Positions 1 through 64,000 of a stretch of DNA of 64,000 nucleotides are shown here, piece by piece. The stretch comes from Christiangramia sp. (GTDB lineage: Bacteria > Bacteroidota > Bacteroidia > Flavobacteriales > Flavobacteriaceae). Numbering within the stretch: the first letter of the stretch is position 1; each line of letters opens with the position of its first letter. The stretch is from NCBI RefSeq assembly GCF_029937855.1, contig NZ_JAPYPC010000002.1:124001-188000 (forward strand), given 5' to 3'. The notes beneath the pieces were generated by a model. The model was not told the origin of the DNA and searched no databases. It saw only the letters and a program-made list of their open reading frames with translations. The position numbers and the translations under genes are program-made.

Positions 1-2297
1 AAGGTAGAAGCCGGGTAATGGACTATGTGATCGAGAAATATGGAGCGAATCAGGTGGCGCAGATCATTACCTATGGTACTATGGCTGCAAAATCTTCAAT
101 TCGAGATACGGCGCGAGTTCTGGATCTTCCTTTGATGGATTCTGATAGGATTGCGAAGCTTATTCCCAATACGAAGCTTGGAAAGCTATTCGCTATGGAT
201 GATAAGACGATCAAGTCTAAATTTCGAGGGGATGAAATTGAGAAGATAAACGAACTATTTAATATTTCTGAAGGAGACGACCTGGAGGCACAAACGGTGA
301 ACCAGGCTCGAATTCTAGAAGGTTCAGTTAGAAATACTGGTATTCACGCTTGTGGGGTAATCATTACTCCGGGAGATATTACCAATTATGTACCCGTCTC
401 GGTGGCAAAAGATTCCGATCTGTATGTTACCCAGTTTGATAACTCGGTCGTAGAAAGTGCGGGTCTGCTAAAAATGGATTTCCTGGGTTTAAAAACTTTA
501 ACCTTAATTAAAGATACGGTGAAGATCGTCAAAGGAAGACATGATATAGATCTGGATCCGGATAGTTTTCCGCTTGACGATGAGGAAACTTATAAACTTT
601 TCCAACGTGGAGAGACCATCGGGATTTTCCAGTATGAATCTCCGGGGATGCAAAAACACATGCAGTCACTAAAACCAACGGTTTTTGATGACCTTATTGC
701 GATGAACGCTTTATATCGTCCTGGTCCAATGGAATATATTCCAAGTTTCATTGCCCGTAAACATGGAGATGAGGAGATCGCTTATGACCTTCCCGAAATG
801 GAAGAATATCTGGAAGAAACCTATGGGATTACAGTTTACCAGGAGCAGGTGATGCTTTTATCGCAAAAGTTAGCTGGTTTTTCCAAAGGTGAAGCCGATA
901 TGCTTCGTAAGGCTATGGGTAAAAAGATCGCCTCCTTACTGGCAGAATTAAAACCAAAATTTATTGGTGGAGGAAAAGAAAAAGGTCACCCGGAAGATAT
1001 TCTTGAAAAAATCTGGAAAGATTGGGAGGCTTTTGCTTCATACGCCTTTAATAAGTCCCACTCTACCTGTTATGCGTGGATCGCGTACCAGACTGCTTAT
1101 TTAAAAGCGCATTATCCTGCGGAATATATGGCGGCGGTTCTTTCCAATAATATGAATGACATTAAACAGGTGACCTTCTTCATGGAGGAATGTAAGCGTA
1201 TGAAGCTGAATGTTCTTGGGCCCGATGTTAATGAATCTTACTATAAATTCTCTGTAAATAAGGATAATGCCGTTCGTTTTGGAATGGGAGCCATAAAAGG
1301 AGTTGGCTCGGGAGCTGTAAAAACCATTGTTGAGAACAGAAAAACAAAAGAAGGTGCGTATCGATCAATTTTCGATATGGCTAAAAGGATAGATCTTAGG
1401 GCGGCTAATAAAAAAGCTTTTGAAAATCTTGCTTTGGCAGGAGGCTTTGATGGATTTGGGAGCACTCATCGCGCCCAGTATTTCCATGATGATGGTAGTG
1501 GAATGGTTTTTCTTGAAAAAGTGGTGAAATATGCTCAAAAATTTCAGGAGAATCAAAATTCTTCTCAGGTGAGCCTGTTTGGGGAAGCCAGTGATGTGCA
1601 AATTCCGGAACCTGAAGTGCCGCCCTGTGAAGAATGGGGTACCATGGAAAAACTTCGCCGTGAAAAAGAAGTGGTGGGGATATATATTTCCGGACACCCT
1701 TTGGATGATTTCAAGATCGAGATGAACTATTTCTGTAACGGGAAACTTTCAGATTGTAGAAATTTGGAAGCTATTGTGAATAGGGAGCTTACCATGGGTT
1801 GTGTAGTGGTGGATGTACAGCATAGAACTTCTAAAAACGGAAAAGGCTGGGCGATCTTTACCGTAGAAGATTATGACGAATCTTACGAGTTCAAGATCTT
1901 TGGGGAAGAATATTTGAGGATGAAGCATTTCTTTGTTCCGAATAATTTTATTCACATGAAAATATTTGTGAAGGAAGGCTGGACAAATAAGGATACTGGT
2001 AAAAAAGGAGAACCAAGGATTCAGTTTAGGGAGATTTGTCTTTTACATGATATTATGGATAAAAATGCCAAAAAACTCACCATCCAGTTGAATATCAATG
2101 ATCTTAAGAACGAAAAGATCGAATGGCTAAAAGATACTTTTATGTCTCATAAGGGAGATTGCCATTTAAATTTTGTGGTTTATGAAATGGAGGAGCAGGT
2201 GAAATTGAGAATGCCGAGCAGGAAGCATAAGATCAAGATCTCACAGGAGTTGATTGAGATGCTGGAAAAGGAGCAGTTTATGTATAAACTTAACTGA
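1..2297 (+). CDS. dnaE: DNA polymerase III subunit alpha, C-terminal part (5' truncated by window)
   Basis: Replicative DNA polymerase III alpha subunit (C-family polymerase). The frame is already open at the left edge and reads GRSRV before the first in-window ATG at 18, so the gene begins outside the window. Visible are the palm/finger segments around ITYGTMAAKSSIRD and LYRPGPMEYIPSFIARK, the QEQVM/GFSKGEADMLRKAMGKK region and FNKSHSTCYAWIAYQTAYLK, all typical of DnaE. They are followed by a helix-hairpin-helix-like segment, an OB-fold region near GCVVVDVQHRTSKNGKGWA and a C-terminal tail. It ends with TGA at 2295-2297. It is an ordinary core gene, intact as far as it can be seen. Confidence 0.97.
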   Translation, partial: GRSRVMDYVIEKYGANQVAQIITYGTMAAKSSIRDTARVLDLPLMDSDRIAKLIPNTKLGKLFAMDDKTIKSKFRGDEIEKINELFNISEGDDLEAQTVNQARILEGSVRNTGIHACGVIITPGDITNYVPVSVAKDSDLYVTQFDNSVVESAGLLKMDFLGLKTLTLIKDTVKIVKGRHDIDLDPDSFPLDDEETYKLFQRGETIGIFQYESPGMQKHMQSLKPTVFDDLIAMNALYRPGPMEYIPSFIARKHGDEEIAYDLPEMEEYLEETYGITVYQEQVMLLSQKLAGFSKGEADMLRKAMGKKIASLLAELKPKFIGGGKEKGHPEDILEKIWKDWEAFASYAFNKSHSTCYAWIAYQTAYLKAHYPAEYMAAVLSNNMNDIKQVTFFMEECKRMKLNVLGPDVNESYYKFSVNKDNAVRFGMGAIKGVGSGAVKTIVENRKTKEGAYRSIFDMAKRIDLRAANKKAFENLALAGGFDGFGSTHRAQYFHDDGSGMVFLEKVVKYAQKFQENQNSSQVSLFGEASDVQIPEPEVPPCEEWGTMEKLRREKEVVGIYISGHPLDDFKIEMNYFCNGKLSDCRNLEAIVNRELTMGCVVVDVQHRTSKNGKGWAIFTVEDYDESYEFKIFGEEYLRMKHFFVPNNFIHMKIFVKEGWTNKDTGKKGEPRIQFREICLLHDIMDKNAKKLTIQLNINDLKNEKIEWLKDTFMSHKGDCHLNFVVYEMEEQVKLRMPSRKHKIKISQELIEMLEKEQFMYKLN

Positions 2298-2309
2298 CCC
2301 CCTCCTAAC

Positions 2310-2328
2310 CTCCCCCTTGGAGGGGGAG
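2310..2328 (+). terminator. GC-rich hairpin after dnaE
   Basis: An 8-bp perfect stem (CTCCCCCT / AGGGGGAG) with a 3-nt TGG loop begins 13 nt after the dnaE stop. There is no U-tract, so it may be a short dispersed GC repeat rather than a classical intrinsic terminator. More GC-rich, partly self-complementary sequence follows to about 2430. Confidence 0.5.
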
Positions 2329-2539
2329 AAGTTAATAGTGGAGGTCTTGGGCCAGGGATTGAGGCGAGCTACCTTGTAGCGCCGAAAGCCCGGTCATGTG
2401 GAGCGGTAGCGAAACATGAGGCTCCCAAATAAAACTAAACAATAAACTCATAGGCAAATGCAATATTGGTGGTGTAAGGAATATTTATTTTATTGACTAC
2501 TTTTACGAATCAAATTAAAAACATAAAAAAATACATATT

Positions 2540-2857
2540 ATGGCTGTTGAAATAACTGACGCAAATTTTGAAGAACAGGTACTTAAAAGTGATAAACCTG
2601 TAATGGTAGATTTTTGGGCTGCATGGTGCGGACCTTGTAGGATGGTTGGACCTATCATCGATGAAATTAGTACTGAATATGAAGGAAAAGCCGTTGTTGG
2701 TAAACTTGATGTAGATGCCAACCAGGAATTTGCTGCAAAATACGGAGTTAGAAATATCCCGACGGTGCTGGTTTTTCAAAATGGAGAAGTAGTAGGCCGC
2801 CAGGTTGGTGTTGCTCCAAAACAAACCTATGCAGATGCAATTGACCAGTTATTGTAA
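2540..2857 (+). CDS. trxA: Thioredoxin
   Basis: Cytosolic thiol-disulfide oxidoreductase of 105 aa, the normal thioredoxin length. It has the active-site motif WCGPC in the context VDFWAAWCGPCRMVGP, the cis-proline motif RNIPTVLVFQNGE and the conserved KLDVDAN segment. There is no signal peptide. It is monocistronic: a GC-rich hairpin lies upstream and a strong intrinsic terminator begins 23 nt after the stop. The family role is reduction of protein disulfides using thioredoxin reductase. Confidence 0.97.
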   Translation: MAVEITDANFEEQVLKSDKPVMVDFWAAWCGPCRMVGPIIDEISTEYEGKAVVGKLDVDANQEFAAKYGVRNIPTVLVFQNGEVVGRQVGVAPKQTYADAIDQLL

Positions 2858-2880
2858 TAGCTGATTTTATATAATATGAA

Positions 2881-2906
2881 GCCTCGCTACTTGCGGGGCT
2901 TTTTTT
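2881..2906 (+). terminator. Rho-independent terminator of trxA
   Basis: Stem GCCTCGC (2881-2887) pairs with GCGGGGC (2893-2899) around a 5-nt loop and is followed by seven T residues. It shows that an upstream in-frame ATG at 2876 cannot be the start of the next gene. Confidence 0.93.
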
Positions 2907-2938
2907 ATTCAGAAACTATAGGTAATTTAATGCCTGCT

Positions 2939-3868
2939 ATGAATATTGAAAAGGAACTTCACGAATCAGGGGGATTTTTTAACCTAGACCTTTTGGCAAA
3001 ACAGGTCGTGGAAGGTTATATTTCGGGAATCCATAAGAGTCCGTTTCATGGTTTTTCTGCGGAATTTGCTGAACATAAAATCTATAATAACGGCGAAAGT
3101 ACCCGGCATATAGACTGGAAACTTTTTGCGAAGACTGATAAGCTTTATACGAGACGCTATGAAGAAGAGACCAATTTAAGATGTCATCTCATTATAGATA
3201 ATTCGGCGTCGATGCATTTTCCATTGGTGAAGCAGCAAAATTTGGGTTCTTTGAATAAGATTGGATTTTCAGTATTAGCCTCAGCATGTTTAATGGAGAT
3301 ATTAAAACGACAAAGGGACGCAGTAGGCTTGAGTGTCTATAGTGATGAATTTGAGTTCTATGCCCCGGAGAGATCCAGTGAGCGGCACCATCATATGTTG
3401 TTGAATAGGCTGAATGGGATGCTTGAGAAATCTGTCCAAAAAAAGAGTACAGATACGTACACCTATTTACATCAGATCGCTGAAAAATTAAAGCGCAGAT
3501 CTCTGATATTTCTTTTTACCGATATGTTTCAGGCAGATACGGATGAAGAAAAATTATTTAAAGCTTTGAGGCATTTAAAATATAATCGGCATGAAGTGAT
3601 CCTTTTTCATGTAATTGATGAAAAAAGGGAGTTGGATTTTAATTTCGGGAATACTCCGCGGAGGTTTACCGATGTGGAAACGGGAGCTGAGGTAGACCTT
3701 TATTCTGATAATATTAGAGAAAACTATAAAAAAGCAGTAGAAAAATATCTGGCAGATCTGCAAATGCAGTGTGCAAAATATCGAATAAAATATATAGAGG
3801 CAGACATTAATAAAAGTTTTGACAATCTAATGACGGCTTACTTACTTGAAAAACAAAAGTTTGGATAA
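2939..3868 (+). CDS. DUF58 (VWA-like fold) protein
   Basis: About 309 aa from the chosen start MNIEKELHESGG. An in-frame ATG at 2930 is also possible; the one at 2876 lies in the trxA terminator. The DUF58 signature is visible around residues 45-75 (NNGESTRHIDWKLFAKTDKL, then TRRYEEE), followed by a von Willebrand A-like strand LIIDNSASMHFP with a MIDAS-like DxSxS pattern. The family is usually paired with MoxR AAA+ ATPases and is thought to act in protein-complex assembly or envelope stress; no moxR gene is next to it here. There are no membrane segments. It is a core gene just left of the tRNA insertion site. Confidence 0.88.
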   Translation: MNIEKELHESGGFFNLDLLAKQVVEGYISGIHKSPFHGFSAEFAEHKIYNNGESTRHIDWKLFAKTDKLYTRRYEEETNLRCHLIIDNSASMHFPLVKQQNLGSLNKIGFSVLASACLMEILKRQRDAVGLSVYSDEFEFYAPERSSERHHHMLLNRLNGMLEKSVQKKSTDTYTYLHQIAEKLKRRSLIFLFTDMFQADTDEEKLFKALRHLKYNRHEVILFHVIDEKRELDFNFGNTPRRFTDVETGAEVDLYSDNIRENYKKAVEKYLADLQMQCAKYRIKYIEADINKSFDNLMTAYLLEKQKFG

Positions 3869-3905
3869 GGCCTGTTTTTTTAATTTTAAAAATTTCAAAA
3901 AAAGG

Positions 3906-3936
3906 TTTGGTGAATCTAAAAAGGGTAGTATATTTG
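3906..3936 (+). promoter_or_regulatory. Bacteroidota-type promoter of tRNA-Asp
   Basis: A -33-like TTTG (3906-3909) and a -7 box TATATTTG (3929-3936, matching TAnnTTTG) are separated by 19 nt, which is the Bacteroidota primary-sigma consensus spacing. The -7 box ends 18 nt before the mature tRNA 5' end. Confidence 0.8.
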
Positions 3937-3954
3937 CCCTCGCAATAACGCAAC

Positions 3955-4028
3955 GGTCTGGTAGTTCAGTTGGTTAGAATACCTGCCTGTCACGCAGGGG
4001 GTCGCGAGTTCGAGTCTCGTCCAGACCG
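3955..4028 (+). tRNA. tRNA-Asp(GTC)
   Basis: A 74-nt cloverleaf. The acceptor GGTCTGG pairs with CCAGACC with discriminator G, anticodon stem CCTGC/GCAGG encloses loop CTGTCAC with anticodon GTC at 3989-3991, and the T-arm contains TTCGAGT. CCA is not encoded. Its 3' end is part of the 22-bp direct repeat used as attachment site, so integration leaves this gene intact. Confidence 0.97.
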
Positions 4029-4029
4029 C
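4008..4029 (+). repeat. attL: left 22-bp direct repeat (3' end of tRNA-Asp)
   Basis: An identical 22-bp copy (GTTCGAGTCTCG... to ...CCAGACCGC) occurs at 52247-52268. It covers the T-arm and 3' acceptor strand of tRNA-Asp, the usual attB for tyrosine-recombinase islands. The bases on either side of the two copies differ, which defines the repeat ends. Confidence 0.92.
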
Positions 4030-4054
4030 TTTTAATATATTAAATTACAACTAA

Positions 4055-4090
4055 AAGCCTTTAAATCAATGATTTAGAGGCTTTTTCTTT
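4055..4090 (+). terminator. Intrinsic terminator inside the island's left end
   Basis: AAGCCT-T-TAAAT pairs with ATTTA-G-AGGCTT (4055-4083) and a T-rich tail follows. It would end tRNA-Asp transcription after insertion, replacing the original terminator displaced to 52282. Confidence 0.75.
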
Positions 4091-4126
4091 TTATTTAATG
4101 TCATTTTATGGCAGTTAAATGCAAGT

Positions 4127-4175
4127 AATTGGTGCTCAATTCGGTGCATATTTTTTACGTAATATAATATGCACC
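4127..4175. repeat. Candidate integrase/excisionase arm sites at the left end
   Basis: Two tandem near-copies occur (AATTGGTGC at 4127-4135 and AATTCGGTGC at 4138-4147). The second starts a perfect 9-bp inverted repeat, GGTGCATAT (4143-4151) with ATATGCACC (4167-4175). The 10-mer AATTCGGTGC recurs near the right end at 52184-52193. A partial att-core copy CGAGTCTCGT lies at 4177-4186. Confidence 0.5.
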
Positions 4176-4271
4176 TCGAGTCTCGTAATGAACTGTTAAT
4201 AAAAGGTTTGCGAGTATAATTTAACACTTTGTTTTTATATCTTGAAGGTGTTAAAATATAAATATGCACCT

Positions 4272-5489
4272 ATGAACAATTCTTTTTCTATACTTTTTTA
4301 TCCAAAGAGAACTACTTCGGCTAAAAACAATACCGCGGTTCTGTACGTTCGTTTAACCTATAACGGGAAACGTGCAGATTTCACAACTTCTAGAAAAATT
4401 GCTCCAAATAAGTGGAATAAGCATGGGAGTATTGCCAAAGGTAATTCAGATGAATCAAAGGCTATTAATAGATATTTAGATTCCATTCGTTCCAAACTTT
4501 ATGATATCCACGATAGGTTAATAAGGGATAATCAACCAATTTCAGCCAAAATTATTAAGGATATATATTTTGGGAAAGGGGATGAGCAGGAACGTATGCT
4601 AATGGAGATTTTTCAAGAGCATAACGATGGAATGAAAAAGTTAATAGGAAAGGGCTATAGCAAAGGCACTATGCAACGTTATAACGCCTGTAAAAAACAT
4701 ATTGAGGAATACCTTTTATTCGCTTATAAGAAAAAGGATATTCCTATTCAGCAGGTCGACCATAAATTTATCACCGGGTTAGATCATTACTTGAAATCAC
4801 AAAAGAATTGCGCACATAATACAGCTTTGAAATACATTGTGAATTTTAAAAAAATTATTCGGATTGCTTACGCAAATCAATGGATAGACCGGGATCCATT
4901 CTTTCACTGGAAAGGCAGCTGGAAATCCTCGGAACGGGAATTTCTAACTGATTCTGAACTTCAGGAAATGGCCGAAAAAGAATTTGAGATTCCCCGCCTG
5001 GAATTGGTACGAGATATCTTTTTGTTTTGTTGTTATACTGGATTAGCCTTTGCTGATGTAAAAAAACTTTCAGAAGATGATATTGTCCTCGGGATTAATG
5101 GTAAGAAATGGATCAAAACTAAACGTCAAAAGACAAAATCTTTAAGTAGTATTCCTTTGCTGGATGTTCCAGCTTCAATAATTGAAAAGTATAAGGATAA
5201 TCCTCAAGTGAGAACTAAGAATATAATCCTACCTGTTCTTACCAACCAAAAATCTAATGCCTATTTAAAGGAAATAGCTGACTTATGCGGCATAAAAAAG
5301 AATTTAACTACGCATTTAGCCCGCCATACATTCGCAACCACGGTAACGCTTTCAAAAGGAGTTCCAATTGAGTCGGTAGGGAAGATGCTCGGTCACAGAT
5401 CTCTTAAAACCACTCAGATCTATGCTAAGGTCCTCGATGAGAAAGTGGGCAGGGATATGGAGGTTTTAGAAAGCCGGCTTAGTAATTAA
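4272..5489 (+). CDS. Tyrosine recombinase (island integrase)
   Basis: About 405 aa, catalysing site-specific integration/excision at the tRNA-Asp att site. It has an N-terminal arm-binding domain (about 1-100), a SAM-like core-binding domain (about 110-205) and a C-terminal catalytic domain. The catalytic part shows HLARHTFAT (His-x-x-Arg), KMLGHRSLKTTQIYAKV (His and nucleophile Tyr). The box-I segment CYTGLAFADVKKL lacks the usual Arg, as is known for Bacteroidetes CTnDOT-type integrases. The first ATG of the conserved reading is 4272; a TTG 30 nt upstream is less likely. It lies next to attL, and its 3' end overlaps the convergent truncated PLD gene by 11 nt. Confidence 0.93.
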   Translation: MNNSFSILFYPKRTTSAKNNTAVLYVRLTYNGKRADFTTSRKIAPNKWNKHGSIAKGNSDESKAINRYLDSIRSKLYDIHDRLIRDNQPISAKIIKDIYFGKGDEQERMLMEIFQEHNDGMKKLIGKGYSKGTMQRYNACKKHIEEYLLFAYKKKDIPIQQVDHKFITGLDHYLKSQKNCAHNTALKYIVNFKKIIRIAYANQWIDRDPFFHWKGSWKSSEREFLTDSELQEMAEKEFEIPRLELVRDIFLFCCYTGLAFADVKKLSEDDIVLGINGKKWIKTKRQKTKSLSSIPLLDVPASIIEKYKDNPQVRTKNIILPVLTNQKSNAYLKEIADLCGIKKNLTTHLARHTFATTVTLSKGVPIESVGKMLGHRSLKTTQIYAKVLDEKVGRDMEVLESRLSN

Positions 5490-5736
5490 GCTTTCTTTTA
5501 GATAAATAAAATATATCTACACCGACTGAATGAAGTGATTCATATAATCTCGCTTTATTTATCTTGTCATGATAAAGAATTATTTCTATTTTAATATTAT
5601 TAGAAGCCTGTTTCTCTAACTCCTGAATTATTTTTTTGTCCGTAAACCAGGCTACTGCGATTTTTATATTCTTCTCTGACTCCTGTAATCTTTGAATTAT
5701 TTCATTTCGAATATTAAAAAAAACTTCTTGAGACAT
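5479..5736 (-). pseudogene. Truncated phospholipase-D-like (HKD) protein, N-terminal remnant
   Basis: 85 aa. It matches the N-terminus of PLD-like nuclease family proteins (SEKNIKIAVAWFTDKKIIQE). It stops at FYLSKRKLNY, where family members normally continue into the HxKxxxxD catalytic motif, so no catalytic residue remains. The coding sequence runs into the 3' end of the convergent integrase, placing the breakpoint at the integrase boundary. It starts 5 nt downstream of the helicase gene's stop and belongs to that minus-strand operon. It is probably inactive; a short functional protein cannot be excluded. Confidence 0.65.
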
Positions 5737-5741
5737 TCTTT

Positions 5742-7865
5742 TTAATATTTGATAATTTTCATGTTATTTATAAAAGCAATTGCGGTCTTAAAATCAAAAT
5801 ATCTTTCTTTTACAATTTCTATTTTATAATTCATCGGGAGATAGATTCCCCACTTTGAGAAGCTTAATAGGGTATCATTTTCAATAAGTTTTTCTTCTAA
5901 ATGAGAATCTAGGGCTTCGTAATTCTTTTTAATATCTGATATAGCTTTGGCAAAAGAGTCTGTACGTATTTCTATGGAGCTATTATTGTCATTCAAAATG
6001 ACATCATATCCTGAAACGGCAAGTAGGAATGAAACGCTTCTGTTTATTTTGGTACCTGAAAAAGTATAAAGTATAATTTGATGTTCTTTTGTAATTAACG
6101 GTCGGTCGGCTTCGAAGTTTCTGATGTCAAAATTCTTGAATTCAAATCTCAATTCATTTAAAATATTCTTACATTCTTGATTTAGTTCCTTATAATCATC
6201 TTTTGATTTCAGAATTCTTAACATCTCTTTCCTGACTTCCTCATGTATTCCGCCAGTACCTCCAAAAAAGGATGGGGCCTTACCATCTTTTGCGGGGATA
6301 ACTTCAATTATTCCTGCTTTATGGTCTATATCTTTTATTTTCCAAATTTTAGCTGCTAATAATAGGTTTTCGTTCACTTGAATTTGCGGAGAAAAAGGAA
6401 TTTGTCCAACTTTTCTTCCCGAATGGATAACCTTAAAATCTGGGTCTGTGCTAAAAACACTATAAAAATCTCTTGAATTGACGATTTTTTCACCTGCAAG
6501 TCCTAGAATTAATTCTGTCCTAATCCTTTCAAGAAAATCTTCTTCAATAGAATAATGAAGAAGTGTCTCAATGTCCTCTGTAGAAATATGTTCGAAAACT
6601 GGATTTTCAGATAATTCATGGATTAAATCTTTAGTTTGAATTCCAGAATACTGTTTGACGATAGATAATAACTGGTGCAATAGTAGGTCATAGGGCTTAA
6701 TAGCTGTATTTATTGGTTCCAAAAAATCTTTCTTGTAAAGATTCCAGCAGGCTAAGGATTGAAGAAGGCTCCACTTTTCTGTAGCATAAATACATACCAC
6801 ACTTTTTTCTCCTTCTTTACGACCACTACGACCAATTCTTTGAACTAAGGATGCTACTGAGTATGTTGAGTCAATTTGAATTATTTTATCGACAGTGCCA
6901 ATGTCGATTCCTAATTCTAAAGTTGAAGTAGCCGAAATGCAGAAATTGTCTCTTTGATTATTCTTAGCAAAAAACTCTACGCTTTCTCTTATTTCTTTAT
7001 CGACCGAGGAATGATGGGAGAAATAGTTTTTATGTCCATTTATTCTATCCGAAATTTTATGCAATTTAACGGCTACTTCTTCAGTTCTTGCTCGGCTATT
7101 TGGAAAAACTAATGCTTTGTTTTCCTTTGTTTCAATATATAAATCCTTTAATAGTTCAAGTGGTAATTCTTTTGATTCTGACTCATAGAATTTAAACTTT
7201 GCTATGGTTGGCTTCTTAGTCCTATCTAATAAAACCTTTGTGTTTTCAACATCACCAGTTAATTTTTTGGCATGGATATAATTTTCATCACCAATCGTCG
7301 CGGAGAGTCCAATTATTCTGAATTTTTTATTTGCCTTTCTTTGGATTCGGAAAAGTAATGACATCAATTGAAGTCCTCTGTCAACCCCTAAAAAGGAATG
7401 AATCTCATCAATTATCACAAACTTTAGATTACCAAAAAGATTTGTGATGTTATATGGAGCATTCACAAACATAGCCTCAATAGACTCTGGTGTAATTAAA
7501 ACAATTCCATTTGGGTTTTTTATCAAATTTTTTTTCAGGGTCCTATTAGCTTCTCCATGCCATTTTGTGACATCTATTTCAAGGTTCTTGCATAAATCTT
7601 CAACTCTTCTTACCTGGTCGTTTATTAATGCGATTAAAGGAGAAATATATAAAACCTGCACACCCTTTTCATTGAAATTTGTTTTAGATAGAATGGGAAG
7701 AAAAGCCGCTTCGGTCTTTCCAGAGGCTGTTCTAGATGCTAAAATGTAATTATGGTCTGTTGATAGGATTTTCGATATTGAAGCTGCCTGAATTGGCCTG
7801 AGAGCTTCCCAGCCCTGCGACCGAATATATTTTCTTATTGGCTCGGATAAAAGTTTATATGACAC
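5742..7865 (-). CDS. Lhr-like DEAD/DEAH helicase, Shango SngC-like
   Basis: Superfamily 2 helicase of 707 aa. Motif I is ASRTASGKTEAAF (about 43-55), the Walker B box is VIIDEIHSFLGVDRG, motif III is LSATIGD, and motifs IV-VI include VFPNSRARTEEVA, SATSTLELGIDIG and LVQRIGRSGR. A large C-terminal region follows, as in Lhr/BrxHI-type helicases. The start is GTG, overlapping the upstream stop TAG by one base (TAGTG), indicating translational coupling. The gene order TerB protein, DUF2791 ATPase, helicase matches the anti-phage system Shango (sngA-sngB-sngC). Assignment rests on family order; no activity is shown here. Confidence 0.85.
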   Translation of the reverse strand: MSYKLLSEPIRKYIRSQGWEALRPIQAASISKILSTDHNYILASRTASGKTEAAFLPILSKTNFNEKGVQVLYISPLIALINDQVRRVEDLCKNLEIDVTKWHGEANRTLKKNLIKNPNGIVLITPESIEAMFVNAPYNITNLFGNLKFVIIDEIHSFLGVDRGLQLMSLLFRIQRKANKKFRIIGLSATIGDENYIHAKKLTGDVENTKVLLDRTKKPTIAKFKFYESESKELPLELLKDLYIETKENKALVFPNSRARTEEVAVKLHKISDRINGHKNYFSHHSSVDKEIRESVEFFAKNNQRDNFCISATSTLELGIDIGTVDKIIQIDSTYSVASLVQRIGRSGRKEGEKSVVCIYATEKWSLLQSLACWNLYKKDFLEPINTAIKPYDLLLHQLLSIVKQYSGIQTKDLIHELSENPVFEHISTEDIETLLHYSIEEDFLERIRTELILGLAGEKIVNSRDFYSVFSTDPDFKVIHSGRKVGQIPFSPQIQVNENLLLAAKIWKIKDIDHKAGIIEVIPAKDGKAPSFFGGTGGIHEEVRKEMLRILKSKDDYKELNQECKNILNELRFEFKNFDIRNFEADRPLITKEHQIILYTFSGTKINRSVSFLLAVSGYDVILNDNNSSIEIRTDSFAKAISDIKKNYEALDSHLEEKLIENDTLLSFSKWGIYLPMNYKIEIVKERYFDFKTAIAFINNMKIIKY

Positions 7866-9178
7866 TATAATTCTTCTATTGAATCAATACTAATTTCTTC
7901 TGGTCTTTCGTCTGAAATTTCTATTTGTAAAATAAGATCCTTCTTATCTGCAGAAGGGTTTTGCCTTAATATGTTCAGAATATTCAAGAAATCCCTGATG
8001 ACTTCTCTAGGAGTTAGAAATTCATCAGCACCAGGTTTATTAAAAATCTCTTCCATATACAATTGAATATCCTCATCAGTAATTTCAATTTGGACATTGT
8101 AGTTGGAGTCAAATATTTCTTTCAGATTTTTCAGTAGAACGAATATTTCACTGTGGTTTAAAGGTTGTAATTTAATAACAGGCTGCGAATAGTCTCTAAA
8201 CTTACTTGTTTCAAATTTGTTGGTTTCTAACCTTGTCTTTAAGGCATCATAGCTAAATAAACCTCTCCTTTCGTTTTCAAGGAATTCTTTGGTGCCTGCG
8301 AAATTTATGAATAGGTTGGAAACCTTTCCCTGGAAACAATCATTAAAAATGGTTAGTATTTTTTCATAATTCTTTGCTCGAGTAGGGGAGGTTGAGATTT
8401 TATAAAGATTAATAGCCTCATCAAGATTTATCATAAATCCACTGTATCCAATGCTAACAAAAAGCCGACAAAAATTTTTGAGCATATCATAATAATTCAG
8501 GTCGTTGATTATTTCTCGAACTCCTAAATCCTGACGTGCTTCGGTTTTTGTTGTGTATTCGCCTTTTAACCATTTAAGAGCACTTCTTTTCAAGTAGTCG
8601 TCACCCTCAATATATCCTTTGTAATATTTTAATACTACTACCCCAAAATCAAAACCACCCGTATCTGTAACCTCATTAACTGTTAACATTAAGGTCTGTT
8701 CAATTTCCTGATGATATTTTTCGTCTCTTATTTCTAGAATAGAAACACCATTTTTTTGAGCCGTAGATGAAATTTCTTGTTCTATCCATTTGTCTAATAA
8801 GGTAGGAAGAGCGCCTCCTTCTGGTTTTGACTGGATGGCAACGTTATCCATAATAGCTCTATATAAGGCTAGAGCTTTACCGTCATTAGAATATAATCGA
8901 TTATCAGGGGTGAAATCTGCATTAGCTACTACGAATTTTTGTTTGGTAGCTACGGTATTTAAAAGATGGAGCATAAAAGATTTTCCTGAACCAAAATCTC
9001 CAATCCAGAATTTACACATACTATGCCCTTCCTTTACATCATCCAACGCAGAAGTGAATGCTTCAATTTCTGGTTTCCTACCAACAGTAATATGTTGCAC
9101 ACCAATTCTTGGAACTACCCCACCTGATAATGAGTTAATGATTGCTTTAGATTCTTTTGCTCGTAATTTTGCCGCCAT
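7865..9178 (-). CDS. DUF2791/BrxD-type P-loop ATPase, Shango SngB-like
   Basis: 437 aa. It opens with the conserved segment AIINSLSGGVVPRIGVQHI, then VGRKPEIEAF, and has Walker A GDFGSGKS (residues 60-67), typical of DUF2791 ATPases found in BREX (BrxD) and Shango (SngB). A Walker B-like stretch is GFMINLDEAINLYK. It sits 3 nt after the TerB-domain gene and its stop overlaps the helicase start codon. The role is inferred: energy-coupling or sensing partner of the helicase in phage defence. Confidence 0.85.
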   Translation of the reverse strand: MAAKLRAKESKAIINSLSGGVVPRIGVQHITVGRKPEIEAFTSALDDVKEGHSMCKFWIGDFGSGKSFMLHLLNTVATKQKFVVANADFTPDNRLYSNDGKALALYRAIMDNVAIQSKPEGGALPTLLDKWIEQEISSTAQKNGVSILEIRDEKYHQEIEQTLMLTVNEVTDTGGFDFGVVVLKYYKGYIEGDDYLKRSALKWLKGEYTTKTEARQDLGVREIINDLNYYDMLKNFCRLFVSIGYSGFMINLDEAINLYKISTSPTRAKNYEKILTIFNDCFQGKVSNLFINFAGTKEFLENERRGLFSYDALKTRLETNKFETSKFRDYSQPVIKLQPLNHSEIFVLLKNLKEIFDSNYNVQIEITDEDIQLYMEEIFNKPGADEFLTPREVIRDFLNILNILRQNPSADKKDLILQIEISDERPEEISIDSIEEL

Positions 9179-9181
9179 ATT

Positions 9182-11848
9182 TTATTTTTTTAGTAATTCA
9201 GTATAAAAGGATTCTTCTACAATGTAATTGTCCTCATCCTCTTCGATGATAAATTCTCCATCTAAAATGTCGGAACAAATTTCATTTATGCTATCGATTA
9301 ATTGATTTTTCATATGACCATTTTCTAAAGCCACTGCTTCAATTTCATCTTGTCGTATAGTGAAGGAGTTTTCAGCTATTTTTTTTAGGACTTTCTGCTG
9401 AAGGGTATTTAAACCTAAACCGTCCAAAAAGATGGATAATTCAGAATCTTGTTTCGCAGTTATTGACATTTCTATTTCATCATCAGAATCATCAATTTCA
9501 ACAGGCTTTTTTTCTTCATCTTCTAGGTAATTAGATAAAATGTTTACTGTGTTCTTATGTTTCTCTCTGGCGTCATTGATATCCTTCTTATTTAAAACGA
9601 TTTTCTTCCGAGTGGGTTTATAGAAGTCTTTTAATTGAATTAAAACATCATCAAGATTTTGATTGTTGATTAAATCTTGGATGATTTCTTCAAATTTTTT
9701 CAGTTGCTCATTGGTTTTGAATAAAGACTTCTGAACAGTCTTAGTCAATTTCTTGTTATGTATTTTATCGGAATTCAGGTCGTAGTCAATATACTTAGCA
9801 TAATAAACCAATGCTTGAGAATTATTATACTTAGCTATAGCTTTAGAAGCTTCAAAAAAAATATTTTCGATATTCGGATTCTTCTGATTAGCGACTTCTA
9901 ATTGTTTAATACTATTATTAAAGGCGGTAATATCTTTTGTTTTGAGATGTGATTTTGCTTTGTTGAATTCTTCTTTCCATCTGTTTACATTTTGTGCATT
10001 TAAGTCAATTTGAGTATCTAAATCTGGCTCCGAGATTGAATCATAAGATTTTTCTAAAATATTGATGAATCTTGACCTTATTTTTTCTTCAAACTCTACA
10101 TCAATCTTTTTTATGTTATATGAGAACTCAGCGGAAAGTTTTCGTTTATGTGAATATTTTTCCCTTACTGAATTTTCAGTCGTTTTAAAAAGTATCAGGT
10201 AAACTTCTTGTTCGACCTGTTCGGCCATATAATCATAATTATATCTGTCATAATCGGAAGGACTTTTGGTTGAAACTCTGTCTTGTAATTTTTTTATTTC
10301 TACCTCCAAAGAACTTTTTTCTGATTGTAGGTTATTATCCAAAGTTTCAAGTACCTCTAGGTAAAGTTGCATAATTGCAATACAGCATCCTTCCATCGAA
10401 TTAAATACATTCGATGGATTATAAAACTTATTCAACCAATCCTCTTGCTTATCGGATAGGTTTAATTTCTCCTTATAAATTCTTCCTAATCTATAGGCAT
10501 AGGGGTCATAATCAGCGAAACCAAGCTCGTATCTAATTGAGGGGTCTCGGAGCTGTTCTAATTTTTCTATTGATTTTTTGTCGTTTCTCCTACTTAGTAA
10601 ATTTATAAGTGCAGAATAAGAGTAATTCCTTGTTTCAGAGCAACAGTCTCCAAGAAGTTTCAATTGATTTTCTAATAAAGCAATGTCCTGATGTTCATTA
10701 TACCTATCTAATAAATCGAAATAAAGGACAAACGCATAGTTGGTATTTCCATCAATAGCAGTCCATTGATTATTTAGTAATCTATTCTTAAAATACTTGT
10801 AGAATTTTTTCTGTGTTTGATTAGCAGAGTTTAAATCGTTATATGAATAAACATAGAACTTATGCCAGAATGGTACTTCACTTGACCTGCTAGGATCATA
10901 TTGACTCTGATTTATTGGTTGCTCATCTGTAAATTCTTTCGGGATGGTAATTTCTAGGTCTTCCTCTTCAATGTCAATAATAGATGAGTCGACACCACTT
11001 TTGATATCATTACTATTGTATCGAGAACTAGATTTGAATTGATTTTCTGAATAACTAGAACTTCTTGTAGAGAAAGAATTTGGCTTGCTTGATTCAATAT
11101 TTTTTTCTGGTTCCGAAGTTGAGAATTCACCATTTTCTCTCAATTTTGAACTATAGCTTACTCCTTTGTTTGAATGATTCAAGACAGAATAATTTCTGTT
11201 TTCTTCAATTTCATTTCTTGTTATCTCAACTTTAACTCTTTTTGCCTTAGATAGAGTAATGCCATTAAATTTAAACTGAAATTTATCTTCAGACATAATG
11301 AACAATTTCACCATATCCCATAATCCAAAAAGAATGGGGATGAAGGTCCAGAAAAATATTAAGCATAATAGACCTTGTTGGAATTTACCTAGATAGAATT
11401 TCTGAAGCCCCATAAAACCTGTAAAAAGGGATAAGAGAACTGACAGAGTTCTGTTTCTATTGGTAGTTCTTCCCAGGTAATAAACTAAGATTGAAAGTAA
11501 CCCACCGAAAACCAACCAAATTATCCAAAACTGTAAGAGTGGATTTTTTTCTTCATTATCAATCATATTTGCTTGAGATGCATTATCTGAAGGATCTTCA
11601 TGGACAGATATTTTATTAAAAAAGCGAAGTGAAGAATAGCCTTCTTGGTCTTGATAAATTAGCTTTGCCCATGAAGAGTTTGTATCTTCTATCAATTTGA
11701 CTGTATCACCTTTGTGGATAACATCGAGAACCTCATGGTTTGTAGATGGACCTTTTCTGAAATTCACATCTGAGATAGCCTCATAATATTGAGATTCCGA
11801 TTGAATCAGAAAGAAAAATGAGAATAAGGTAAGGAATAATAATTTCAA
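9182..11848 (-). CDS. Membrane SH3-TM2-TerB protein, Shango SngA-like
   Basis: 888 aa. Order of parts: signal peptide (1-19); bacterial SH3 domain (about 20-85, DVNFRKGPSTNHEVL and WAKLIYQDQEGY); transmembrane helix (about 106-127); TM2 domain (about 133-185, GFMGLQKFYLGKFQQGLLC); disordered Ser/Glu-rich linker; TerB-N-like region (about 335-440, PFWHKFYVYSYNDL); alpha-helical middle; TerB-C-like tail (about 795-888, ending EDNYIVEESFYTELL). The start codon is TTG, 5 nt after the previous stop; the signal peptide begins exactly there. TerB domains are the mark of SngA, but an SH3-TM2 membrane module is not a usual part of it. Predicted topology puts SH3 in the periplasm and TerB in the cytoplasm. 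Confidence 0.75.
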   Translation of the reverse strand: MKLLFLTLFSFFFLIQSESQYYEAISDVNFRKGPSTNHEVLDVIHKGDTVKLIEDTNSSWAKLIYQDQEGYSSLRFFNKISVHEDPSDNASQANMIDNEEKNPLLQFWIIWLVFGGLLSILVYYLGRTTNRNRTLSVLLSLFTGFMGLQKFYLGKFQQGLLCLIFFWTFIPILFGLWDMVKLFIMSEDKFQFKFNGITLSKAKRVKVEITRNEIEENRNYSVLNHSNKGVSYSSKLRENGEFSTSEPEKNIESSKPNSFSTRSSSYSENQFKSSSRYNSNDIKSGVDSSIIDIEEEDLEITIPKEFTDEQPINQSQYDPSRSSEVPFWHKFYVYSYNDLNSANQTQKKFYKYFKNRLLNNQWTAIDGNTNYAFVLYFDLLDRYNEHQDIALLENQLKLLGDCCSETRNYSYSALINLLSRRNDKKSIEKLEQLRDPSIRYELGFADYDPYAYRLGRIYKEKLNLSDKQEDWLNKFYNPSNVFNSMEGCCIAIMQLYLEVLETLDNNLQSEKSSLEVEIKKLQDRVSTKSPSDYDRYNYDYMAEQVEQEVYLILFKTTENSVREKYSHKRKLSAEFSYNIKKIDVEFEEKIRSRFINILEKSYDSISEPDLDTQIDLNAQNVNRWKEEFNKAKSHLKTKDITAFNNSIKQLEVANQKNPNIENIFFEASKAIAKYNNSQALVYYAKYIDYDLNSDKIHNKKLTKTVQKSLFKTNEQLKKFEEIIQDLINNQNLDDVLIQLKDFYKPTRKKIVLNKKDINDAREKHKNTVNILSNYLEDEEKKPVEIDDSDDEIEMSITAKQDSELSIFLDGLGLNTLQQKVLKKIAENSFTIRQDEIEAVALENGHMKNQLIDSINEICSDILDGEFIIEEDEDNYIVEESFYTELLKK

Positions 11849-11853
11849 AGTTT

Positions 11854-12726
11854 TTAAGCGTTTACAAGATTTCGAAAGTCATCTTCAGACATAATTTTCA
11901 AGTCTATACCTTGAAGAAGCAATTCTTCGGCTTTGCGGTGCTTAGAACTTTTTTTATATCCATTCAATTTAAAATTGTCCTGTGTGCCTACTATCAAAAT
12001 AGTAGTTTTTTTACTTACAGAGTTAGTTACATTACATCCTAATTCTGCTGCCATTTTTCCAGCCTCTGCTCTAGTAAGAAAAAGTGAACCTGTGAAAACA
12101 ATGTTTTCTCCGAATAATGGTCCATCAGGATTTCCTGTTAGACTTATATTACTGGAACCATTTCGATATACATTGATGGAATTATTCACTTTGGATATGC
12201 ATTCCTCTACAGTTAAATTATACTCCTCTAGAATTTTTAAAACCATCTTTCCTGTTGCAATAGCATCCTCTAATGCATCATGATGGTTAAAACTTATTCC
12301 ATAATGAGCCGTAACATTTTTCAATCCATAACCAGATTTAGAGAATTGACTCAAAGTTCTTCTTACTAATTTAGCAGAATCTATCCAGGTTGGTAAATTT
12401 TTTTCAAGTTGGTACTTTTCGTAGGCTCGATTCAGTGCTATTTTATCAAAGGGCATGTGATGGAACACAATATTCCCGTCAATATGTTTTCTGATTTCGC
12501 TATTTATTTCAGGAAGAGTAGGGGCATCTTGCACTGATTGGGAAGTAATTCCATGAATGGAAGAATTTAGACTATCAAAAAAATCTTCTGGATTGACTAG
12601 AGTTTCCCACTTATTGATTAATTCTCCATTTTTGAACTCTGCAATTCCAATTTGGCAGATACTGGAAAAATCGGCATTTGCTGTCTCAACATCTATTACT
12701 TTGAAATGAGATTGAATATTTTCCAT
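11854..12726 (-). CDS. DEDDh exonuclease with C-terminal BRCT domain
   Basis: 290 aa. The N-terminal half is a DnaQ-like 3'-5' exonuclease: Exo I FKVIDVETANAD, Exo II around FHHMPFDKIAL, Exo III HHDALEDAIATG with catalytic His and Asp. Residues about 205-290 form a BRCT domain (ENIVFTGSLFLTRAEAGKMA and SKKTTILIVG). This pairing occurs in epsilon-like nucleases of DNA repair and of accessory defence loci. It lies 5 nt upstream of the TerB-domain gene and 7 nt downstream of the RmuC-like gene, so it is in the same operon; it is not a standard Shango component. Confidence 0.87.
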   Translation of the reverse strand: MENIQSHFKVIDVETANADFSSICQIGIAEFKNGELINKWETLVNPEDFFDSLNSSIHGITSQSVQDAPTLPEINSEIRKHIDGNIVFHHMPFDKIALNRAYEKYQLEKNLPTWIDSAKLVRRTLSQFSKSGYGLKNVTAHYGISFNHHDALEDAIATGKMVLKILEEYNLTVEECISKVNNSINVYRNGSSNISLTGNPDGPLFGENIVFTGSLFLTRAEAGKMAAELGCNVTNSVSKKTTILIVGTQDNFKLNGYKKSSKHRKAEELLLQGIDLKIMSEDDFRNLVNA

Positions 12727-12733
12727 ATTTGAG

Positions 12734-13936
12734 TTATTTAAGTTTTTTCACTTCCTCAAAATTCCTCGGAATTTCGATATCTCTAATCTGCGCTTCGGCA
12801 TTAATGGATTCATTTTTACTTAATAAGTCCTTGGTGAGTATTTGCTTAGTTCGTCTTTCTGTTGGAGGGTTCAGCTTTTCGGCTTTTTCAAATTCGATAA
12901 CAGATTGTAAAAATTCTTCGGGTAAATCGTTTTTACATTTTACCAGTAATTCAATAAATTCTTGTGCAAAAAATTGGTCTATTTGAATCTTCCTTTTCGT
13001 GGTATGAGCAAATTTTCCAACAACTCTACAAATATTATCTCGCTCTTCAGGACTTAATTGGTCAGCGAATTCATATTCCTCGATTTTTTTTAATGATAAG
13101 ATTATTGGTTCTAAAGAGTCCTGTGTGATAATAAAAACGTTATAGCCTCCCATATTGTATGAATGCTGAGGTATAGCGTCAATAGTGTTTGTTGGAATAA
13201 CTAGGAATATGTCTTTTTTAACTCCATCCTGACCAGCATACTTTTTTACATTATCTGTTTGGGCTTTAATATATTTAGGAAAGTTATTTAAGTCTTCGTT
13301 TGCTGGACATTTAGCATCAAATACAATGAATTCATCACAAATGCTTAAAGTATTGTCGGGATTGCCTTTGAACGGAACTTTATCTACATAGGTAACCAAA
13401 TGTTTTTGACAGAGGGCTTTGATTGATTGTTGAACATTTGTTTCATGTTCTGACCACTGTTTTTTCATTTTCTCGAATTGGTCCTGCTTTTCTTGAACTC
13501 TTTCATCATTCAGCCTGATTCTCTCATTATCCAAATCAAGTTTGGCTTGGTTCAATTGAGAAATTTTGGATTCATATTCTTTTTCACGAGATTCTTTAAC
13601 CGAGTCGTATTCAGTTAATTTTTTTTGAATATCATTGAAAGAATCAACCAGGTTATCATATTTATCATTCAATTTCTCATATTCAAAATCCCTTTTTGTC
13701 AAAGTATTTCCTTGGTCTACAACAGATTTGGATAATCCAATATTTTCGGTTTCCAGTTTTGTATTGAGATTCTTTAATTCTTCAATTTTTGAGTGTTGTC
13801 TTTGAACTTGTTCCGTAATTCTTTTGAATTCATCAAAAGCATCGTAACTCAAAGCCTTGATTGAAGACCATGAAAATAGACGCTGCCAGAAATTAAGTTC
13901 TTTAATTCTAGAGAAGAATAGGTTTAGGTTTTCCAT
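12734..13936 (-). CDS. RmuC-like coiled-coil nuclease-fold protein
   Basis: About 400 aa from MENLNLFF (ATG at 13934-13936). A TTG 24 nt upstream would extend it but is less likely. It has a short N-terminal segment, a long coiled coil (about 40-175, heptad-rich, Lys/Glu-rich), then an RmuC-like core with CDEFIVFDAKCPANED, which resembles the PD-(D/E)xK nuclease strand, and an alpha-helical C-terminus. RmuC proteins are linked to limiting DNA inversion or protecting against foreign DNA. It is the first long gene of the defence operon. Family assignment is by motif and architecture. Confidence 0.7.
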   Translation of the reverse strand: MENLNLFFSRIKELNFWQRLFSWSSIKALSYDAFDEFKRITEQVQRQHSKIEELKNLNTKLETENIGLSKSVVDQGNTLTKRDFEYEKLNDKYDNLVDSFNDIQKKLTEYDSVKESREKEYESKISQLNQAKLDLDNERIRLNDERVQEKQDQFEKMKKQWSEHETNVQQSIKALCQKHLVTYVDKVPFKGNPDNTLSICDEFIVFDAKCPANEDLNNFPKYIKAQTDNVKKYAGQDGVKKDIFLVIPTNTIDAIPQHSYNMGGYNVFIITQDSLEPIILSLKKIEEYEFADQLSPEERDNICRVVGKFAHTTKRKIQIDQFFAQEFIELLVKCKNDLPEEFLQSVIEFEKAEKLNPPTERRTKQILTKDLLSKNESINAEAQIRDIEIPRNFEEVKKLK

Positions 13937-14078
13937 GTAAACAATAATATGATAAATCAATATTGAATAATGGAATTGAAGAGGTAGGGATAATCAATCC
14001 ATTTGTAATTATGGACTAATTTAACTAAATATTTGAGTTTTTTTATTCCTTACATTTATTTAAGAGAGAATGTATGCT

Positions 14079-14435
14079 TTAATTGTGAAGATTACTGTAA
14101 TATTTATTCTCAAGCTCCTCCCTAAGCGCATTTGGAAGTTTATTTACCAATGACTCGTCTAAATCAATCTTTAGAGTATACGGAGAGTCCGCATCTCTTC
14201 CTATTAATGTAATGTTGAATCGCCCGTCATAATGTATGCCAACTAAAATATTTTCAAACTCACCTTCTGTAATAAAATAAGATGATTCCGAGTTCTCTAT
14301 ACTATTAATTTGAAATTCATTTTGATTATTTCCATCGAAATTGTCGGATATAATCTGAACCAATTTCAATGTTAAGTTTTGAATTTTAAAATCAATACTT
14401 ATTAATCTTTCATCAATATCGAAAAGAGTTGCCAT
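14079..14435 (-). CDS. Hypothetical protein, 118 aa
   Basis: I do not recognise this protein. It is acidic, has no signal peptide or membrane segment, and is predicted mixed alpha/beta (a helix in residues 8-33, then strands such as NILVGIHYDGRFNITLIG). It is on the same strand as the defence operon, 142 bp upstream of the RmuC-like start, so it could be its first gene or a separate unit. It is preceded by an AT-rich 100-bp gap. Confidence 0.6.
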   Translation of the reverse strand: MATLFDIDERLISIDFKIQNLTLKLVQIISDNFDGNNQNEFQINSIENSESSYFITEGEFENILVGIHYDGRFNITLIGRDADSPYTLKIDLDESLVNKLPNALREELENKYYSNLHN

Positions 14436-14537
14436 TTCATAATTTTTTAATTCGGTTAAAAATATAATATAAAGTTGGGATTGGTCAAGTATTTCAGCTT
14501 TTTGATGGCTTTTCGAGGTCTCAAAAAAAGTTTAATT

Positions 14538-15218
14538 TCACAACGGCTCCCCATAATTCTTAAACCTACCAGACTTTAACCTGTCTTTAATTTGGGCCGG
14601 AGCCTTAAGCCTTTGATCATTTTTTATTTCATCAGCTTTTTTCATCCAGTTCCGGGCACAAGCTTTCCAATTCGTGATCGGTTTTTCACCATTTAATTTC
14701 CAGCCAATGGATTCGTAAAAAAAATAAAAGCTTTTAGCCTCCAGTATACTTCTATTTTCAGATTTAAAATATGCTATTACTACCTGTTCATTTTCTGGAC
14801 ATGTTTGTTTAAAAGAGTTTATAATATGTTTATTATTATGTTTATTAAAAGAGACCATTTTTTGGACAGGTACCTGTTCAGAAACTGAACAAGTCCTGTC
14901 CATTTTTTGATCAGGTGGTGTACAAAATCTGAACAGTTCCACTAGTGAGCCATTTTTTGGACTACTGCTGGGATGGTATTGCAGGTAGCCCCACATTTTT
15001 AGTTCCCTCAGCAGTTTATGATAGGTCGTCCTGGAGCGTATTTTAGCCAGGGACATTACTTGTTTACTGTTCACCATAATCTTTTTCGGAAAATGTTTTT
15101 GATTCCAGAGTTCAAAGAAAGCCAGGTATAAACTGCGATGTGAGGATGAGATCTTTCCATTTTCCGAAAATTTCCGCAACACTCCATTCAGATGACGTAT
15201 GTAATTAACCTCGCTCAC
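14538..15218 (-). CDS. Winged-helix protein of mobilization region (replication-like)
   Basis: 226 aa. The N-terminal part (about 20-100) resembles a winged helix seen in plasmid/phage replication or transcription proteins (SSHRSLYLAFFELWN, SRTTYHKLLRELKMWGYLQY). The C-terminal part (FYFFYESIGWKLNG, ITNWKACARNWM) resembles the tail of replisome-organizer or DnaD-like proteins. Its start overlaps the end of the upstream TraG-like gene by 4 nt (ATGA), so it is the last gene of the mob operon. The function is inferred: replication initiation or regulation of the excised element. Confidence 0.55.
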   Translation of the reverse strand: MSEVNYIRHLNGVLRKFSENGKISSSHRSLYLAFFELWNQKHFPKKIMVNSKQVMSLAKIRSRTTYHKLLRELKMWGYLQYHPSSSPKNGSLVELFRFCTPPDQKMDRTCSVSEQVPVQKMVSFNKHNNKHIINSFKQTCPENEQVVIAYFKSENRSILEAKSFYFFYESIGWKLNGEKPITNWKACARNWMKKADEIKNDQRLKAPAQIKDRLKSGRFKNYGEPL

Positions 15219-16819
15219 CTTTTTCGGTTTTCTGATTTGTATATCGCTTTGGCTTCCTGGTATATTTTCTGAAAATTCAATTCCAGGTCTTTTGCGGAAA
15301 ACTCATGTTTTGGAACCGGTAGTTCCTTGGGCCAGTTCGGCGTGGAGAATTTTACTTTGCGGTCCTTACCATCGGCAAAGGTCACAAACTCACCCGGTTT
15401 TAATCGGAAGAAAACATCGGCCCTTATCTTGGCTACTTCCCGTTCACTTTTGGTAGTTCGGGTATCGAAATTCAGATTATCACTTTTGCTGACACTGATG
15501 CTTTTACGCTTTACGATCTCGAAGAAACTCTCATAGTATTTCGCGGTATCGGGGTCGTTTACCTTCCCAAAGAACTGATAGGAAAGATTGCTCAGGATCG
15601 CTTTTCCTGCTTCCCTGCCATAGAGGATATCATTCTGGATTTTGTCCTGAATAACGTACACCGTAGCTATATTATAGCTTCGTAGGGTGGCAGGGATGCG
15701 GTGCATGTTCAGTAAGCGGATTGTGGAAGCTTCTTCCATAAGAATAAAAGAACCAAGCCGGTCATGTACGCTCATCTGTTTGGTAATCGAGTGAATAATG
15801 GTAGCCACGATAGGAGAGTAAGCCGATTCAAACTTAGGATTATTTACCACTGAAATCACTCCGGGATTTTCAGGATGATTGATATCCAACGGGATCTCAT
15901 CTTCCGACAGCACCATAAAGATCCGCTGTGTACTTATTTTCTTAAAAGCATTGGAGAGCGTACTTTTTACAGAAGCCGTTTGTTTTTCAGAATCCACACC
16001 GTTAATAAACGCGTTGGCCATCGCCTGGGAGGTGTAGTTGGAACTTAAGAAATCTACTAACTGATAGGTGGTTAACTGCTGAAATAAGGCAATCAGATGT
16101 GGCAGAGTACAGTAGCCTGGATGTTCTGTTTTAAGCTTCCAGATCAGCCCTCCAATGATCCCTTCCGCGGCATCATTAAAAAACTTTGAACTACCTGAAG
16201 AACTGCTTTCTTTTTTCTCTAATAGATTTTCCAAAAGGACCCGGGAGATCTCATTCACGCTTTCTTCATCCTCCATATAACGCGGCGCAATGGGATTCAC
16301 CTTATGGTAGATCCTATCAAATGAAATAATATAGAAAGGTATTTTACTTTCCTTGAAGAGGGGATAGGCAATTTTAGAGAGTTCAAAATTTTTATAGTCA
16401 TGGATAATCCCACAGAAAGTTCGCCTGCTAAAATACCTGAGAAACTGGGCCACGACACTTTCAGTTTTCCCACTCCCGGCAGCCCCGATAATGGAAACTC
16501 CTCGTCGGATATCTTTCAACTTCATCGAGCCGGAAGAGAGTGGGATCCGGAAACCGTATTGCCTAGTTATCTTTTCCCTTTCCATCTTCAAAAGCCATTC
16601 ATTCAATAAAATATTGATGGTTATAAGCGGAATAAAATAGCGAATGGAAAGCACCACGAAAAGGTCAAAATCAATACCCGAAGGAAAACTGATCACCAGC
16701 AGTAAAAAGAGAATTAGAAAGTTGATGATAAACCCCCAGGAGGTATTTTTCAGAGTAAAGTAAAATAGGCCGCCCATAGCGACATTTAAAAACAGGATTA
16801 ACAATAAATTAGAATTCAT
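15215..16819 (-). CDS. TraG/TraD-family type IV coupling protein
   Basis: 534 aa. Two to four hydrophobic helices occupy residues 1-70, followed by the P-loop GAAGSGKTESVVAQF (about 112-126) and a Walker B-like SFILMEEAST. It continues with TYVIQDKIQNDILYG and a basic tail, typical of MobC/TraG coupling proteins of Bacteroidetes mobilizable elements. It couples the relaxase-DNA complex to a conjugation channel at the inner membrane. It lies 11 nt after the MobB gene. No channel genes are on this island. Confidence 0.9.
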   Translation of the reverse strand: MNSNLLLILFLNVAMGGLFYFTLKNTSWGFIINFLILFLLLVISFPSGIDFDLFVVLSIRYFIPLITINILLNEWLLKMEREKITRQYGFRIPLSSGSMKLKDIRRGVSIIGAAGSGKTESVVAQFLRYFSRRTFCGIIHDYKNFELSKIAYPLFKESKIPFYIISFDRIYHKVNPIAPRYMEDEESVNEISRVLLENLLEKKESSSSGSSKFFNDAAEGIIGGLIWKLKTEHPGYCTLPHLIALFQQLTTYQLVDFLSSNYTSQAMANAFINGVDSEKQTASVKSTLSNAFKKISTQRIFMVLSEDEIPLDINHPENPGVISVVNNPKFESAYSPIVATIIHSITKQMSVHDRLGSFILMEEASTIRLLNMHRIPATLRSYNIATVYVIQDKIQNDILYGREAGKAILSNLSYQFFGKVNDPDTAKYYESFFEIVKRKSISVSKSDNLNFDTRTTKSEREVAKIRADVFFRLKPGEFVTFADGKDRKVKFSTPNWPKELPVPKHEFSAKDLELNFQKIYQEAKAIYKSENRKR

Positions 16820-16830
16820 AAGACAGAAAT

Positions 16831-17856
16831 TTAATAACTGATAGAACTTGATTTAATACCAGCTTCAATTATTTTCTTGAGTTGTTTGTAAGCGAAGCCC
16901 ACTTTGTTTTGGGGCAGGTGTAATACAGGGAGTTGTAATCCTGTTTGACGGATCATTTTAAAAGCGATTTTTTTCTCATTGATTCCCAGATTATTTAGAG
17001 ATACAAAGTATTGTTTAGGATTTTTGGTCAGCAGTTTTTTGGCCGTGTAGCTTTCCACATAGTTGCGGTTGTACTGGAACATCTTGTCAAAGGCTTTTTC
17101 AGAATTCTGAATAAATCGATCCCGCTCAAAACCCCGCTTTACCAATTTGCCATGCATCTTCACTTCGGAGGCTTTGTATTTGCTACCTGGCGAAAGACTA
17201 TATGAGTTGGAAGCATCTTTCCGGCTGACGATGATATGGATATGACTCTGCAAGCCCTCTTTCTTCATGCCGGGTTCTACTACCTGTCCCCGAATTTTAT
17301 AGGGAGCATCCCGGACCAGTTTTCGGATGTCCTTTTCAATTTGCCGAATATTCCCAGAGACTTCCCCGCGCTCCACCTTCCGGATCTCATTTTTTAAATG
17401 AGCGATTTGATTGTTGTATGGTCTATTTTCACGAACGGCCACATCATTGGATTTATAAGTCCGCTCATGCTCTAGTTTGGCGAAATATTTAATATCGTCT
17501 ACACTGATAGGTTTACCACCAATCTCCCGATGAAAGGAGCTGGCATATTCTTTCATGGCTTCCCGGACAAAAGCCCGCAGTTGTTCCGGATTGTTACGAA
17601 TATGTTTTAATTCGTACTGGCTGGGATTGATCGTGATGGAATAATACTTGGGTTCTTTGAGTTTTAACTTGTCGGTATTCCCATCGATCTCTTTAATGAC
17701 CTGGTAAGGTTTAATTGTATCCTCATACTGATTAAAGAAGTATTCTTTGTCCAGCGGATTCTTTCCCTGGTTTTCCTTTTCCAGATAGTTCACAAAATCT
17801 CCTGCGCTTTGTGAAAAAGCGCCGCCTAATTTCTGAGGAGTGATGGTGATATACAT
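16831..17856 (-). CDS. MobB/DUF5712 relaxase-like mobilization protein
   Basis: 341 aa. It begins MYITITPQKLGGAFSQSAGDFVNYLEKEN, as do DUF5712 mobilization proteins. It carries a HUH-like histidine motif, GLQSHIHIIVSRKD, and a tyrosine-rich segment (YNRNYVESYTAKKLL) that may hold the nicking Tyr. It would nick at oriT and lead the DNA strand in transfer. The start overlaps the stop of the BfmA-like gene (17856), showing translational coupling. The family is confident; the catalytic residues are inferred. Confidence 0.85.
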   Translation of the reverse strand: MYITITPQKLGGAFSQSAGDFVNYLEKENQGKNPLDKEYFFNQYEDTIKPYQVIKEIDGNTDKLKLKEPKYYSITINPSQYELKHIRNNPEQLRAFVREAMKEYASSFHREIGGKPISVDDIKYFAKLEHERTYKSNDVAVRENRPYNNQIAHLKNEIRKVERGEVSGNIRQIEKDIRKLVRDAPYKIRGQVVEPGMKKEGLQSHIHIIVSRKDASNSYSLSPGSKYKASEVKMHGKLVKRGFERDRFIQNSEKAFDKMFQYNRNYVESYTAKKLLTKNPKQYFVSLNNLGINEKKIAFKMIRQTGLQLPVLHLPQNKVGFAYKQLKKIIEAGIKSSSISY

Positions 17857-18383
17857 TAGGTCTTTCGTTTTAGGGCCACCTTGAATTGTTCAAATTCTGT
17901 TCGAGGTATATTCAGTTTTAAAAAATCTGAGCCGAAGGCGTTTCCCTTTATCTCCACATGTTCCAGCAGGTACTCCAGATCTTTGGTGGTAGAGTTCAAT
18001 ACATCTTCCAGGCGTGAGATTTCTAATATTAATTGTTCCCGGCTCTTTACATCGGAGGAAAGAATCTTATTCTTTTCCACCATAGCAGGTTTGGAAATGG
18101 AACGTTCTTCCAGGAGTAAATTCAGCATGAGTAAACCTGGTTTGGTTTGGGTCTTTTCAATATTTTTAAGGATAGCTATCACGGCATCGATCCTTTTTTT
18201 GATCAGTTGTTCCAGGCTCACTTTGGAAGGCACTAAAGTTTCAAAGGGAGAGAGATTATTTTTCTCAAAAAAGTCCAACATCAGGTCTAAAGTTTCCGAC
18301 TGGTTGCTATCGTTTTTCTTAGAAAACTCCCTAAATCTTTCTGCTGTCTTTGTCTTTAACTGAAGTCTTGATTTTGCGGTCAT
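17856..18383 (-). CDS. BfmA/BtgA-like mobilization accessory protein
   Basis: 175 aa. The N-terminus (RLQLKTKTAERFREFSKKN, then SQSETLDLMLDFFEKN) fits a ribbon-helix-helix DNA-binding fold, followed by a helical coiled-coil region. It resembles Bacteroidetes BfmA/BtgA proteins that bind oriT and help the relaxase. It is the first gene of a tight minus-strand operon (BfmA-like, MobB, TraG-like, winged-helix protein), and the hairpin-rich segment directly upstream is the expected oriT position. Confidence 0.8.
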   Translation of the reverse strand: MTAKSRLQLKTKTAERFREFSKKNDSNQSETLDLMLDFFEKNNLSPFETLVPSKVSLEQLIKKRIDAVIAILKNIEKTQTKPGLLMLNLLLEERSISKPAMVEKNKILSSDVKSREQLILEISRLEDVLNSTTKDLEYLLEHVEIKGNAFGSDFLKLNIPRTEFEQFKVALKRKT

Positions 18384-18922
18384 GGATACTATTTTTACAA
18401 ATGCTGGCTATAGCCACCTTTGATTTTACTGGTCTTTTCAGAGGGGTATATCCACCAGGGTGGATATTCTCACCATTTCAATAATTCGTAAACCCTTCTA
18501 AAATGCGGCTTTAAGAATTAAATCAATCGAATAACACCGTGAAACGTGTTACCGTCTTGCTCTTCCATTTCGTCCCGCCTGCGGGACAAAATTTTCATAC
18601 AAGTTGGTTTTCACCAACTGCCTTTTTCAGGATTTAAAAAATCCTTGTATTATTTTTTGGGTATTGTAAAAACGAAGATCAAATCAACCGGATTTCTGTA
18701 ATTCTACGATACAGAAAGTCAACACTTTAAGGTAGTGTTTCCACCTGTTCCAGTCAACTGAAATATTCATACAGGCTGGTACCAATTAGCCTAATTTGAT
18801 ATCAAAATCATTATTTGCCTCAAATTGAAGATGCGGCGACGGCAGATTTTCAGATTTTAAGGTCAGGAATTGATCAAAAATTGAAGGCTTTGAAGGAGTC
18901 ATGGAAAATGTAAAAAAATGAA
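18384..18922. other. Candidate oriT: non-coding segment with stacked inverted repeats
   Basis: No gene of reasonable length is seen. At least six perfect inverted repeats lie in a row: ATATCCACC/GGTGGATAT (18448-18467), TAACAC/GTGTTA (18532-18551), GTCCCGC/GCGGGAC (18572-18587), AGTTGGT/ACCAACT (18602-18619), AGGATTT/AAATCCT (18629-18645) and TTTCTGTA/TACAGAAA (18693-18717). A weaker one is AACACT/AGTGTT (18721-18739). The position upstream of the bfmA-mobB operon suggests oriT plus mob promoter/operator sites; this is inference. Confidence 0.55.
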
Positions 18923-18950
18923 AAAAGGTGATCTAAACAGACCACCTTTT
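18923..18950 (-). terminator. Terminator of the radC-like gene
   Basis: On the minus strand AAAAGGTG pairs with CACCTTTT (inner AGA/TCT also pairs), followed by a T-rich tail. It lies 20 nt after the radC-like stop. Confidence 0.8.
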
Positions 18951-18970
18951 AAAGTAAGGGACAAAAAAGG

Positions 18971-19420
18971 TCATAGCATCCCTTCATCGGCAAAGGAGTA
19001 ATAGGCTCCATCCGGTGTTAAGATTAGATGATCGAGGAGTTTGATATCAAAGTACCGGCAGGCAGTTTGAATTTTTTCAGTAATTTTCTGATCTGCGATA
19101 CTTGGGCGAAGGGTTCCTGATGGGTGGTTGTGCCCGATTATTACCGACACCGTTAAGCTCTTAAGAATGACGGCAAACAGAATCCGGATGTCCACCAAGG
19201 TTCCGGTGATTCCCCCTCTTGATACCTCATAGATTCCTTTTACCTTATTGGCATTATTCAGGAGTATTACTTTAAAACATTCCTGCAGTCCGATCTGGTC
19301 TTTATTCCAGTTATTATACAGGATAGATGCAGCACTCTCAGAGGAAGTTATCTTAGGAGCCTGGTTAATTTTAAAATTCCCCTGATATCTAATGGATATT
19401 TCGTTAACTTTGGTTTTCAT
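18971..19420 (-). CDS. RadC-like JAB/MPN-domain protein
   Basis: 149 aa. It shows the JAMM metal-binding motif GHNHPSG-x6-D (GHNHPSGTLRPSIAD) and an upstream Glu-containing strand (LQECFKVILLNN). It lacks the N-terminal HhH region of chromosomal RadC, as is typical for copies on mobile elements. Its function in mobile elements is not established; a role in DNA processing or recombination has been suggested. It lies 78 bp downstream of the ssb gene on the same strand. Confidence 0.92.
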   Translation of the reverse strand: MKTKVNEISIRYQGNFKINQAPKITSSESAASILYNNWNKDQIGLQECFKVILLNNANKVKGIYEVSRGGITGTLVDIRILFAVILKSLTVSVIIGHNHPSGTLRPSIADQKITEKIQTACRYFDIKLLDHLILTPDGAYYSFADEGML

Positions 19421-19498
19421 GTTTTCTAACTTTTAATGTTTAATAGTTTAGAAAAGAATAAGAGGGCGTGAGTGAAGATCATCGCCCTCTGTTTTTTT

Positions 19499-19858
19499 CT
19501 ACGAATCTGATTCCTCCGCATTCCTTGCATTCCCTAAAAGAAGGATTTCGTTTGCGACTATTTCGGTGACATATCTTTTTTCACCTTCGTTAGTTTCATA
19601 GGATCGAGAAGTAAGTTTTCCTTCAATGGCAATTTCTTTTCCTTTGCCTACGTATTGTTCTACAATCTCTGCGGTTTTTCCCCAGGCTACGATATTGTGC
19701 CACTGGGTATTTTGTACTTTTTCTCCTTTTGAATTTTTGAAGAATTCATTGGTAGCAAGAGAGAAAGAGGCTACCTTTTTACCGCTGTCGAGATTTCTGA
19801 CTTCGGGAGCATTTCCCACATTTCCGATTAACTGAACTTTGTTTCTGATAGTACTCAT
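19499..19858 (-). CDS. ssb: Single-stranded DNA-binding protein
   Basis: 119 aa from MSTIRNKVQL (ATG at 19856-19858). An upstream in-frame TTG would add 42 residues of non-SSB sequence and is rejected. The OB fold is shown by LIGNVGNAPEVR, KKVASFSLATNEF, WHNIVAWGKTAEI and GKEIAIEGKL. The acidic end NAEESDS is shorter than the chromosomal DDDIPF-type tail, as in many mobile-element SSBs. It would protect transferred single-stranded DNA. Confidence 0.93.
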   Translation of the reverse strand: MSTIRNKVQLIGNVGNAPEVRNLDSGKKVASFSLATNEFFKNSKGEKVQNTQWHNIVAWGKTAEIVEQYVGKGKEIAIEGKLTSRSYETNEGEKRYVTEIVANEILLLGNARNAEESDS

Positions 19859-20015
19859 AATGTTTAGTATTATGGCCTGTAAACAGACCTGATTAATAAA
19901 AATTGATTTACTTTTTTTATCCGGAGCTTTTCTTTTTTGATCTTTCGCTCTGATTGCCGATATGTTTCTATAGAGTGATCTCATGATATTCTTATTGGAT
20001 TTACTTCTTTCAGTG

Positions 20016-20168
20016 CCGTATGCTATTTCCTTTTTTGATGCAGATACAGATTCAGGATATAGAATTAGAGAGGGATTATAAAAGGGAGCGCGTAGCCGAC
20101 CGGCTTATGCAGCCCAGCTAACTTCTATATCCTGGTATTTCGCATATAGAAAAAAGGAAAGCATACGG
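20016..20168. repeat. Nested 153-bp inverted repeat of unknown function
   Basis: Outer arms CCGTATGC-(TA)-TTTCCTTTTTT (20016-20036) and AAAAAAGGAAAGCATACGG (20150-20168) pair, apart from a 2-nt bulge. Inner arms CAGGATATAGAA (20053-20064) and TTCTATATCCTG (20123-20134) are perfectly complementary, and GCCG-AC-CGGC (20095-20104) forms the tip. The whole can fold into one long interrupted hairpin. It lies 158 bp upstream of ssb. It could be a structured RNA or a single-strand replication/transfer site; no protein is encoded. Confidence 0.7.
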
Positions 20169-20551
20169 GGGGATTAGAAAGTGGACAGGAGAAAGATGAG
20201 TGAATGTGAAGCAGGCTAAAATCAGAATACTTTATCGAGAAGTATAGTTTTAATTGTACTTTTCCTATCCTTCAGTTTAGAAGTCGAAGCCTTGATTTCT
20301 TTGTAGTGAAGGAGTATGTCAGGTGCGGCTTTTTATATTAAGCCGGATTTCCCAAGGCTTGTGGAAAAGGTTTTTTAGAATTAAAAGGTTCTTTAATGGA
20401 AGGGCATTAAACCCCTTTTATTCTTTTAGATTACTCGAATCCTCTTAAATTTATTCAATATCTTTTTTTGAGTTTTTATTTTTTCAATACGTTATTAAAA
20501 TTAAAAAAATATCAAACTATTACTTTTATGAGATTTAGAATAATTAAAAAA
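20169..20551. other. Non-coding gap between the mobilization and mannan blocks
   Basis: I see no convincing gene. It is AT-rich toward the right. The only clear structure is a CGGCTT/AAGCCG inverted repeat near 20326-20345. It marks the boundary between the mobilization genes and the carbohydrate locus. Confidence 0.5.
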
Positions 20552-21382
20552 TTAATTCAATAAAGTTCTAGAGATGTATTTATAACTTTTTTCAAGGCTT
20601 TCGAAAGGATCTATTTCAAAATTCTCTTGTTCGAGGGTAAAATGTTCAACTCCCGATTTCTCCTTGTAGAGGATCATTTTCTGAAAATCAATATTTCCAC
20701 TCCCTATTTCAGTATTTAATTCTCGATTGTTTTTATCCATATCTTTTATATGCCATAGCTTAAACCTTCCGGGATATTTCGTAAATAAAGCTATTGGGTT
20801 AATGCCGGCTCTAACAACCCAGTAAATATCAATCTCAAACGTGATTATATCTGAATTGGTGTGTTCAAGTAATAGTTCGTAACCGTTGGTTTTTGAATCA
20901 TCTAATGCTTCAAACTCAAATGCATGATTATGATATGCTAATTTCAAACCTGACTGTTTACATAATTTACCAGCGATGTTCAGTTTCTCTGCAATTCCGA
21001 TATAATCAGATTTGGATTTACGGAGGTGGCTGGGAATACTTGGAATAACAACGTATTTCTGATTTAGAATTTTTGCTACTTCAATTATTTCCTTGAGTTC
21101 ATCAAGTTTTCCATAAAAAACAGATTCCAATCCGTAATGTCCACTTGGGGTGGTAAGTTTATTTTTTATTAATTCTTCTTTCAGTTCTTCTGCTCTCATA
21201 CCCCAAAAATGTCCATTTGAATAGCCATATGTTTCAATTTCTTTGAAACCCACTAGAGAAAGCTTTTTGAAAATTAACTTAGTATCATTGGGAATTATTT
21301 CTTTTAATGAATATAACTGGATGCCCACAAGATTTTGAGTAGAAAATAAATTCATAAAGGGAAAGATTGTAGATGAAGACAT
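20552..21382 (-). CDS. Sugar phosphate isomerase/epimerase-like TIM-barrel protein
   Basis: About 276 aa; start taken at ATG 21382, with an ATG at 21355 also possible and an upstream TTG less likely. Xylose-isomerase-like/AP-endonuclease-2 fold: VGIQLYSLKEII at the N-terminus and metal-binding acidic/His residues in GYSNGHFWGM, LAYHNHAFEFE, TFEIDIYWVVRAG, LWHIKDMD and EIGSGNIDF. These enzymes act on sugars or cyclitols, often in sugar oxidation pathways. It lies 61 nt downstream of the AraC regulator on the same strand and so belongs to the mannan locus; the substrate is unknown. Confidence 0.82.
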   Translation of the reverse strand: MSSSTIFPFMNLFSTQNLVGIQLYSLKEIIPNDTKLIFKKLSLVGFKEIETYGYSNGHFWGMRAEELKEELIKNKLTTPSGHYGLESVFYGKLDELKEIIEVAKILNQKYVVIPSIPSHLRKSKSDYIGIAEKLNIAGKLCKQSGLKLAYHNHAFEFEALDDSKTNGYELLLEHTNSDIITFEIDIYWVVRAGINPIALFTKYPGRFKLWHIKDMDKNNRELNTEIGSGNIDFQKMILYKEKSGVEHFTLEQENFEIDPFESLEKSYKYISRTLLN

Positions 21383-21443
21383 GGATAGACCTGATTTTGG
21401 GTGAAACAATTTTCAGGTAATTATTTTATTTAAGTTTTGAGCT

Positions 21444-22316
21444 TTAATGTTTCGTAATTAATTTCTGTTGTGCTCTAAATGAACTAGGTGTGAAACCTAT
21501 CTTTTTTTTAAAAGACCTATTAAAGTTGGAAATATTACTAAACCCACAATCAAAACAAATTTCATTAATAGACTTATCGGTCTCTGTTAATTCACGTGCT
21601 GCATGTCCAAGTCGCAGATCAATTACATAATCGGAGAATGAACTGTTGGTACTTTTTTTGAAAAAATGGCTAAAAGCGGACTCTGACATGTTTATTAGAG
21701 CGGCTACATCCTGGATTAGTATTTTTTGATGAAGGTTTTGATGAATGTAATCACTGACTTTCTGAATTCGTCTGCTCTTGGATATTTTATAATTGTCGAT
21801 ATAGGAAATAGAAGCTAAGGTGTGTGTATTTCTGGCAATGGCCAGGTCATATAATATGGATAGAAAATTTAAAAAGGAATCGAAATCCTGACTTTGAGAT
21901 AATTGAAGAATTTTAGGTTCCAACTTTTCAATGGTTTCGGTAGAAAAGGCTATACCCCTCGGTGCTTTTTCAATTAACTCCTTAATAGGAAATGCAAGTT
22001 TTTTATTAAGAGATGCTTGTGATAAAAAATTTGCCTGGAACTGGATAGTAATAACGTGGGCTTCTCTTTTATCCATTCCTCCCATCCAGTAATGTGGAGT
22101 ATTAGGACCTATAATCACCAAATCACGATCTTCATAGTTTTCAATAGAATCACCAACAATTCTTTTACCAGAAGTATTTAAGACTAGATTTATTTCCAGC
22201 TCTGGATGATAGTGGAGTGGAAAATCAAATTTCGCATTGTGATGATTTAATACAATAAAGAAGTCGTCTTCTGAAATAGGCACCAATTCCCTCAGAACTT
22301 TTTCTTTTTTATTCAT
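21444..22316 (-). CDS. AraC-family regulator with cupin sensor domain
   Basis: 290 aa. The N-terminal cupin fold (about 15-110: FDFPLHYHPELEINLVL) probably binds a sugar ligand. Two C-terminal helix-turn-helices occupy about 190-285 (DVAALINMSESAFSHFFKK, then NEICFDCGFSNISNFNRSF), ending with the AraC signature GFTPSSFR. It is transcribed divergently from susC across a 260-bp AT-rich spacer, so it is the probable local activator of the mannan genes. Confidence 0.92.
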   Translation of the reverse strand: MNKKEKVLRELVPISEDDFFIVLNHHNAKFDFPLHYHPELEINLVLNTSGKRIVGDSIENYEDRDLVIIGPNTPHYWMGGMDKREAHVITIQFQANFLSQASLNKKLAFPIKELIEKAPRGIAFSTETIEKLEPKILQLSQSQDFDSFLNFLSILYDLAIARNTHTLASISYIDNYKISKSRRIQKVSDYIHQNLHQKILIQDVAALINMSESAFSHFFKKSTNSSFSDYVIDLRLGHAARELTETDKSINEICFDCGFSNISNFNRSFKKKIGFTPSSFRAQQKLITKH

Positions 22317-22576
22317 AAAAGTATCATGTTTATGTATTTATTAATATAATTATATATGATTAAATGTTTAATAAAGGTCTAATATATTACATTTAAACTA
22401 TAAAATTCTGCCTAAGTTTTGAAAATTGATCCAAAAAAGGATTTTGCTGAAAGCTAGTAATTCATTTAATTATCATTATCAATTCATTAAAGTATTATAT
22501 ATCAACTGTATTTACAAAATATTTCTTAAGAACTTCGATTTAATTTGTTATATCGCAATAATTAATAGAATAATTA

Positions 22577-25500
22577 ATGGATATGAATTTTACAGTTAAG
22601 AATTATGTGATATTAATAATGTTTATTATCACAGGTGTTTGTGTTCAGGCACAAAATGAAATTTCTGGTAATGTTACTGATGAAAAAGGCGTTCCGCTTC
22701 CCGGTGTCTCAGTAATAGAAGAGAACACCTCTAACGGTACCGTCACTGATTTTGATGGAAATTTCAGACTGGAGGTGAATTCTTTGGATTCCCAAATCGT
22801 TTTTTCAAGTATTGGTTTTGAAACCGAAAAGATTTCAATTCCGGCCGATCAGGTGATAAACGTATCACTTAAGCTGGATATGCAGCAATTATCCGAAGTA
22901 GTGGTAGTGGGTTATGGAAACGTTCAAAGGAAAGATTTAACCGGTTCGGTAAGTACTTTGAATACGGAAAAGGTCGAAGATATTCCTGCTAACTCAATTG
23001 AGAGGGTTTTGAAAGGCAGGGTGGCTGGTTTGCAAATTTCGACCCCTTCTCAGGATCCGGGTGCAGGTGCTACTGTAAGGATTAGGGGAGGAAGTTCTTT
23101 GAGAGGATCTAATTCTCCGCTAATAGTAGTAGATGGTTTTCCATTGGGTGACGCTGGGAATTTGAAACAAATAAACCCAGCAGATATAGAAAGTGTGGAT
23201 GTTTTAAAAGATGCTTCGGCCTCAGCAATCTATGGTTCAAGAGGTGCAAACGGGGTGATCATTATTACTACCAAACGTGCTAAAGAAGGGAAAACTACTG
23301 TACGAATTCAACAACAATCTTCAGTATCTTATTTTAATTCAGAGGTAGACTTGTGGAGGGATCCCGTTCTCTTGGCTCAAATTAATAATGAGTCCAGAAT
23401 CAATGGAGGGTTTCAACCACTCTATATAGGTGCTGAAAACTCAACGGGAGTTTATTATCCTTCCGTTTCTGAATTACAATCAGGTGAATGGCCATATTTT
23501 ACAAGGTGGGACGATATTGTCTTTAGAGATGCTCCTATCTCAAATAATACCACCCTTAGTGTAAATAGTGGGACGGATAAAACCAGTTTTAATCTAAGTG
23601 CTAATTACTATACAGATATGGGAGTTTACAAAGACGACGATTATAGTAAGGCAGGATATAACTTAAGGGTCGAGCACGATCTTTTCGAAGATTTTAAAAT
23701 TAGATTTTCAAACATACTTAGTAAAGGTAACCGTGATTCTAATTCTGGCCTAGCCTACTGGCGCAATCCAATATTCCCTGTTTATGATGAAAATGGAGAT
23801 TATTTTCTGGTAGGTACAAATGATTATTTTCATCCAGTTGCCATTTCAGACAATAGGCTTGACAAAACAAAAACGACTGATGTTATTACTTCTCTAGCGT
23901 TGGAGTATGATATTTTTGATGCTTTGAAATTGACTTCACGTTTTAACTATAAATACGGTGAATATATTAATGATCAGTTTTTTCCAAATATTTATACACA
24001 AGCTGGGGATTTCAATAATGGTGCAGCTTATATTAACAACTGGCAATCGCATAATTACGTTACTGAAACGTTTGCGAATTATGACGAGACTTTTGGTGAT
24101 CATACTATTGGATCCACGGCGGGATTCACTTATGAAAAATATTTACAAAGGAATTCTTCACTTGGAGCATTTGATTTTGTCAACGAGACCTTGCAAAACG
24201 AGAATTTAGATGCAGGGAATCCAGAATTGAATCAGGTTTCCAATGGGAAAATTGAAACGGAATTAGTCTCTGGTATTTTCAGGCTTAATTATGGGTATCT
24301 CGATCGTTACTTAGCCACTTTTACTGGAAGGGTAGATGGATCTTCTAAATTCGGGAAGAATAATAAATGGGCTTTCTTTCCTTCCGGTGCTCTTAGTTGG
24401 AAAATCCACGAGGAAAATTTTTTGAAAGACTCTAAAAGCATTGATCAATTAAAATTAAGATTAAGTTATGGAATTTCAGGTAACCAGGGAATCAGTCCTT
24501 ATCAAACCCTAAGTCGATATGGAGTAAGTCAGTATTATGATAATGGAAGCTGGGTAACCGCCATAGGACCGGGGTATGAAGTTGGAAGAGCTGGTCAGGG
24601 AGGGATTGAAGTATTATGGGGAGGAATCCCTAATCCAGATTTAAAATGGGAAACCACTTCACAATATGATATTGGTTTGGATATGGCATTTTTTGAGGAA
24701 AGGCTAAGCTTGACATTTGATTATTACAAAAAGCACACAAAGGACTTATTGCGGGAAAGAATTCTTACTCCTTCTTCAAGCTATGATCGAATTTGGGTAA
24801 ATAATGGGGAAATAACAAATGAAGGTGTTGAATTGAGTGTTAATGCCAACTTAATTAATAAGGATGATTTCTCCTTAACCTCCAATCTAATATTTTTTAA
24901 GAATGAGAATGAAGTCATTGATCTTGGTGGAGTTGCTGAATCTGGTCTTACGGTGGATCCTAATACGGGAATGCAATTTGAATACTCCGGTGTCAGCCTT
25001 GAACAATTTAGGCAATATCCAAATATCCTAGCAGTAGGTCAGCCTGTAAATGTATTCTACGGTTATAAGACCGATGGAATTATACAAGATTTACAAGAAG
25101 GAATTGATGCTGGATTAGATGGCGACCTGGCACAACCTGGAGAGTTTAAATATGTAGATATTAATGGAGATGGTGTCATTAATTTGGATGATAGAACGAT
25201 AATTGGAGACCCTAATCCTGACTTTAATTTAAGTCTAGGCTTAAATCTTAACTATCACAACTTTGATTTTAGTGTGTTTTTTAGCGGGAGTTTTGGACAG
25301 GATGTAATCAATACACAAAGGTTTAACCAGCCCAGCAATCTACCATATAGATGGACTTTAGATAACACTACTAATGATTATCCAAGATTACGTGATGGAA
25401 GGCAAACTTATTTTTCTGATTGGTGGGTAGAAGATGGTTCATTTGTTAGGGTTCAGAATTTAACTGCAGGCTACACTCTACCGTTTGATGGGTCCTTCAT

Positions 25501-25651
25501 CAATAATGCTAGAGTTTATATCAATGCAAATAATTTATACACATTCACTGATTTTGAAGGATATGATCCTGAAGTAGGAACAGATGGTATCTACTGGGGT
25601 GGGTATCCTAGACTTCGTCAGATTACATTAGGGTTAGATTTAACTTTTTAA
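22577..25651 (+). CDS. susC: SusC-like TonB-dependent outer-membrane transporter
   Basis: 1024 aa, the usual SusC length. Signal peptide (1-26), carboxypeptidase-regulatory-like domain (about 28-100, ISGNVTDEKGVPLPGVSV), TonB-box/plug region (SEVVVVGYGNVQRKDLTGSV, then RIRGGSSLRGSNSPLIVVDG) and a 22-strand barrel ending LRQITLGLDLTF. It imports oligosaccharides with its SusD partner using TonB energy; here beta-manno-oligosaccharides are inferred from neighbours. It is the first gene of a plus-strand polycistron, 11 nt before susD. The 260-bp leader has no perfect TAnnTTTG box, consistent with activator-dependent transcription. Confidence 0.95.
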   Translation: MDMNFTVKNYVILIMFIITGVCVQAQNEISGNVTDEKGVPLPGVSVIEENTSNGTVTDFDGNFRLEVNSLDSQIVFSSIGFETEKISIPADQVINVSLKLDMQQLSEVVVVGYGNVQRKDLTGSVSTLNTEKVEDIPANSIERVLKGRVAGLQISTPSQDPGAGATVRIRGGSSLRGSNSPLIVVDGFPLGDAGNLKQINPADIESVDVLKDASASAIYGSRGANGVIIITTKRAKEGKTTVRIQQQSSVSYFNSEVDLWRDPVLLAQINNESRINGGFQPLYIGAENSTGVYYPSVSELQSGEWPYFTRWDDIVFRDAPISNNTTLSVNSGTDKTSFNLSANYYTDMGVYKDDDYSKAGYNLRVEHDLFEDFKIRFSNILSKGNRDSNSGLAYWRNPIFPVYDENGDYFLVGTNDYFHPVAISDNRLDKTKTTDVITSLALEYDIFDALKLTSRFNYKYGEYINDQFFPNIYTQAGDFNNGAAYINNWQSHNYVTETFANYDETFGDHTIGSTAGFTYEKYLQRNSSLGAFDFVNETLQNENLDAGNPELNQVSNGKIETELVSGIFRLNYGYLDRYLATFTGRVDGSSKFGKNNKWAFFPSGALSWKIHEENFLKDSKSIDQLKLRLSYGISGNQGISPYQTLSRYGVSQYYDNGSWVTAIGPGYEVGRAGQGGIEVLWGGIPNPDLKWETTSQYDIGLDMAFFEERLSLTFDYYKKHTKDLLRERILTPSSSYDRIWVNNGEITNEGVELSVNANLINKDDFSLTSNLIFFKNENEVIDLGGVAESGLTVDPNTGMQFEYSGVSLEQFRQYPNILAVGQPVNVFYGYKTDGIIQDLQEGIDAGLDGDLAQPGEFKYVDINGDGVINLDDRTIIGDPNPDFNLSLGLNLNYHNFDFSVFFSGSFGQDVINTQRFNQPSNLPYRWTLDNTTNDYPRLRDGRQTYFSDWWVEDGSFVRVQNLTAGYTLPFDGSFINNARVYINANNLYTFTDFEGYDPEVGTDGIYWGGYPRLRQITLGLDLTF

Positions 25652-25662
25652 AAAATAATACT

Positions 25663-27156
25663 ATGAAATACAGATATAAAATAGGACTACTATTCATTTT
25701 TTTAGGAATAATTTCCTGTGATCTTGAAGAGGAGCCATATGGTTTTTATTCAGAAGATAATTTTTATCAAACCGAAGCTGATGCAATTGCGGCTGTTAAT
25801 TACGCCTATGATGCATTAACTTATCTAGAGTATTCTCGGGCAATTTTTTTCCTGGGGGATTTAGCTACTGATGAAATTTTCCCTAAGAATGACGAGGGCA
25901 TAGATGTTCAAAATTTAAATAACTGGCAAGTTTCTTCGTTTCCAACCAACAGGATTTTGACCAACTTTTTTAAATATGCGTATATAGCCATTAATAGGTC
26001 AAATGCTGTCCTGGAAAATGTACCTGGAGCAAATTATGAAGAGAATTTTCAAAATCAAATTATTGGAGAAGCTTATTTTCTAAGAGCTTGGAATTACTTC
26101 AATCTTGTAAGAGCTTTTGGAAATGTACCTATTCATAAGAATGTTGTCGAAACTCTGGACCAAACTGCAGCACCGCTTTCAGAAAACCTTGATGAAATTT
26201 ATGATTTAATCATTTCAGATTGCCAGCAGGCTATTGAACTTTTAGAAGTAAATCAAAGACTGGGAAGAGCTGATAAAGTTGCAGCCCAGGCTTTGCTTGC
26301 AAAAGTCTATTTGCAAATTGCTTCGGCCAAGGAAAATGGGGTTTCACTTTATACGGAAATGGATAAGGATGTCAATTCAATGTATAGCCTTGCGGAGCAA
26401 ACAGCAGCTCAGGTGCTAGAAGGACAGTCTGTGTATGGATTTGAAGACGATCTATTAGACATTTATGACGTTGAGATGCCTTTAGGAAGAGAGAATATTT
26501 TCCTCCTTTCAATGGATAGAAGTGGTACTATTGAAGGTGATTATTCCAAAATTTCCAAATTATTCATTCCATATATTGATGGGGCGACCATATATCTACA
26601 AAATCCCAATGGAACTTACACCCCTTCTCATGATGGATGGAGTGTTTTTAATACTCAAACAGAATTTTATAATAGCTTCAATGATAACGACAAGAGAAAA
26701 ACAGAGTTGATTGTAGATAGTGTGTATAATGCTCAAGGTGAACTCTCAGCGACTTATCCAGGAGCTATTGTATACCCCTTTTCACGAAAGTATATTGATC
26801 CCAATTTTATAGGAGATAAAACTAGTACGAAGCCATTTCTATTGAGGTATTCTGATGTTGCGCTTATATATGCTGAAGCGGCAGGACCTACTCCACAGGC
26901 TTACGAATTTGTTAATTATATAAGAAATAGGGCTGGGCTTGATGACTTGGATCCAGGATTAAATACAGATGATTTTAGGGCAGCTGTCTTACATGAAAGA
27001 AAATGGGAGTTAGCCTGGGAAGGAAATAGACTCTATGATTTGAGAAGATTCAATATCGTTACCGAAACTGTGTCGGAAGCATCAGGATTGTCTAGTGAAG
27101 AAGCTAATTTTTATCCACTTCCTCAAAGGGAAATTGATTTGAATCCAAGTTTATAA
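25663..27156 (+). CDS. susD: SusD-like outer-membrane glycan-binding lipoprotein
   Basis: 497 aa. Lipoprotein signal with Cys in LGIISCDLEEEP, followed by acidic residues typical of surface-exported Bacteroidota lipoproteins. The SusD/RagB TPR-like fold is shown by IGEAYFLRAWNYFNLVRAFGNVPI, the ALLAKVYLQIA helix and the C-terminal HERKWELAWEGNRLYDLRRF. It caps the SusC barrel and captures oligosaccharide. It lies 11 nt downstream of susC and 16 nt upstream of the next lipoprotein. Confidence 0.95.
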   Translation: MKYRYKIGLLFIFLGIISCDLEEEPYGFYSEDNFYQTEADAIAAVNYAYDALTYLEYSRAIFFLGDLATDEIFPKNDEGIDVQNLNNWQVSSFPTNRILTNFFKYAYIAINRSNAVLENVPGANYEENFQNQIIGEAYFLRAWNYFNLVRAFGNVPIHKNVVETLDQTAAPLSENLDEIYDLIISDCQQAIELLEVNQRLGRADKVAAQALLAKVYLQIASAKENGVSLYTEMDKDVNSMYSLAEQTAAQVLEGQSVYGFEDDLLDIYDVEMPLGRENIFLLSMDRSGTIEGDYSKISKLFIPYIDGATIYLQNPNGTYTPSHDGWSVFNTQTEFYNSFNDNDKRKTELIVDSVYNAQGELSATYPGAIVYPFSRKYIDPNFIGDKTSTKPFLLRYSDVALIYAEAAGPTPQAYEFVNYIRNRAGLDDLDPGLNTDDFRAAVLHERKWELAWEGNRLYDLRRFNIVTETVSEASGLSSEEANFYPLPQREIDLNPSL

Positions 27157-27172
27157 TTAAAAAATTAATGCA

Positions 27173-28114
27173 ATGAAAAACTTTAAAATTTTAGTGCTCA
27201 TAATAACCGGGATTATGACCTATTCATGTCAGGTTGACCCCTGGGAGGATATAGAATCAGGAGATTGGAATAATGAAAGGAGTGTTTTGTCCATAAAGTT
27301 CCAGAACCAGGTAGGACAGCCTGTTATTGAAAGAATTAATGATGAAACTGGAGAAATTGAACTTTCAATTAATGGTGATGCTGTTGAGGATCTTAGTGCC
27401 ATAAGTTTAGAAGAACTTGTGCTATCCTATGGAGCAACTTCAAATGTTCAAGAGGGTGAAAATCTTAATTTTGAAAATCCCGATAATTCGGCAGTTTTAA
27501 CCGTAACCTCCCAAAATGGAAAGACACGCGATTATACTATTAAGGTCAACTCCTTTACTGAGAGTTTATTGGGAAGATATGAAATTGATAATTTGGTGTT
27601 ATATGGTGGGACTGGACCCGAATATGGCGGCGGAGCCGTTTTAGATTTAACCTCGAAACCTTGGATATGGCCTGAAGGTCAAGGGCCTGAAGCAGAACTT
27701 GATAATTATCTTGTTTTTGAATTAGGAGGAATTACGGCAGAAGGAAATACCTACGGTACGGTAACTAATTATGCCGGATCAGACGAATCATACGCTGATT
27801 TCCAGTTTGTTCTCGAGCCTGCAACAGATGTAAACAATTTTTACAGAAAGATACCTAAAGGAGAAGCAGAATGGACGAGAAACTATACTACAGGTACTAT
27901 TACTTTTACTTTTCCTGATGGCCATACTACCACAGGAACTATAGAAGCGGCAGGAACCGAAGATCTTGGTAATGGATTGAGTAAAACTATAGAAAATATG
28001 GCTTTTGCTTTCAATTTAAACGGAACTGACGACTGGGATAATATTTATTCTGATTATGATAAGTTCGTCAAGCGTCCAAGAAGATATTGGATAGAGGTCA
28101 CGAAAACAGAATAA
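27173..28114 (+). CDS. Surface glycan-binding lipoprotein (SusE-position)
   Basis: 313 aa. Lipoprotein signal with Cys in MTYSCQVDPWED. An N-terminal Ig/DUF5018-like beta domain (about 30-125, ending NGKTRDYTIKVNSF) is followed by a beta-rich domain rich in Trp, Tyr and Gly (PWIWPEGQGPEAELDNY). It occupies the SusE/SGBP place right after SusD and should bind mannan at the cell surface. No catalytic motif is seen. Confidence 0.8.
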   Translation: MKNFKILVLIITGIMTYSCQVDPWEDIESGDWNNERSVLSIKFQNQVGQPVIERINDETGEIELSINGDAVEDLSAISLEELVLSYGATSNVQEGENLNFENPDNSAVLTVTSQNGKTRDYTIKVNSFTESLLGRYEIDNLVLYGGTGPEYGGGAVLDLTSKPWIWPEGQGPEAELDNYLVFELGGITAEGNTYGTVTNYAGSDESYADFQFVLEPATDVNNFYRKIPKGEAEWTRNYTTGTITFTFPDGHTTTGTIEAAGTEDLGNGLSKTIENMAFAFNLNGTDDWDNIYSDYDKFVKRPRRYWIEVTKTE

Positions 28115-28120
28115 TCAGTT

Positions 28121-29599
28121 ATGAAACAGTTCTGTTTGGTTTATATAGCATTCAGTTTAAGTTTGATTTTAGTCTCCTTTAGTAACAGTTGTATGGCGCA
28201 AGCTGATGCAACTGTTACTGTTGAAGGAAATGTTATTACACTTGAAAATTATTTAGGAAATGGTGTTCAATGGGATCCCTATCAATTGGATTATGGAGAA
28301 GTGGAACTCGAAATTTCTAAAGCGGATTGGGATAAATTATATAGTCGTCTTGATTTCATGAAACCTCAGGTGGTTAGAGTAATGGTTAATACTACTTCAT
28401 CCATTACGAATGACACCTTAAATCCATATAAAGAATTTAAGGATTTAAAACCATTATTGGATTATTGTGAGTCTCGTTCGGTGACTGTAACCTTTGGTGA
28501 TTGGGGTGGAGGAATGGTTAATAGTAAAGATAATACCATCAATGAAAATAATTTAAAACTTGCTGCAAAGTACCTTGATTTTTTAGTCAATACTAAGAAT
28601 TACAGTTGTATTAAATATTACAATCTTATAAATGAACCTAATGGTTTTTGGTCTGCTACTGATGGTAATTACAATTTATGGAAGAATGCTACTCAGTTCT
28701 TTTATAAGGAATTGAAAGAACTTGAATTAGATGATAAAGTAAAAATAATGGCTCCGGATATAGCAATTTGGAAAACGGATAAAATTGATTGGGTGACTAA
28801 TAGTACGAATGATCTTAAAGAGGCTGTGGGGTTATATGACATTCATACTTATCCGTCAAAAATTACTGTGAATTCCGGAAAATACGAGAATATAATACGA
28901 GCATATCGAGAAGCGGCCCCAGAGAACACTCCTATGATCATGGGCGAAATCGGATTTAAATTTGTAGAACCAGAAGATTCGGTTTATCAGAAGGAAAATA
29001 TACGCCGAGCAAAGGCAAAACCTTATGCATCTATTGAGGATTCCCAAATGTTTGTATATGATTATGGTTATGGAATTGATATGGCTGATGCCTTGTTCCA
29101 AACAGTTAATGCCGGATATGCTGGATGTGTCGTCTGGATGCTTGATGATGCTATGCATTCAAAAGAATCTCCCAATAAACTTAAGGTTTGGGGATTCTGG
29201 AATATTCTTGGGGAGGAATATTTTGGAGATAAAGAAGAGGAGGTAAGGCCTTGGTATTATGCATGGTCTTTACTTACGAAATATATGCCCAAAGGAAGTA
29301 AGATTTTAAAAGTAGAAACTACTGGTGATCCAGCCATAAAGGCTATAGCTTTAAAATATAATGAATCGTATACTATTGCAATAGTCAATATTTCTAATGA
29401 GAATAAAGAAATAAACCTGGTGCCTTCAAAATATGAAGGAAAAAGCATTTTTAAAAAATTTGATTATGCTAAAGGTCACCTAAATAAAGTAGGGGACTAT
29501 AGGTTAGAACCTAATGACGAGATAGACCTCAAGTATTCTTCAGAAAATCACTTACACCTTCCTGCTGAATCGTTGACGGTATTAACGACTATTAAATAA
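28121..29599 (+). CDS. Clan GH-A glycoside hydrolase (paralogue 1)
   Basis: 492 aa. Signal peptide with a possible lipobox (SFSNSCMAQ). The (beta/alpha)8 barrel shows an acid/base Glu in YYNLINEPNGFW and a nucleophile Glu in MIMGEIGFKF, the arrangement of clan GH-A. A C-terminal beta domain (about 400-492) caps it. It is clearly paralogous to the product at 32000-33568 (shared NEPNG, GEIGF/GEVGF, YDYGYGIDMAD/YDYDYGVDMAD). I cannot fix the family number (GH5- or GH39-like); a beta-mannosidase or exo-mannanase role is inferred from context. Confidence 0.78.
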   Translation: MKQFCLVYIAFSLSLILVSFSNSCMAQADATVTVEGNVITLENYLGNGVQWDPYQLDYGEVELEISKADWDKLYSRLDFMKPQVVRVMVNTTSSITNDTLNPYKEFKDLKPLLDYCESRSVTVTFGDWGGGMVNSKDNTINENNLKLAAKYLDFLVNTKNYSCIKYYNLINEPNGFWSATDGNYNLWKNATQFFYKELKELELDDKVKIMAPDIAIWKTDKIDWVTNSTNDLKEAVGLYDIHTYPSKITVNSGKYENIIRAYREAAPENTPMIMGEIGFKFVEPEDSVYQKENIRRAKAKPYASIEDSQMFVYDYGYGIDMADALFQTVNAGYAGCVVWMLDDAMHSKESPNKLKVWGFWNILGEEYFGDKEEEVRPWYYAWSLLTKYMPKGSKILKVETTGDPAIKAIALKYNESYTIAIVNISNENKEINLVPSKYEGKSIFKKFDYAKGHLNKVGDYRLEPNDEIDLKYSSENHLHLPAESLTVLTTIK

Positions 29600-29609
29600 T
29601 AAATATTCT

Positions 29610-30815
29610 ATGAAAATGAAAATGAGAATGAACTGGCTGGTTTTATTACTATTTACGATTATTAGTTGTTCTAAAGATTCTCCTGCGGTAGAGGAAACTG
29701 AGGGTGAAACTGGAAAAGACAATGAATATACAACCTTGAGTCTTGTAGATTCTAAAGCTACAGAAACAACCAAAGCTTTGTATGCCAATTTATGGGAAGT
29801 CCAACAAAGAGGAACCATGTTCGGTCATCATGATGATTTGATATATGGGCGAAATTGGTATACTGAAGCGGGAAGGTCTGACATAAAAGATGTGGTTGGT
29901 GATTATCCAGCTGTATTCAGTGTAGATGTAGCAGAAATTATGGATGATAGAAGCGGAACATCCGATTTGAATGATGACAGAATTCGAACAATTAAAGAAG
30001 CGCGGTCTAGAGGGGAAGTAATAATTGCTAATATGCACATAAATAATCCTTTAACAGGGGGAGACTCTTGGGATAATTCCAGCAATATGGTTGCCAAGGA
30101 AATTCTGACGGATGGAAGTGCCACCCAGATCAAATATTTAGAATGGCTGGATAAACTAGCAGATTTCGCTAATAATCTTAAGGATAACAATGGAGATCTA
30201 ATTCCAATAATATTTAGACCATTTCATGAACATACCCAAACTTGGTCCTGGTGGGGTAGAAGTGCTACAACCCAAAATGAATTTATTCAACTTTGGAAGT
30301 TTACCATTGATTACTTAAAAAATTCCAAGGAGGTGCATAATTTTATTTATGCTATATCACCTCAATTGGATCAGGCTGGTTCCAAGGATAGTTTTCTGTT
30401 CAGATGGCCTGGAGATGATTATGTTGATTTCATAGGGATGGACAGCTATCACGGCACCAATACCTCGGCTTTTAGTACCAACCTGCGTAATTTGTCATTA
30501 CTATCTCAGGAAAAAATGATGCCTTGTGGTGTTACTGAAACAGGTGTAGAAGGTATACGCTACACGGACGGGACTTCTATAGACGATTATTGGACAAGCG
30601 AAATTGGAGTCCCATTAACAGGAAAAGAAATATCAATGGTCGTTCTCTGGCGAAATAAATATGATCCTAACCAGAATGGCCATCATTACTTTGCTCCATT
30701 TGAAGGAGAAGAAACATCAGAAAACTTTCTGGATTTTTATAATATGTCTCACATCCTGTTCAGCGAAGATTTACCAGATATGTATACAATGCCATCTGGA
30801 ATTACAATCGAATAA
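29610..30815 (+). CDS. GH26 endo-beta-1,4-mannanase lipoprotein
   Basis: 401 aa. Lipoprotein signal with Cys in FTIISCSKDSP. GH26 hallmarks: TMFGHHDDLIYG near the N-terminus, acid/base Glu in IFRPFHEHTQTWSWWG, and nucleophile Glu in VTETGVEG. It cleaves internal beta-1,4-mannosidic bonds, probably at the cell surface. It lies 10 nt after the previous hydrolase, same operon. Confidence 0.93.
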   Translation: MKMKMRMNWLVLLLFTIISCSKDSPAVEETEGETGKDNEYTTLSLVDSKATETTKALYANLWEVQQRGTMFGHHDDLIYGRNWYTEAGRSDIKDVVGDYPAVFSVDVAEIMDDRSGTSDLNDDRIRTIKEARSRGEVIIANMHINNPLTGGDSWDNSSNMVAKEILTDGSATQIKYLEWLDKLADFANNLKDNNGDLIPIIFRPFHEHTQTWSWWGRSATTQNEFIQLWKFTIDYLKNSKEVHNFIYAISPQLDQAGSKDSFLFRWPGDDYVDFIGMDSYHGTNTSAFSTNLRNLSLLSQEKMMPCGVTETGVEGIRYTDGTSIDDYWTSEIGVPLTGKEISMVVLWRNKYDPNQNGHHYFAPFEGEETSENFLDFYNMSHILFSEDLPDMYTMPSGITIE

Positions 30816-30954
30816 TTAACTGAATTAAAACGGAATACTCAAAAGAAATTCAATGTGGTCATCAGACTGGCCCAGTGGATAATATATTCAGAATAGCGAA
30901 ACATTACAAGGAATAACAAAATCGATAAATAATTCCAGTAAAATAAAATTTAAA

Positions 30955-32007
30955 ATGAACGAAATTCAAAAACCTACTTTAAATAACGTGTCATTGAAAC
31001 TAAAAAAATCTAAGAGCAACCCTGTGTTGTCGCCGAATATGAATAATGATTGGGAGAGTCTTGTGACTTGCAATCCAGGGGTGTGGTACGAAGATGGTAT
31101 TTTTTATATGCTATACCGTGCCGCCGGTAATGATGAAGAACATAGGATTTGTTTCGGATTGGCAACCAGTAATAACGGAAAAGATTTTAAAAGAGTTTCC
31201 GATAAACCAGTTTTAGAGCCTAGTATAGATGGTCCGGATATGGGTGCAATAGAAGATCCGAGGATTGTAAAATTTGGGGAAGAATATTATATCACATATG
31301 CTTATCGGCCTTATCCACCTGGGCAATATTGGAATTTTGGGCATGATGAAATAAGATTACCTGAAGTAGGCGAAGATGCACCTTTGGTATTAAAAAATAA
31401 TATTGCAAATTCAGGATTAATATTAACCAAAGATTTTCATACTTATCGCAGACTGGGACGTGTTACCAGTCCCCAACTTGATGATAGAGATGTGATCTTG
31501 TTTCCGGAAAAAATCAATGGTAAATATGCAATGCTGCACCGCCCCAAAGAATGGGTGGGAACAGAATATGGGTGTGAACATCCTTCTATATGGATTAAAT
31601 TTTCGAATGATCTTATGGTTTGGGATGAACCCAGTAAGTTATTACTGAGTGGTATAAAAGGTACCTGGGAAGAGAAGATTGGTGGAAGCACCCCACCTCT
31701 TAAAACAAAAGACGGATGGTTAATTATCTATCATGGTGTTGAAAATGGCGGTAAAGGGTTTTATAGAGTAGGAGCAGTACTGCTAGATCTTGAAGACCCA
31801 ACAATTGTAACTCATAGACTTCCATATTTTATTATGGAACCGGAGTTTGATTATGAGCTCGAAGGATATTACAGAGGCTGTGTGTTTCCAACAGGCAACA
31901 TGATTATTGATAAAACTTTGTACGTTTATTATGGTGCAGCAGATAAATATGTGGGACTTGCCACCTGTGATTTAGATGAACTCCTAAATGCTTTGAAAAA
32001 TGCTTAA
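30955..32007 (+). CDS. GH130 beta-mannoside phosphorylase
   Basis: 350 aa, no signal peptide, so cytoplasmic. A five-bladed propeller with CNPGVWYEDGIFYMLYRA, the catalytic Asp motif GAIEDPRI, DDRDVILFPEKINGKYAMLHRP, and phosphate-site residues in GCEHPSIWIKF and YHGVENGGKGFYRVGA. The family phosphorolyses beta-mannosides to mannose-1-phosphate. Whether the substrate is mannosyl-glucose or manno-oligosaccharide cannot be told here; no mannobiose 2-epimerase gene is in the window. Its stop overlaps the next start by 8 nt. Confidence 0.92.
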   Translation: MNEIQKPTLNNVSLKLKKSKSNPVLSPNMNNDWESLVTCNPGVWYEDGIFYMLYRAAGNDEEHRICFGLATSNNGKDFKRVSDKPVLEPSIDGPDMGAIEDPRIVKFGEEYYITYAYRPYPPGQYWNFGHDEIRLPEVGEDAPLVLKNNIANSGLILTKDFHTYRRLGRVTSPQLDDRDVILFPEKINGKYAMLHRPKEWVGTEYGCEHPSIWIKFSNDLMVWDEPSKLLLSGIKGTWEEKIGGSTPPLKTKDGWLIIYHGVENGGKGFYRVGAVLLDLEDPTIVTHRLPYFIMEPEFDYELEGYYRGCVFPTGNMIIDKTLYVYYGAADKYVGLATCDLDELLNALKNA

Positions 32008-33568
32008 AAGAATTATTTATATATCCTTGATAAGTTCAAATGTTCTGTTATTTATAGGATGTGATAAAAAATCTTCTAATTCTTCTTCGGAAGTAATAGG
32101 GTTGCTTCCTAATAAGATAATATCACCATCTTCAGATTTTATTGGAGGAGGAGTGGAATGGTCGGCGTATCCCCACGCAGATGCAGAGGAAGCTGAGTGG
32201 GGTCTTTTAATGACAGAGGATAAATGGAATACTGTTTTTGAACGGCTGGATTTTATGCAACCTAAAATTGTTAGAGTGCTCGACCAGGCCAACTGGAGAT
32301 ACTTAAAAGGTATGGATAATGGAAATCCTGTTTTAGACTTTGAAAATCAGGAAATGCAGGCACTTTACAAATTGCTTGATTATTGTGAAAAGAATGATAT
32401 ACAGGTAATATTGGGGGAATGGGGACAACCTTATAAAGTTCATGACACAAATCTGAATATGCAGAACGCATTTAGCGGAGCAACAGATCCTAAATGGATT
32501 TCTATCATCGCCGATCACCTCGAACATCTTATTAAGGAAAAGGGCTATCAATGTATAAAATATTATAATTTGGTTAATGAACCTAATGGATACTGGTCAT
32601 CAATTGATGGAAACTGGAAGGAATGGAAAGAAGCCGTTAAAATGTTAGATAGCGCTATTGCTTCCAGAGACTTGAACCAGGTAAAACTCATGGGTCCTGA
32701 TAGTACCCCCTATAATAATGATAAGTCGATTTATAAAGGTGTCGAATGGGCAGAGCAAGCAGTTATGCAGTTAAATGATGTTTTAGGAGCTTATGATGTA
32801 CATGACTATCCTACACAAGAAAAAGTTCGGTCAGGCGAGTTTCAAGAGATGTATTCAGAAATGATCGCTTTTGCCGACAGCGTTGCACATAAACCGTTTG
32901 TGTTAGGAGAGGTAGGTTTTGAAAAATATGTAGAACCCAATATTTCGCGATATAAAGCAGATCCTTATGCAAGTCCCGATAGTCAAATGAGGATTTATGA
33001 TTATGATTATGGGGTGGATATGGCAGATGTCATGGCACAGGCTCTTAATGCCGGTTTTGATGGTGTGATTGCTTGGGGTTTGGATGATGCTATGCATACC
33101 AACGGTGATACTGGGGATAAAACTCAATTAAAGCGTTGGGGTATGTGGAATATTTTAGGAGAAGAATTAACTGGGGATAAATCAGATGAAGATATTCGCC
33201 CTTGGTTCTATACGTGGGCTTTGATGACCAGATATTTCAAAGGGGATATGGATATTATAGGAAGCAATGGTAAATTACCAGAATTAGTGAGATTTGTTGC
33301 TGGTAAATCTTCTAAAGGGGATATCACCTTTTCGGTAATAAACAATTCCGAAAAGGATATAGAATTGCCTGTAGATGTTAATTCCTTTAATGCAGACGGT
33401 AAAAGGTTTAATAAATATCTATACTCTGAAAGTAAACGTCCAGTCGATTCCTCTGGCTTTCCTATACCGGAAAAGGATAATATAATGCTTAAGGAGAACT
33501 TCAAACTCAAATTACCATCTAAAAGTGTTGTTTTGTATACCACATATAATTCCGAAGGAAAATCATGA
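32000..33568 (+). CDS. Clan GH-A glycoside hydrolase lipoprotein (paralogue 2)
   Basis: 522 aa. Lipoprotein signal with Cys in VLLFIGCDKKSSNSS. Acid/base Glu in YYNLVNEPNGYWS and nucleophile Glu in FVLGEVGFEKYVEP, within a TIM barrel; a C-terminal beta domain ends the protein. Same family as the product at 28121-29599, with a different N-terminal sorting signal, so the pair may act at different sites or on different chain lengths. Its start overlaps the GH130 stop, and its end overlaps the transporter start by 4 nt (ATGA). Confidence 0.8.
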   Translation: MLKRIIYISLISSNVLLFIGCDKKSSNSSSEVIGLLPNKIISPSSDFIGGGVEWSAYPHADAEEAEWGLLMTEDKWNTVFERLDFMQPKIVRVLDQANWRYLKGMDNGNPVLDFENQEMQALYKLLDYCEKNDIQVILGEWGQPYKVHDTNLNMQNAFSGATDPKWISIIADHLEHLIKEKGYQCIKYYNLVNEPNGYWSSIDGNWKEWKEAVKMLDSAIASRDLNQVKLMGPDSTPYNNDKSIYKGVEWAEQAVMQLNDVLGAYDVHDYPTQEKVRSGEFQEMYSEMIAFADSVAHKPFVLGEVGFEKYVEPNISRYKADPYASPDSQMRIYDYDYGVDMADVMAQALNAGFDGVIAWGLDDAMHTNGDTGDKTQLKRWGMWNILGEELTGDKSDEDIRPWFYTWALMTRYFKGDMDIIGSNGKLPELVRFVAGKSSKGDITFSVINNSEKDIELPVDVNSFNADGKRFNKYLYSESKRPVDSSGFPIPEKDNIMLKENFKLKLPSKSVVLYTTYNSEGKS

Positions 33569-35199
33569 GCCTAAGTACAATAGATTTTTTTGTCTTACTC
33601 GCCTATATAGTATTCATTATTTGGTGGGCATTAAAACATGGAAAAACGGCGAGCTCAGATGACTATTTTCTGGCGGGACGAAACCTAACCTGGCCAATGG
33701 TAGGTCTTTCTCTTTTCGCTGCAAGCGTCTCTAGCTCTACTTTAATGGGACATTCCGGAGAAGGTTTTATCAGTGGAATAGCAGTTTTTAATTACAATTG
33801 GATATCTGTGCTTGTCCTGGCATTTTTCGCTACCTTTTTTCTGCCTTTTTATATTAGATCAGGCATTTTTACTATGCCAGAATTTCTTGAAAGAAGGTTT
33901 GATGGAAGATCAAGGACTTATTTTTCTTTCATTACGATCATTGGAAATGTCTTTTTAGATGCTGCGGCCACTTTATATACCGGAGCTTTAATTATTAAAA
34001 TGATATTTCCGGAAGCTGAAATTGTCTGGATAATTATTGGAATGGCTGCAGTTGCCGGAAGTTATACAATTATTGGTGGTCTTTCTTCTGCTATCAATGC
34101 AGATATGATACAGGCTGGTATTCTAATAATTGGTTCGTCGCTGTTATTCTTTTTTGCACTTAATAATATTGGAGGATGGAACACTTTTGTGGAAAGGTTT
34201 AGTGACGGATTCTGGCTTAGGCTGACACGTCCTCTTGATGACCCAACTGTACCTTGGCTTGGAATGTGGGTAGGAATTCCTATTCTAGGATTCTACTTTT
34301 GGGCAAATAATCAGGTTATGGTGCAAAGGGTGCTCTCTGCCAAATCTGTAGACCATGGAAGAAAAGGGGTTTTATTGGTCGGATTTTTATACTTATTAAC
34401 CATATTTATTTTTATAATTCCAGGTTTGATTGCTAGAGGTATTAACCTTTTCGGGGTCGAAGATCTACCTCATAAGATCATCAGTGGAAGTGTGCTGAAA
34501 CAGGATTATGGGATTAATACAGATCAGGTTTATCCTCGTCTAATTCTTGAACTTTTACCTATCGGTCTTATTGGCATTATTCTTTCAGCAATGATATCCG
34601 CCCTGACCTCTACATTAAGTGCTACATTGAGTTCGGTATCCACTCTCTTTACAATGGATTTTTACAGTAAGATTGATAAGAATGCAAGTAGTAAGAAAAA
34701 AGTTCGAGTGGGTCAGGTAACGGCTGTAATTACCCTAGTAATTGCTGTAATTTGGGCGCCATATATCCGGGAGTTTGACTCTCTGATTGCCTATTATCAG
34801 GAGATCGTATCATATCTGGCTCCTCCGATTGTAGGCACCTTTTTTCTAGGCTTATTCTGGAAAAGAGCAAATGGAACAGGTGCAATTACAGGCTTGTTTT
34901 CAGGTCTTATAGTGGCTGCGGCAATAATGATCTTGAAATATGTTTTAGATATTGAATTGGGACTTCATTTTTTACTTCTCGCTCCTGTTCTTTTAATTAT
35001 AAGTTTAATGGTAACGGTAATTGTCAGCTTTGTAACCCAGCCGCCATCCACAGAAAAGGTCAGGGAAAATACCTGGACAGTACAAATCTGGAGGGATGAA
35101 ACCAAGGAAATGAAAGGAGTGGTATGGTATAAAAATTATAGGGTTCAAGTGGTTGTTTTAATTCTAGCTTGTTTTGGAATGTATGCTGCTTTCTTCTAA
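33565..35199 (+). CDS. Sodium:solute symporter (SSS family)
   Basis: 544 aa with about 13-14 hydrophobic helices. Family features: DDYFLAGRNLTWPMVGLSLFA near the N-terminus, GYLL-type core IGGLSSAINADMIQAG, and SALTSTLSATLSSVSTLFTMDFY near helix 8 (Na+ site). It resembles SGLT-type transporters next to GH130 genes and should carry mannose-containing mono- or disaccharides across the inner membrane. It is translationally coupled to the upstream hydrolase. Confidence 0.93.
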   Translation: MSLSTIDFFVLLAYIVFIIWWALKHGKTASSDDYFLAGRNLTWPMVGLSLFAASVSSSTLMGHSGEGFISGIAVFNYNWISVLVLAFFATFFLPFYIRSGIFTMPEFLERRFDGRSRTYFSFITIIGNVFLDAAATLYTGALIIKMIFPEAEIVWIIIGMAAVAGSYTIIGGLSSAINADMIQAGILIIGSSLLFFFALNNIGGWNTFVERFSDGFWLRLTRPLDDPTVPWLGMWVGIPILGFYFWANNQVMVQRVLSAKSVDHGRKGVLLVGFLYLLTIFIFIIPGLIARGINLFGVEDLPHKIISGSVLKQDYGINTDQVYPRLILELLPIGLIGIILSAMISALTSTLSATLSSVSTLFTMDFYSKIDKNASSKKKVRVGQVTAVITLVIAVIWAPYIREFDSLIAYYQEIVSYLAPPIVGTFFLGLFWKRANGTGAITGLFSGLIVAAAIMILKYVLDIELGLHFLLLAPVLLIISLMVTVIVSFVTQPPSTEKVRENTWTVQIWRDETKEMKGVVWYKNYRVQVVVLILACFGMYAAFF

Positions 35200-35341
35200 A
35201 AAATGGCTGCATTAAGGCCTTCAAAGCAAAAATTTCTTAAAGAGATCAATGCCTTTTAGAATTAAGATATGAAGGAAAGATTTGATCCCCAATGGCTTTA
35301 ACTATGTTTTTCTAATTCCAGATCAACCATATAATTGAAAT

Positions 35342-36655
35342 ATGAAAAAAGACTATATAATTTTAGTTATCTGCTTGCTAATGTTTTCAATAATCAATGC
35401 CCAAGATTTTGTAGAGGTTCAAGATGGCCAATTCGTTAGGAGTGGAAAAACCTATCATTATTTGGGAACAAATTTTTGGTATGGTATGAACTTGGGCGCA
35501 AATAATAAGGATAGGCTGATTCGAGAATTAAACCAATTAGAAAAACTTGGGGTGAAAAATTTAAGAATTATGGCATCTTCAGAGGGTGAACCAGATTCTC
35601 CCTGGCGAATGCATCCGACCCTACAGCCGGAACCGGGAGAATTTAATGAAAATTTGTTAGCTGGGTTGGATTTTCTACTTGATGAGATGAAAAAACGGGA
35701 TATGCTCGCAGTTGTATGTCTAAATAATTTCTGGCCTTGGTCTGGCGGGTTCGCTCAATACGTTTCATGGGCGAACGGAAATGAGGAGATTCCATTTCCC
35801 CCACCTGCAGAAGGAGGAAACTGGCGGACTTATCAGGAATACTCTGCAAAATTTTATCAAAATGAAAAAGCTCAAAAATGGTTTAAAGATTTAATCCGCA
35901 AAATTGTAAATAGAAAGAATACTATAAATAGTTTAGAATACAGAAATGATCCAACCATTATGGCTTGGCAACTGGCCAATGAACCGGAAGGAATAGATAA
36001 ACCGGAGTTATATAGGAAATGGATCTTTGAAACCGCCGATTTCATAAAAGAATTAGACAGTAATCATTTAGTATCAATAGGTAGCGAAGGAAACACCCCC
36101 TCACCAAAAAATGGAACAGACTTTTTTAATGACCACAATTACTCTTCTATAGATTACTGTACGTTTCATCTATGGGTACAAAACTGGGGGTGGTACAATC
36201 CAAAGGAACCTGAAGAAACATATAGTGATGCTATCCTTAAGGCTTCTCAATATATTAATGAACATCTGAAAGTCGCAAAGGAATTAAATAAACCGATAGT
36301 TCTGGAGGAATTCGGAATATCAAGGGATGATAATAGTTATAAGGTAGCTTCAGAAGTAATGTATAGAGATAATTACTTCAGATTTATTTTTCAATCAATT
36401 TTAAATTATGCTCAGAATTTGAAGCAAATGTCTGGAGTAAATTTTTGGGCTTGGGGAGGCGAGGGAAGACCCAGAGTTCCAAAGGCTATTTGGAAAACAG
36501 GAGATGATTTTATAGGAGATCCTCCACATGAATATCAAGGGTGGTATTCTGTTTATAATAAAGATATTTCCACTCTCATCATATTAAAAAATTTCTCGGA
36601 AAAATTTACATCTCTCAATACTGAATTAACGGAAAGTTTAAATCAAGAATTATAA
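35342..36655 (+). CDS. GH5_7-like endo-beta-1,4-mannanase
   Basis: 437 aa. Signal peptide (about 1-20, ending INAQ). Subfamily-7-like features: YHYLGTNFWYGMNLGA, LGVKNLRIMASSEG, acid/base Glu in AWQLANEPEGID, nucleophile Glu in PIVLEEFGISRDD and the aromatic platform FHLWVQNWGWYNP. It hydrolyses mannan backbones in the periplasm or outside the cell. It follows the symporter after a 142-bp gap that could hold its own promoter. Confidence 0.92.
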   Translation: MKKDYIILVICLLMFSIINAQDFVEVQDGQFVRSGKTYHYLGTNFWYGMNLGANNKDRLIRELNQLEKLGVKNLRIMASSEGEPDSPWRMHPTLQPEPGEFNENLLAGLDFLLDEMKKRDMLAVVCLNNFWPWSGGFAQYVSWANGNEEIPFPPPAEGGNWRTYQEYSAKFYQNEKAQKWFKDLIRKIVNRKNTINSLEYRNDPTIMAWQLANEPEGIDKPELYRKWIFETADFIKELDSNHLVSIGSEGNTPSPKNGTDFFNDHNYSSIDYCTFHLWVQNWGWYNPKEPEETYSDAILKASQYINEHLKVAKELNKPIVLEEFGISRDDNSYKVASEVMYRDNYFRFIFQSILNYAQNLKQMSGVNFWAWGGEGRPRVPKAIWKTGDDFIGDPPHEYQGWYSVYNKDISTLIILKNFSEKFTSLNTELTESLNQEL

Positions 36656-36823
36656 AAATAAAGATTTAATTATTGTAGCTCTATATGGAATCGATTCGAA
36701 ACTTATCTCTATGAAAATTTAAAAAAGTTATGATTCGGTAAAGCTAAACTCATAGAGTTTATTATTTGTTCTAAATACTTGAAGAGAGGTTAGAAATTAA
36801 TCATCTAATAAAATTGCTTATAA

Positions 36824-37834
36824 ATGTCGGGAAAAGTGACAATGAAGGAATTATCAAAATCACTTAATTTATCTATTAGTACTATTTCAAAGGCTCTGAA
36901 TAACAGCCCGGAAATCAGTAAGACAACGGTAAATAAAGTTAAAGAATTTGCAATGTTAAATAACTATGTTCCCAATATGGCAGCGCGAAACTTAAAAGCA
37001 GGAAAATGCAATACAATTGGGGTAATTCTTCCAACTATTTCAACTCCATTCTTTTCCAGTGTTTTTGAAGGAATTGAATCTTTAGCAGTTAAAAATAATT
37101 ATAGGATAGTTTTTTGTTTGTCAAATGAATCACTGGAAAAGGAAAAAGCCTGCATTCAAAAACTTGTTGAAACACAGGTTGATGGACTTATTATTTCACC
37201 TTCTCGTGAAACAAAAAGAACAAAAGCCGTTGGACATTTGTCGAAATTAAAAGCTTATAGAATTCCTGTTGTAACATTTGATAGAGGGTTTTCGGAAATT
37301 GATTGTGATACTATAACTACTGATGAGGAGTTGAAAACAGAATTGGCAATTTACAATTTGGAAAAGGCAGGTTGTGAAAACATCATTTTTCTGGCTGATT
37401 CATCAGATGTGGGCATTTATGAATCCAGAAAAAAAGGGTACCGAAACGCCATGCAGTCTTTAGGTTTAACTCCTGTTATTATTGAGTACCGAGAAAAATT
37501 TCCAAAAAGACATCTAAAAGAGCGCCTTTTGTCAAAATCTATGGACGGGATACTTGCCTGTACAGAACAATTAGCGATTGAGGTAATGAGCTTTATCTTA
37601 AAAAACGGATTTTCCATACCCAACGATGTATCCGTTTTAGGCTTTAATGATAGTTACCTTGGCAAATCCTTTTGGCCACCGCTAAGTTCTATCGACCTTA
37701 AACCAAAGGAACAGGGGCGACTAGCTCTAGAAACTTTAATTGATAGAATTAAAGGCTTGCTTCCAGTAGGAAATATTAACCATCAATTGCATTCTGAAAT
37801 CATACAACGACAATCTACGCGGACATTCGTTTAA
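36824..37834 (+). CDS. LacI-family transcriptional regulator
   Basis: 336 aa. N-terminal LacI helix-turn-helix (MKELSKSLNLSISTISKALN, hinge NYVPNMAARNLKAGK) and a periplasmic-binding-protein-like sensor domain (IGVILPTISTPFFSSVFEGI, DGLIISPS, VLGFNDSYLGKSFWPPLSSI). It lies inside the mannan locus and presumably represses or activates part of it in response to a sugar. It is preceded by a 168-bp spacer, so it is probably separately transcribed. Confidence 0.94.
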   Translation: MSGKVTMKELSKSLNLSISTISKALNNSPEISKTTVNKVKEFAMLNNYVPNMAARNLKAGKCNTIGVILPTISTPFFSSVFEGIESLAVKNNYRIVFCLSNESLEKEKACIQKLVETQVDGLIISPSRETKRTKAVGHLSKLKAYRIPVVTFDRGFSEIDCDTITTDEELKTELAIYNLEKAGCENIIFLADSSDVGIYESRKKGYRNAMQSLGLTPVIIEYREKFPKRHLKERLLSKSMDGILACTEQLAIEVMSFILKNGFSIPNDVSVLGFNDSYLGKSFWPPLSSIDLKPKEQGRLALETLIDRIKGLLPVGNINHQLHSEIIQRQSTRTFV

Positions 37835-37898
37835 AAGGTTTAAGGATAAAAAATAAACCGGATCCAATAAGCAAGAATCACCCTTAAGATACCGAAAA

Positions 37899-39380
37899 AT
37901 GAAAATAAGAATTTTACTAACCCTATGTTTCCTTAGTGCATTCTCACATACTGCGCAGGAGAATAGAGAAATAGAATGCTGGATAACCAGTCAGGATCGC
38001 ACTAGACTTTTTCAAAAAGGAAATAAAACTGCTTCTTTTTCTAAGGAAAATAATCCCCGATATCCCGCCATTATTATTGATCCGAATCAAACCATGCAGG
38101 CTATTGATGGTTTCGGATTTGCCGTTACTGGTGGAAGTGCGGAGCTTCTGATGAAAATGGAAGCTAAAAAGCGAAGGGAAATTCTGCAAAATGTTTATGG
38201 CACCAATCCTGAGGACATAGGTGTAAGTTATGTGAGGTTGAGTATAGGATCTTCTGATCTAAATAGTTTCACTTTTTCTTACAATGATTTAGAACAAGGA
38301 GAAACAGACTATAAATTGGAAAAATTTTCACTTGGCCAGGACCTGCAGGATGTAGTGCCGGTTATGAGGGAAATTTTAGAAATTAATCCTGAAATCAAAG
38401 TAATGGGGTCCCCATGGTCTGCTCCTTTATGGATGAAAACTAATGATAATATTCGTGGAGGGAAATTAAAAGAAGATTGTTATGAAGTATATGCAGATTA
38501 CTTTGTGAAATATATTCTTGAAATGAAAGAACAAGGGATTCCTATAGATGCAATCACCATTCAAAACGAACCAATGAATTCTCGCAATACTCCAAGTATG
38601 TCTTGGTTCTGGTTTGAACAGGCAGATTTTATAAAAAAACATTTAGGACCTAAATTCAAGGAAAATAAACTTAGTACTAAAATTGTGATTTTCGATCATA
38701 ACACAGATAGACCGGATTATCCCTTGAGTATTCTACAGGATACTACAGCTAGTAAATTTATTGATGGTTCGGCCTTCCATAATTATCGAGGTAATATGGA
38801 AACCATGTCAATAATTCACCGTGCTCGTCCTGACAAACACATTTATTTTACCGAACAAATGGTTACCGAAAACCCTCAAAGTGATTCGATCGATATTACA
38901 GAACCTGTAAACCGATTGGTGATACAAGGAATTAATAACTGGAGTCGAAATATCATTTTATGGAATCTGGCCGCAGATCCAGAAAATGATCCACACACCG
39001 ATAACGGTGGTTGTTCAATGTGCCAGGGAGCTCTAACAATTGATGGCAATAAGGTTTCTCGAAATTTGGCATTTTATACTATTGCCCATGCCTCAAAATT
39101 GGTAAGACCAGGATCACGCAGAATTTATTCTACTCAGGGGGATGACCCGATTGTATACATTTACCAGGACGAACAGCGACCTATGGTAAATAGGGTATGG
39201 TCCAGTAGTCAAAATAACCTTTTGCCCAATGTGGCCTTTAAAACGCCTGATGATAAGATCGTCCTAGTTGTAGCCAATACCAGTTCAGGCAAAAATTCTT
39301 TTAAGATTCAGTACGGTGGAGAGTATGCAGTTTTAAGTCTCGATCCAGGCTCGGTAGGAACATTTACCTGGAAAATTTAA
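37899..39380 (+). CDS. GH30-family glycoside hydrolase
   Basis: 493 aa. Signal peptide (about 1-20). GH30 features: MQAIDGFGFAVTGGSAELL, VSYVRLSIGSSDLNSFTFSY, MGSPWSAPLWMK, acid/base Glu in AITIQNEPMNSRN and nucleophile Glu in YFTEQMV; a C-terminal beta-sandwich (about 410-493). Subfamily is probably GH30_3-like (beta-glucosidase or beta-1,6-glucanase). In this locus it may remove glucose from glucomannan; that is inferred. Confidence 0.9.
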   Translation: MKIRILLTLCFLSAFSHTAQENREIECWITSQDRTRLFQKGNKTASFSKENNPRYPAIIIDPNQTMQAIDGFGFAVTGGSAELLMKMEAKKRREILQNVYGTNPEDIGVSYVRLSIGSSDLNSFTFSYNDLEQGETDYKLEKFSLGQDLQDVVPVMREILEINPEIKVMGSPWSAPLWMKTNDNIRGGKLKEDCYEVYADYFVKYILEMKEQGIPIDAITIQNEPMNSRNTPSMSWFWFEQADFIKKHLGPKFKENKLSTKIVIFDHNTDRPDYPLSILQDTTASKFIDGSAFHNYRGNMETMSIIHRARPDKHIYFTEQMVTENPQSDSIDITEPVNRLVIQGINNWSRNIILWNLAADPENDPHTDNGGCSMCQGALTIDGNKVSRNLAFYTIAHASKLVRPGSRRIYSTQGDDPIVYIYQDEQRPMVNRVWSSSQNNLLPNVAFKTPDDKIVLVVANTSSGKNSFKIQYGGEYAVLSLDPGSVGTFTWKI

Positions 39381-39387
39381 AATAATA

Positions 39388-40548
39388 ATGAAGAATAACA
39401 AAATATATTTAATCGTATTCCTCCTGATCATTTTAGGGAGTTCATACAATTATGGTCAGGGAAACCCATTTAGTACTAAGGGTTGGTGGGGCCCGGCGGC
39501 ACCAAAATTTTCTCCTGTAGTTAGCGGTGACAATAGCATTACCTTCAGATTGAAAGAACCAGAGGCAACTTCAGTTGAACTTCATTTTGGAGAATGGGAT
39601 GTACAAAAAAAGGTAATGTTAAAAGATAAAGATGGCAACTGGACTGTTACCTTGGATAGTGTGCCACCGGGAATTTACCAATATAATTTTTTTGTAAATG
39701 GTCACTTCAGAAAACTGGATCCGGAAAACCCCAATATTAAGGTTGGTACTAAAGTGTATGGTAGTATTGTGGAGGTTCCGGGCGACCCTGCGAGGTTTGA
39801 TGAACTTCAGGATGTTCCCCATGGGGATGTGCATATTATAAATTATAGGTCTAAAACATTAGGCCGCATTCGAAAAATGTTTGTCTATGTGCCAAAAATA
39901 TATCTGGCTTCACCAGAGAAAAAATTTCCAGTACTGTACTTACGCCATGGAGGAGGGGATAATGAAGGTAGTTGGGTAAATGACGGGCATGCGAATATTA
40001 TTCTTGATAATTTGATCAATGAAGGGAAAGCAAAGCCGATGCTCATTGTTATGTCTAACGGTTTAATTGACGGATCTTGGGCCAGTGGAAGTACAGTTGA
40101 AGGAATGGAATATTTAGAAGAGGAGTTATTTAAAGATATTATTCCAGTGATTGAAAAGCGTTACCATGTTAGTAAAAATAAAGATGATAGGGCAATTGCA
40201 GGCCTTTCAATGGGCGGTGGCCAAGCTGTAGTAATAGGTATGAGAAACCCTGATAAGTTTTCGTACGTTGGAGATTTTAGTGCAGGCATTTTAAGTGATC
40301 CGGAAATAAATATGGGAACATATATCCCAGGGGTTTTTAATAAATCTGAACTTTTAAATAAATCTTTAGAATTACTCTGGATAGCCTGTGGCAGTAAAGA
40401 TCCTAGGTTTGAGGGGCATAAACAATTTGTAACCCAATTAGAGAATAACGGAATTGATGCTGAATTTTATGTGGCATCATACGGCCACGAATGGCAATTT
40501 TGGAGAGAGCAGTTAAGAAGTTTTACTGAAAGGCTATTCAAAAATTAA
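39388..40548 (+). CDS. CE1-like esterase with N-terminal CBM48-like domain
   Basis: 386 aa. Signal peptide (1-23). Early-set/CBM48-like domain (about 40-125: ITFRLKEPEATSVELHF, GIYQYNFFVNG), then an esterase-D/CE1 alpha/beta hydrolase with nucleophile GLSMGGGQA and a C-terminal catalytic-His segment SYGHEWQFWR. It probably removes acetyl or feruloyl groups from decorated mannan. It starts 7 nt after the GH30 gene. Confidence 0.88.
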   Translation: MKNNKIYLIVFLLIILGSSYNYGQGNPFSTKGWWGPAAPKFSPVVSGDNSITFRLKEPEATSVELHFGEWDVQKKVMLKDKDGNWTVTLDSVPPGIYQYNFFVNGHFRKLDPENPNIKVGTKVYGSIVEVPGDPARFDELQDVPHGDVHIINYRSKTLGRIRKMFVYVPKIYLASPEKKFPVLYLRHGGGDNEGSWVNDGHANIILDNLINEGKAKPMLIVMSNGLIDGSWASGSTVEGMEYLEEELFKDIIPVIEKRYHVSKNKDDRAIAGLSMGGGQAVVIGMRNPDKFSYVGDFSAGILSDPEINMGTYIPGVFNKSELLNKSLELLWIACGSKDPRFEGHKQFVTQLENNGIDAEFYVASYGHEWQFWREQLRSFTERLFKN

Positions 40549-40564
40549 AGATTTAAATACGAAA

Positions 40565-41392
40565 ATGCATAGATTATCTTGGATCTGCATAATTCTATTT
40601 TCATGGATTTTTACGGCCAATAGTCAGGTAAATAAAGAGAAGCAGGCAGTTTTTGATATAAACTATTACCCTGACTCGTTACAGACCTCTCAGGATATTA
40701 TCGCAAAATGTACACTTGATGTTTATTACTCCGAATTATCCAAAGACAATGTAACAATCATTTACATCCATGGGGGCTGGTTAAAAGGAGGAGATAAAAT
40801 TGAATTACCTAAAGAATTATTGGATACCGGGCTAAATATTGTAAGTGTTAATTATAGACTTTCTCCTAAAGTTAAGGCCCCACTTTATATAGAAGATGTT
40901 GCCGCCGCTATTGCATGGACATTTAAAAACGTAAAAGATTATGGAGGTGATGAGGAGAAAATATTCTTAATGGGTTATTCAGCTGGCGGTTATCTGGCTA
41001 GTTTAGTTGGTTTGGATAAAAAATGGTTAAGTAATTACGGAATAAACACAAATCAATTGGCAGGTTTGTTCATTCTAAGTGGTCAGATGGTAACTCATTC
41101 AACTATAATTGAAGAAATGGGATATCCGGATAATAAAATACTTATTGATGAATATGCACCACTTAATCATATTACTAATAATGCACCTCCATTAATATTA
41201 TTTACCGGTGATAGAATTATGGACATACCAGGTAGATATGAAGAAAATTTATTTCTAAAAAACATGATGGAGGTCTCCGGACATAATTATACCAAGTTAT
41301 TTGAATTGCAGGGATATGGGCATTCTAACGTTGTTCCTGCAATACCATTAATCATGAATGAAGTCCAATCAATAATTAATCATGAAAAATAA
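40565..41392 (+). CDS. Alpha/beta-hydrolase esterase (carbohydrate esterase-like)
   Basis: 275 aa. Signal peptide (about 1-20, TANSQ). Oxyanion motif IYIHGGWLKGGDK, nucleophile elbow GYSAGGYLAS, C-terminal His in GYGHSNVVPAI. It resembles the BD-FAE/hormone-sensitive-lipase-like group found in hemicellulose loci; deacetylation of mannan is inferred. Its end overlaps the next gene's start by 11 nt. Confidence 0.87.
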   Translation: MHRLSWICIILFSWIFTANSQVNKEKQAVFDINYYPDSLQTSQDIIAKCTLDVYYSELSKDNVTIIYIHGGWLKGGDKIELPKELLDTGLNIVSVNYRLSPKVKAPLYIEDVAAAIAWTFKNVKDYGGDEEKIFLMGYSAGGYLASLVGLDKKWLSNYGINTNQLAGLFILSGQMVTHSTIIEEMGYPDNKILIDEYAPLNHITNNAPPLILFTGDRIMDIPGRYEENLFLKNMMEVSGHNYTKLFELQGYGHSNVVPAIPLIMNEVQSIINHEK

Positions 41393-42695
41393 TCGGAGGT
41401 ATAAATCATCATTTGCATTAATAACAATACTCTTTTTTCTTTGGGGTTTCATAACTGTTCTAGTTGATTCATTAATTCCTCGGTTAAAAGAAATTTTTAC
41501 TTTATCTTATTTCCAGGCTGGGCTGGTTCAGTTTGCATTTTTTGGGGCCTATATGATACTATCAATACCAGCTGGGTACCTTCTTTCTAAAATAGGTTAC
41601 AAAAGAGGAATTATAGTTGGTCTCGTAACAATGGCATTAGGATGTTTGCTTTTTTATCCAGCATCATCTCTTCGTGCTTTTGGTCTATTTATGCTTGCAT
41701 ATTTCACATTGGCAGCGGGAATAACCTTTTTACAAGTTGCGGCTAATCCATACGTTACTGTGCTGGGTCCTGAGAAACATGCTTCCAGTCGCTTAAACCT
41801 TTCTCAGGCGTTCAACTCTTTAGGGACGGCGGTAGCACCGGCAATAGGAGCACTTTTTATTTTAAAAGACAAGGTATTGACAATTTCTGATATTGAAAGG
41901 CTCAGTAAAAGTGCAAGGCATGATTATTATATTGACGAAGCAGCTACTGTGCAGATTCCATTTTTGGGAATCGCTGCGTTTATAGGAGTGATAGCTTTAC
42001 TTTTTTGCTTTGTCAACCTTCCAAAGATTGGAGATACGGCCTCTTCAAATAATTACCGGGGTGTATTGCGAAATAAAAATTTGATATTGGGGGCCTTTGG
42101 AATTTTCTTTTATGTGGGTGCAGAGGTTTCCTTAGGAAGTTATATGGTGAATTATTTTCTTAGTTTAAATATTCAGGAAATAACTCTTAGTACTCCGTTC
42201 ATGGTTTGGATAGCCGAAGGAATTTTGAATACGGGGGCCACTTCCTCGAGTGATATGGCTTTAGTGGGGGTTTTCGTAACATTCTACTGGACGGGAGCCA
42301 TGGTAGGACGTTTTATAGGATCTTATTTAACAAAAATAATTAATCCTGCAAAGGTATTAATAGCTTTTGCTACGTGCGCAATAATCATGATTTTGCTTTC
42401 TTCCTTAATGTCAGGTCTATTAGCGATGTGGGCAATCATTTTCGTAGGTTTTTTCAATTCTATTATGTTTCCAACTATTTTCAGTTTGGCACTCGATGGA
42501 CTAGGAAATGATAAACCCCAGGGGTCTGGAATCCTTTGTACTATGATAATGGGAGGAGCCGTTATCCCTCCGGCATTTGGGTTCTTAACCGATTCTTTCG
42601 GATTTGGTATGGCTTTTTTACTTGTAATTCTCTGTTATGCCTATATCATTTTCTACGGAACCAGAAATAAATCAAATAATGTTTCAATTATCTAA
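41382..42695 (+). CDS. MFS sugar transporter, FucP/GluP-like
   Basis: 437 aa with 12 hydrophobic helices. Features of the fucose permease/glucose-galactose transporter group: FLWGFITVLVDSLIPRLKEIF in helix 1 and GITFLQVAANPYVTVLGPEK, then LNLSQAFNSLGTAVAPAIGA. It imports monosaccharides such as mannose or glucose by proton symport. It is translationally coupled to the preceding esterase and 45 nt before the mannose-6-phosphate isomerase. Confidence 0.92.
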   Translation: MKNNRRYKSSFALITILFFLWGFITVLVDSLIPRLKEIFTLSYFQAGLVQFAFFGAYMILSIPAGYLLSKIGYKRGIIVGLVTMALGCLLFYPASSLRAFGLFMLAYFTLAAGITFLQVAANPYVTVLGPEKHASSRLNLSQAFNSLGTAVAPAIGALFILKDKVLTISDIERLSKSARHDYYIDEAATVQIPFLGIAAFIGVIALLFCFVNLPKIGDTASSNNYRGVLRNKNLILGAFGIFFYVGAEVSLGSYMVNYFLSLNIQEITLSTPFMVWIAEGILNTGATSSSDMALVGVFVTFYWTGAMVGRFIGSYLTKIINPAKVLIAFATCAIIMILLSSLMSGLLAMWAIIFVGFFNSIMFPTIFSLALDGLGNDKPQGSGILCTMIMGGAVIPPAFGFLTDSFGFGMAFLLVILCYAYIIFYGTRNKSNNVSII

Positions 42696-42740
42696 TATCG
42701 GAATCAGTTAATTTTAAAAATAGTAGAAAAAATATTAATT

Positions 42741-43724
42741 ATGACATCTGAAAAATTTATTCCGTATGGAATTAGGTTTAAGCCCATCATCAAAGATAAA
42801 ATCTGGGGAGGCTCCAAATTAAGGAATCTCCTTGGGAAGTCGGCTTCTGATAAGGCTGGTGAAAGCTGGGAGATCTCAACTGTAGAAGGTAATATCTCTG
42901 AAGTAAAAAATGGTGTATATGCGGGTTTGAATTTGGATGAACTGCTTGAGCATTTTCCCGACGAGATTTTGGGAAAGTATGTAGTTGACAGATTTGGTGG
43001 AAAATTTCCTTTGCTGATCAAGTATATAGATGCTTCCAGGAACTTATCTGTTCAGGTGCATCCAGGGGATGAAATGGCCAAGAAAAAGCATGATTCCTTC
43101 GGAAAAACAGAAATGTGGTATGTGATGCAGGCTGACGAAGGAGCAATGATAAACGTTGGCTGGAAAAATAGAATCAGTTCAGAAGAATACAGTGAAAGTT
43201 TAAAAAAAGGGACAATAACCGATCATCTTAATTTCATTAAGGTTCAAGAGGGAGATACTTTTTTTATTAAGGCCGGGAAAGTGCATGCGATTGGAGAAGG
43301 TGTTATGTTAGCTGAAATCCAGCAGACTTCAGATATCACTTATAGGGTTTATGATTGGGACAGGATAGACGAAAATGGAAAATCCCGAGAATTACATACT
43401 GAGTTGGCGGCGGAAGCAATGAATTATAATGTTGTTGATGACCATACTGTCAATTATTCAATTAATAATAATAGTACTTCGAATCTTGTTGATTGCAGAT
43501 TTTTTACAACTAACCTTATTAAGGTTAATGGGGAAATTAAAAGGGATTACTCCTATCTAAAGTCATTTGTAGTATTAATGTCTGTTGAGGGAGAGGTTGA
43601 GATTGGAATAAATGGCAAGAATGATCATCTCAAGCAAGGAGAATCAATACTAATTCCCGCCATCTGTGATTTCGCCCATATGACAAGTGAACATTCAAAA
43701 TTACTTGAAGTTTATATTTCATAG
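42741..43724 (+). CDS. manA: Mannose-6-phosphate isomerase, type I
   Basis: 327 aa. Zn-binding residues in NLSVQVHPGDEMA and KTEMWYVMQA, and the motif GKVHAIGEGVMLAEIQQTSDITYRVYDWDR. It interconverts mannose-6-phosphate and fructose-6-phosphate, feeding mannose into glycolysis and closing the mannan pathway. No signal peptide. It is the last gene of the plus-strand mannan block and converges on the dead-Cas12f gene across a 201-bp spacer. Confidence 0.94.
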   Translation: MTSEKFIPYGIRFKPIIKDKIWGGSKLRNLLGKSASDKAGESWEISTVEGNISEVKNGVYAGLNLDELLEHFPDEILGKYVVDRFGGKFPLLIKYIDASRNLSVQVHPGDEMAKKKHDSFGKTEMWYVMQADEGAMINVGWKNRISSEEYSESLKKGTITDHLNFIKVQEGDTFFIKAGKVHAIGEGVMLAEIQQTSDITYRVYDWDRIDENGKSRELHTELAAEAMNYNVVDDHTVNYSINNNSTSNLVDCRFFTTNLIKVNGEIKRDYSYLKSFVVLMSVEGEVEIGINGKNDHLKQGESILIPAICDFAHMTSEHSKLLEVYIS

Positions 43725-43846
43725 ATATGTTAAAATTTAGATTATCTCAAATAAAATGAATGTCCAATTTTGAGGTAAAATTTGTTCTATCTTGATTGTG
43801 TATTTAAAATGTGAGGCAATCTAATTATTGTTATAAGCAAGCCCAC

Positions 43847-43925
43847 GCGTTGTATATGCTCTACGCATTTAGTGAGTGTCTTAGACCTCACCTTGCGGGT
43901 GTACAGGCACCCTCGCAACTAAAAC
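43847..43925 (-). ncRNA. Candidate guide-RNA scaffold downstream of the dead-Cas12f gene
   Basis: Read on the minus strand directly after the Cas12f-like stop: hairpin 1 TTGC-GA-GGGTG...CACCC-GCAA (43893-43918), hairpin 2 GTGAG-GTC-TAA-GAC-A-CTCAC (43872-43891) and a weaker hairpin 3 GCGT...ACGC (43847-43866). Stacked stems abutting the effector stop, with no ORF, fit a TnpB omega-RNA or Cas12f-type scaffold whose guide would lie 3' of it, toward 43830-43780. The guide boundary and target are not determinable here. Part of the segment (TATACAACGCG, GGGCTTGC) also resembles the cassette-boundary repeats, so it may instead be boundary sequence. Confidence 0.45.
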
Positions 43926-45047
43926 TTAATCTATAATAAGTTCTACCCCGGCCTTTTCGGCCTTGTATTTTATTTTGGTCATTAGTTCAAAGTAACTCCA
44001 GTTCCTCACCACAAATTCTTCCTCCTTGGCTATTTCTGATTTTTCTTTTTGATTCAATAACAGAAGAGTTCCTGCCTGATGTTTAACGCAGAAATCTATG
44101 AGTTTCCTGCTATAGACATGGAGGCGATTATGTACATAATTTCTCTCGGTATCACGAAACGTGGTCAGAGCTTTTGTTTTTCTTTTACGGCCTTTTCCAG
44201 ATCTGGCATACGTAACTCCGTGTTTTGCTCTTTTTATAGCAGCCTGTATGGCAAGTCGTCTGTATAAAAATTCCTCTCGTGTACCAATGGTATGCTTCTT
44301 CCTACCAATTTTTACTATAATTGGATATTCAAGGGACAGCGTAGCCTCGGCGATCACTTCAGGTTTGAGTTCATGTTTCTCCTTTTCTATCTCAAATACA
44401 GGAAGCCAGAAGATCTTACCATCCTTTAGTTTTATATGAGAGGTGCAGAGTTTGAGTTCTCCATTCATAACCCTTTCCAGTAAAACTCGCTTATCAGAAA
44501 AGTCTCTTCCCAAATAGGTCTTTAAGGGTATTTTGAATAACCGAAAACAGAAAGCTCTATTCTCTTCATTATAGGTTATTTTACTCATGCCTTCTGTATC
44601 GAATGGAAAAGCCATATCCCTCCTGAAATTTTTTAAAGAACGCTCACCCTTCCAGTATTCGAGTTTTTCTTTATTAAAAGAGCTATATAAGCTACTTTTT
44701 AGATTAGTTAAAATATTAGTAGGGATTTCACCTTTAAACCGGTTGGATACCACCCGATAAGTGGTATGGATTCGCGAACCATTTAAAATGCCGAGGTCGT
44801 CCTTTTTTTCATCTGCAAGTTTATACTTAACCTCTTCTGATAAATAGAGAAAGTCTTTGATCATTTCCTGAACGTACAGGTGAGTGACCATAAGATTGGC
44901 AGCCCGATAAGCCCTGTTTTGCCACTGGTAGAGTGTATTCATCGCTTCTTTTCGCTCTTCTTTAGTGGGTAGGTCTACCAGCAGCTGGATTTTCCGCGTC
45001 AATTTCATCGTCTTATTTGCCATATCAAGCCATTTGTAATTGATCAT
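43926..45047 (-). CDS. Nuclease-dead Cas12f/TnpB-like protein
   Basis: 373 aa from ATG 45047; an in-frame ATG at 45023, just after the sigma stop, would give MANKTMKL and 365 aa. Layout is Cas12f/TnpB-like: N-terminal helical REC/WED region (about 1-225), then a RuvC-like fold from about 232, a basic bridge segment (GKGRKRKTKALTT), the helix RNYVHNRLHVYSRKLIDF and WSYFELMTKIKYKAEKAG. All catalytic positions look lost: RuvC-I reads TLSLEYP where GxDxG is expected (Ser238 for Asp), RuvC-II reads LLLLNQK (Asn332 for Glu), and the protein ends at VELIID before the zinc finger and RuvC-III Asp. It is translationally coupled to the ECF sigma gene. Inference: RNA-guided DNA binding without cleavage, recruiting the sigma factor. 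Confidence 0.85.
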   Translation of the reverse strand: MINYKWLDMANKTMKLTRKIQLLVDLPTKEERKEAMNTLYQWQNRAYRAANLMVTHLYVQEMIKDFLYLSEEVKYKLADEKKDDLGILNGSRIHTTYRVVSNRFKGEIPTNILTNLKSSLYSSFNKEKLEYWKGERSLKNFRRDMAFPFDTEGMSKITYNEENRAFCFRLFKIPLKTYLGRDFSDKRVLLERVMNGELKLCTSHIKLKDGKIFWLPVFEIEKEKHELKPEVIAEATLSLEYPIIVKIGRKKHTIGTREEFLYRRLAIQAAIKRAKHGVTYARSGKGRKRKTKALTTFRDTERNYVHNRLHVYSRKLIDFCVKHQAGTLLLLNQKEKSEIAKEEEFVVRNWSYFELMTKIKYKAEKAGVELIID

Positions 45048-45810
45048 TGTGTTTCTCCTGCATTAGCTTATAAGCCGCTGTAAATACAGCATGTACTTGC
45101 TTTTGAGATAGATTAAGTTCAGTGGCAATAACTTCAAAGGAATATTTCTTCACACATCGCAGCTCCAATACTTTTTGTTGTTCAGTTGAAATTTCATCCT
45201 GAACTTTTCCTTTCACAATAGGTTGCGGCTTAGATTCTGGTTTACTATCATGGTTGAGAATATTTTTAAGATCCTGAATGGCTTGCTTTACCTCATTACT
45301 GGCTTCGGTTATACTTATTCCCATGACCCTGGCAATCACCTTATACCGAAACCCATATTTCAAACAGAGTTCAATAAGTCTTTTTCGTTCTGGAATTAGT
45401 AAGGGTAATACTTTTTGTACGAGTTCAAAATCTTCCTGTTGAGATTCATGGTCCTTCTGGTTCTTGATATCTTCTTTGGGATCATACCCTGCAAGATAAT
45501 CCTGATAGTTCTCATAGCTTTCTAAAGAATTTATTTTCTGGAAGAACTTACGCTTGGGGCTAGTATAATAGGTATAACATTTTCTTTTCATCACCATTCT
45601 CAAAAAGAAGAAAAGATGTTTCTCTGATTCGATCTTATCCCGGTTCGCCCATAATTTTAAAAAAGTATCCTGGACTAAACATTCTATAATGAAATCATCA
45701 TTGATAATTCCTTTACCCAACCAGTAAACCATTCGGCTGTATCGGTTATGTATAAATTTTAAAGCAGCAGGATGACCCTGTGATAATAATTCATAATAAT
45801 CATGTGACAT
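45025..45810 (-). CDS. ECF-type sigma factor with extra C-terminal HTH, partner of dead Cas12f
   Basis: 261 aa, long for an ECF sigma. Sigma-2 region about 10-85 (AALKFIHNRYSRMVYWLG, VQDTFLKLWANRDKI); charged linker; sigma-4 region about 131-184 (RKRLIELCLKYGFRYKVIAR, MGISITEASNEVKQAI); Pro/Lys linker; second sigma-4-like HTH about 207-253 (QQKVLELRCVKKYSFEVIAT, LNLSQKQVHAVF). There is no anti-sigma gene or FecR partner next to it. The stop TGA at 45027-45025 overlaps the Cas12f-like gene (from 45047) or directly abuts its internal ATG. Upstream on the same strand is a 59-aa HTH gene 78 bp away. Confidence 0.9.
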   Translation of the reverse strand: MSHDYYELLSQGHPAALKFIHNRYSRMVYWLGKGIINDDFIIECLVQDTFLKLWANRDKIESEKHLFFFLRMVMKRKCYTYYTSPKRKFFQKINSLESYENYQDYLAGYDPKEDIKNQKDHESQQEDFELVQKVLPLLIPERKRLIELCLKYGFRYKVIARVMGISITEASNEVKQAIQDLKNILNHDSKPESKPQPIVKGKVQDEISTEQQKVLELRCVKKYSFEVIATELNLSQKQVHAVFTAAYKLMQEKHNDQLQMA

Positions 45811-45888
45811 AAGAATTTTCTTTTCTTGAGTTATTTAATCAGAGCGATTTATTCCTAAATGAGGTGCCTATTTTTAAATTCTATAACT

Positions 45889-46068
45889 TTATTCTCCGAC
45901 CTTCAGGGCTTTTTCCACTTGTTCCAACATTTTATAATATTCTGCAATTAATTCATCTGCATATATCGGAGTTCGATCACCGCTTAGACAATATCTTATG
46001 TAACGAGGAGTCACATCGTATTTACAAGCAAGGGCTTTTACTACTCCAGTGTTATAAGTTTTCTTCAT
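45889..46068 (-). CDS. Small HTH (Cro-like) DNA-binding protein, 59 aa
   Basis: A short gene, ATG 46066-46068 to TAA 45889-45891. The product has a helix-turn-helix pattern (VVKALACKYDVTPRYIRYCLSGDR) followed by an amphipathic helix (DELIAEYYKMLEQVEKAL), like short phage/plasmid regulators of Flavobacteriia. It is the first gene of the minus-strand unit leading to the sigma factor and dead Cas12f, and faces a divergent regulator, with palindromes between them. Probably an autoregulator of the module. Confidence 0.75.
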   Translation of the reverse strand: MKKTYNTGVVKALACKYDVTPRYIRYCLSGDRTPIYADELIAEYYKMLEQVEKALKVGE

Positions 46069-46097
46069 AAATTACGTAAGTTTGCTTGTTCGGTGGC

Positions 46098-46175
46098 TTG
46101 TTCCTTTGTTGGGAACAAAACCAAATATAGTTGATAATTTTCAACTAAACTAACTTTTTGAAGATAATTATCTTC
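46098..46175. promoter_or_regulatory. Divergent control region: promoter and three palindromic operators
   Basis: Inverted repeats TTGTTCC/GGAACAA (46098-46118), AGTTGA/TCAACT (46129-46146) and a perfect 16-bp palindrome GAAGATAATTATCTTC (46160-46175). A minus-strand -7 box TATATTTG (46122-46129 complement, matching TAnnTTTG) sits exactly between the first two, 53 nt from the small HTH start. The palindrome ends 3 nt before the ATG of the plus-strand regulator. This is the layout of a phage-like two-repressor switch. Confidence 0.65.
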
Positions 46176-46178
46176 TGT

Positions 46179-46589
46179 ATGAGAAATATTTTACAAGTTT
46201 TTATAGATATTGCCCAAAATGAAAGGGTTAGTATAACCAACTTAGAAAAAACGATTGGGGCAAGTAAGGGTGTGTTATCGCGGGCAATAAGTAAAGGCAC
46301 TGATATTCAGGCAAAGTGGTTATTAGCATTAGTAGATAATTATCCCCGATATAGTGCAGAATGGATTTTAACTGGGAATGGTCCTATGCTTCAAAAGGAT
46401 TCCGCAGAATCAATTTATAATGAAACTGATCCAGGAGTTCTCCGCGAAAAATTGGTTAACCTCCAAAGCCAAATAGATGCGCTGGAAAAAGCAAATAATG
46501 CTTTGGAAGATGCCAATGATTCTTTGAAAGAGACGAAAGCAATTCTTCAGAAACGTATTACCGAACTTGAAAGCAATTCAAAAAAGTAA
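46179..46589 (+). CDS. Phage-repressor-like HTH regulator with coiled coil
   Basis: 136 aa from ATG 46179. A TTG at 46158 is in frame but would place the 16-bp palindrome inside the gene, so it is rejected. HTH about 8-60 (ITNLEKTIGASKGVLSRAISK) followed by the CI/flavobacterial repressor signature YSAEWILTGNGPMLQ, then a heptad-rich coiled coil (about 85-134) for oligomerization. There is no S24 peptidase domain. It is divergent from the sigma/dead-Cas12f unit and probably controls it. Confidence 0.83.
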   Translation: MRNILQVFIDIAQNERVSITNLEKTIGASKGVLSRAISKGTDIQAKWLLALVDNYPRYSAEWILTGNGPMLQKDSAESIYNETDPGVLREKLVNLQSQIDALEKANNALEDANDSLKETKAILQKRITELESNSKK

Positions 46590-46886
46590 GTTTATAATTT
46601 AAATTTTAAACTTAATTAGCCCTCGAGGTTTATTCCATGAAATCATTTCTCTAGAAGGATTTGTCAGAAGTAAAATCTCTCATTCTCAAAATTTGAATGA
46701 GACTCTCTTTCTCTTTATTTTTAGCAATCTTCCTTTCCATACTTTATTATTTAAACAAAACCTTTTCTTAATCCGCTGTATTATTTATTAGAGGAATATA
46801 TTTTGATAGCTATAATGAGTTTTGCGTCGTGATTTAGATATTTTCAGTAAATTAAGGTAATTAAACCGACCAGAAATTTAGAAAAT
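46590..46886. other. AT-rich gap with one inverted repeat
   Basis: About 297 bp without a gene. The inverted repeat TCTCATTC/GAATGAGA (46678-46702), followed by pyrimidine-rich sequence, may end the regulator transcript. The right part is AT-rich leader for the next gene. Confidence 0.5.
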
Positions 46887-47537
46887 ATGAAAGATCGAAT
46901 AATGATTGATGCATCCATAATATTGCATCAAGACAGTCTTTTTGACCTAACGCGAATACTAAGGGATTATTACGAAGATAAAATTGTAATATCTAAAAAG
47001 CTTATTGAAATGTTGAAAAGTGTATTTATCGATAATGATCAGTCTAATATAAATATGCTTAATCAATTAGCAATCCAATTTGAAATTAAAGAAAATATAA
47101 GCAATCCGGAATTAATCAAGAATTTTCTGATCCAGAATTCAGATAATATCAAACTGTATGAGTCATCTGAGATAAATAATGAGGATCTTTATGGAAACTT
47201 GTTGAAACTAACGGAAAGTAGAGATATCACACAAATATTATATGAAGAATGGGAATTCCTTACAACCAATTCTTGGCTAATTGCAAAATTCCGTGCAGCA
47301 TTTGATAAAATTGTAGAAGCTGGAGGAGTTGCGGTTCAAGTTTCACAAAAAGCTTTTGATAAAGCAGTTAGAAAGACACTTAAAAAACCAGAAGGTGATA
47401 TTAGTCCAAATGATAAGATTTTAGCTACAGGTAAATGGATTGCAGTTGGAGGAAGCGCAATTGCCGACTTATTAATTCCTGTGGCTGGTGCCATAGTAAC
47501 AGTAGCATCAGGTATATTTTTACTATGTGACCCGTAA
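46887..47537 (+). CDS. Unrecognised protein with PIN-like start and hydrophobic C-terminus, 216 aa
   Basis: I do not recognise the family. The N-terminus (MIMIDASIILHQD-type strand with Asp, then VISKKLIEMLK) resembles the first strand of PIN-like domains, but the other acidic residues cannot be placed with certainty. The C-terminal 35 residues form a hydrophobic stretch (AVGGSAIADLLIPVAGAIVT) ahead of a short tail, suggesting a membrane-inserting end. It sits at the left end of the cassette-like run of defence genes; an effector or toxin role is speculative. Confidence 0.6.
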   Translation: MKDRIMIDASIILHQDSLFDLTRILRDYYEDKIVISKKLIEMLKSVFIDNDQSNINMLNQLAIQFEIKENISNPELIKNFLIQNSDNIKLYESSEINNEDLYGNLLKLTESRDITQILYEEWEFLTTNSWLIAKFRAAFDKIVEAGGVAVQVSQKAFDKAVRKTLKKPEGDISPNDKILATGKWIAVGGSAIADLLIPVAGAIVTVASGIFLLCDP

Positions 47538-47616
47538 TCACGAACAAAGAACAAAGGTTAATCTCCAATAGCCGGCAGCGTTAGAATGAAAATATTTACT
47601 TGATCAACAAACTAAT

Positions 47617-47705
47617 ATTAAGCCGACAAATCCGCGTCCATAATTCCGCACTACTTGTTGTTAACAGGGATCGTGGGCAGCAATTTTTATCATAATTCAA
47701 TTTAA
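47617..47705. repeat. Cassette-boundary repeat, copy A
   Basis: Core AAGCCGACAAATCCGCG, then ATTCCGCAC, ending GGATCGTGGGCAGCAA, with a tail TTTTTATCATAATTCAA up to the ATG of the next gene. It is homologous to copies at 49647-49783 and 50886-51002. Confidence 0.7.
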
Positions 47706-49640
47706 ATGAAAAATGAGTTTAATAGAGTAGTATTTTATTCAAAGTATGACTTATCTGCAGATAGAAATCTAGAAAGTGCGGAAAAAATTTTCAAGAAATT
47801 AAATTCAGAAGACGGTTTAGATGTAAATGATATAATAGAATTATACCAAATCAAATTATATTTCGATCACGAGATTTTTCTATCCCGTTGGGATGAAAAA
47901 ACAAAACAAGAATATAAGAATATCGTTGAAAAATATTGGGAGTGGTTAAGAAACTTTTGGATTAAGATTGATGATGAAAATTTTCTAAAACTTTTTTCAG
48001 AAATAGAATTCCATTACTACGATTCATTTTGGACTCTCATAAGCAAATTCAGTACGTTTAAGAAAATAAATCCAAATACTTTGGATGAATTATTAAAAAA
48101 CAAACGTTTTAATATTCGTCCAGTATTAAAGCAAAAGAAGATTGTTGATCATTTTTCAAGAGAAATTAAAAGCTACCTTATCCAATCAAGTGAAACTGCC
48201 GAATTATTACTTTCCTGTTATGAACAAGAGCACTTTTCTGATCACCCTGAGATGCATTTCCCGAAATTTAAGGAATCGGAAATAGAAGTAATTATTGAAA
48301 ACTATTTACAATCACCAAATGCAAATCTAAATTATGTTCGATTAATTGTAAAATCAAGTTATCTAAAACTATCAGACAAAATTAAGCTTAAAGCTAAAAA
48401 AGTATCAGATAGATTGAATGAGGAAATTTTAGAAGAGGGTGTTACATCTAATCATAGAATTGGAGGGACAATTTCCGCTGATCAACAAGAACCGATAAAA
48501 ATATTAAGAGACGAAGGTACCTTGACATATTCTTATTCCGAAAAATGGTTGAATCATACTAAAACATTAAATGGTGTTTTTCAAAATTTTTCAAGTTTAT
48601 TTAGGTATGTAAATGATCAAGGCTGTATAGATTTAGTAACAAAACACTATCAAATAGATCCATTTGAAAACGCTTTAATGAGATCAAGGCATGAATATTG
48701 GATTTCACAAAAATTTTATGAAAAAGGACTCCTTTCTCATTTACAAATTGCTCTCTATTTAAATTATTTAGAGGAAAATGATATATCAATGGAAGAAGTG
48801 ATTTCTTTTCAAGTAAATGAACTTCTAAACGAAGAATTTGAAATTAGTAATTTACGGATATCTGTTCCTTCGAAAAATATATCACCTTATGAAAAAATTA
48901 GAGTTCTAGCTCCAGAGCTAGAATTTTTGATTAAGCAATATGAATGCTATGTAGAAGAAGGACACATAGATTTTGATTTAATTCAATTTAGCTCTTCTCC
49001 TCTTTATTTTGGAAAAGTCAAAAGTATAGTAGAGAAAAAGTACGTTTATGGACAAGGAGAAGAATTTATAAGATTACGTCGAGATTTTTTTTCAAGACAA
49101 TCGATGCTACATTATGTAAAACCTTATCAAGGGAAATATTCTACCTTTTATCAATTAATTGAAAACGAAAAAGTCAATTATGATCAATTTGAAAATTATC
49201 AAAAAAGCGAAATAGATTATTTAATTTCTAAAGGTTATTTAGTTATTGATGAAGACAATATTATTAAAATAAAGGACTCCAGTTTAATTAATGTCATTGG
49301 GATACTACATTATGAAGATGTAATAAATTTTTGGCATCATCCAGAGGAACTAAGAAATAAGATTATAGACCTAGAAAAAATCAAAATGGTCAAATTTGAA
49401 AGTAAATTATTTACAATTGAAGAGAGAAAGTATTTGAATTACTATTTGAATAAGAAGGAGTTTTCGAATGGTTTAGATTTAAGAAACAAATATTTGCACG
49501 GAACCAATAGTAATCTTCATGAGGAACAAAAAAATGACTTATATATTCTTCTAAAAATTCTGATTTCAGTTATTTACAAAATAAAAGATGATCTTGAAAT
49601 TAAGAAATTCATACAACAAACTGGTGTCAACACCGCTTGA
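47706..49640 (+). CDS. Large protein with C-terminal HEPN-like motif, 644 aa
   Basis: Not recognised over its full length. It is mostly alpha-helical, acidic and soluble. Near the C-terminus is LRNKYLHGTNSN, an R-x4-H pattern with the RN..LHG form seen in HEPN RNase domains of DUF4209-like and abortive-infection proteins. It is flanked on both sides by copies of the boundary repeat and lies next to an AbiC-like gene. Inference: a HEPN-type RNase involved in phage defence; the N-terminal part would be the sensor. Confidence 0.65.
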   Translation: MKNEFNRVVFYSKYDLSADRNLESAEKIFKKLNSEDGLDVNDIIELYQIKLYFDHEIFLSRWDEKTKQEYKNIVEKYWEWLRNFWIKIDDENFLKLFSEIEFHYYDSFWTLISKFSTFKKINPNTLDELLKNKRFNIRPVLKQKKIVDHFSREIKSYLIQSSETAELLLSCYEQEHFSDHPEMHFPKFKESEIEVIIENYLQSPNANLNYVRLIVKSSYLKLSDKIKLKAKKVSDRLNEEILEEGVTSNHRIGGTISADQQEPIKILRDEGTLTYSYSEKWLNHTKTLNGVFQNFSSLFRYVNDQGCIDLVTKHYQIDPFENALMRSRHEYWISQKFYEKGLLSHLQIALYLNYLEENDISMEEVISFQVNELLNEEFEISNLRISVPSKNISPYEKIRVLAPELEFLIKQYECYVEEGHIDFDLIQFSSSPLYFGKVKSIVEKKYVYGQGEEFIRLRRDFFSRQSMLHYVKPYQGKYSTFYQLIENEKVNYDQFENYQKSEIDYLISKGYLVIDEDNIIKIKDSSLINVIGILHYEDVINFWHHPEELRNKIIDLEKIKMVKFESKLFTIEERKYLNYYLNKKEFSNGLDLRNKYLHGTNSNLHEEQKNDLYILLKILISVIYKIKDDLEIKKFIQQTGVNTA

Positions 49641-49646
49641 TCAAAA

Positions 49647-49783
49647 ATATGCGGTATCCAAACAAAATCGATAACTTAGAACTTCAACTAACAAAACAAT
49701 AAGCCGACAACTTCGTGTGCTTCATTCCGCAAACTTGCGATAAGCGAAGCCGTTATATTATTTTTTATCAAAATTCAACTTCA
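49647..49783. repeat. Cassette-boundary repeat, copy B
   Basis: Shares with copy C ATATGCxGTxTxCxAACAAAATC, then ATAAxCCGACAACTxCGTGTG, ATTCCGCA and AAxCCGTT, and shares with copy A the tail TTTTTATCAxAATTCAA. CTTCG (49711-49715) pairs with CGAAG (49745-49749), suggesting a folded site. Confidence 0.72.
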
Positions 49784-50863
49784 ATGAAATTTAAAATTCT
49801 GTTTCTTTTTACAATAATATTTTCTTCGATATATTCTCAATCGACAAATTCTGAGATCAAGGATTATTTAAATAATTTGAATGATTCAGAATTTTCAGGA
49901 GCAATTTTGATAGCTAAAAATGATGAAATAATTGATAAAAGAGCTTACGGACTTTCAAGTATAGAATACGATGTAAAAAATAAAATTGATACGAAATTTA
50001 ATATCGCTTCTATTACAAAAATGTTTACCGCTGTTGCAGCTTTACAACTTTATGAGAAAGATAAATTAGACCTTAAGACACCGATTGGAAAATATTTACC
50101 GGATTATCCAAACGAGATCGTTAGAAACTCGGTAACAATACATCAACTATTAACCCACACTTCAGGTCTTAACAATTTTTACGTTAATGATTTAGATAAG
50201 ATCAAAAATTCCGATTACGAAGAAATTTCTGATTTTGTGCCACTTTTTGCTAATGACACCTTACTATCTAAACCTGGAACAAAGTATGATTATAGTGGAA
50301 CAGGATTCGTGGTTCTAGGTTTAATAATTGAGAAAGTTTCTGGAGAAAATTATTACGATTATATAAAAGAGAATATTCTAGAACCGGCAGATATGTTTGC
50401 AACCTCAGAAATTCAAGTAGATTCAATTGTAAAAAATAAAGCTAGTGGATATACATCAGGCTTTGGTCAAAATGAAAATCTAAAAAAGAATGAGTATTAC
50501 TTGACTAAAGCATCTCCAGCCGGATTTTACTATTCTACAGTTGATGATTTATTTAAATTCTCAAAAGCTTTAAGAAACTATCAACTACTAGATAAAGAAA
50601 CCACCGATTTAATGTTGGAACCTAAAGTAAAAGGCTATAATACGCATTTAGGATATGGTATTGATATAGACAATAGATACAACCAAAAAATAATTGGACA
50701 TAGCGGTGGTTGGTATGGGATTCACTGTGAATTAATGGATTTCCTAGATGATAATTACACAATTGTGATTTTATCTAACATCGATGATGGAGGAAAAACA
50801 GGTGCCTCAAAAGTAGCTGACTACTTTAAAAACTTAATAGCAGAAAAAGAATTAGAAAATTAA
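49784..50863 (+). CDS. Serine hydrolase, class C beta-lactamase-like
   Basis: 359 aa from ATG 49784, where a signal peptide begins (MKFKILFLFTIIFSSIYS). An upstream in-frame GTG at 49715 lies inside the boundary repeat and is rejected. Motifs: nucleophile SxxK in NIASITKMFTAVA, a YxG variant of the YxN motif in YDYSGTGFVVLG, and HxG in IGHSGGWYGIH. The family includes penicillin-binding and esterase-like enzymes; the substrate is unknown. Flanked by boundary repeats B and C. Confidence 0.88.
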   Translation: MKFKILFLFTIIFSSIYSQSTNSEIKDYLNNLNDSEFSGAILIAKNDEIIDKRAYGLSSIEYDVKNKIDTKFNIASITKMFTAVAALQLYEKDKLDLKTPIGKYLPDYPNEIVRNSVTIHQLLTHTSGLNNFYVNDLDKIKNSDYEEISDFVPLFANDTLLSKPGTKYDYSGTGFVVLGLIIEKVSGENYYDYIKENILEPADMFATSEIQVDSIVKNKASGYTSGFGQNENLKKNEYYLTKASPAGFYYSTVDDLFKFSKALRNYQLLDKETTDLMLEPKVKGYNTHLGYGIDIDNRYNQKIIGHSGGWYGIHCELMDFLDDNYTIVILSNIDDGGKTGASKVADYFKNLIAEKELEN

Positions 50864-50885
50864 ACTTAAGGTGTTTCATTGCAAA

Positions 50886-51002
50886 TATGCAGTGTTCGAA
50901 CAAAATCAATATCTTAGAACTCCAAAAAACAAAACCATAAACCGACAACTCCGTGTGTTAAATTCCGCACTTCTCAGATAAGGGAAACCGTTGGCAACAA
51001 TT
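50886..51002. repeat. Cassette-boundary repeat, copy C
   Basis: Homologous to copy B over about 110 bp. Ends AAACCGTTGGCAACAATT directly before the ATG of the AbiC-like gene. The lack of a retained coding frame between copies indicates a site rather than a gene. Confidence 0.72.
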
Positions 51003-51953
51003 ATGAGAAATATACTAACTGAAAAAAATAGCATTAGAATTTTAATTGGAGGTTTTATCCTGCTCATAATTGCTATATTAATATTCGTATGGAAAGATTG
51101 GTTTTTTTCTTTCGATTCAAAAATACAGTCCGATAAAATTGCACAATTCGGAGATTTTGTTGGAGGACTAATTGGATCTCTTTGGGCTTTAGCTGGTGTC
51201 ATGCTCTTTTATGTAGCACTTTCAGAACAAAGAAAAGATTTTCAAACAAATAGAATGGTTTTAGATGCACAAACCGATGCTTTAAAACAACAAATAAAGG
51301 AATTCGAACTTCAGAGAGAAGAACTTTCTGAAACAAGAGAAGTCTTTAAAATTCAGAGTAAAACTCTAAAAAAACAACAATTCGAATCTACCTTTTTTAA
51401 TCTTGTAAATCTTCATCATCAAATTGTCAACTCAATAGATCTCAAAAGTACCAGAAACAAATATGATCTTATTGAAAGAATGAGAAATCGAGATCATCAT
51501 GGAAATAAGCCTCCAAACGAAAAAATATTGGAAATAACTACTGGTAGAGATTGCTTCGTAAGATTTAGAAATGGACTCAAGTATTTATATTTTGAAAAAG
51601 ATGAAAAAAGAGAAGCAAATTCAATAAATGAGATAGATTTTGTAAAAAAAGTTTACGACGAATATTACGAAAAACATCAATCAGACTTAGGTCACTATTT
51701 TAGAAATTTATACCATACTTTCAAGTTCATTAAGAACTCTGATATTGAGAATAAGCAAATGTATGCCAGTTTGGTAAGAGCGCAGCTTTCAAATGATGAA
51801 CTTTTCATGATATTTTATAATGGACTTTCAGATATGGGTAAAAAATTCAAACCTTTAATTGAAGAATTCAAGATTTTAAAAACTTTGAATCCTAAAACTC
51901 TTATTGATATGAAAGAACATTACCATTTATATAAAAATAGTGGTATGCAATAA
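51003..51953 (+). CDS. Putative AbiC-like phage abortive infection protein
   Basis: 316 aa from ATG 51003; an in-frame TTG at 50991 falls in the boundary repeat. Two N-terminal membrane helices (about 10-32 and 50-72), a coiled coil (about 80-125), then the putAbiC-type domain: QQFESTFFNLVNLHHQIVNSI, LGHYFRNLYHTFKFIKN and SLVRAQLSNDELFMIFYNGLS. The family is linked to abortive infection; the mechanism is unknown. The membrane anchor plus cytoplasmic domain suits a sensor-effector. Confidence 0.85.
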   Translation: MRNILTEKNSIRILIGGFILLIIAILIFVWKDWFFSFDSKIQSDKIAQFGDFVGGLIGSLWALAGVMLFYVALSEQRKDFQTNRMVLDAQTDALKQQIKEFELQREELSETREVFKIQSKTLKKQQFESTFFNLVNLHHQIVNSIDLKSTRNKYDLIERMRNRDHHGNKPPNEKILEITTGRDCFVRFRNGLKYLYFEKDEKREANSINEIDFVKKVYDEYYEKHQSDLGHYFRNLYHTFKFIKNSDIENKQMYASLVRAQLSNDELFMIFYNGLSDMGKKFKPLIEEFKILKTLNPKTLIDMKEHYHLYKNSGMQ

Positions 51954-52183
51954 CTTTTGCCAAAACAACGTATAGCGCAATTGATAACTCTAAGAAACAA
52001 GAGTAAAATAAAAGTACAATTTTTTGTCTCTTATCTACAAGAAATACTATATTTGCCAGCCCTCTTTGAAAATAGAGGTAGTTCTTTAAAAAAATAGATT
52101 CATAATAGCATCGTTTGCATTCAAATGTCACCAATAGGGTATTTCCTACTTTTAAGAATGTTAAAATTCGTTAAAAGGTGACG
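51954..52183. other. Right-end spacer with degenerate boundary sequence
   Basis: No gene is seen. Left part (GCCAAAACAACGTATAGCG, then TTGATAACTCTAAGAA) weakly resembles the start of boundary repeats B and C, so it may be a decayed fourth copy. GTCACC and GGTGAC near 52125-52182 form a widely spaced inverted pair near the island end. Confidence 0.4.
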
Positions 52184-52193
52184 AATTCGGTGC
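52184..52193 (+). repeat. Right-end copy of the integrase arm-like 10-mer
   Basis: AATTCGGTGC, identical to 4138-4147 at the left end, 54 bp inside attR. Candidate integrase or excisionase binding site. Confidence 0.45.
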
Positions 52194-52246
52194 TACTTAA
52201 AAATGGGCCTCTGGAGAAGCCTATATATAAAGACGTTGGGCGATTC

Positions 52247-52268
52247 GTTCGAGTCTCGTCCAGACCGC
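52247..52268 (+). repeat. attR: right 22-bp direct repeat
   Basis: Identical to 4008-4029 in the 3' end of tRNA-Asp. The flanking bases cannot form a tRNA here, so this is the displaced tRNA tail marking the right end of the island. Confidence 0.92.
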
Positions 52269-52281
52269 AAAGTTGCAAAGA

Positions 52282-52308
52282 AGCTCCTCTATATGGGGGG
52301 CTTTTTTT
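52282..52308 (+). terminator. Original tRNA-Asp terminator, displaced by the island
   Basis: AGCTCCT (52282-52288) pairs with GGGGGCT (52296-52302) allowing G-U pairs, then seven T residues. It starts 14 nt after attR, where a tRNA terminator would be in the uninserted chromosome. Confidence 0.75.
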
Positions 52309-52409
52309 GGCACTAAAGGTTAGTTGTGTTGTTTGTCCCGGGAGACTGGGATGTGTAGTTAACCGAGTTATGATCCTTGTTGTGTGGATTTTTGGTTAAC
52401 CAATGAAAA

Positions 52410-52443
52410 GCTTTTTTCCGTCTAAACGGGAAGAGGCTTTTTT
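52410..52443 (+). terminator. Second intrinsic terminator
   Basis: 12-bp stem with wobble pairs, GCTTTTTTCCGT (52410-52421) with ACGGGAAGAGGC (52426-52437), loop CTAA and a T tail. Confidence 0.7.
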
Positions 52444-52561
52444 GTTTTTAAGGATGAAAACCAATTGAAAAACGGTAACAATTTAATCTATTCTTGCAAT
52501 TCTCCGGAATCTCCTTCTGTATCTTCGCTTTTTAAAATGGAATTCATTTTCATCTGAAACG

Positions 52562-52708
52562 ATGCCTTTGTCTGTCCTTTATGAATCAGATATTATGGTC
52601 AATTTTTTCTTTTACGCTTCTATTGTTCTCGCGATCCTCGCTTTGATAATAACCGTTTATTTACTGGTGGTTCATTTTGGGATTGATGAGTATTTCAAAA
52701 AAAGATAA
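52562..52708 (+). CDS. Small single-pass membrane protein, 48 aa
   Basis: ATG 52562 to TAA 52706-52708; an inner ATG at 52595 would give 37 aa. One clear transmembrane helix (FFYASIVLAILALIITVYLL) is followed by VHFGIDEYFKKR, a positively charged end. Short membrane proteins of this shape are common in Flavobacteriaceae. The only support is the helix and open frame. Confidence 0.45.
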   Translation: MPLSVLYESDIMVNFFFYASIVLAILALIITVYLLVVHFGIDEYFKKR

Positions 52709-53233
52709 GTTTAGCGATATTCTATCTTAAAGAAATGGCTTCTCATTGCTGAAATTTTGCTCTTTTAAAAAAAATCGGGATACTCTTCATTATTCTTCTT
52801 CAGTCCTAATAAAAATACTATCTGAGACACTATAATAAATCCCAGCTATTATTAGAATATTCTTCCCATCCTTCAAGTCAGATTCTTATTGGTACTGTGA
52901 CTAATTGGGGTAAAATGCCGGTCTTTTTAAATTACGCTATCTCCTTAAAGTAACCAGAGCTATCCATAAATTATCCTCGCCTATTTTCTTCCAGTTTCTT
53001 TTAAGCTGTTAAAAGCACAAATATTTTATCATCTTTTAAATTTAATTAAATGCTCATTAGGCGGTTAGTTGCCTGCCAAATTAAGGAAAATTCTTACAGA
53101 TATATTTCGAATAGAGTATAATTATTAATTATATCGATTAAAAGAATATTTATATATTTGGAAATTATTTTAGCTTTTCTTTAACTAATGTTGAAGAAGC
53201 TTTGATTTTTGAAAGACTGAAAGTAAATTAGGT
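52709..53233. other. AT-rich spacer, no gene seen
   Basis: About 525 bp between the small membrane ORF and the PAS sensor gene. No gene, tRNA or strong hairpin is seen. The last 130 bp are very AT-rich and probably hold the promoter of the signalling operon. Confidence 0.4.
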
Positions 53234-55036
53234 ATGGAACTCTATAATGAAATTTTCGAGAAATTGCCCCTACCTTGTTTGCTTCTAGAGCCGCAACAGG
53301 GAAATATTATAATTAAAAATACTAATCAGGCTTATCTTCAGTTAGCCTTAAAAAAAAGAGATGAGGTGGTGGGGTTTGAACTCCCTGAATGCCTGCCTGC
53401 TAGTTTTTTGAAATCAGATTTTTGTTTTAATAAGCTTCTGGCTTCAATAGATGAAGTATTTCAAAAAGGAAAACAAGAGATATTTGGTCCTATAAAACTT
53501 GAGAAAGAAAACCCTGGTTCAGATTCAATAGAAAAGTATTTGTCTTTAGAACTCTTACCTGTTAAACTGGAAGAGAAAAGGGATGCTTTGGTACTTATGA
53601 CCTTTCTGGATAGAACAGCTGAAATTCAGCTTAAAAGAGAACAAAAAATTATAGAAAAAAAACTAGGGGGGAACCTGGTAAATCATGGATATTTTATTGA
53701 GCACAGCGTTGATGGACTTTATTCTCTGGATCTGGAAGGTAATTTTATCAATGTGAATGAGGGCCTTGCCAACATGGCGGATATGTCTGTACAGGAATTA
53801 AAAAATATGAGCTTTATCCCATTTTGTGCAACCTATGACCGGGATAGAGTACTGGATCATTTTTTAAAAGCGGCCAAAGGTGAAAAACAGGAATTACAAG
53901 CTGATTTCTTTTCTTTTAAAGGGAGGAAATTTTCCGTGCAAATATCCCTGGCTCCTATGGAGATAAAGGGGGAAATAAAAGGCGTTTATGGCATAGCTAA
54001 GGATATCACCGAAAAACTTCAGGCGCAACTGTCCGTAAAGCAAACCCAGGAGCGGCTGCTTAAAAATGAAAAGAAATTCAAGGCACTGGTTCAGGAAGCT
54101 TCAGACCTTATTGCCATCCTGGACCTGGAAGGAAATTTTAAATTTTCAACTGAATCTTCTTACTCAGTATTACAAATATCTCCGGAGGAATTTATTGGCA
54201 GGAATGCTTTTGAATTTATACATCCCGAAGATCAGGAGCGACTGAATAAGAATCTAATGGAAATACAGCACGAAAAGCAGCTGGATATCCCTGCTTTCCG
54301 CTTTATGGATGGAGGTGGAAATTGGAGATGGCTCGAATCAAAAGCAACGAATCTTATAGACTCTCCGGAGGTGGAAGGTATAGTAATCAATTCCAGGGAT
54401 ATTACAGCTGAAATGAACCAGAAAAAAGAAATGAAGGAGCTTTATGACCGGCAAAATTTCGCCCTTATGGCTACAGGTGATTTGATCTATGACTGGGATA
54501 TCTTAAATAATAAATCAAAAAGAAATAAAGTTTTTGAAAGAAAATACGGTTATAACCTTTCCGACTATTCCGGCCTTGCCTGGATGGAGATCATAGATAA
54601 GAGGGACAGGGTCGAAGTAAAAAATAAATTTGAAGAAGCACTTAAAAACCCTTTAACAGAGAAGGTCAAGGTGCAATACCGGTTACTTAAAAGTAATGGC
54701 AAAATAGCCTATGTGATGGACCGGGCTTACATCCTAAGAAATGAAAATGGCGAAGCTACACGTGTTGTGGGGGCTATTTTAGACATGTCCAGGCATAAAA
54801 AGTTGCTAAAAAAAACAGAAACCCAGAATAAGGTGCTGAAAGAAACTGCCTGGGAACAGGCACATGTATTGAGGGGTCCCGTGGTAAGGCTTCAGGCACT
54901 TATAGGGTGCCTGGAACAGCAACAGTATGAAATTTGGGAGAGGGAAGAACTCATCCAGCTTATAAGCTTTTCTGCAAAGGAAGTGGATGATATTATAATG
55001 AACAGAATAAAAAAAATAGAAAATACTAATGTCTAG
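53234..55036 (+). CDS. Multi-PAS sensor protein with HisKA-like end but no ATPase domain
   Basis: 600 aa, soluble. Four PAS-like domains: about 1-130, 145-275 (SVDGLYSLDLEGNFINVNEG, DRDRVLDHF), 280-405 (ASDLIAILDLEGNFKFSTES, HPEDQERLNKNL, WRWLESKATNLIDS) and 405-530 (ATGDLIYDWDILNNKSKR). The C-terminus has an H-box-like helix AWEQAHVLRGPVVRLQALIG and stops about 55 residues later, with no N/G-box kinase domain. It overlaps the response-regulator gene by 8 nt. It may dimerize with, or be phosphorylated by, the kinase two genes downstream. Confidence 0.85.
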   Translation: MELYNEIFEKLPLPCLLLEPQQGNIIIKNTNQAYLQLALKKRDEVVGFELPECLPASFLKSDFCFNKLLASIDEVFQKGKQEIFGPIKLEKENPGSDSIEKYLSLELLPVKLEEKRDALVLMTFLDRTAEIQLKREQKIIEKKLGGNLVNHGYFIEHSVDGLYSLDLEGNFINVNEGLANMADMSVQELKNMSFIPFCATYDRDRVLDHFLKAAKGEKQELQADFFSFKGRKFSVQISLAPMEIKGEIKGVYGIAKDITEKLQAQLSVKQTQERLLKNEKKFKALVQEASDLIAILDLEGNFKFSTESSYSVLQISPEEFIGRNAFEFIHPEDQERLNKNLMEIQHEKQLDIPAFRFMDGGGNWRWLESKATNLIDSPEVEGIVINSRDITAEMNQKKEMKELYDRQNFALMATGDLIYDWDILNNKSKRNKVFERKYGYNLSDYSGLAWMEIIDKRDRVEVKNKFEEALKNPLTEKVKVQYRLLKSNGKIAYVMDRAYILRNENGEATRVVGAILDMSRHKKLLKKTETQNKVLKETAWEQAHVLRGPVVRLQALIGCLEQQQYEIWEREELIQLISFSAKEVDDIIMNRIKKIENTNV

Positions 55037-55478
55037 AATTAACGAAAATATTCTCAACATCATGATTGTTGAAGATGACAGGATATTTGTGAAATTGCAT
55101 GCTCATTTAATCCAGCGGGAAACCAATATTGAGCCTACAGCTTTTTTTGGTGCTGATGAGGCATTAGAATTTCTGAACGAGAATTCAGATGAGGATACAA
55201 AGTTCCTTATTTTTCTGGACCTGAATATGCCAGGAAGGAACGGTTGGGAATTTATTGAAATATGCCGGAAAAAACCCTATGTAAATAATATTTCCATAAT
55301 GATAGTGACTTCTTCCATATATAAGGCCGATCATATTCTCGCGAAAAGTTATGATGAGGTGATAGGCTTTGTAAGTAAGCCTCTAAAAAAAGAAAATGTT
55401 TGGGAAGCAATGAAAGAATTCCGTTTGCAAGAATCTGTTATGAATGGATTTGGTACTGTCGAAAAAAATATTGGATAA
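55029..55478 (+). CDS. Single-domain response regulator
   Basis: 149 aa, receiver domain only. Acidic pocket MIVEDD, phosphoacceptor Asp in FLIFLDLNMPGRNGWEF, Thr/Ser switch IMIVTSSIYKAD and Lys in GFVSKPLKKE. No DNA-binding domain, so it acts by protein contact. It overlaps the PAS gene start-to-stop and directly abuts the downstream histidine kinase gene. Confidence 0.92.
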   Translation: MSRINENILNIMIVEDDRIFVKLHAHLIQRETNIEPTAFFGADEALEFLNENSDEDTKFLIFLDLNMPGRNGWEFIEICRKKPYVNNISIMIVTSSIYKADHILAKSYDEVIGFVSKPLKKENVWEAMKEFRLQESVMNGFGTVEKNIG

Positions 55479-55493
55479 GTGCCTGTTGAAGTT

Positions 55494-56687
55494 ATGCTGA
55501 ATACTGAAAATATGAATGCTGAGCTAAGAGAATATCAACGCATCAAGAAACTCAGTGAATTCGATCTGGATTACACAGATTTGCATGAATATTTAAAAAA
55601 TTACGTGGAGTTAGCTGCAAAAATAGCAGGTACTCCAATTTCTATCATTAATCTTATTGATAATCTTATCCAGTGGTCCGTTTCAACTAAAAACTCTCCC
55701 ATAGAACAAAGGCCGAGAGAAGAATCTGCCTGTACTTATACCATTGAAACAGAAGATTACCTTGAAATCCCCCGTATGGATTTGGAGAGCCGTTTTAAAA
55801 ATAAACCCTATGTTAAAACAGAAGGAGGATTCAAATATTATCTCGGTATTCCCCTTACACTGAATTCTGGCGAGAATATTGGATCAATTTGCGTGCTAAA
55901 TACAAAGGAAACATCTATTTCTAACGATACCATTTACCATCTTAAACTTATTGCAGGCGAGATAGTACAGAAGCTTGAAATGAAAAAGAAAATACGAGAC
56001 CTGGATTTTTCGCTGGTAGAAGCTGTTAAAATAAAAAATCAGGTAGCGCACGATATTCGAGGCCCAATTAATGGAATTGTGGGATTATCTGAAATGATGA
56101 AAAATAAAGAAATTCCGGAAGATGAATTAATACCTTATATTGAACTCATCCATAATTCCGGAAAGGGGCTTATGGAACTTACCAGCGATATCCTGGACCT
56201 GGACATCGAAAGACAACTGAATTCCACAACCTATAATTTAGAAGAACTTGGAGATCACCTGCTGCGGCTCTATAAGCCAGGAGCCGATCTAAAGAATATA
56301 AATTTGCAGGTGAAGCATGACAGCGCCACGGCCAGGCAAAGGTTTTCAAAAAAGAAACTGCTTTCTATCATAGGGAACCTGATATCTAACGCCATTAAAT
56401 TTACCGGAGAAGCCGGTACCATCAAGGTTTTACTGGATATAGATGATAAGCAACAAAACAAACTCCTGCTAATTTCTGTTAGCGATAATGGTAAAGGCCT
56501 CCCTCATTCAATTATAGATATTATTTCTAATGAATGTAGAAGCACTTTAGGTACCCTCGGGGAAAAGGGTTTTGGACTTGGTTTAAAGCTTGTGGATGAA
56601 ATGGTAAGCTCCAGGAATGGTAAAATGAAAATAACCTCTGCCAGGTCTTTAGGGACAGAAATTAATATTAGTATTCCCTTGAATTAA
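55494..56687 (+). CDS. GAF-domain sensor histidine kinase
   Basis: About 397 aa from ATG 55494; a GTG at 55479 directly after the previous stop is an alternative. GAF domain (about 25-165, GTPISIINLIDNLIQWSVS, YYLGIPLTLNSGENIGSICV), H-box QVAHDIRGPINGIVGLSEMM, N-box LLSIIGNLISNAIKFTGE, G1 VSDNGKGLP and G2 GEKGFGLGLKLV. Complete kinase core, cytoplasmic. It presumably serves the response regulator and the kinase-less PAS protein upstream. Confidence 0.92.
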   Translation: MLNTENMNAELREYQRIKKLSEFDLDYTDLHEYLKNYVELAAKIAGTPISIINLIDNLIQWSVSTKNSPIEQRPREESACTYTIETEDYLEIPRMDLESRFKNKPYVKTEGGFKYYLGIPLTLNSGENIGSICVLNTKETSISNDTIYHLKLIAGEIVQKLEMKKKIRDLDFSLVEAVKIKNQVAHDIRGPINGIVGLSEMMKNKEIPEDELIPYIELIHNSGKGLMELTSDILDLDIERQLNSTTYNLEELGDHLLRLYKPGADLKNINLQVKHDSATARQRFSKKKLLSIIGNLISNAIKFTGEAGTIKVLLDIDDKQQNKLLLISVSDNGKGLPHSIIDIISNECRSTLGTLGEKGFGLGLKLVDEMVSSRNGKMKITSARSLGTEINISIPLN

Positions 56688-56853
56688 ACGACTGTTTTTT
56701 GAAATGGAAATCGCTTTTCAGGATATAGGGTTTCTTTTCTCTTTAAGAATAGGTACTTTTGCAGGCGAAGATCAAAAATAAATTTTTGTACATTTTCGTT
56801 AATTTTAAGCCTGGTCCGGGGAAATTAATTTCAGCAATCGGTTCTAAAAAGCA

Positions 56854-58920
56854 ATGATACAAAGCTTACTATATAAATTACTTTTTCTTTTCATTCTATT
56901 CACCGGTTTTTTAACCCAGGCGCAGATATACGATCCTGTAGAATGGTCCGCTTCCGTAGAAAAAATTGAAGAAAGTGAAGATGAGTATCGGCTTATTATA
57001 GATGCTAATATTGAAAAGGACTGGCATCTTTATGCGCAGAATGTCCCTGAAGGGGGGCCTATTCCTACTAGTTTTTCTTTTGGGGAGAATGATAACTTTG
57101 AGTTAGTTGGGGATACTGAAGAAGAAGAGGGAAAAACGGTAAATGATCCCGTTTTTGGAATGCGTATTAAATTTTTTGAAGATCAGGTTACTTTTCGTCA
57201 AAATATAAAATTATTAAAAGAAACTGCGGTAGTTAATGCTACGGTAGAATTTATGGTTTGCGATGATGAAAGATGTCTCCCGCCCGCTATAGAAAAATTT
57301 AAAATCTATGTTCCTGAAGCATCCGGTGAAGGATTAACAACAGGATCCACGACTGCAGGTGGGACAGAGATAGATGCTCATGCTAATTCTGTTTCCGAAG
57401 TTGATAAGGCTGAAGGAGTAGAGCTCAATAATCCTGAAGAAAAACGCTCTTTCTGGGGTATATTTATAGTGGCATTTTTATCAGGATTCGCAGCTTTACT
57501 TACACCTTGTGTTTTCCCTATGATCCCTATGACGGTTAGTTTTTTTACCAAACAAAGTAAATCAAGGGGATTGGGAATTAGAAATGCTATTTTCTACGGA
57601 ATTTCCATCGTGGTGATCTATGTGCTTTTGGGAACATTGGTAACGCTTATTTTTGGAGCCGATTCTTTAAACGCCCTTTCTACTAATGTTTGGTTTAATC
57701 TCATCTTTTTTATCCTCCTGGTGATTTTTGCCATTTCTTTTATGGGTGCTTTTGAGATTGTTTTGCCGAGCAGTTGGGGAACCAAGATCGATTCAAAAGC
57801 TGATAAAGGAGGTTTGGTAGGAATATTTTTTATGGCTCTTGCCCTGGCAATTGTGTCTTTTTCCTGTACCGGCCCAATTGTAGGCACTTTATTAGTAGAA
57901 GCCGCTTCTAAAGGAGGAATTGCTCCAATTATTGGGATGCTGGGCTTCTCGCTGGCTATTGCTTTGCCCTTTGCTTTTTTTGCAGCGTTTCCGGGATGGT
58001 TAAATTCCCTGCCACGATCAGGTGGCTGGTTGAATACGGTAAAAGTCACCTTGGGTTTTCTTGAGCTGGCGCTGGCTTTCAAATTCTTATCTAATGCAGA
58101 TCTGGTTTTACAATTGCATATTCTGGAACGGGAGATATTCCTGGCCATCTGGATTGCGATATTTGGTATGCTCGCTCTTTATTTATTCGGAAAGATCCGG
58201 TTGCCACATGATTCAAAAGAAGATCATATTTCTGTAGGTCGTTTAATAACAGGACTTATAGCCTTGATATTTACAATTTATCTTATTCCTGGTTTATGGG
58301 GTGCTCCCCTGAAAATTATTAGTGGCTTCCCACCGCCATTACAGTATAGTGAGTCACCTGATGGAATAGGCCGTTCAAAAGGAGGTAATTATATACCAAA
58401 CTCTGAAAGTCTGCCGGAGGGAGCTGAATACGGACCACATGATTTAATTTCTTTCCATGATTATGAAGACGGATTGGCTCATGCGAAGGAAAAAAATCTG
58501 CCGGTGTTGATCGATTTTACCGGGCATGCCTGTGTGAATTGTAGAAAAATGGAGGAGCGCGTCTGGAGCGAGCCTCAGGTATTGGAAACATTGAGAAATG
58601 AGGTGGTGTTAGTGTCGCTTTATGTAGATGATAAGCGAAAACTTCCGGAAAATGAACAATATGTTTCTGAAGTCACCGGTAAGGAAATTGAAAGTATAGG
58701 TAACAAATGGAGTGATTTTCAAATAAGCAGATATAAAGCGAATGCCCAGCCTTATTATGTATTAATAGATCATAACGAGGAGATGCTCGTATCGCCTTCA
58801 GCCTATCAACCAGATGCAGAGGAGTATCTAAACTGGTTAAAAGAAGGAGTAGATAATTTTAAAGCTTCAAATTCCGCAGCCCAGGATTTGAAGGGAGAAT
58901 CGGAGAGTATCTTTCAATAG
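56854..58920 (+). CDS. dsbD: DsbD-type protein-disulfide reductase
   Basis: 688 aa. Signal peptide (1-24); N-terminal DsbD-alpha-like beta domain (about 30-160, DWHLYAQNVPEGGPIPTSF); eight-helix membrane core with reactive cysteines in SGFAALLTPCVFPMIPM and FSCTGPIVGTLLV; C-terminal thioredoxin domain with CxxC in FTGHACVNCRKMEERVW. It passes electrons from cytoplasmic thioredoxin to periplasmic thiols. Monocistronic; the next gene converges on it. Confidence 0.93.
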   Translation: MIQSLLYKLLFLFILFTGFLTQAQIYDPVEWSASVEKIEESEDEYRLIIDANIEKDWHLYAQNVPEGGPIPTSFSFGENDNFELVGDTEEEEGKTVNDPVFGMRIKFFEDQVTFRQNIKLLKETAVVNATVEFMVCDDERCLPPAIEKFKIYVPEASGEGLTTGSTTAGGTEIDAHANSVSEVDKAEGVELNNPEEKRSFWGIFIVAFLSGFAALLTPCVFPMIPMTVSFFTKQSKSRGLGIRNAIFYGISIVVIYVLLGTLVTLIFGADSLNALSTNVWFNLIFFILLVIFAISFMGAFEIVLPSSWGTKIDSKADKGGLVGIFFMALALAIVSFSCTGPIVGTLLVEAASKGGIAPIIGMLGFSLAIALPFAFFAAFPGWLNSLPRSGGWLNTVKVTLGFLELALAFKFLSNADLVLQLHILEREIFLAIWIAIFGMLALYLFGKIRLPHDSKEDHISVGRLITGLIALIFTIYLIPGLWGAPLKIISGFPPPLQYSESPDGIGRSKGGNYIPNSESLPEGAEYGPHDLISFHDYEDGLAHAKEKNLPVLIDFTGHACVNCRKMEERVWSEPQVLETLRNEVVLVSLYVDDKRKLPENEQYVSEVTGKEIESIGNKWSDFQISRYKANAQPYYVLIDHNEEMLVSPSAYQPDAEEYLNWLKEGVDNFKASNSAAQDLKGESESIFQ

Positions 58921-58924
58921 GCTG

Positions 58925-59428
58925 TTATTTTTTACGGCGGTAAATTCCCTGGAAAGAATTATCTAAAAATTTTCCCTGAAGATCATAAATTTCCCAATTC
59001 TGGGTAACAGTTCCATCTGCGTTTTTTATCCACGTGATCTGGTTATAATATGTTCCTTTTTCCCCCTGCGTTGGTTCGCTTTTTAAGATCATGCTATTAA
59101 TCTTGGCTTTTCCTTTTAGTTTCAGGATATTTCCCGTATTGCTTATCCAGAGTTGATTCCAGGTCTTATCTGTGGGATCATAATAATTATAACTTTTACC
59201 AGATCCACCTTTTTCACCGATCCAGTTTTCATTGATAATACAATTGTCTTCCAGTTTTTTCACCAGGTTTTCTCCAATCTTATCTCCTTCTGTATTGAAT
59301 ACTTCCCAATCTCCAATCCAAAAGTCGAATTGCTGATGTTCAGGAGAGCAACAGGCACAACCTACTTGCTGGGCATAACTATGAACTGAAATAAAAATAA
59401 ACAGCAAGAAAAATAATTTATACTTCAT
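58925..59428 (-). CDS. Secreted DUF1579-like protein, 167 aa
   Basis: Signal peptide (1-19, HSYAQ), three Cys in VGCACCSPE and the motif FDFWIGDWEV common in lipocalin-like DUF1579-type proteins. The rest is beta-rich (YNYYDPTDKTWNQLWI, TQNWEIYDLQG). Function unknown. Convergent with the dsbD gene, 4 nt apart. Confidence 0.72.
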   Translation of the reverse strand: MKYKLFFLLFIFISVHSYAQQVGCACCSPEHQQFDFWIGDWEVFNTEGDKIGENLVKKLEDNCIINENWIGEKGGSGKSYNYYDPTDKTWNQLWISNTGNILKLKGKAKINSMILKSEPTQGEKGTYYNQITWIKNADGTVTQNWEIYDLQGKFLDNSFQGIYRRKK

Positions 59429-59511
59429 GGAACCGAATTTCAGAATAAGTTATCTAAAAAATCTTACATGCCTGAACTTTTGATCTGAGTCGGCCAGTTT
59501 TCGCATTCAGA

Positions 59512-59736
59512 TTAATCAACCGCTTTATTTTTATTTCTTTTTTTTAGCTGTTTATCTTCTTCCATCCATTCTTCTCTTTTCTTCATTAAATTATAGGCCA
59601 TATAGCCACCTGCTAATAATGAGAAAGCGCCAATTCCTACTCTACCGCCTTTTACAGCCAGATGCTTGGCTCCTCGAAGAACAGTCCCCCGAACTAGAAA
59701 TTTGCTGGCTAATTTTAAAACATGACTTAAATTCAT
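59512..59736 (-). CDS. Small basic membrane-associated protein, 74 aa
   Basis: MNLSHVLKLASKFLVRG-type amphipathic N-terminus, one short hydrophobic segment (VGIGAFSLLAGGYMAYNLM) and a highly charged tail (EEWMEEDKQLKKRNKN). No known family is recognised. It is 83 bp upstream of the DUF1579-like gene on the same strand. Confidence 0.6.
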   Translation of the reverse strand: MNLSHVLKLASKFLVRGTVLRGAKHLAVKGGRVGIGAFSLLAGGYMAYNLMKKREEWMEEDKQLKKRNKNKAVD

Positions 59737-59960
59737 AATATTGTTTTTTTTATTGTGGATTATGAATCAGGTTTTTCCTGATGCTTGTTCTATTTATATA
59801 TTGTTTTATAATGAGTTGGAATATTTATTCAGCCTCATATTTTCCTGTCTTTAAGATGTAAAATAGGAATGTGAATCCGCGTTAAAATAGCTCCAAATAA
59901 CAGATTTTTAACTTCTATAAACGATACCAAATTATTGTTCGTTATATCTTCGTAAAAAAT

Positions 59961-60977
59961 ATGATTTTGAAAAGATTTCTTTTTTTAGGTATCCTAAGTA
60001 TTTCTGTTTTATCATGTGGTAGTGATGATGATTTAAACTCTGGGGTAGAAACTTCTAATACTGCTCATTTATATGCAACTACTCATAACGGGCAGGTGAG
60101 GCGCTACGATATTAACAATGGGGTAACCACAAATTATAATGTTGCTTCCACAGATATGGAAGGTTTTTTCTATGCTGCTGAAGAGGATGCGTTTACTGTG
60201 GTTTCCAGATCTTCTAATCAAATTGAATCCTATCTGAATATTGATGAACTTGGTGAGGGTGGTACCAGGAATCCTGAATTAGGGCTGGTAGGTACCGCAG
60301 ATCTTGAGAGTCCCAGGGATCTTGCTGTAAATGGATCTTTTTATGTGGTTTCTGATGATACCGATTTGGATGGGGATGAAACAACCGCTGAAGGTAGGTT
60401 ATTCGTTTACGCGAAAACAGAAACAGGCTTTAGTTTAAGAAACATCCTGATCACAAAATTTAGAGTTTGGGGACTGGAATTTGTAGGCTCAGATCTTTAT
60501 GCCGCCGTAGATGGAACCAATAAATTAGCACTTTACAAAAATTTTATAGAGACGAATACCAATAATAGAATTGTAACAGCCGATAAAATTGTTGGTTTCC
60601 AGGGGCTCATTAGGACGCATGGTTTAGATTACGATAATGGTATTATGGTGCTTTCAGATATTGGAGAAGCTGAATCAGCTACAGATGGTGCTCTTCATAT
60701 TATCCAGGATTTCGATGCCAAATTTAGCAATACGGCGAATGGAGGTTTCATTCAAAGCCAGGATCAATTAAGGATATTTGGAGGTAACACCTTATTGGGA
60801 AATCCTGTGAACATAGTTTATGATGCTGCGTATAATGTGATTTTTGTTGCTGAAGCCTTAAATAAAGGCGGTCGGGTCCTTGCTTTTAATGATGCCACTT
60901 CTATTTCTGGTAATATTGCGCCAGACTTAAAATATGAACTGCCAGGCGTTTCTTCAGTGTTTTATTTTACTGAATAA
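59961..60977 (+). CDS. Lipoprotein with beta-propeller-like repeats, 338 aa
   Basis: Lipoprotein signal with Cys in ISVLSCGSDDD. The body is a string of beta strands with propeller-like blades (TTHNGQVRRYDINNG, SPRDLAVNGSFYVVSDD, KLALYKNF, IVYDAAYNVIFVAEALNKGG). No catalytic motif. Family not recognised; cell-envelope binding is possible. Confidence 0.7.
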   Translation: MILKRFLFLGILSISVLSCGSDDDLNSGVETSNTAHLYATTHNGQVRRYDINNGVTTNYNVASTDMEGFFYAAEEDAFTVVSRSSNQIESYLNIDELGEGGTRNPELGLVGTADLESPRDLAVNGSFYVVSDDTDLDGDETTAEGRLFVYAKTETGFSLRNILITKFRVWGLEFVGSDLYAAVDGTNKLALYKNFIETNTNNRIVTADKIVGFQGLIRTHGLDYDNGIMVLSDIGEAESATDGALHIIQDFDAKFSNTANGGFIQSQDQLRIFGGNTLLGNPVNIVYDAAYNVIFVAEALNKGGRVLAFNDATSISGNIAPDLKYELPGVSSVFYFTE

Positions 60978-61099
60978 TTTTTCGAATGCAGGCTTAAAGT
61001 AAAATAATTTTTTCTTTGAACCTCTTTCAAATTCAGGCCTTTCAAAGCTATAACAGCCGGTTTTAATTGAAGTTTAACGGGCAGAAGAAAAATTTGATA

Positions 61100-61107
61100 T
61101 ACTTTTG
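61100..61107 (+). promoter_or_regulatory. -7 box of topA
   Basis: TACTTTTG matches TAnnTTTG and lies 21 nt before the topA ATG. No clear -33 box at the ideal distance. Confidence 0.5.
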
Positions 61108-61128
61108 CATTTACAAACCAACAGATTT

Positions 61129-63657
61129 ATGGCTAAGAATTTAGTGATTGTTGAGTCTCCAGCGAAGGCTAAAACCATTGAAAAATTTCTGGGAAAAGAT
61201 TATAAAGTTGCCTCCAGTTTTGGACATATAGCAGATCTTCCTACTAAAGAAATTGGGGTAGATACAGAAGGAGATTTCACACCTAAATATATTGTATCGA
61301 AAGATAAAAAGGATGTAGTTAAAAAACTTAAAGGGCTCGCTAAAGATGCAGAAATGGTATGGCTTGCCAGTGATGAAGACCGCGAGGGGGAGGCGATTGC
61401 CTGGCATTTGGCTGAAGAGCTCAAACTCAAGGATGAAAAGACCAGACGGATTGTTTTTCATGAAATCACAAAATCGGCCATCCTTAGGGCGATAGAAAAT
61501 CCACGAAAAATAGATTACAATCTCGTAAATGCGCAACAGGCAAGACGTGTTCTTGATAGATTGGTGGGCTACGAGTTATCGCCGGTATTATGGAGAAAGG
61601 TCAAAGGCGGACTTTCCGCAGGCCGTGTGCAGTCAGTAGCAGTGAGACTTATCGTAGAAAGAGAGCGTGAAATTCAGGATTTTACTCCTGAAGCTTCTTA
61701 TAGAATAGATGCCGAATTTTCTACAGAAGATGGAAAATCCTTTAAAGCAAAGATTCCTAAAAATTTTGAGACAAAAGAGGAAGCTGAAAAGTTTCTGAAT
61801 GATAACCTTGGCGCCAATTTTAAAGTAGCAGATTTAACTACAAAACCGGCTAAGAAAAATCCGGCACCTCCTTTTACAACCTCCACCTTACAACAGGAGG
61901 CAGCCAGAAAATTATATTTTTCAGTAGGAAAGACCATGACCCTGGCTCAGCGTTTATACGAAGCAGGACATATTACCTATATGAGGACTGATAGTGTTAA
62001 CCTTTCAGAAGATGCCAGAAAAGGAGCTAAAGAAGAAATTCTAAAAGCGTATGGCGAGAAATATTCGAAAACGCGTCAGTTTAAAGGAAAGTCTAAAGGT
62101 GCTCAGGAAGCTCACGAGGCCATAAGACCCACAGGTTTTGAAAAACATTCTATTTCTGCCGAAAGGGATCAGCAGCGACTGTATGAGCTTATTTGGAAAA
62201 GGGCAATTGCCTCTCAAATGAGCGACGCCCAATTAGAAAGGACTAATGTCAAGATTGAAGCAAATAAACATGATAATCATTTTACTGCGAATGGAGAAGT
62301 TCTGAAATTTGATGGTTTCTTAAAGGTTTACCTGGAAGGAAGCGATGAAGAAGATGAAGAACAAAGCGGAATGCTGCCGGCTCTTAAGGTAAATCAACCA
62401 CTAAATAATGAATATATCACCGCTACAGAAAGGTTTACAAGACCGCCCTACAGATATACCGAAGCTTCTTTAGTTAAGAAACTTGAAGAATTAGGCATTG
62501 GTAGACCTTCTACTTATGCTCCTACTATTTCTACAGTACAAAGTAGGAATTATATTGAAAAAGGATCTGTAGATGGAACCGAAAGGGAATATGTGCAGTT
62601 TCGGCTGAAAAATGATAAGCTTTCTGAAAAAAAATTAACCGAAACCGTTGGTAGTGATAAAGGTAAGTTGGTCCCTACTGCTACGGGAATGGTGGTGAAC
62701 GACTTTTTGGTTAACCATTTCTCTAATATCCTGGATTATAATTTCACGGCAAAAGTTGAAGAAAGCTTCGACAATATTGCGGAAGGAAATAGGGAGTGGA
62801 CCGCCATGATGAAAGATTTTTATAAGGATTTTCATCCTCATGTACAGGATGTGGCGAAAAATGCCGATAGGGAAGTAGGGGAGCGGATCCTTGGTAAAGA
62901 TCCTGAAAGTGGAAAGCCGGTGAGCGTAAGATTAGGAAAATTCGGGCCCATGGTTCAGATTGGAAGTGTGGAGGATGATGAAAAGCCGAAATTCGCCAGT
63001 CTAAGTCCAGATCAGAATATGGAAACGCTTACTTATGAGGAAGCGATGGATCTATTCCAGCTTCCGAAGAAATTAGGCGAATATAAGGGAGAGGTTGTAG
63101 AGGTTAACAATGGTAGATATGGACCTTATGTAAGATTTGGTAAAAAATTCGTTTCACTGGAAAAAGGAGAAGATCCATTGAATGTGGACTTTGAGCGTGC
63201 GATGGAACTGGTGAAGGAAAAAGAAAAGGCTGATGCTCCAATCTATACATATAAAGAAATGCCTGTTCAGAAGGGTGTAGGAAGATTCGGCCCTTATTTG
63301 AAATGGAATAATATGTTCATTAACGTGAACAAGAAGTATGATTTTGATAATCTTTCTGATAATGATATTGAACAACTTATAGAAGATAAGCTTCAGAAAG
63401 AGCGTGATAAATTAATTCAACACTGGGAAGAAGAAGGTATTCGGCTTGAAAAAGCGAGATGGGGAAGATTTAACCTTATTAAGGGCAAAACAAAAGTAGA
63501 ATTGCCAAAAACTACAAAGGCTGATGAATTAACCCTGGAAGAGGCAAAAGATATCCTGGAAAAAAATACCAAGAAGAAGAAAACCACCAAAAAGACGAGT
63601 ACGGCTAAAAAAAGCACGTCCAAAAAGTCGACGAAAAAAACTACGAAAAAGAAATAA
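61129..63657 (+). CDS. topA: DNA topoisomerase I
   Basis: 842 aa from MAKNLVIVESPAKAKTIEKF (ATG 61129); an upstream in-frame codon at 61105 would add 8 residues across the promoter. TOPRIM domain with Glu in VESPAKAK and the acidic motif SDEDREGEAIAWHL, active Tyr in GHITYMRTDSVNLS, and PPFTTSTLQQEA and GIGRPSTYAPT. The C-terminus has topoisomerase-associated repeats (GRYGPYVRFGKKFVSLE, GRFGPYLKWNNMFINV) instead of Zn fingers, and a Lys/Thr-rich tail. Relaxes negative supercoils. Confidence 0.97.
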   Translation: MAKNLVIVESPAKAKTIEKFLGKDYKVASSFGHIADLPTKEIGVDTEGDFTPKYIVSKDKKDVVKKLKGLAKDAEMVWLASDEDREGEAIAWHLAEELKLKDEKTRRIVFHEITKSAILRAIENPRKIDYNLVNAQQARRVLDRLVGYELSPVLWRKVKGGLSAGRVQSVAVRLIVEREREIQDFTPEASYRIDAEFSTEDGKSFKAKIPKNFETKEEAEKFLNDNLGANFKVADLTTKPAKKNPAPPFTTSTLQQEAARKLYFSVGKTMTLAQRLYEAGHITYMRTDSVNLSEDARKGAKEEILKAYGEKYSKTRQFKGKSKGAQEAHEAIRPTGFEKHSISAERDQQRLYELIWKRAIASQMSDAQLERTNVKIEANKHDNHFTANGEVLKFDGFLKVYLEGSDEEDEEQSGMLPALKVNQPLNNEYITATERFTRPPYRYTEASLVKKLEELGIGRPSTYAPTISTVQSRNYIEKGSVDGTEREYVQFRLKNDKLSEKKLTETVGSDKGKLVPTATGMVVNDFLVNHFSNILDYNFTAKVEESFDNIAEGNREWTAMMKDFYKDFHPHVQDVAKNADREVGERILGKDPESGKPVSVRLGKFGPMVQIGSVEDDEKPKFASLSPDQNMETLTYEEAMDLFQLPKKLGEYKGEVVEVNNGRYGPYVRFGKKFVSLEKGEDPLNVDFERAMELVKEKEKADAPIYTYKEMPVQKGVGRFGPYLKWNNMFINVNKKYDFDNLSDNDIEQLIEDKLQKERDKLIQHWEEEGIRLEKARWGRFNLIKGKTKVELPKTTKADELTLEEAKDILEKNTKKKKTTKKTSTAKKSTSKKSTKKTTKKK

Positions 63658-63660
63658 AGC

Positions 63661-64000
63661 ATGGAGTTCGATTTTCTTAGTCCGGTTCAGGATGATCTGC
63701 TGGAGGAAATTTCCCAATTATATCAGCAAAGCATTGGAGCTCAAATAAGACTTCATACTAAAAGATCTGGTTTGCCCGATCTGGAGGAAGTGCAAGTGGC
63801 TATTTTTGGGGTTCGTGAGAACAGGCGAACTGTTCGAAAAACTGATGTTCCAAATTTTAATGAGGTAAGAAGCCAGTTCTATAGACTCTATCCAGGAAAC
63901 TGGAGGCTTAATCTGGCAGATCTAGGCGATATTGAACCGGGTGCCACAGTAGAAGACACCTATTTTGCGGTGCAGAATCTCGTTGAAGGTTTAGTAAAGC
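63661..64000 (+). CDS. Arginase-family ureohydrolase (formimidoylglutamase-like), 5' part
   Basis: Starts ATG 63661, 3 nt after the topA stop, and is cut by the window edge after 113 codons. The visible part (VAIFGVRENRRTVRK, VRSQFYRLYPGNWRLNLADL, GATVEDTYFAVQ) matches the N-terminus of the Bacteroidota arginase-family protein that often follows topA. The metal-binding motifs lie beyond the window. Confidence 0.75.
   Translation, partial: MEFDFLSPVQDDLLEEISQLYQQSIGAQIRLHTKRSGLPDLEEVQVAIFGVRENRRTVRKTDVPNFNEVRSQFYRLYPGNWRLNLADLGDIEPGATVEDTYFAVQNLVEGLVK

What the first reader, a model, noticed from the sequence alone, without database searches (positions are those of the whole stretch)
43926..45810. 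Nuclease-dead Cas12f-like protein coupled to an ECF sigma factor: putative RNA-guided transcription initiator
The two genes overlap (stop/start) on one strand. The Cas12f/TnpB-like protein keeps the fold layout but reads TLSLEYP at RuvC-I, LLLLNQK at RuvC-II and ends before the zinc finger and RuvC-III Asp, so it should not cut. Pairing a programmable DNA binder with a sigma factor suggests RNA-directed recruitment of RNA polymerase. From memory, such dead-Cas12f/sigma pairs have recently been reported in Bacteroidota; I cannot check how close this one is.
Basis: partly seen in the sequence, partly recalled or inferred. Interest (0 to 1): 0.95.

Follow-up and report, generated by a model that had tools for sequence, protein, structure and literature searches.

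The report
RNA-guided sigma factor and its targets
This flavobacterium carries a close relative of a known two-protein machine in which a cutting-dead CRISPR-like protein and a sigma factor are aimed by a guide RNA, and its guide appears to point to a switch-like RNA leader in front of two nutrient-uptake gene pairs elsewhere in the same genome.

Summary
Minus-strand ORFs 43926-45047 and 45025-45810 are a nuclease-dead Cas12f and an ECF sigma factor. They are full-length homologues of solved chains: 9n9c 'Nuclease-deactivated Cas12f' (E 1.7e-177) and 9n9q_C 'RpoE' (3e-86). RuvC-I Asp is Thr236, RuvC-II Glu is missing, and zinc finger and RuvC-III are absent. The pair is a new member of a known kind.

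The scaffold was found in 63 of 65 relatives. The usual guide of relatives matches a recurrent, covarying RNA leader without Rfam match, which folds as a rod or as an intrinsic terminator; the guide equals the terminator's 5' arm. A model search found two such leaders in the window's genome, each before a SusC-SusD pair. G plus guide nt 1-10 occurs three times genome-wide: these two leaders and one gRNA remnant.

Best model: guided dCas12f-sigma starts susCD transcription inside the leader, past the terminator's 5' arm. RNA binding, recruitment and start sites are inferred. In this genome only 10 contiguous guide bases match. The primary papers were not held.

The parts
43926..45047 (-). nuclease-dead Cas12f homologue (373 aa as longest ORF; probable start 45023, 365 aa)
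45025..45810 (-). ECF sigma factor, 261 aa, regions 2 and 4 plus an extra C-terminal region-4-like HTH
43849..43914 (-). guide-RNA scaffold (GAGGGTGCC...GCATATACAAC); three hairpins predicted; scaffold pattern in 63 of 65 relatives
43825..43848 (-). guide GCGTGGGCTTGCTTATAACAATAA (3' end of the RNA not known); the base before it in the gene is C, so the gRNA gene itself lacks a 5'-G
45889..46068 (-). 59-aa ORF upstream of sigma, HTH-like by eye, possibly first gene of the operon
   Evidence: no family search done
46122..46129 (-). TATATTTG, a box like the Bacteroidota -7 element (motif recalled)
46158..46589 (+). divergent ORF (TTG start), 143 aa, coiled-coil-like C-terminal half; possible regulator
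   Evidence: no family above its cut-off

Best explanation
A member of the dCas12f-sigmaE RNA-guided transcription systems. The RNA made 3' of dcas12f guides dCas12f to DNA. dCas12f brings the ECF sigma factor and RNA polymerase, which start transcription at a fixed distance downstream of the target. In this genome the probable targets are two SusC-SusD operons (contigs C49 and C55). The target lies inside a leader that can fold as a rod or as an intrinsic terminator, and the guide corresponds to the 5' arm of the terminator. Initiation about 46 bp past the target (recalled distance) would give a susCD transcript that lacks that arm and so escapes the leader's control. Shown: gene anatomy, homology, scaffold conservation, seed matches, leader structure and positions. 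Inferred: RNA binding, sigma recruitment, start site, terminator escape, direction of regulation.
For: Solved homologues. Scaffold in 63 of 65 loci. G plus guide 1-10 occurs 3 times in 3.9 Mb: the two leaders and the C17 gRNA remnant; 0.26 expected from base composition, reversed-pattern control 0. Both leaders precede SusC-SusD. In relatives 12 of the 15 non-gRNA places examined (30 of 67 matches were examined) lie in the same leader. Base -1 is G in 31 of 31 aligned leaders. Rod covariation 0.368 against 0.130 shuffled, terminator 0.225 against 0.169. In the two own leaders rod and a forced terminator fold are nearly equal: -51.4/-51.2 and -51.5/-50.4 kcal/mol. All 5 dCas12f genomes of 120 are among the 24 with the leader, p 2.2e-4. 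In one relative (G013) that holds both guide types, both targets lie 289 nt apart in one SusC leader (L117/L174).
Against: In this genome only 10 contiguous guide bases (plus the G) match; the rest is offset by 2 nt, and the 16-nt match of relatives is absent. The A. taeanensis-type guide aims downstream of the leader, not at the terminator arm, and its own best site has 3 mismatches to it. Guides 1 and 2 of the C32 paralogue have no convincing target within 3 mismatches. In G009 the only match to the common guide is the gRNA itself and G018 has none. Over 31 relatives' leaders the rod is on average 3.6 kcal/mol better than the terminator, so the leader may read through by default. The 5'-G motif and the +46 start are recalled, not read.
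Confidence: 0.7

Rival explanations
1. The complex is mainly a roadblock (TldR/CRISPRi-like): dCas12f bound within the leader stops polymerase coming from the upstream promoter, and sigma plays a minor part.
For: The target lies about 105 nt into the presumed leader on C49 and C55; nuclease-dead relatives (TldR) are described as repressors (PMC13418256, passages seen).
Against: Adjacent sigma factor homologous to the sigma chain of solved entry 9n9q; another guide type aims about 260 nt before SusC, far below the leader promoter.
Confidence: 0.15
2. The guide acts on RNA: as antisense it pairs with the leader's 5' half or with the terminator's 3' arm and so tips the rod/terminator switch.
For: The guide is the strand shared by both helices.
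Against: Cas12f-family complexes bind DNA (recalled); a G at -1 in 31 of 31, which RNA pairing does not need, though the rod also constrains it; no reason for the linked sigma.
Confidence: 0.07
3. The sigma factor works alone from its own promoters and dCas12f is an unrelated passenger.
For: ECF sigmas usually work alone (recalled); the genome has 18 region-2 matches.
Against: The pair matches the solved pair; the C32 paralogue of the same genome keeps both genes.
Confidence: 0.06

Closest known systems
dCas12f-sigmaE solved as PDB 9n9c/9n9m/9n9o/9n9q, matching Allomuricauda (Flagellimonas) taeanensis
   Same: Both proteins full length, 70% identity for dCas12f to L028; same inactive RuvC sites and C-terminal truncation; gRNA directly 3'.
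   Different: Different guide. Window-type guides correspond to the terminator arm of the leader; the A. taeanensis-type guide matches sites about 240-290 nt further downstream. The window operon has a small ORF in front and no leader was found before its sigma.
TldR (TnpB-like nuclease-dead repressors)
   Same: Nuclease-dead and RNA-guided.
   Different: Named repressors, no sigma partner (recalled); here the next PDB chains are Cas12f (9nzo, 1.1e-44).
FecI-type ECF sigma with FecR and SusC/TonB receptor
   Same: Sigma family; SusC targets; some leader copies precede FecI-like sigmas (by eye).
   Different: No FecR domain in the 7 window proteins scanned; specificity seems to come from the guide.
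Riboswitch and attenuator leaders
   Same: Covarying RNA with two exclusive folds, one like an intrinsic terminator.
   Different: No Rfam 15 family at gathering score; no ligand known; its DNA is the apparent target of a guide RNA.

Membership tests
dCas12f-sigmaE RNA-guided transcription systems | dCas12f homologous over full length to 9n9c | tested here: met
   E 1.7e-177, residues 10-372 on 2-364
dCas12f-sigmaE RNA-guided transcription systems | RuvC catalytic residues lost | tested here: met
   Thr236 at RuvC-I, no Glu at RuvC-II, C-terminus ends before zinc finger and RuvC-III
dCas12f-sigmaE RNA-guided transcription systems | adjacent ECF sigma homologous to the 9n9q sigma chain | tested here: met
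   E 3e-86 over 3-260
dCas12f-sigmaE RNA-guided transcription systems | guide RNA gene directly 3' of dcas12f | tested here: met
   conserved scaffold by sequence; expression not tested
dCas12f-sigmaE RNA-guided transcription systems | guide matches a 5'-G-flanked site upstream of susCD in the same genome (criterion recalled) | tested here: inconclusive
   G + 10 nt at two susCD leaders; no longer contiguous match
dCas12f-sigmaE RNA-guided transcription systems | RNA binding, sigma recruitment, defined start site | not testable with these tools
   needs RIP-seq, ChIP-seq, start-site mapping
CRISPR-Cas type V-F | repeat-spacer array next to the effector | tested here: not met
   one exact scaffold unit at the window locus; three units at C32, each with its own full scaffold; no separate repeat search was run
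CRISPR-Cas type V-F | intact RuvC residues | tested here: not met
TldR | TnpB derivative without sigma partner | tested here: not met
   next PDB chains are Cas12f; linked sigma
FecI/FecR ECF systems | adjacent FecR-like anti-sigma | tested here: not met
   no FecR domain in 7 window proteins scanned with Pfam
Rfam families | match of the leader or gRNA at gathering score | tested here: not met
   (only a tRNA at 3955-4028); permissive scans empty; one search gives three sub-threshold hits outside the rod

The most novel reading that the evidence does not exclude
A guide RNA aims sigma-bearing dCas12f at one arm of a bistable RNA attenuator that is repeated before many SusC and sigma genes. 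New transcripts start between the terminator's arms and so escape attenuation, with one guide addressing a whole regulon of leader copies, including in relatives the machine's own sigma-dCas12f operon.
Probability: 0.4. Interest if true: 0.8.

Novelty: new member of a known kind. Interest (0 to 1): 0.55.

Why it matters
RNA-guided transcription by an exapted Cas12f is a recent kind of gene control (recalled; supported here by the solved entries). This locus adds a member with its guide and its probable regulon. It also ties the guides to a covarying RNA switch, absent from Rfam, in front of nutrient-uptake genes of Flavobacteriaceae. That gives a testable link between DNA targeting and transcription attenuation, and could explain why guides stay conserved: the target is held fixed by RNA structure.

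Tried and rejected
Searching the window for exact matches of 11 nt or more to the region behind dCas12f gave 11-13-nt matches, none covering the guide start. The SusC-SusD pair at 22577-27156 in the window carries neither the G+10-nt seed nor a leader. A 17-nt search of the own genome with up to 3 mismatches gave the gRNA, the C17 gRNA and five other places, of which the two viewed lie in ORFs; it missed the leaders because of the 2-nt offset. Autoregulation of the window's own sigma was dropped: no leader was found before it (150 of 1473 first-look candidates scored). Guides 1 and 2 of C32: no convincing target (one search gave one 3-mismatch place against 2 control hits; none). First-pass leader collection (60 rows) mixed in gRNA genes read backwards; 39 were kept. 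A1 used 31: the 39 minus seven similar rows (L011, L022, L025, L029, L032, L054, L059) and two with a replaced 5' half (L104, L121), plus L013, which the filter had dropped. L118, L122 and L123 lie outside the strict leader. Upstream promoter test: 55 of 65 leaders have TAnnTTTG, but only 16 also have a TTG 15-25 nt before it. No structure prediction was run, because solved homologues exist. On checking, the A. taeanensis guide was found to differ from its best site at 3 bases (2 to the search pattern, which held a Y), so confidence was lowered from 0.72 to 0.70.

Full report
OBSERVATION. The C32 paralogue of the same genome and the solved chain start at the residue equivalent to Met9. The real dCas12f start is therefore probably 45023, and the 23-nt overlap an effect of taking the longest ORF. 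Against sequences of solved structures, dCas12f matches 9n9c 'Nuclease-deactivated Cas12f' over 10-372 with E 1.7e-177; the next chain is Cas12f 9nzo (1.1e-44). The sigma factor matches 9n9q chain C 'RpoE' over 3-260 with E 3e-86. The dCas12f of locus L028, titled Allomuricauda taeanensis, aligns to 9n9c over 364 residues without a difference in the printed alignment, so that is the solved system. The window protein is 70% identical to it.

INACTIVITY. Aligned with 9nzo, the RuvC-I Asp is Thr236, no Glu stands at RuvC-II, and the protein ends before the zinc finger and RuvC-III. Profile matches stop at 338 of 389 (NF040570) and 337 of 398 (Cas12u3).

RELATIVES AND COPIES. 65 loci of relatives were fetched; their titles name Bacteroidota, mostly genera that I recall as Flavobacteriaceae. 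The window's genome holds three copies: the window's; one on C32 (90% identical, with its own sigma, and three gRNA units); and a broken one on C17 at the edge of what looks by eye like a mobile element, still followed by a gRNA unit. The broken copy was only described.

GUIDE RNA. Directly after dcas12f a scaffold of about 66 nt begins with GAGGGTGC and ends with GCATATACAAC. It was found by pattern in 63 of 65 relatives, 86 units in all. Three hairpins are predicted from 22 units; only 3 of their 15 pairs show changes on both sides, since the scaffold hardly varies. It has no Rfam match. Of the 86 following sequences 52 hold CGTGGG within their first 9 nt. In the window the guide is GCGTGGGCTTGCTTATAACAATAA, from 43848 downwards; its 3' end is not known.

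TARGETS IN RELATIVES. Nineteen genomes of relatives were searched for the common guide with up to one mismatch: 67 matches in 18 of 19 genomes against 13 for the reversed pattern (sums of its rows). 30 of the 67 came with loci and were read: 15 are gRNAs; of the other 15, 12 lie in one recurrent element, in 11 genomes. In G009 the only match is the gRNA itself, and G018 has none. Two of the 12 (L104, L121) have the element's 5' half replaced but keep target and terminator. In 33 of 65 relatives' loci the element also lies on the dCas12f strand; in 29 of these 33 it is 0.9-1.1 kb before dCas12f, that is just before the sigma gene (sigma start seen at about 180-215 nt in L031, L127, L135, L155).

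THE ELEMENT. An alignment of 31 copies gives a rod of five helices: 98.8% of cells paired, 15 of 32 pairs with changes on both sides, covariation 0.368 against 0.130 +/- 0.008 in shuffles and at most 0.072 when slid. The second half gives an exclusive alternative: a terminator-like stem (GGCGTGGGCTC..CTTAT with ATAAGTTGAGT..CCACGCC) followed by T. It has 97.8% of cells paired (95.4% in shuffles), 6 of 18 pairs with changes on both sides, and covariation 0.225 against 0.169 in shuffles and at most 0.090 when slid. Related sequences can exceed such shuffles without structure, so the slid controls are the better guide; the terminator evidence is weaker than that for the rod. The guide equals the arm shared by both folds. 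55 of 65 copies have TAnnTTTG 55-95 nt before the rod, 52 sites being at -58 to -63 (mean 3.07, maximum 8 of 65 in 200 base shuffles), but only 16 also have a TTG 15-25 nt before it; that TAnnTTTG is the Bacteroidota -7 box is recalled. Among 30 loci of the model search, 19 have a small divergent ORF, helix-turn-helix-like by eye, 172-240 nt upstream of the core. Of the 22 closer copies there, 14 are followed by a SusC-like ORF, 2 by a FecI-like sigma, 2 by sigma-dCas12f, and 4 by something else or nothing (by eye). The 8 more distant ones (L145-L152) have other neighbours. No Rfam family matches at gathering score; a permissive scan of one relative's element is empty, and one of the C49 leader gives only sub-threshold hits outside the rod.

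OWN GENOME. A model of the element (R1) finds two copies: C55:70596-70731 (E 7.0e-26) and C49:26097-26233 (3.8e-25); 150 of 1473 first-look candidates were scored. Both precede SusC-SusD pairs, with SusC starting 496 nt after the target on C49 and about 545 nt on C55 (derived). GGCGTGGGCTT (the G plus guide 1-10) occurs three times in 3.9 Mb: the two elements and the C17 gRNA; 0.26 expected from base composition, reversed control 0. The match then slips by two bases. In both own leaders the rod and a fold forced into the terminator are nearly equal in computed energy (-51.4/-51.2 and -51.5/-50.4 kcal/mol). Over the 31 relatives, folded without the first hairpin, the rod is on average 3.6 kcal/mol better; in 5 of 31 the terminator is better.

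CO-OCCURRENCE. Of 120 genomes drawn from the family, 24 have the element at E up to 0.001 (stricter filters) and 5 have dCas12f at E up to 1e-30; all 5 are among the 24 (Fisher p 2.2e-4). The window's genome is one of the 5 and the genomes are related, so p is only indicative. The element is the commoner partner and probably has a role of its own.

THE SOLVED SYSTEM. The A. taeanensis-type guides were searched in five genomes. At 3 mismatches hits are no more frequent than in the reversed controls. At 1-2 mismatches to the pattern there are 10 places besides the gRNAs; six were viewed. Five of them (L174, L176, L178, L181, L186) lie about 235-290 nt after the same leader; in L178, L181 and L186 a SusC-like ORF starts 259-261 nt further on. 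The sixth (L179) has no leader. L178, in A. taeanensis itself, differs from its guide at 3 bases (2 from the pattern). G013 holds both guide types (L014, L029), and both targets lie in one leader before a SusC-like ORF, 289 nt apart (L117, L174). So two guide types converge on the same SusC leaders.

MECHANISM. Recalled, not read: a 5'-G target-adjacent motif and a start about 46 bp downstream. With the guide start set at GCGTGGG, base -1 is G in 31 of 31, and the 3' arm of the terminator begins 58-62 nt after the guide start. A start near +46 lies between the outer arms, so the new RNA could not form the terminator. This step is inferred. Whether the leader is already described in the primary papers is unknown, since none was held (searches; look-ups). 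Papers seen: passages of PMC13418256, PMC12857756 and PMC9723704; otherwise only search listings.

Noticed in passing
window 47706-49640 (+): 644-aa protein matching PADLOC candidate defence family PDC-S56 (E 1.3e-208) near the dCas12f locus.
   Followed up: no
window 22577-27156 (+): SusC-SusD pair in a run of plus-strand genes; no guide seed and no leader here.
   Followed up: partly
G000:C17 (L096) 6758-16000: Broken dcas12f with a gRNA unit beside genes that by eye look like relaxase, primase and integrase, next to an mnmE-like gene; perhaps the end of a mobilisable element.
   Followed up: partly
G000:C32 (L097) 7150-7540: Three successive gRNA units with three different guides behind the paralogous dcas12f; for two of them no convincing target within 3 mismatches.
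   Followed up: partly
L145-L152: More distant copies of the rod-like RNA without the SusC or small divergent neighbours; perhaps a stand-alone small RNA in other Flavobacteriaceae.
   Followed up: no
L174, L178, L181 around the second target: The A. taeanensis-type target TTGTGGGA is itself the 5' arm of an inverted repeat (its complement about 48 nt later), read by eye.
   Followed up: no
upstream of the leaders: Many copies show a palindrome, different in each, before the promoter-like box; may be the operator of the small divergent gene. Seen by eye only.
   Followed up: no
window 45025-45810 (-): The sigma factor carries a second region-4-like stretch at its C-terminus (206-240); the solved chain has the same length and aligns there.
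   Followed up: no
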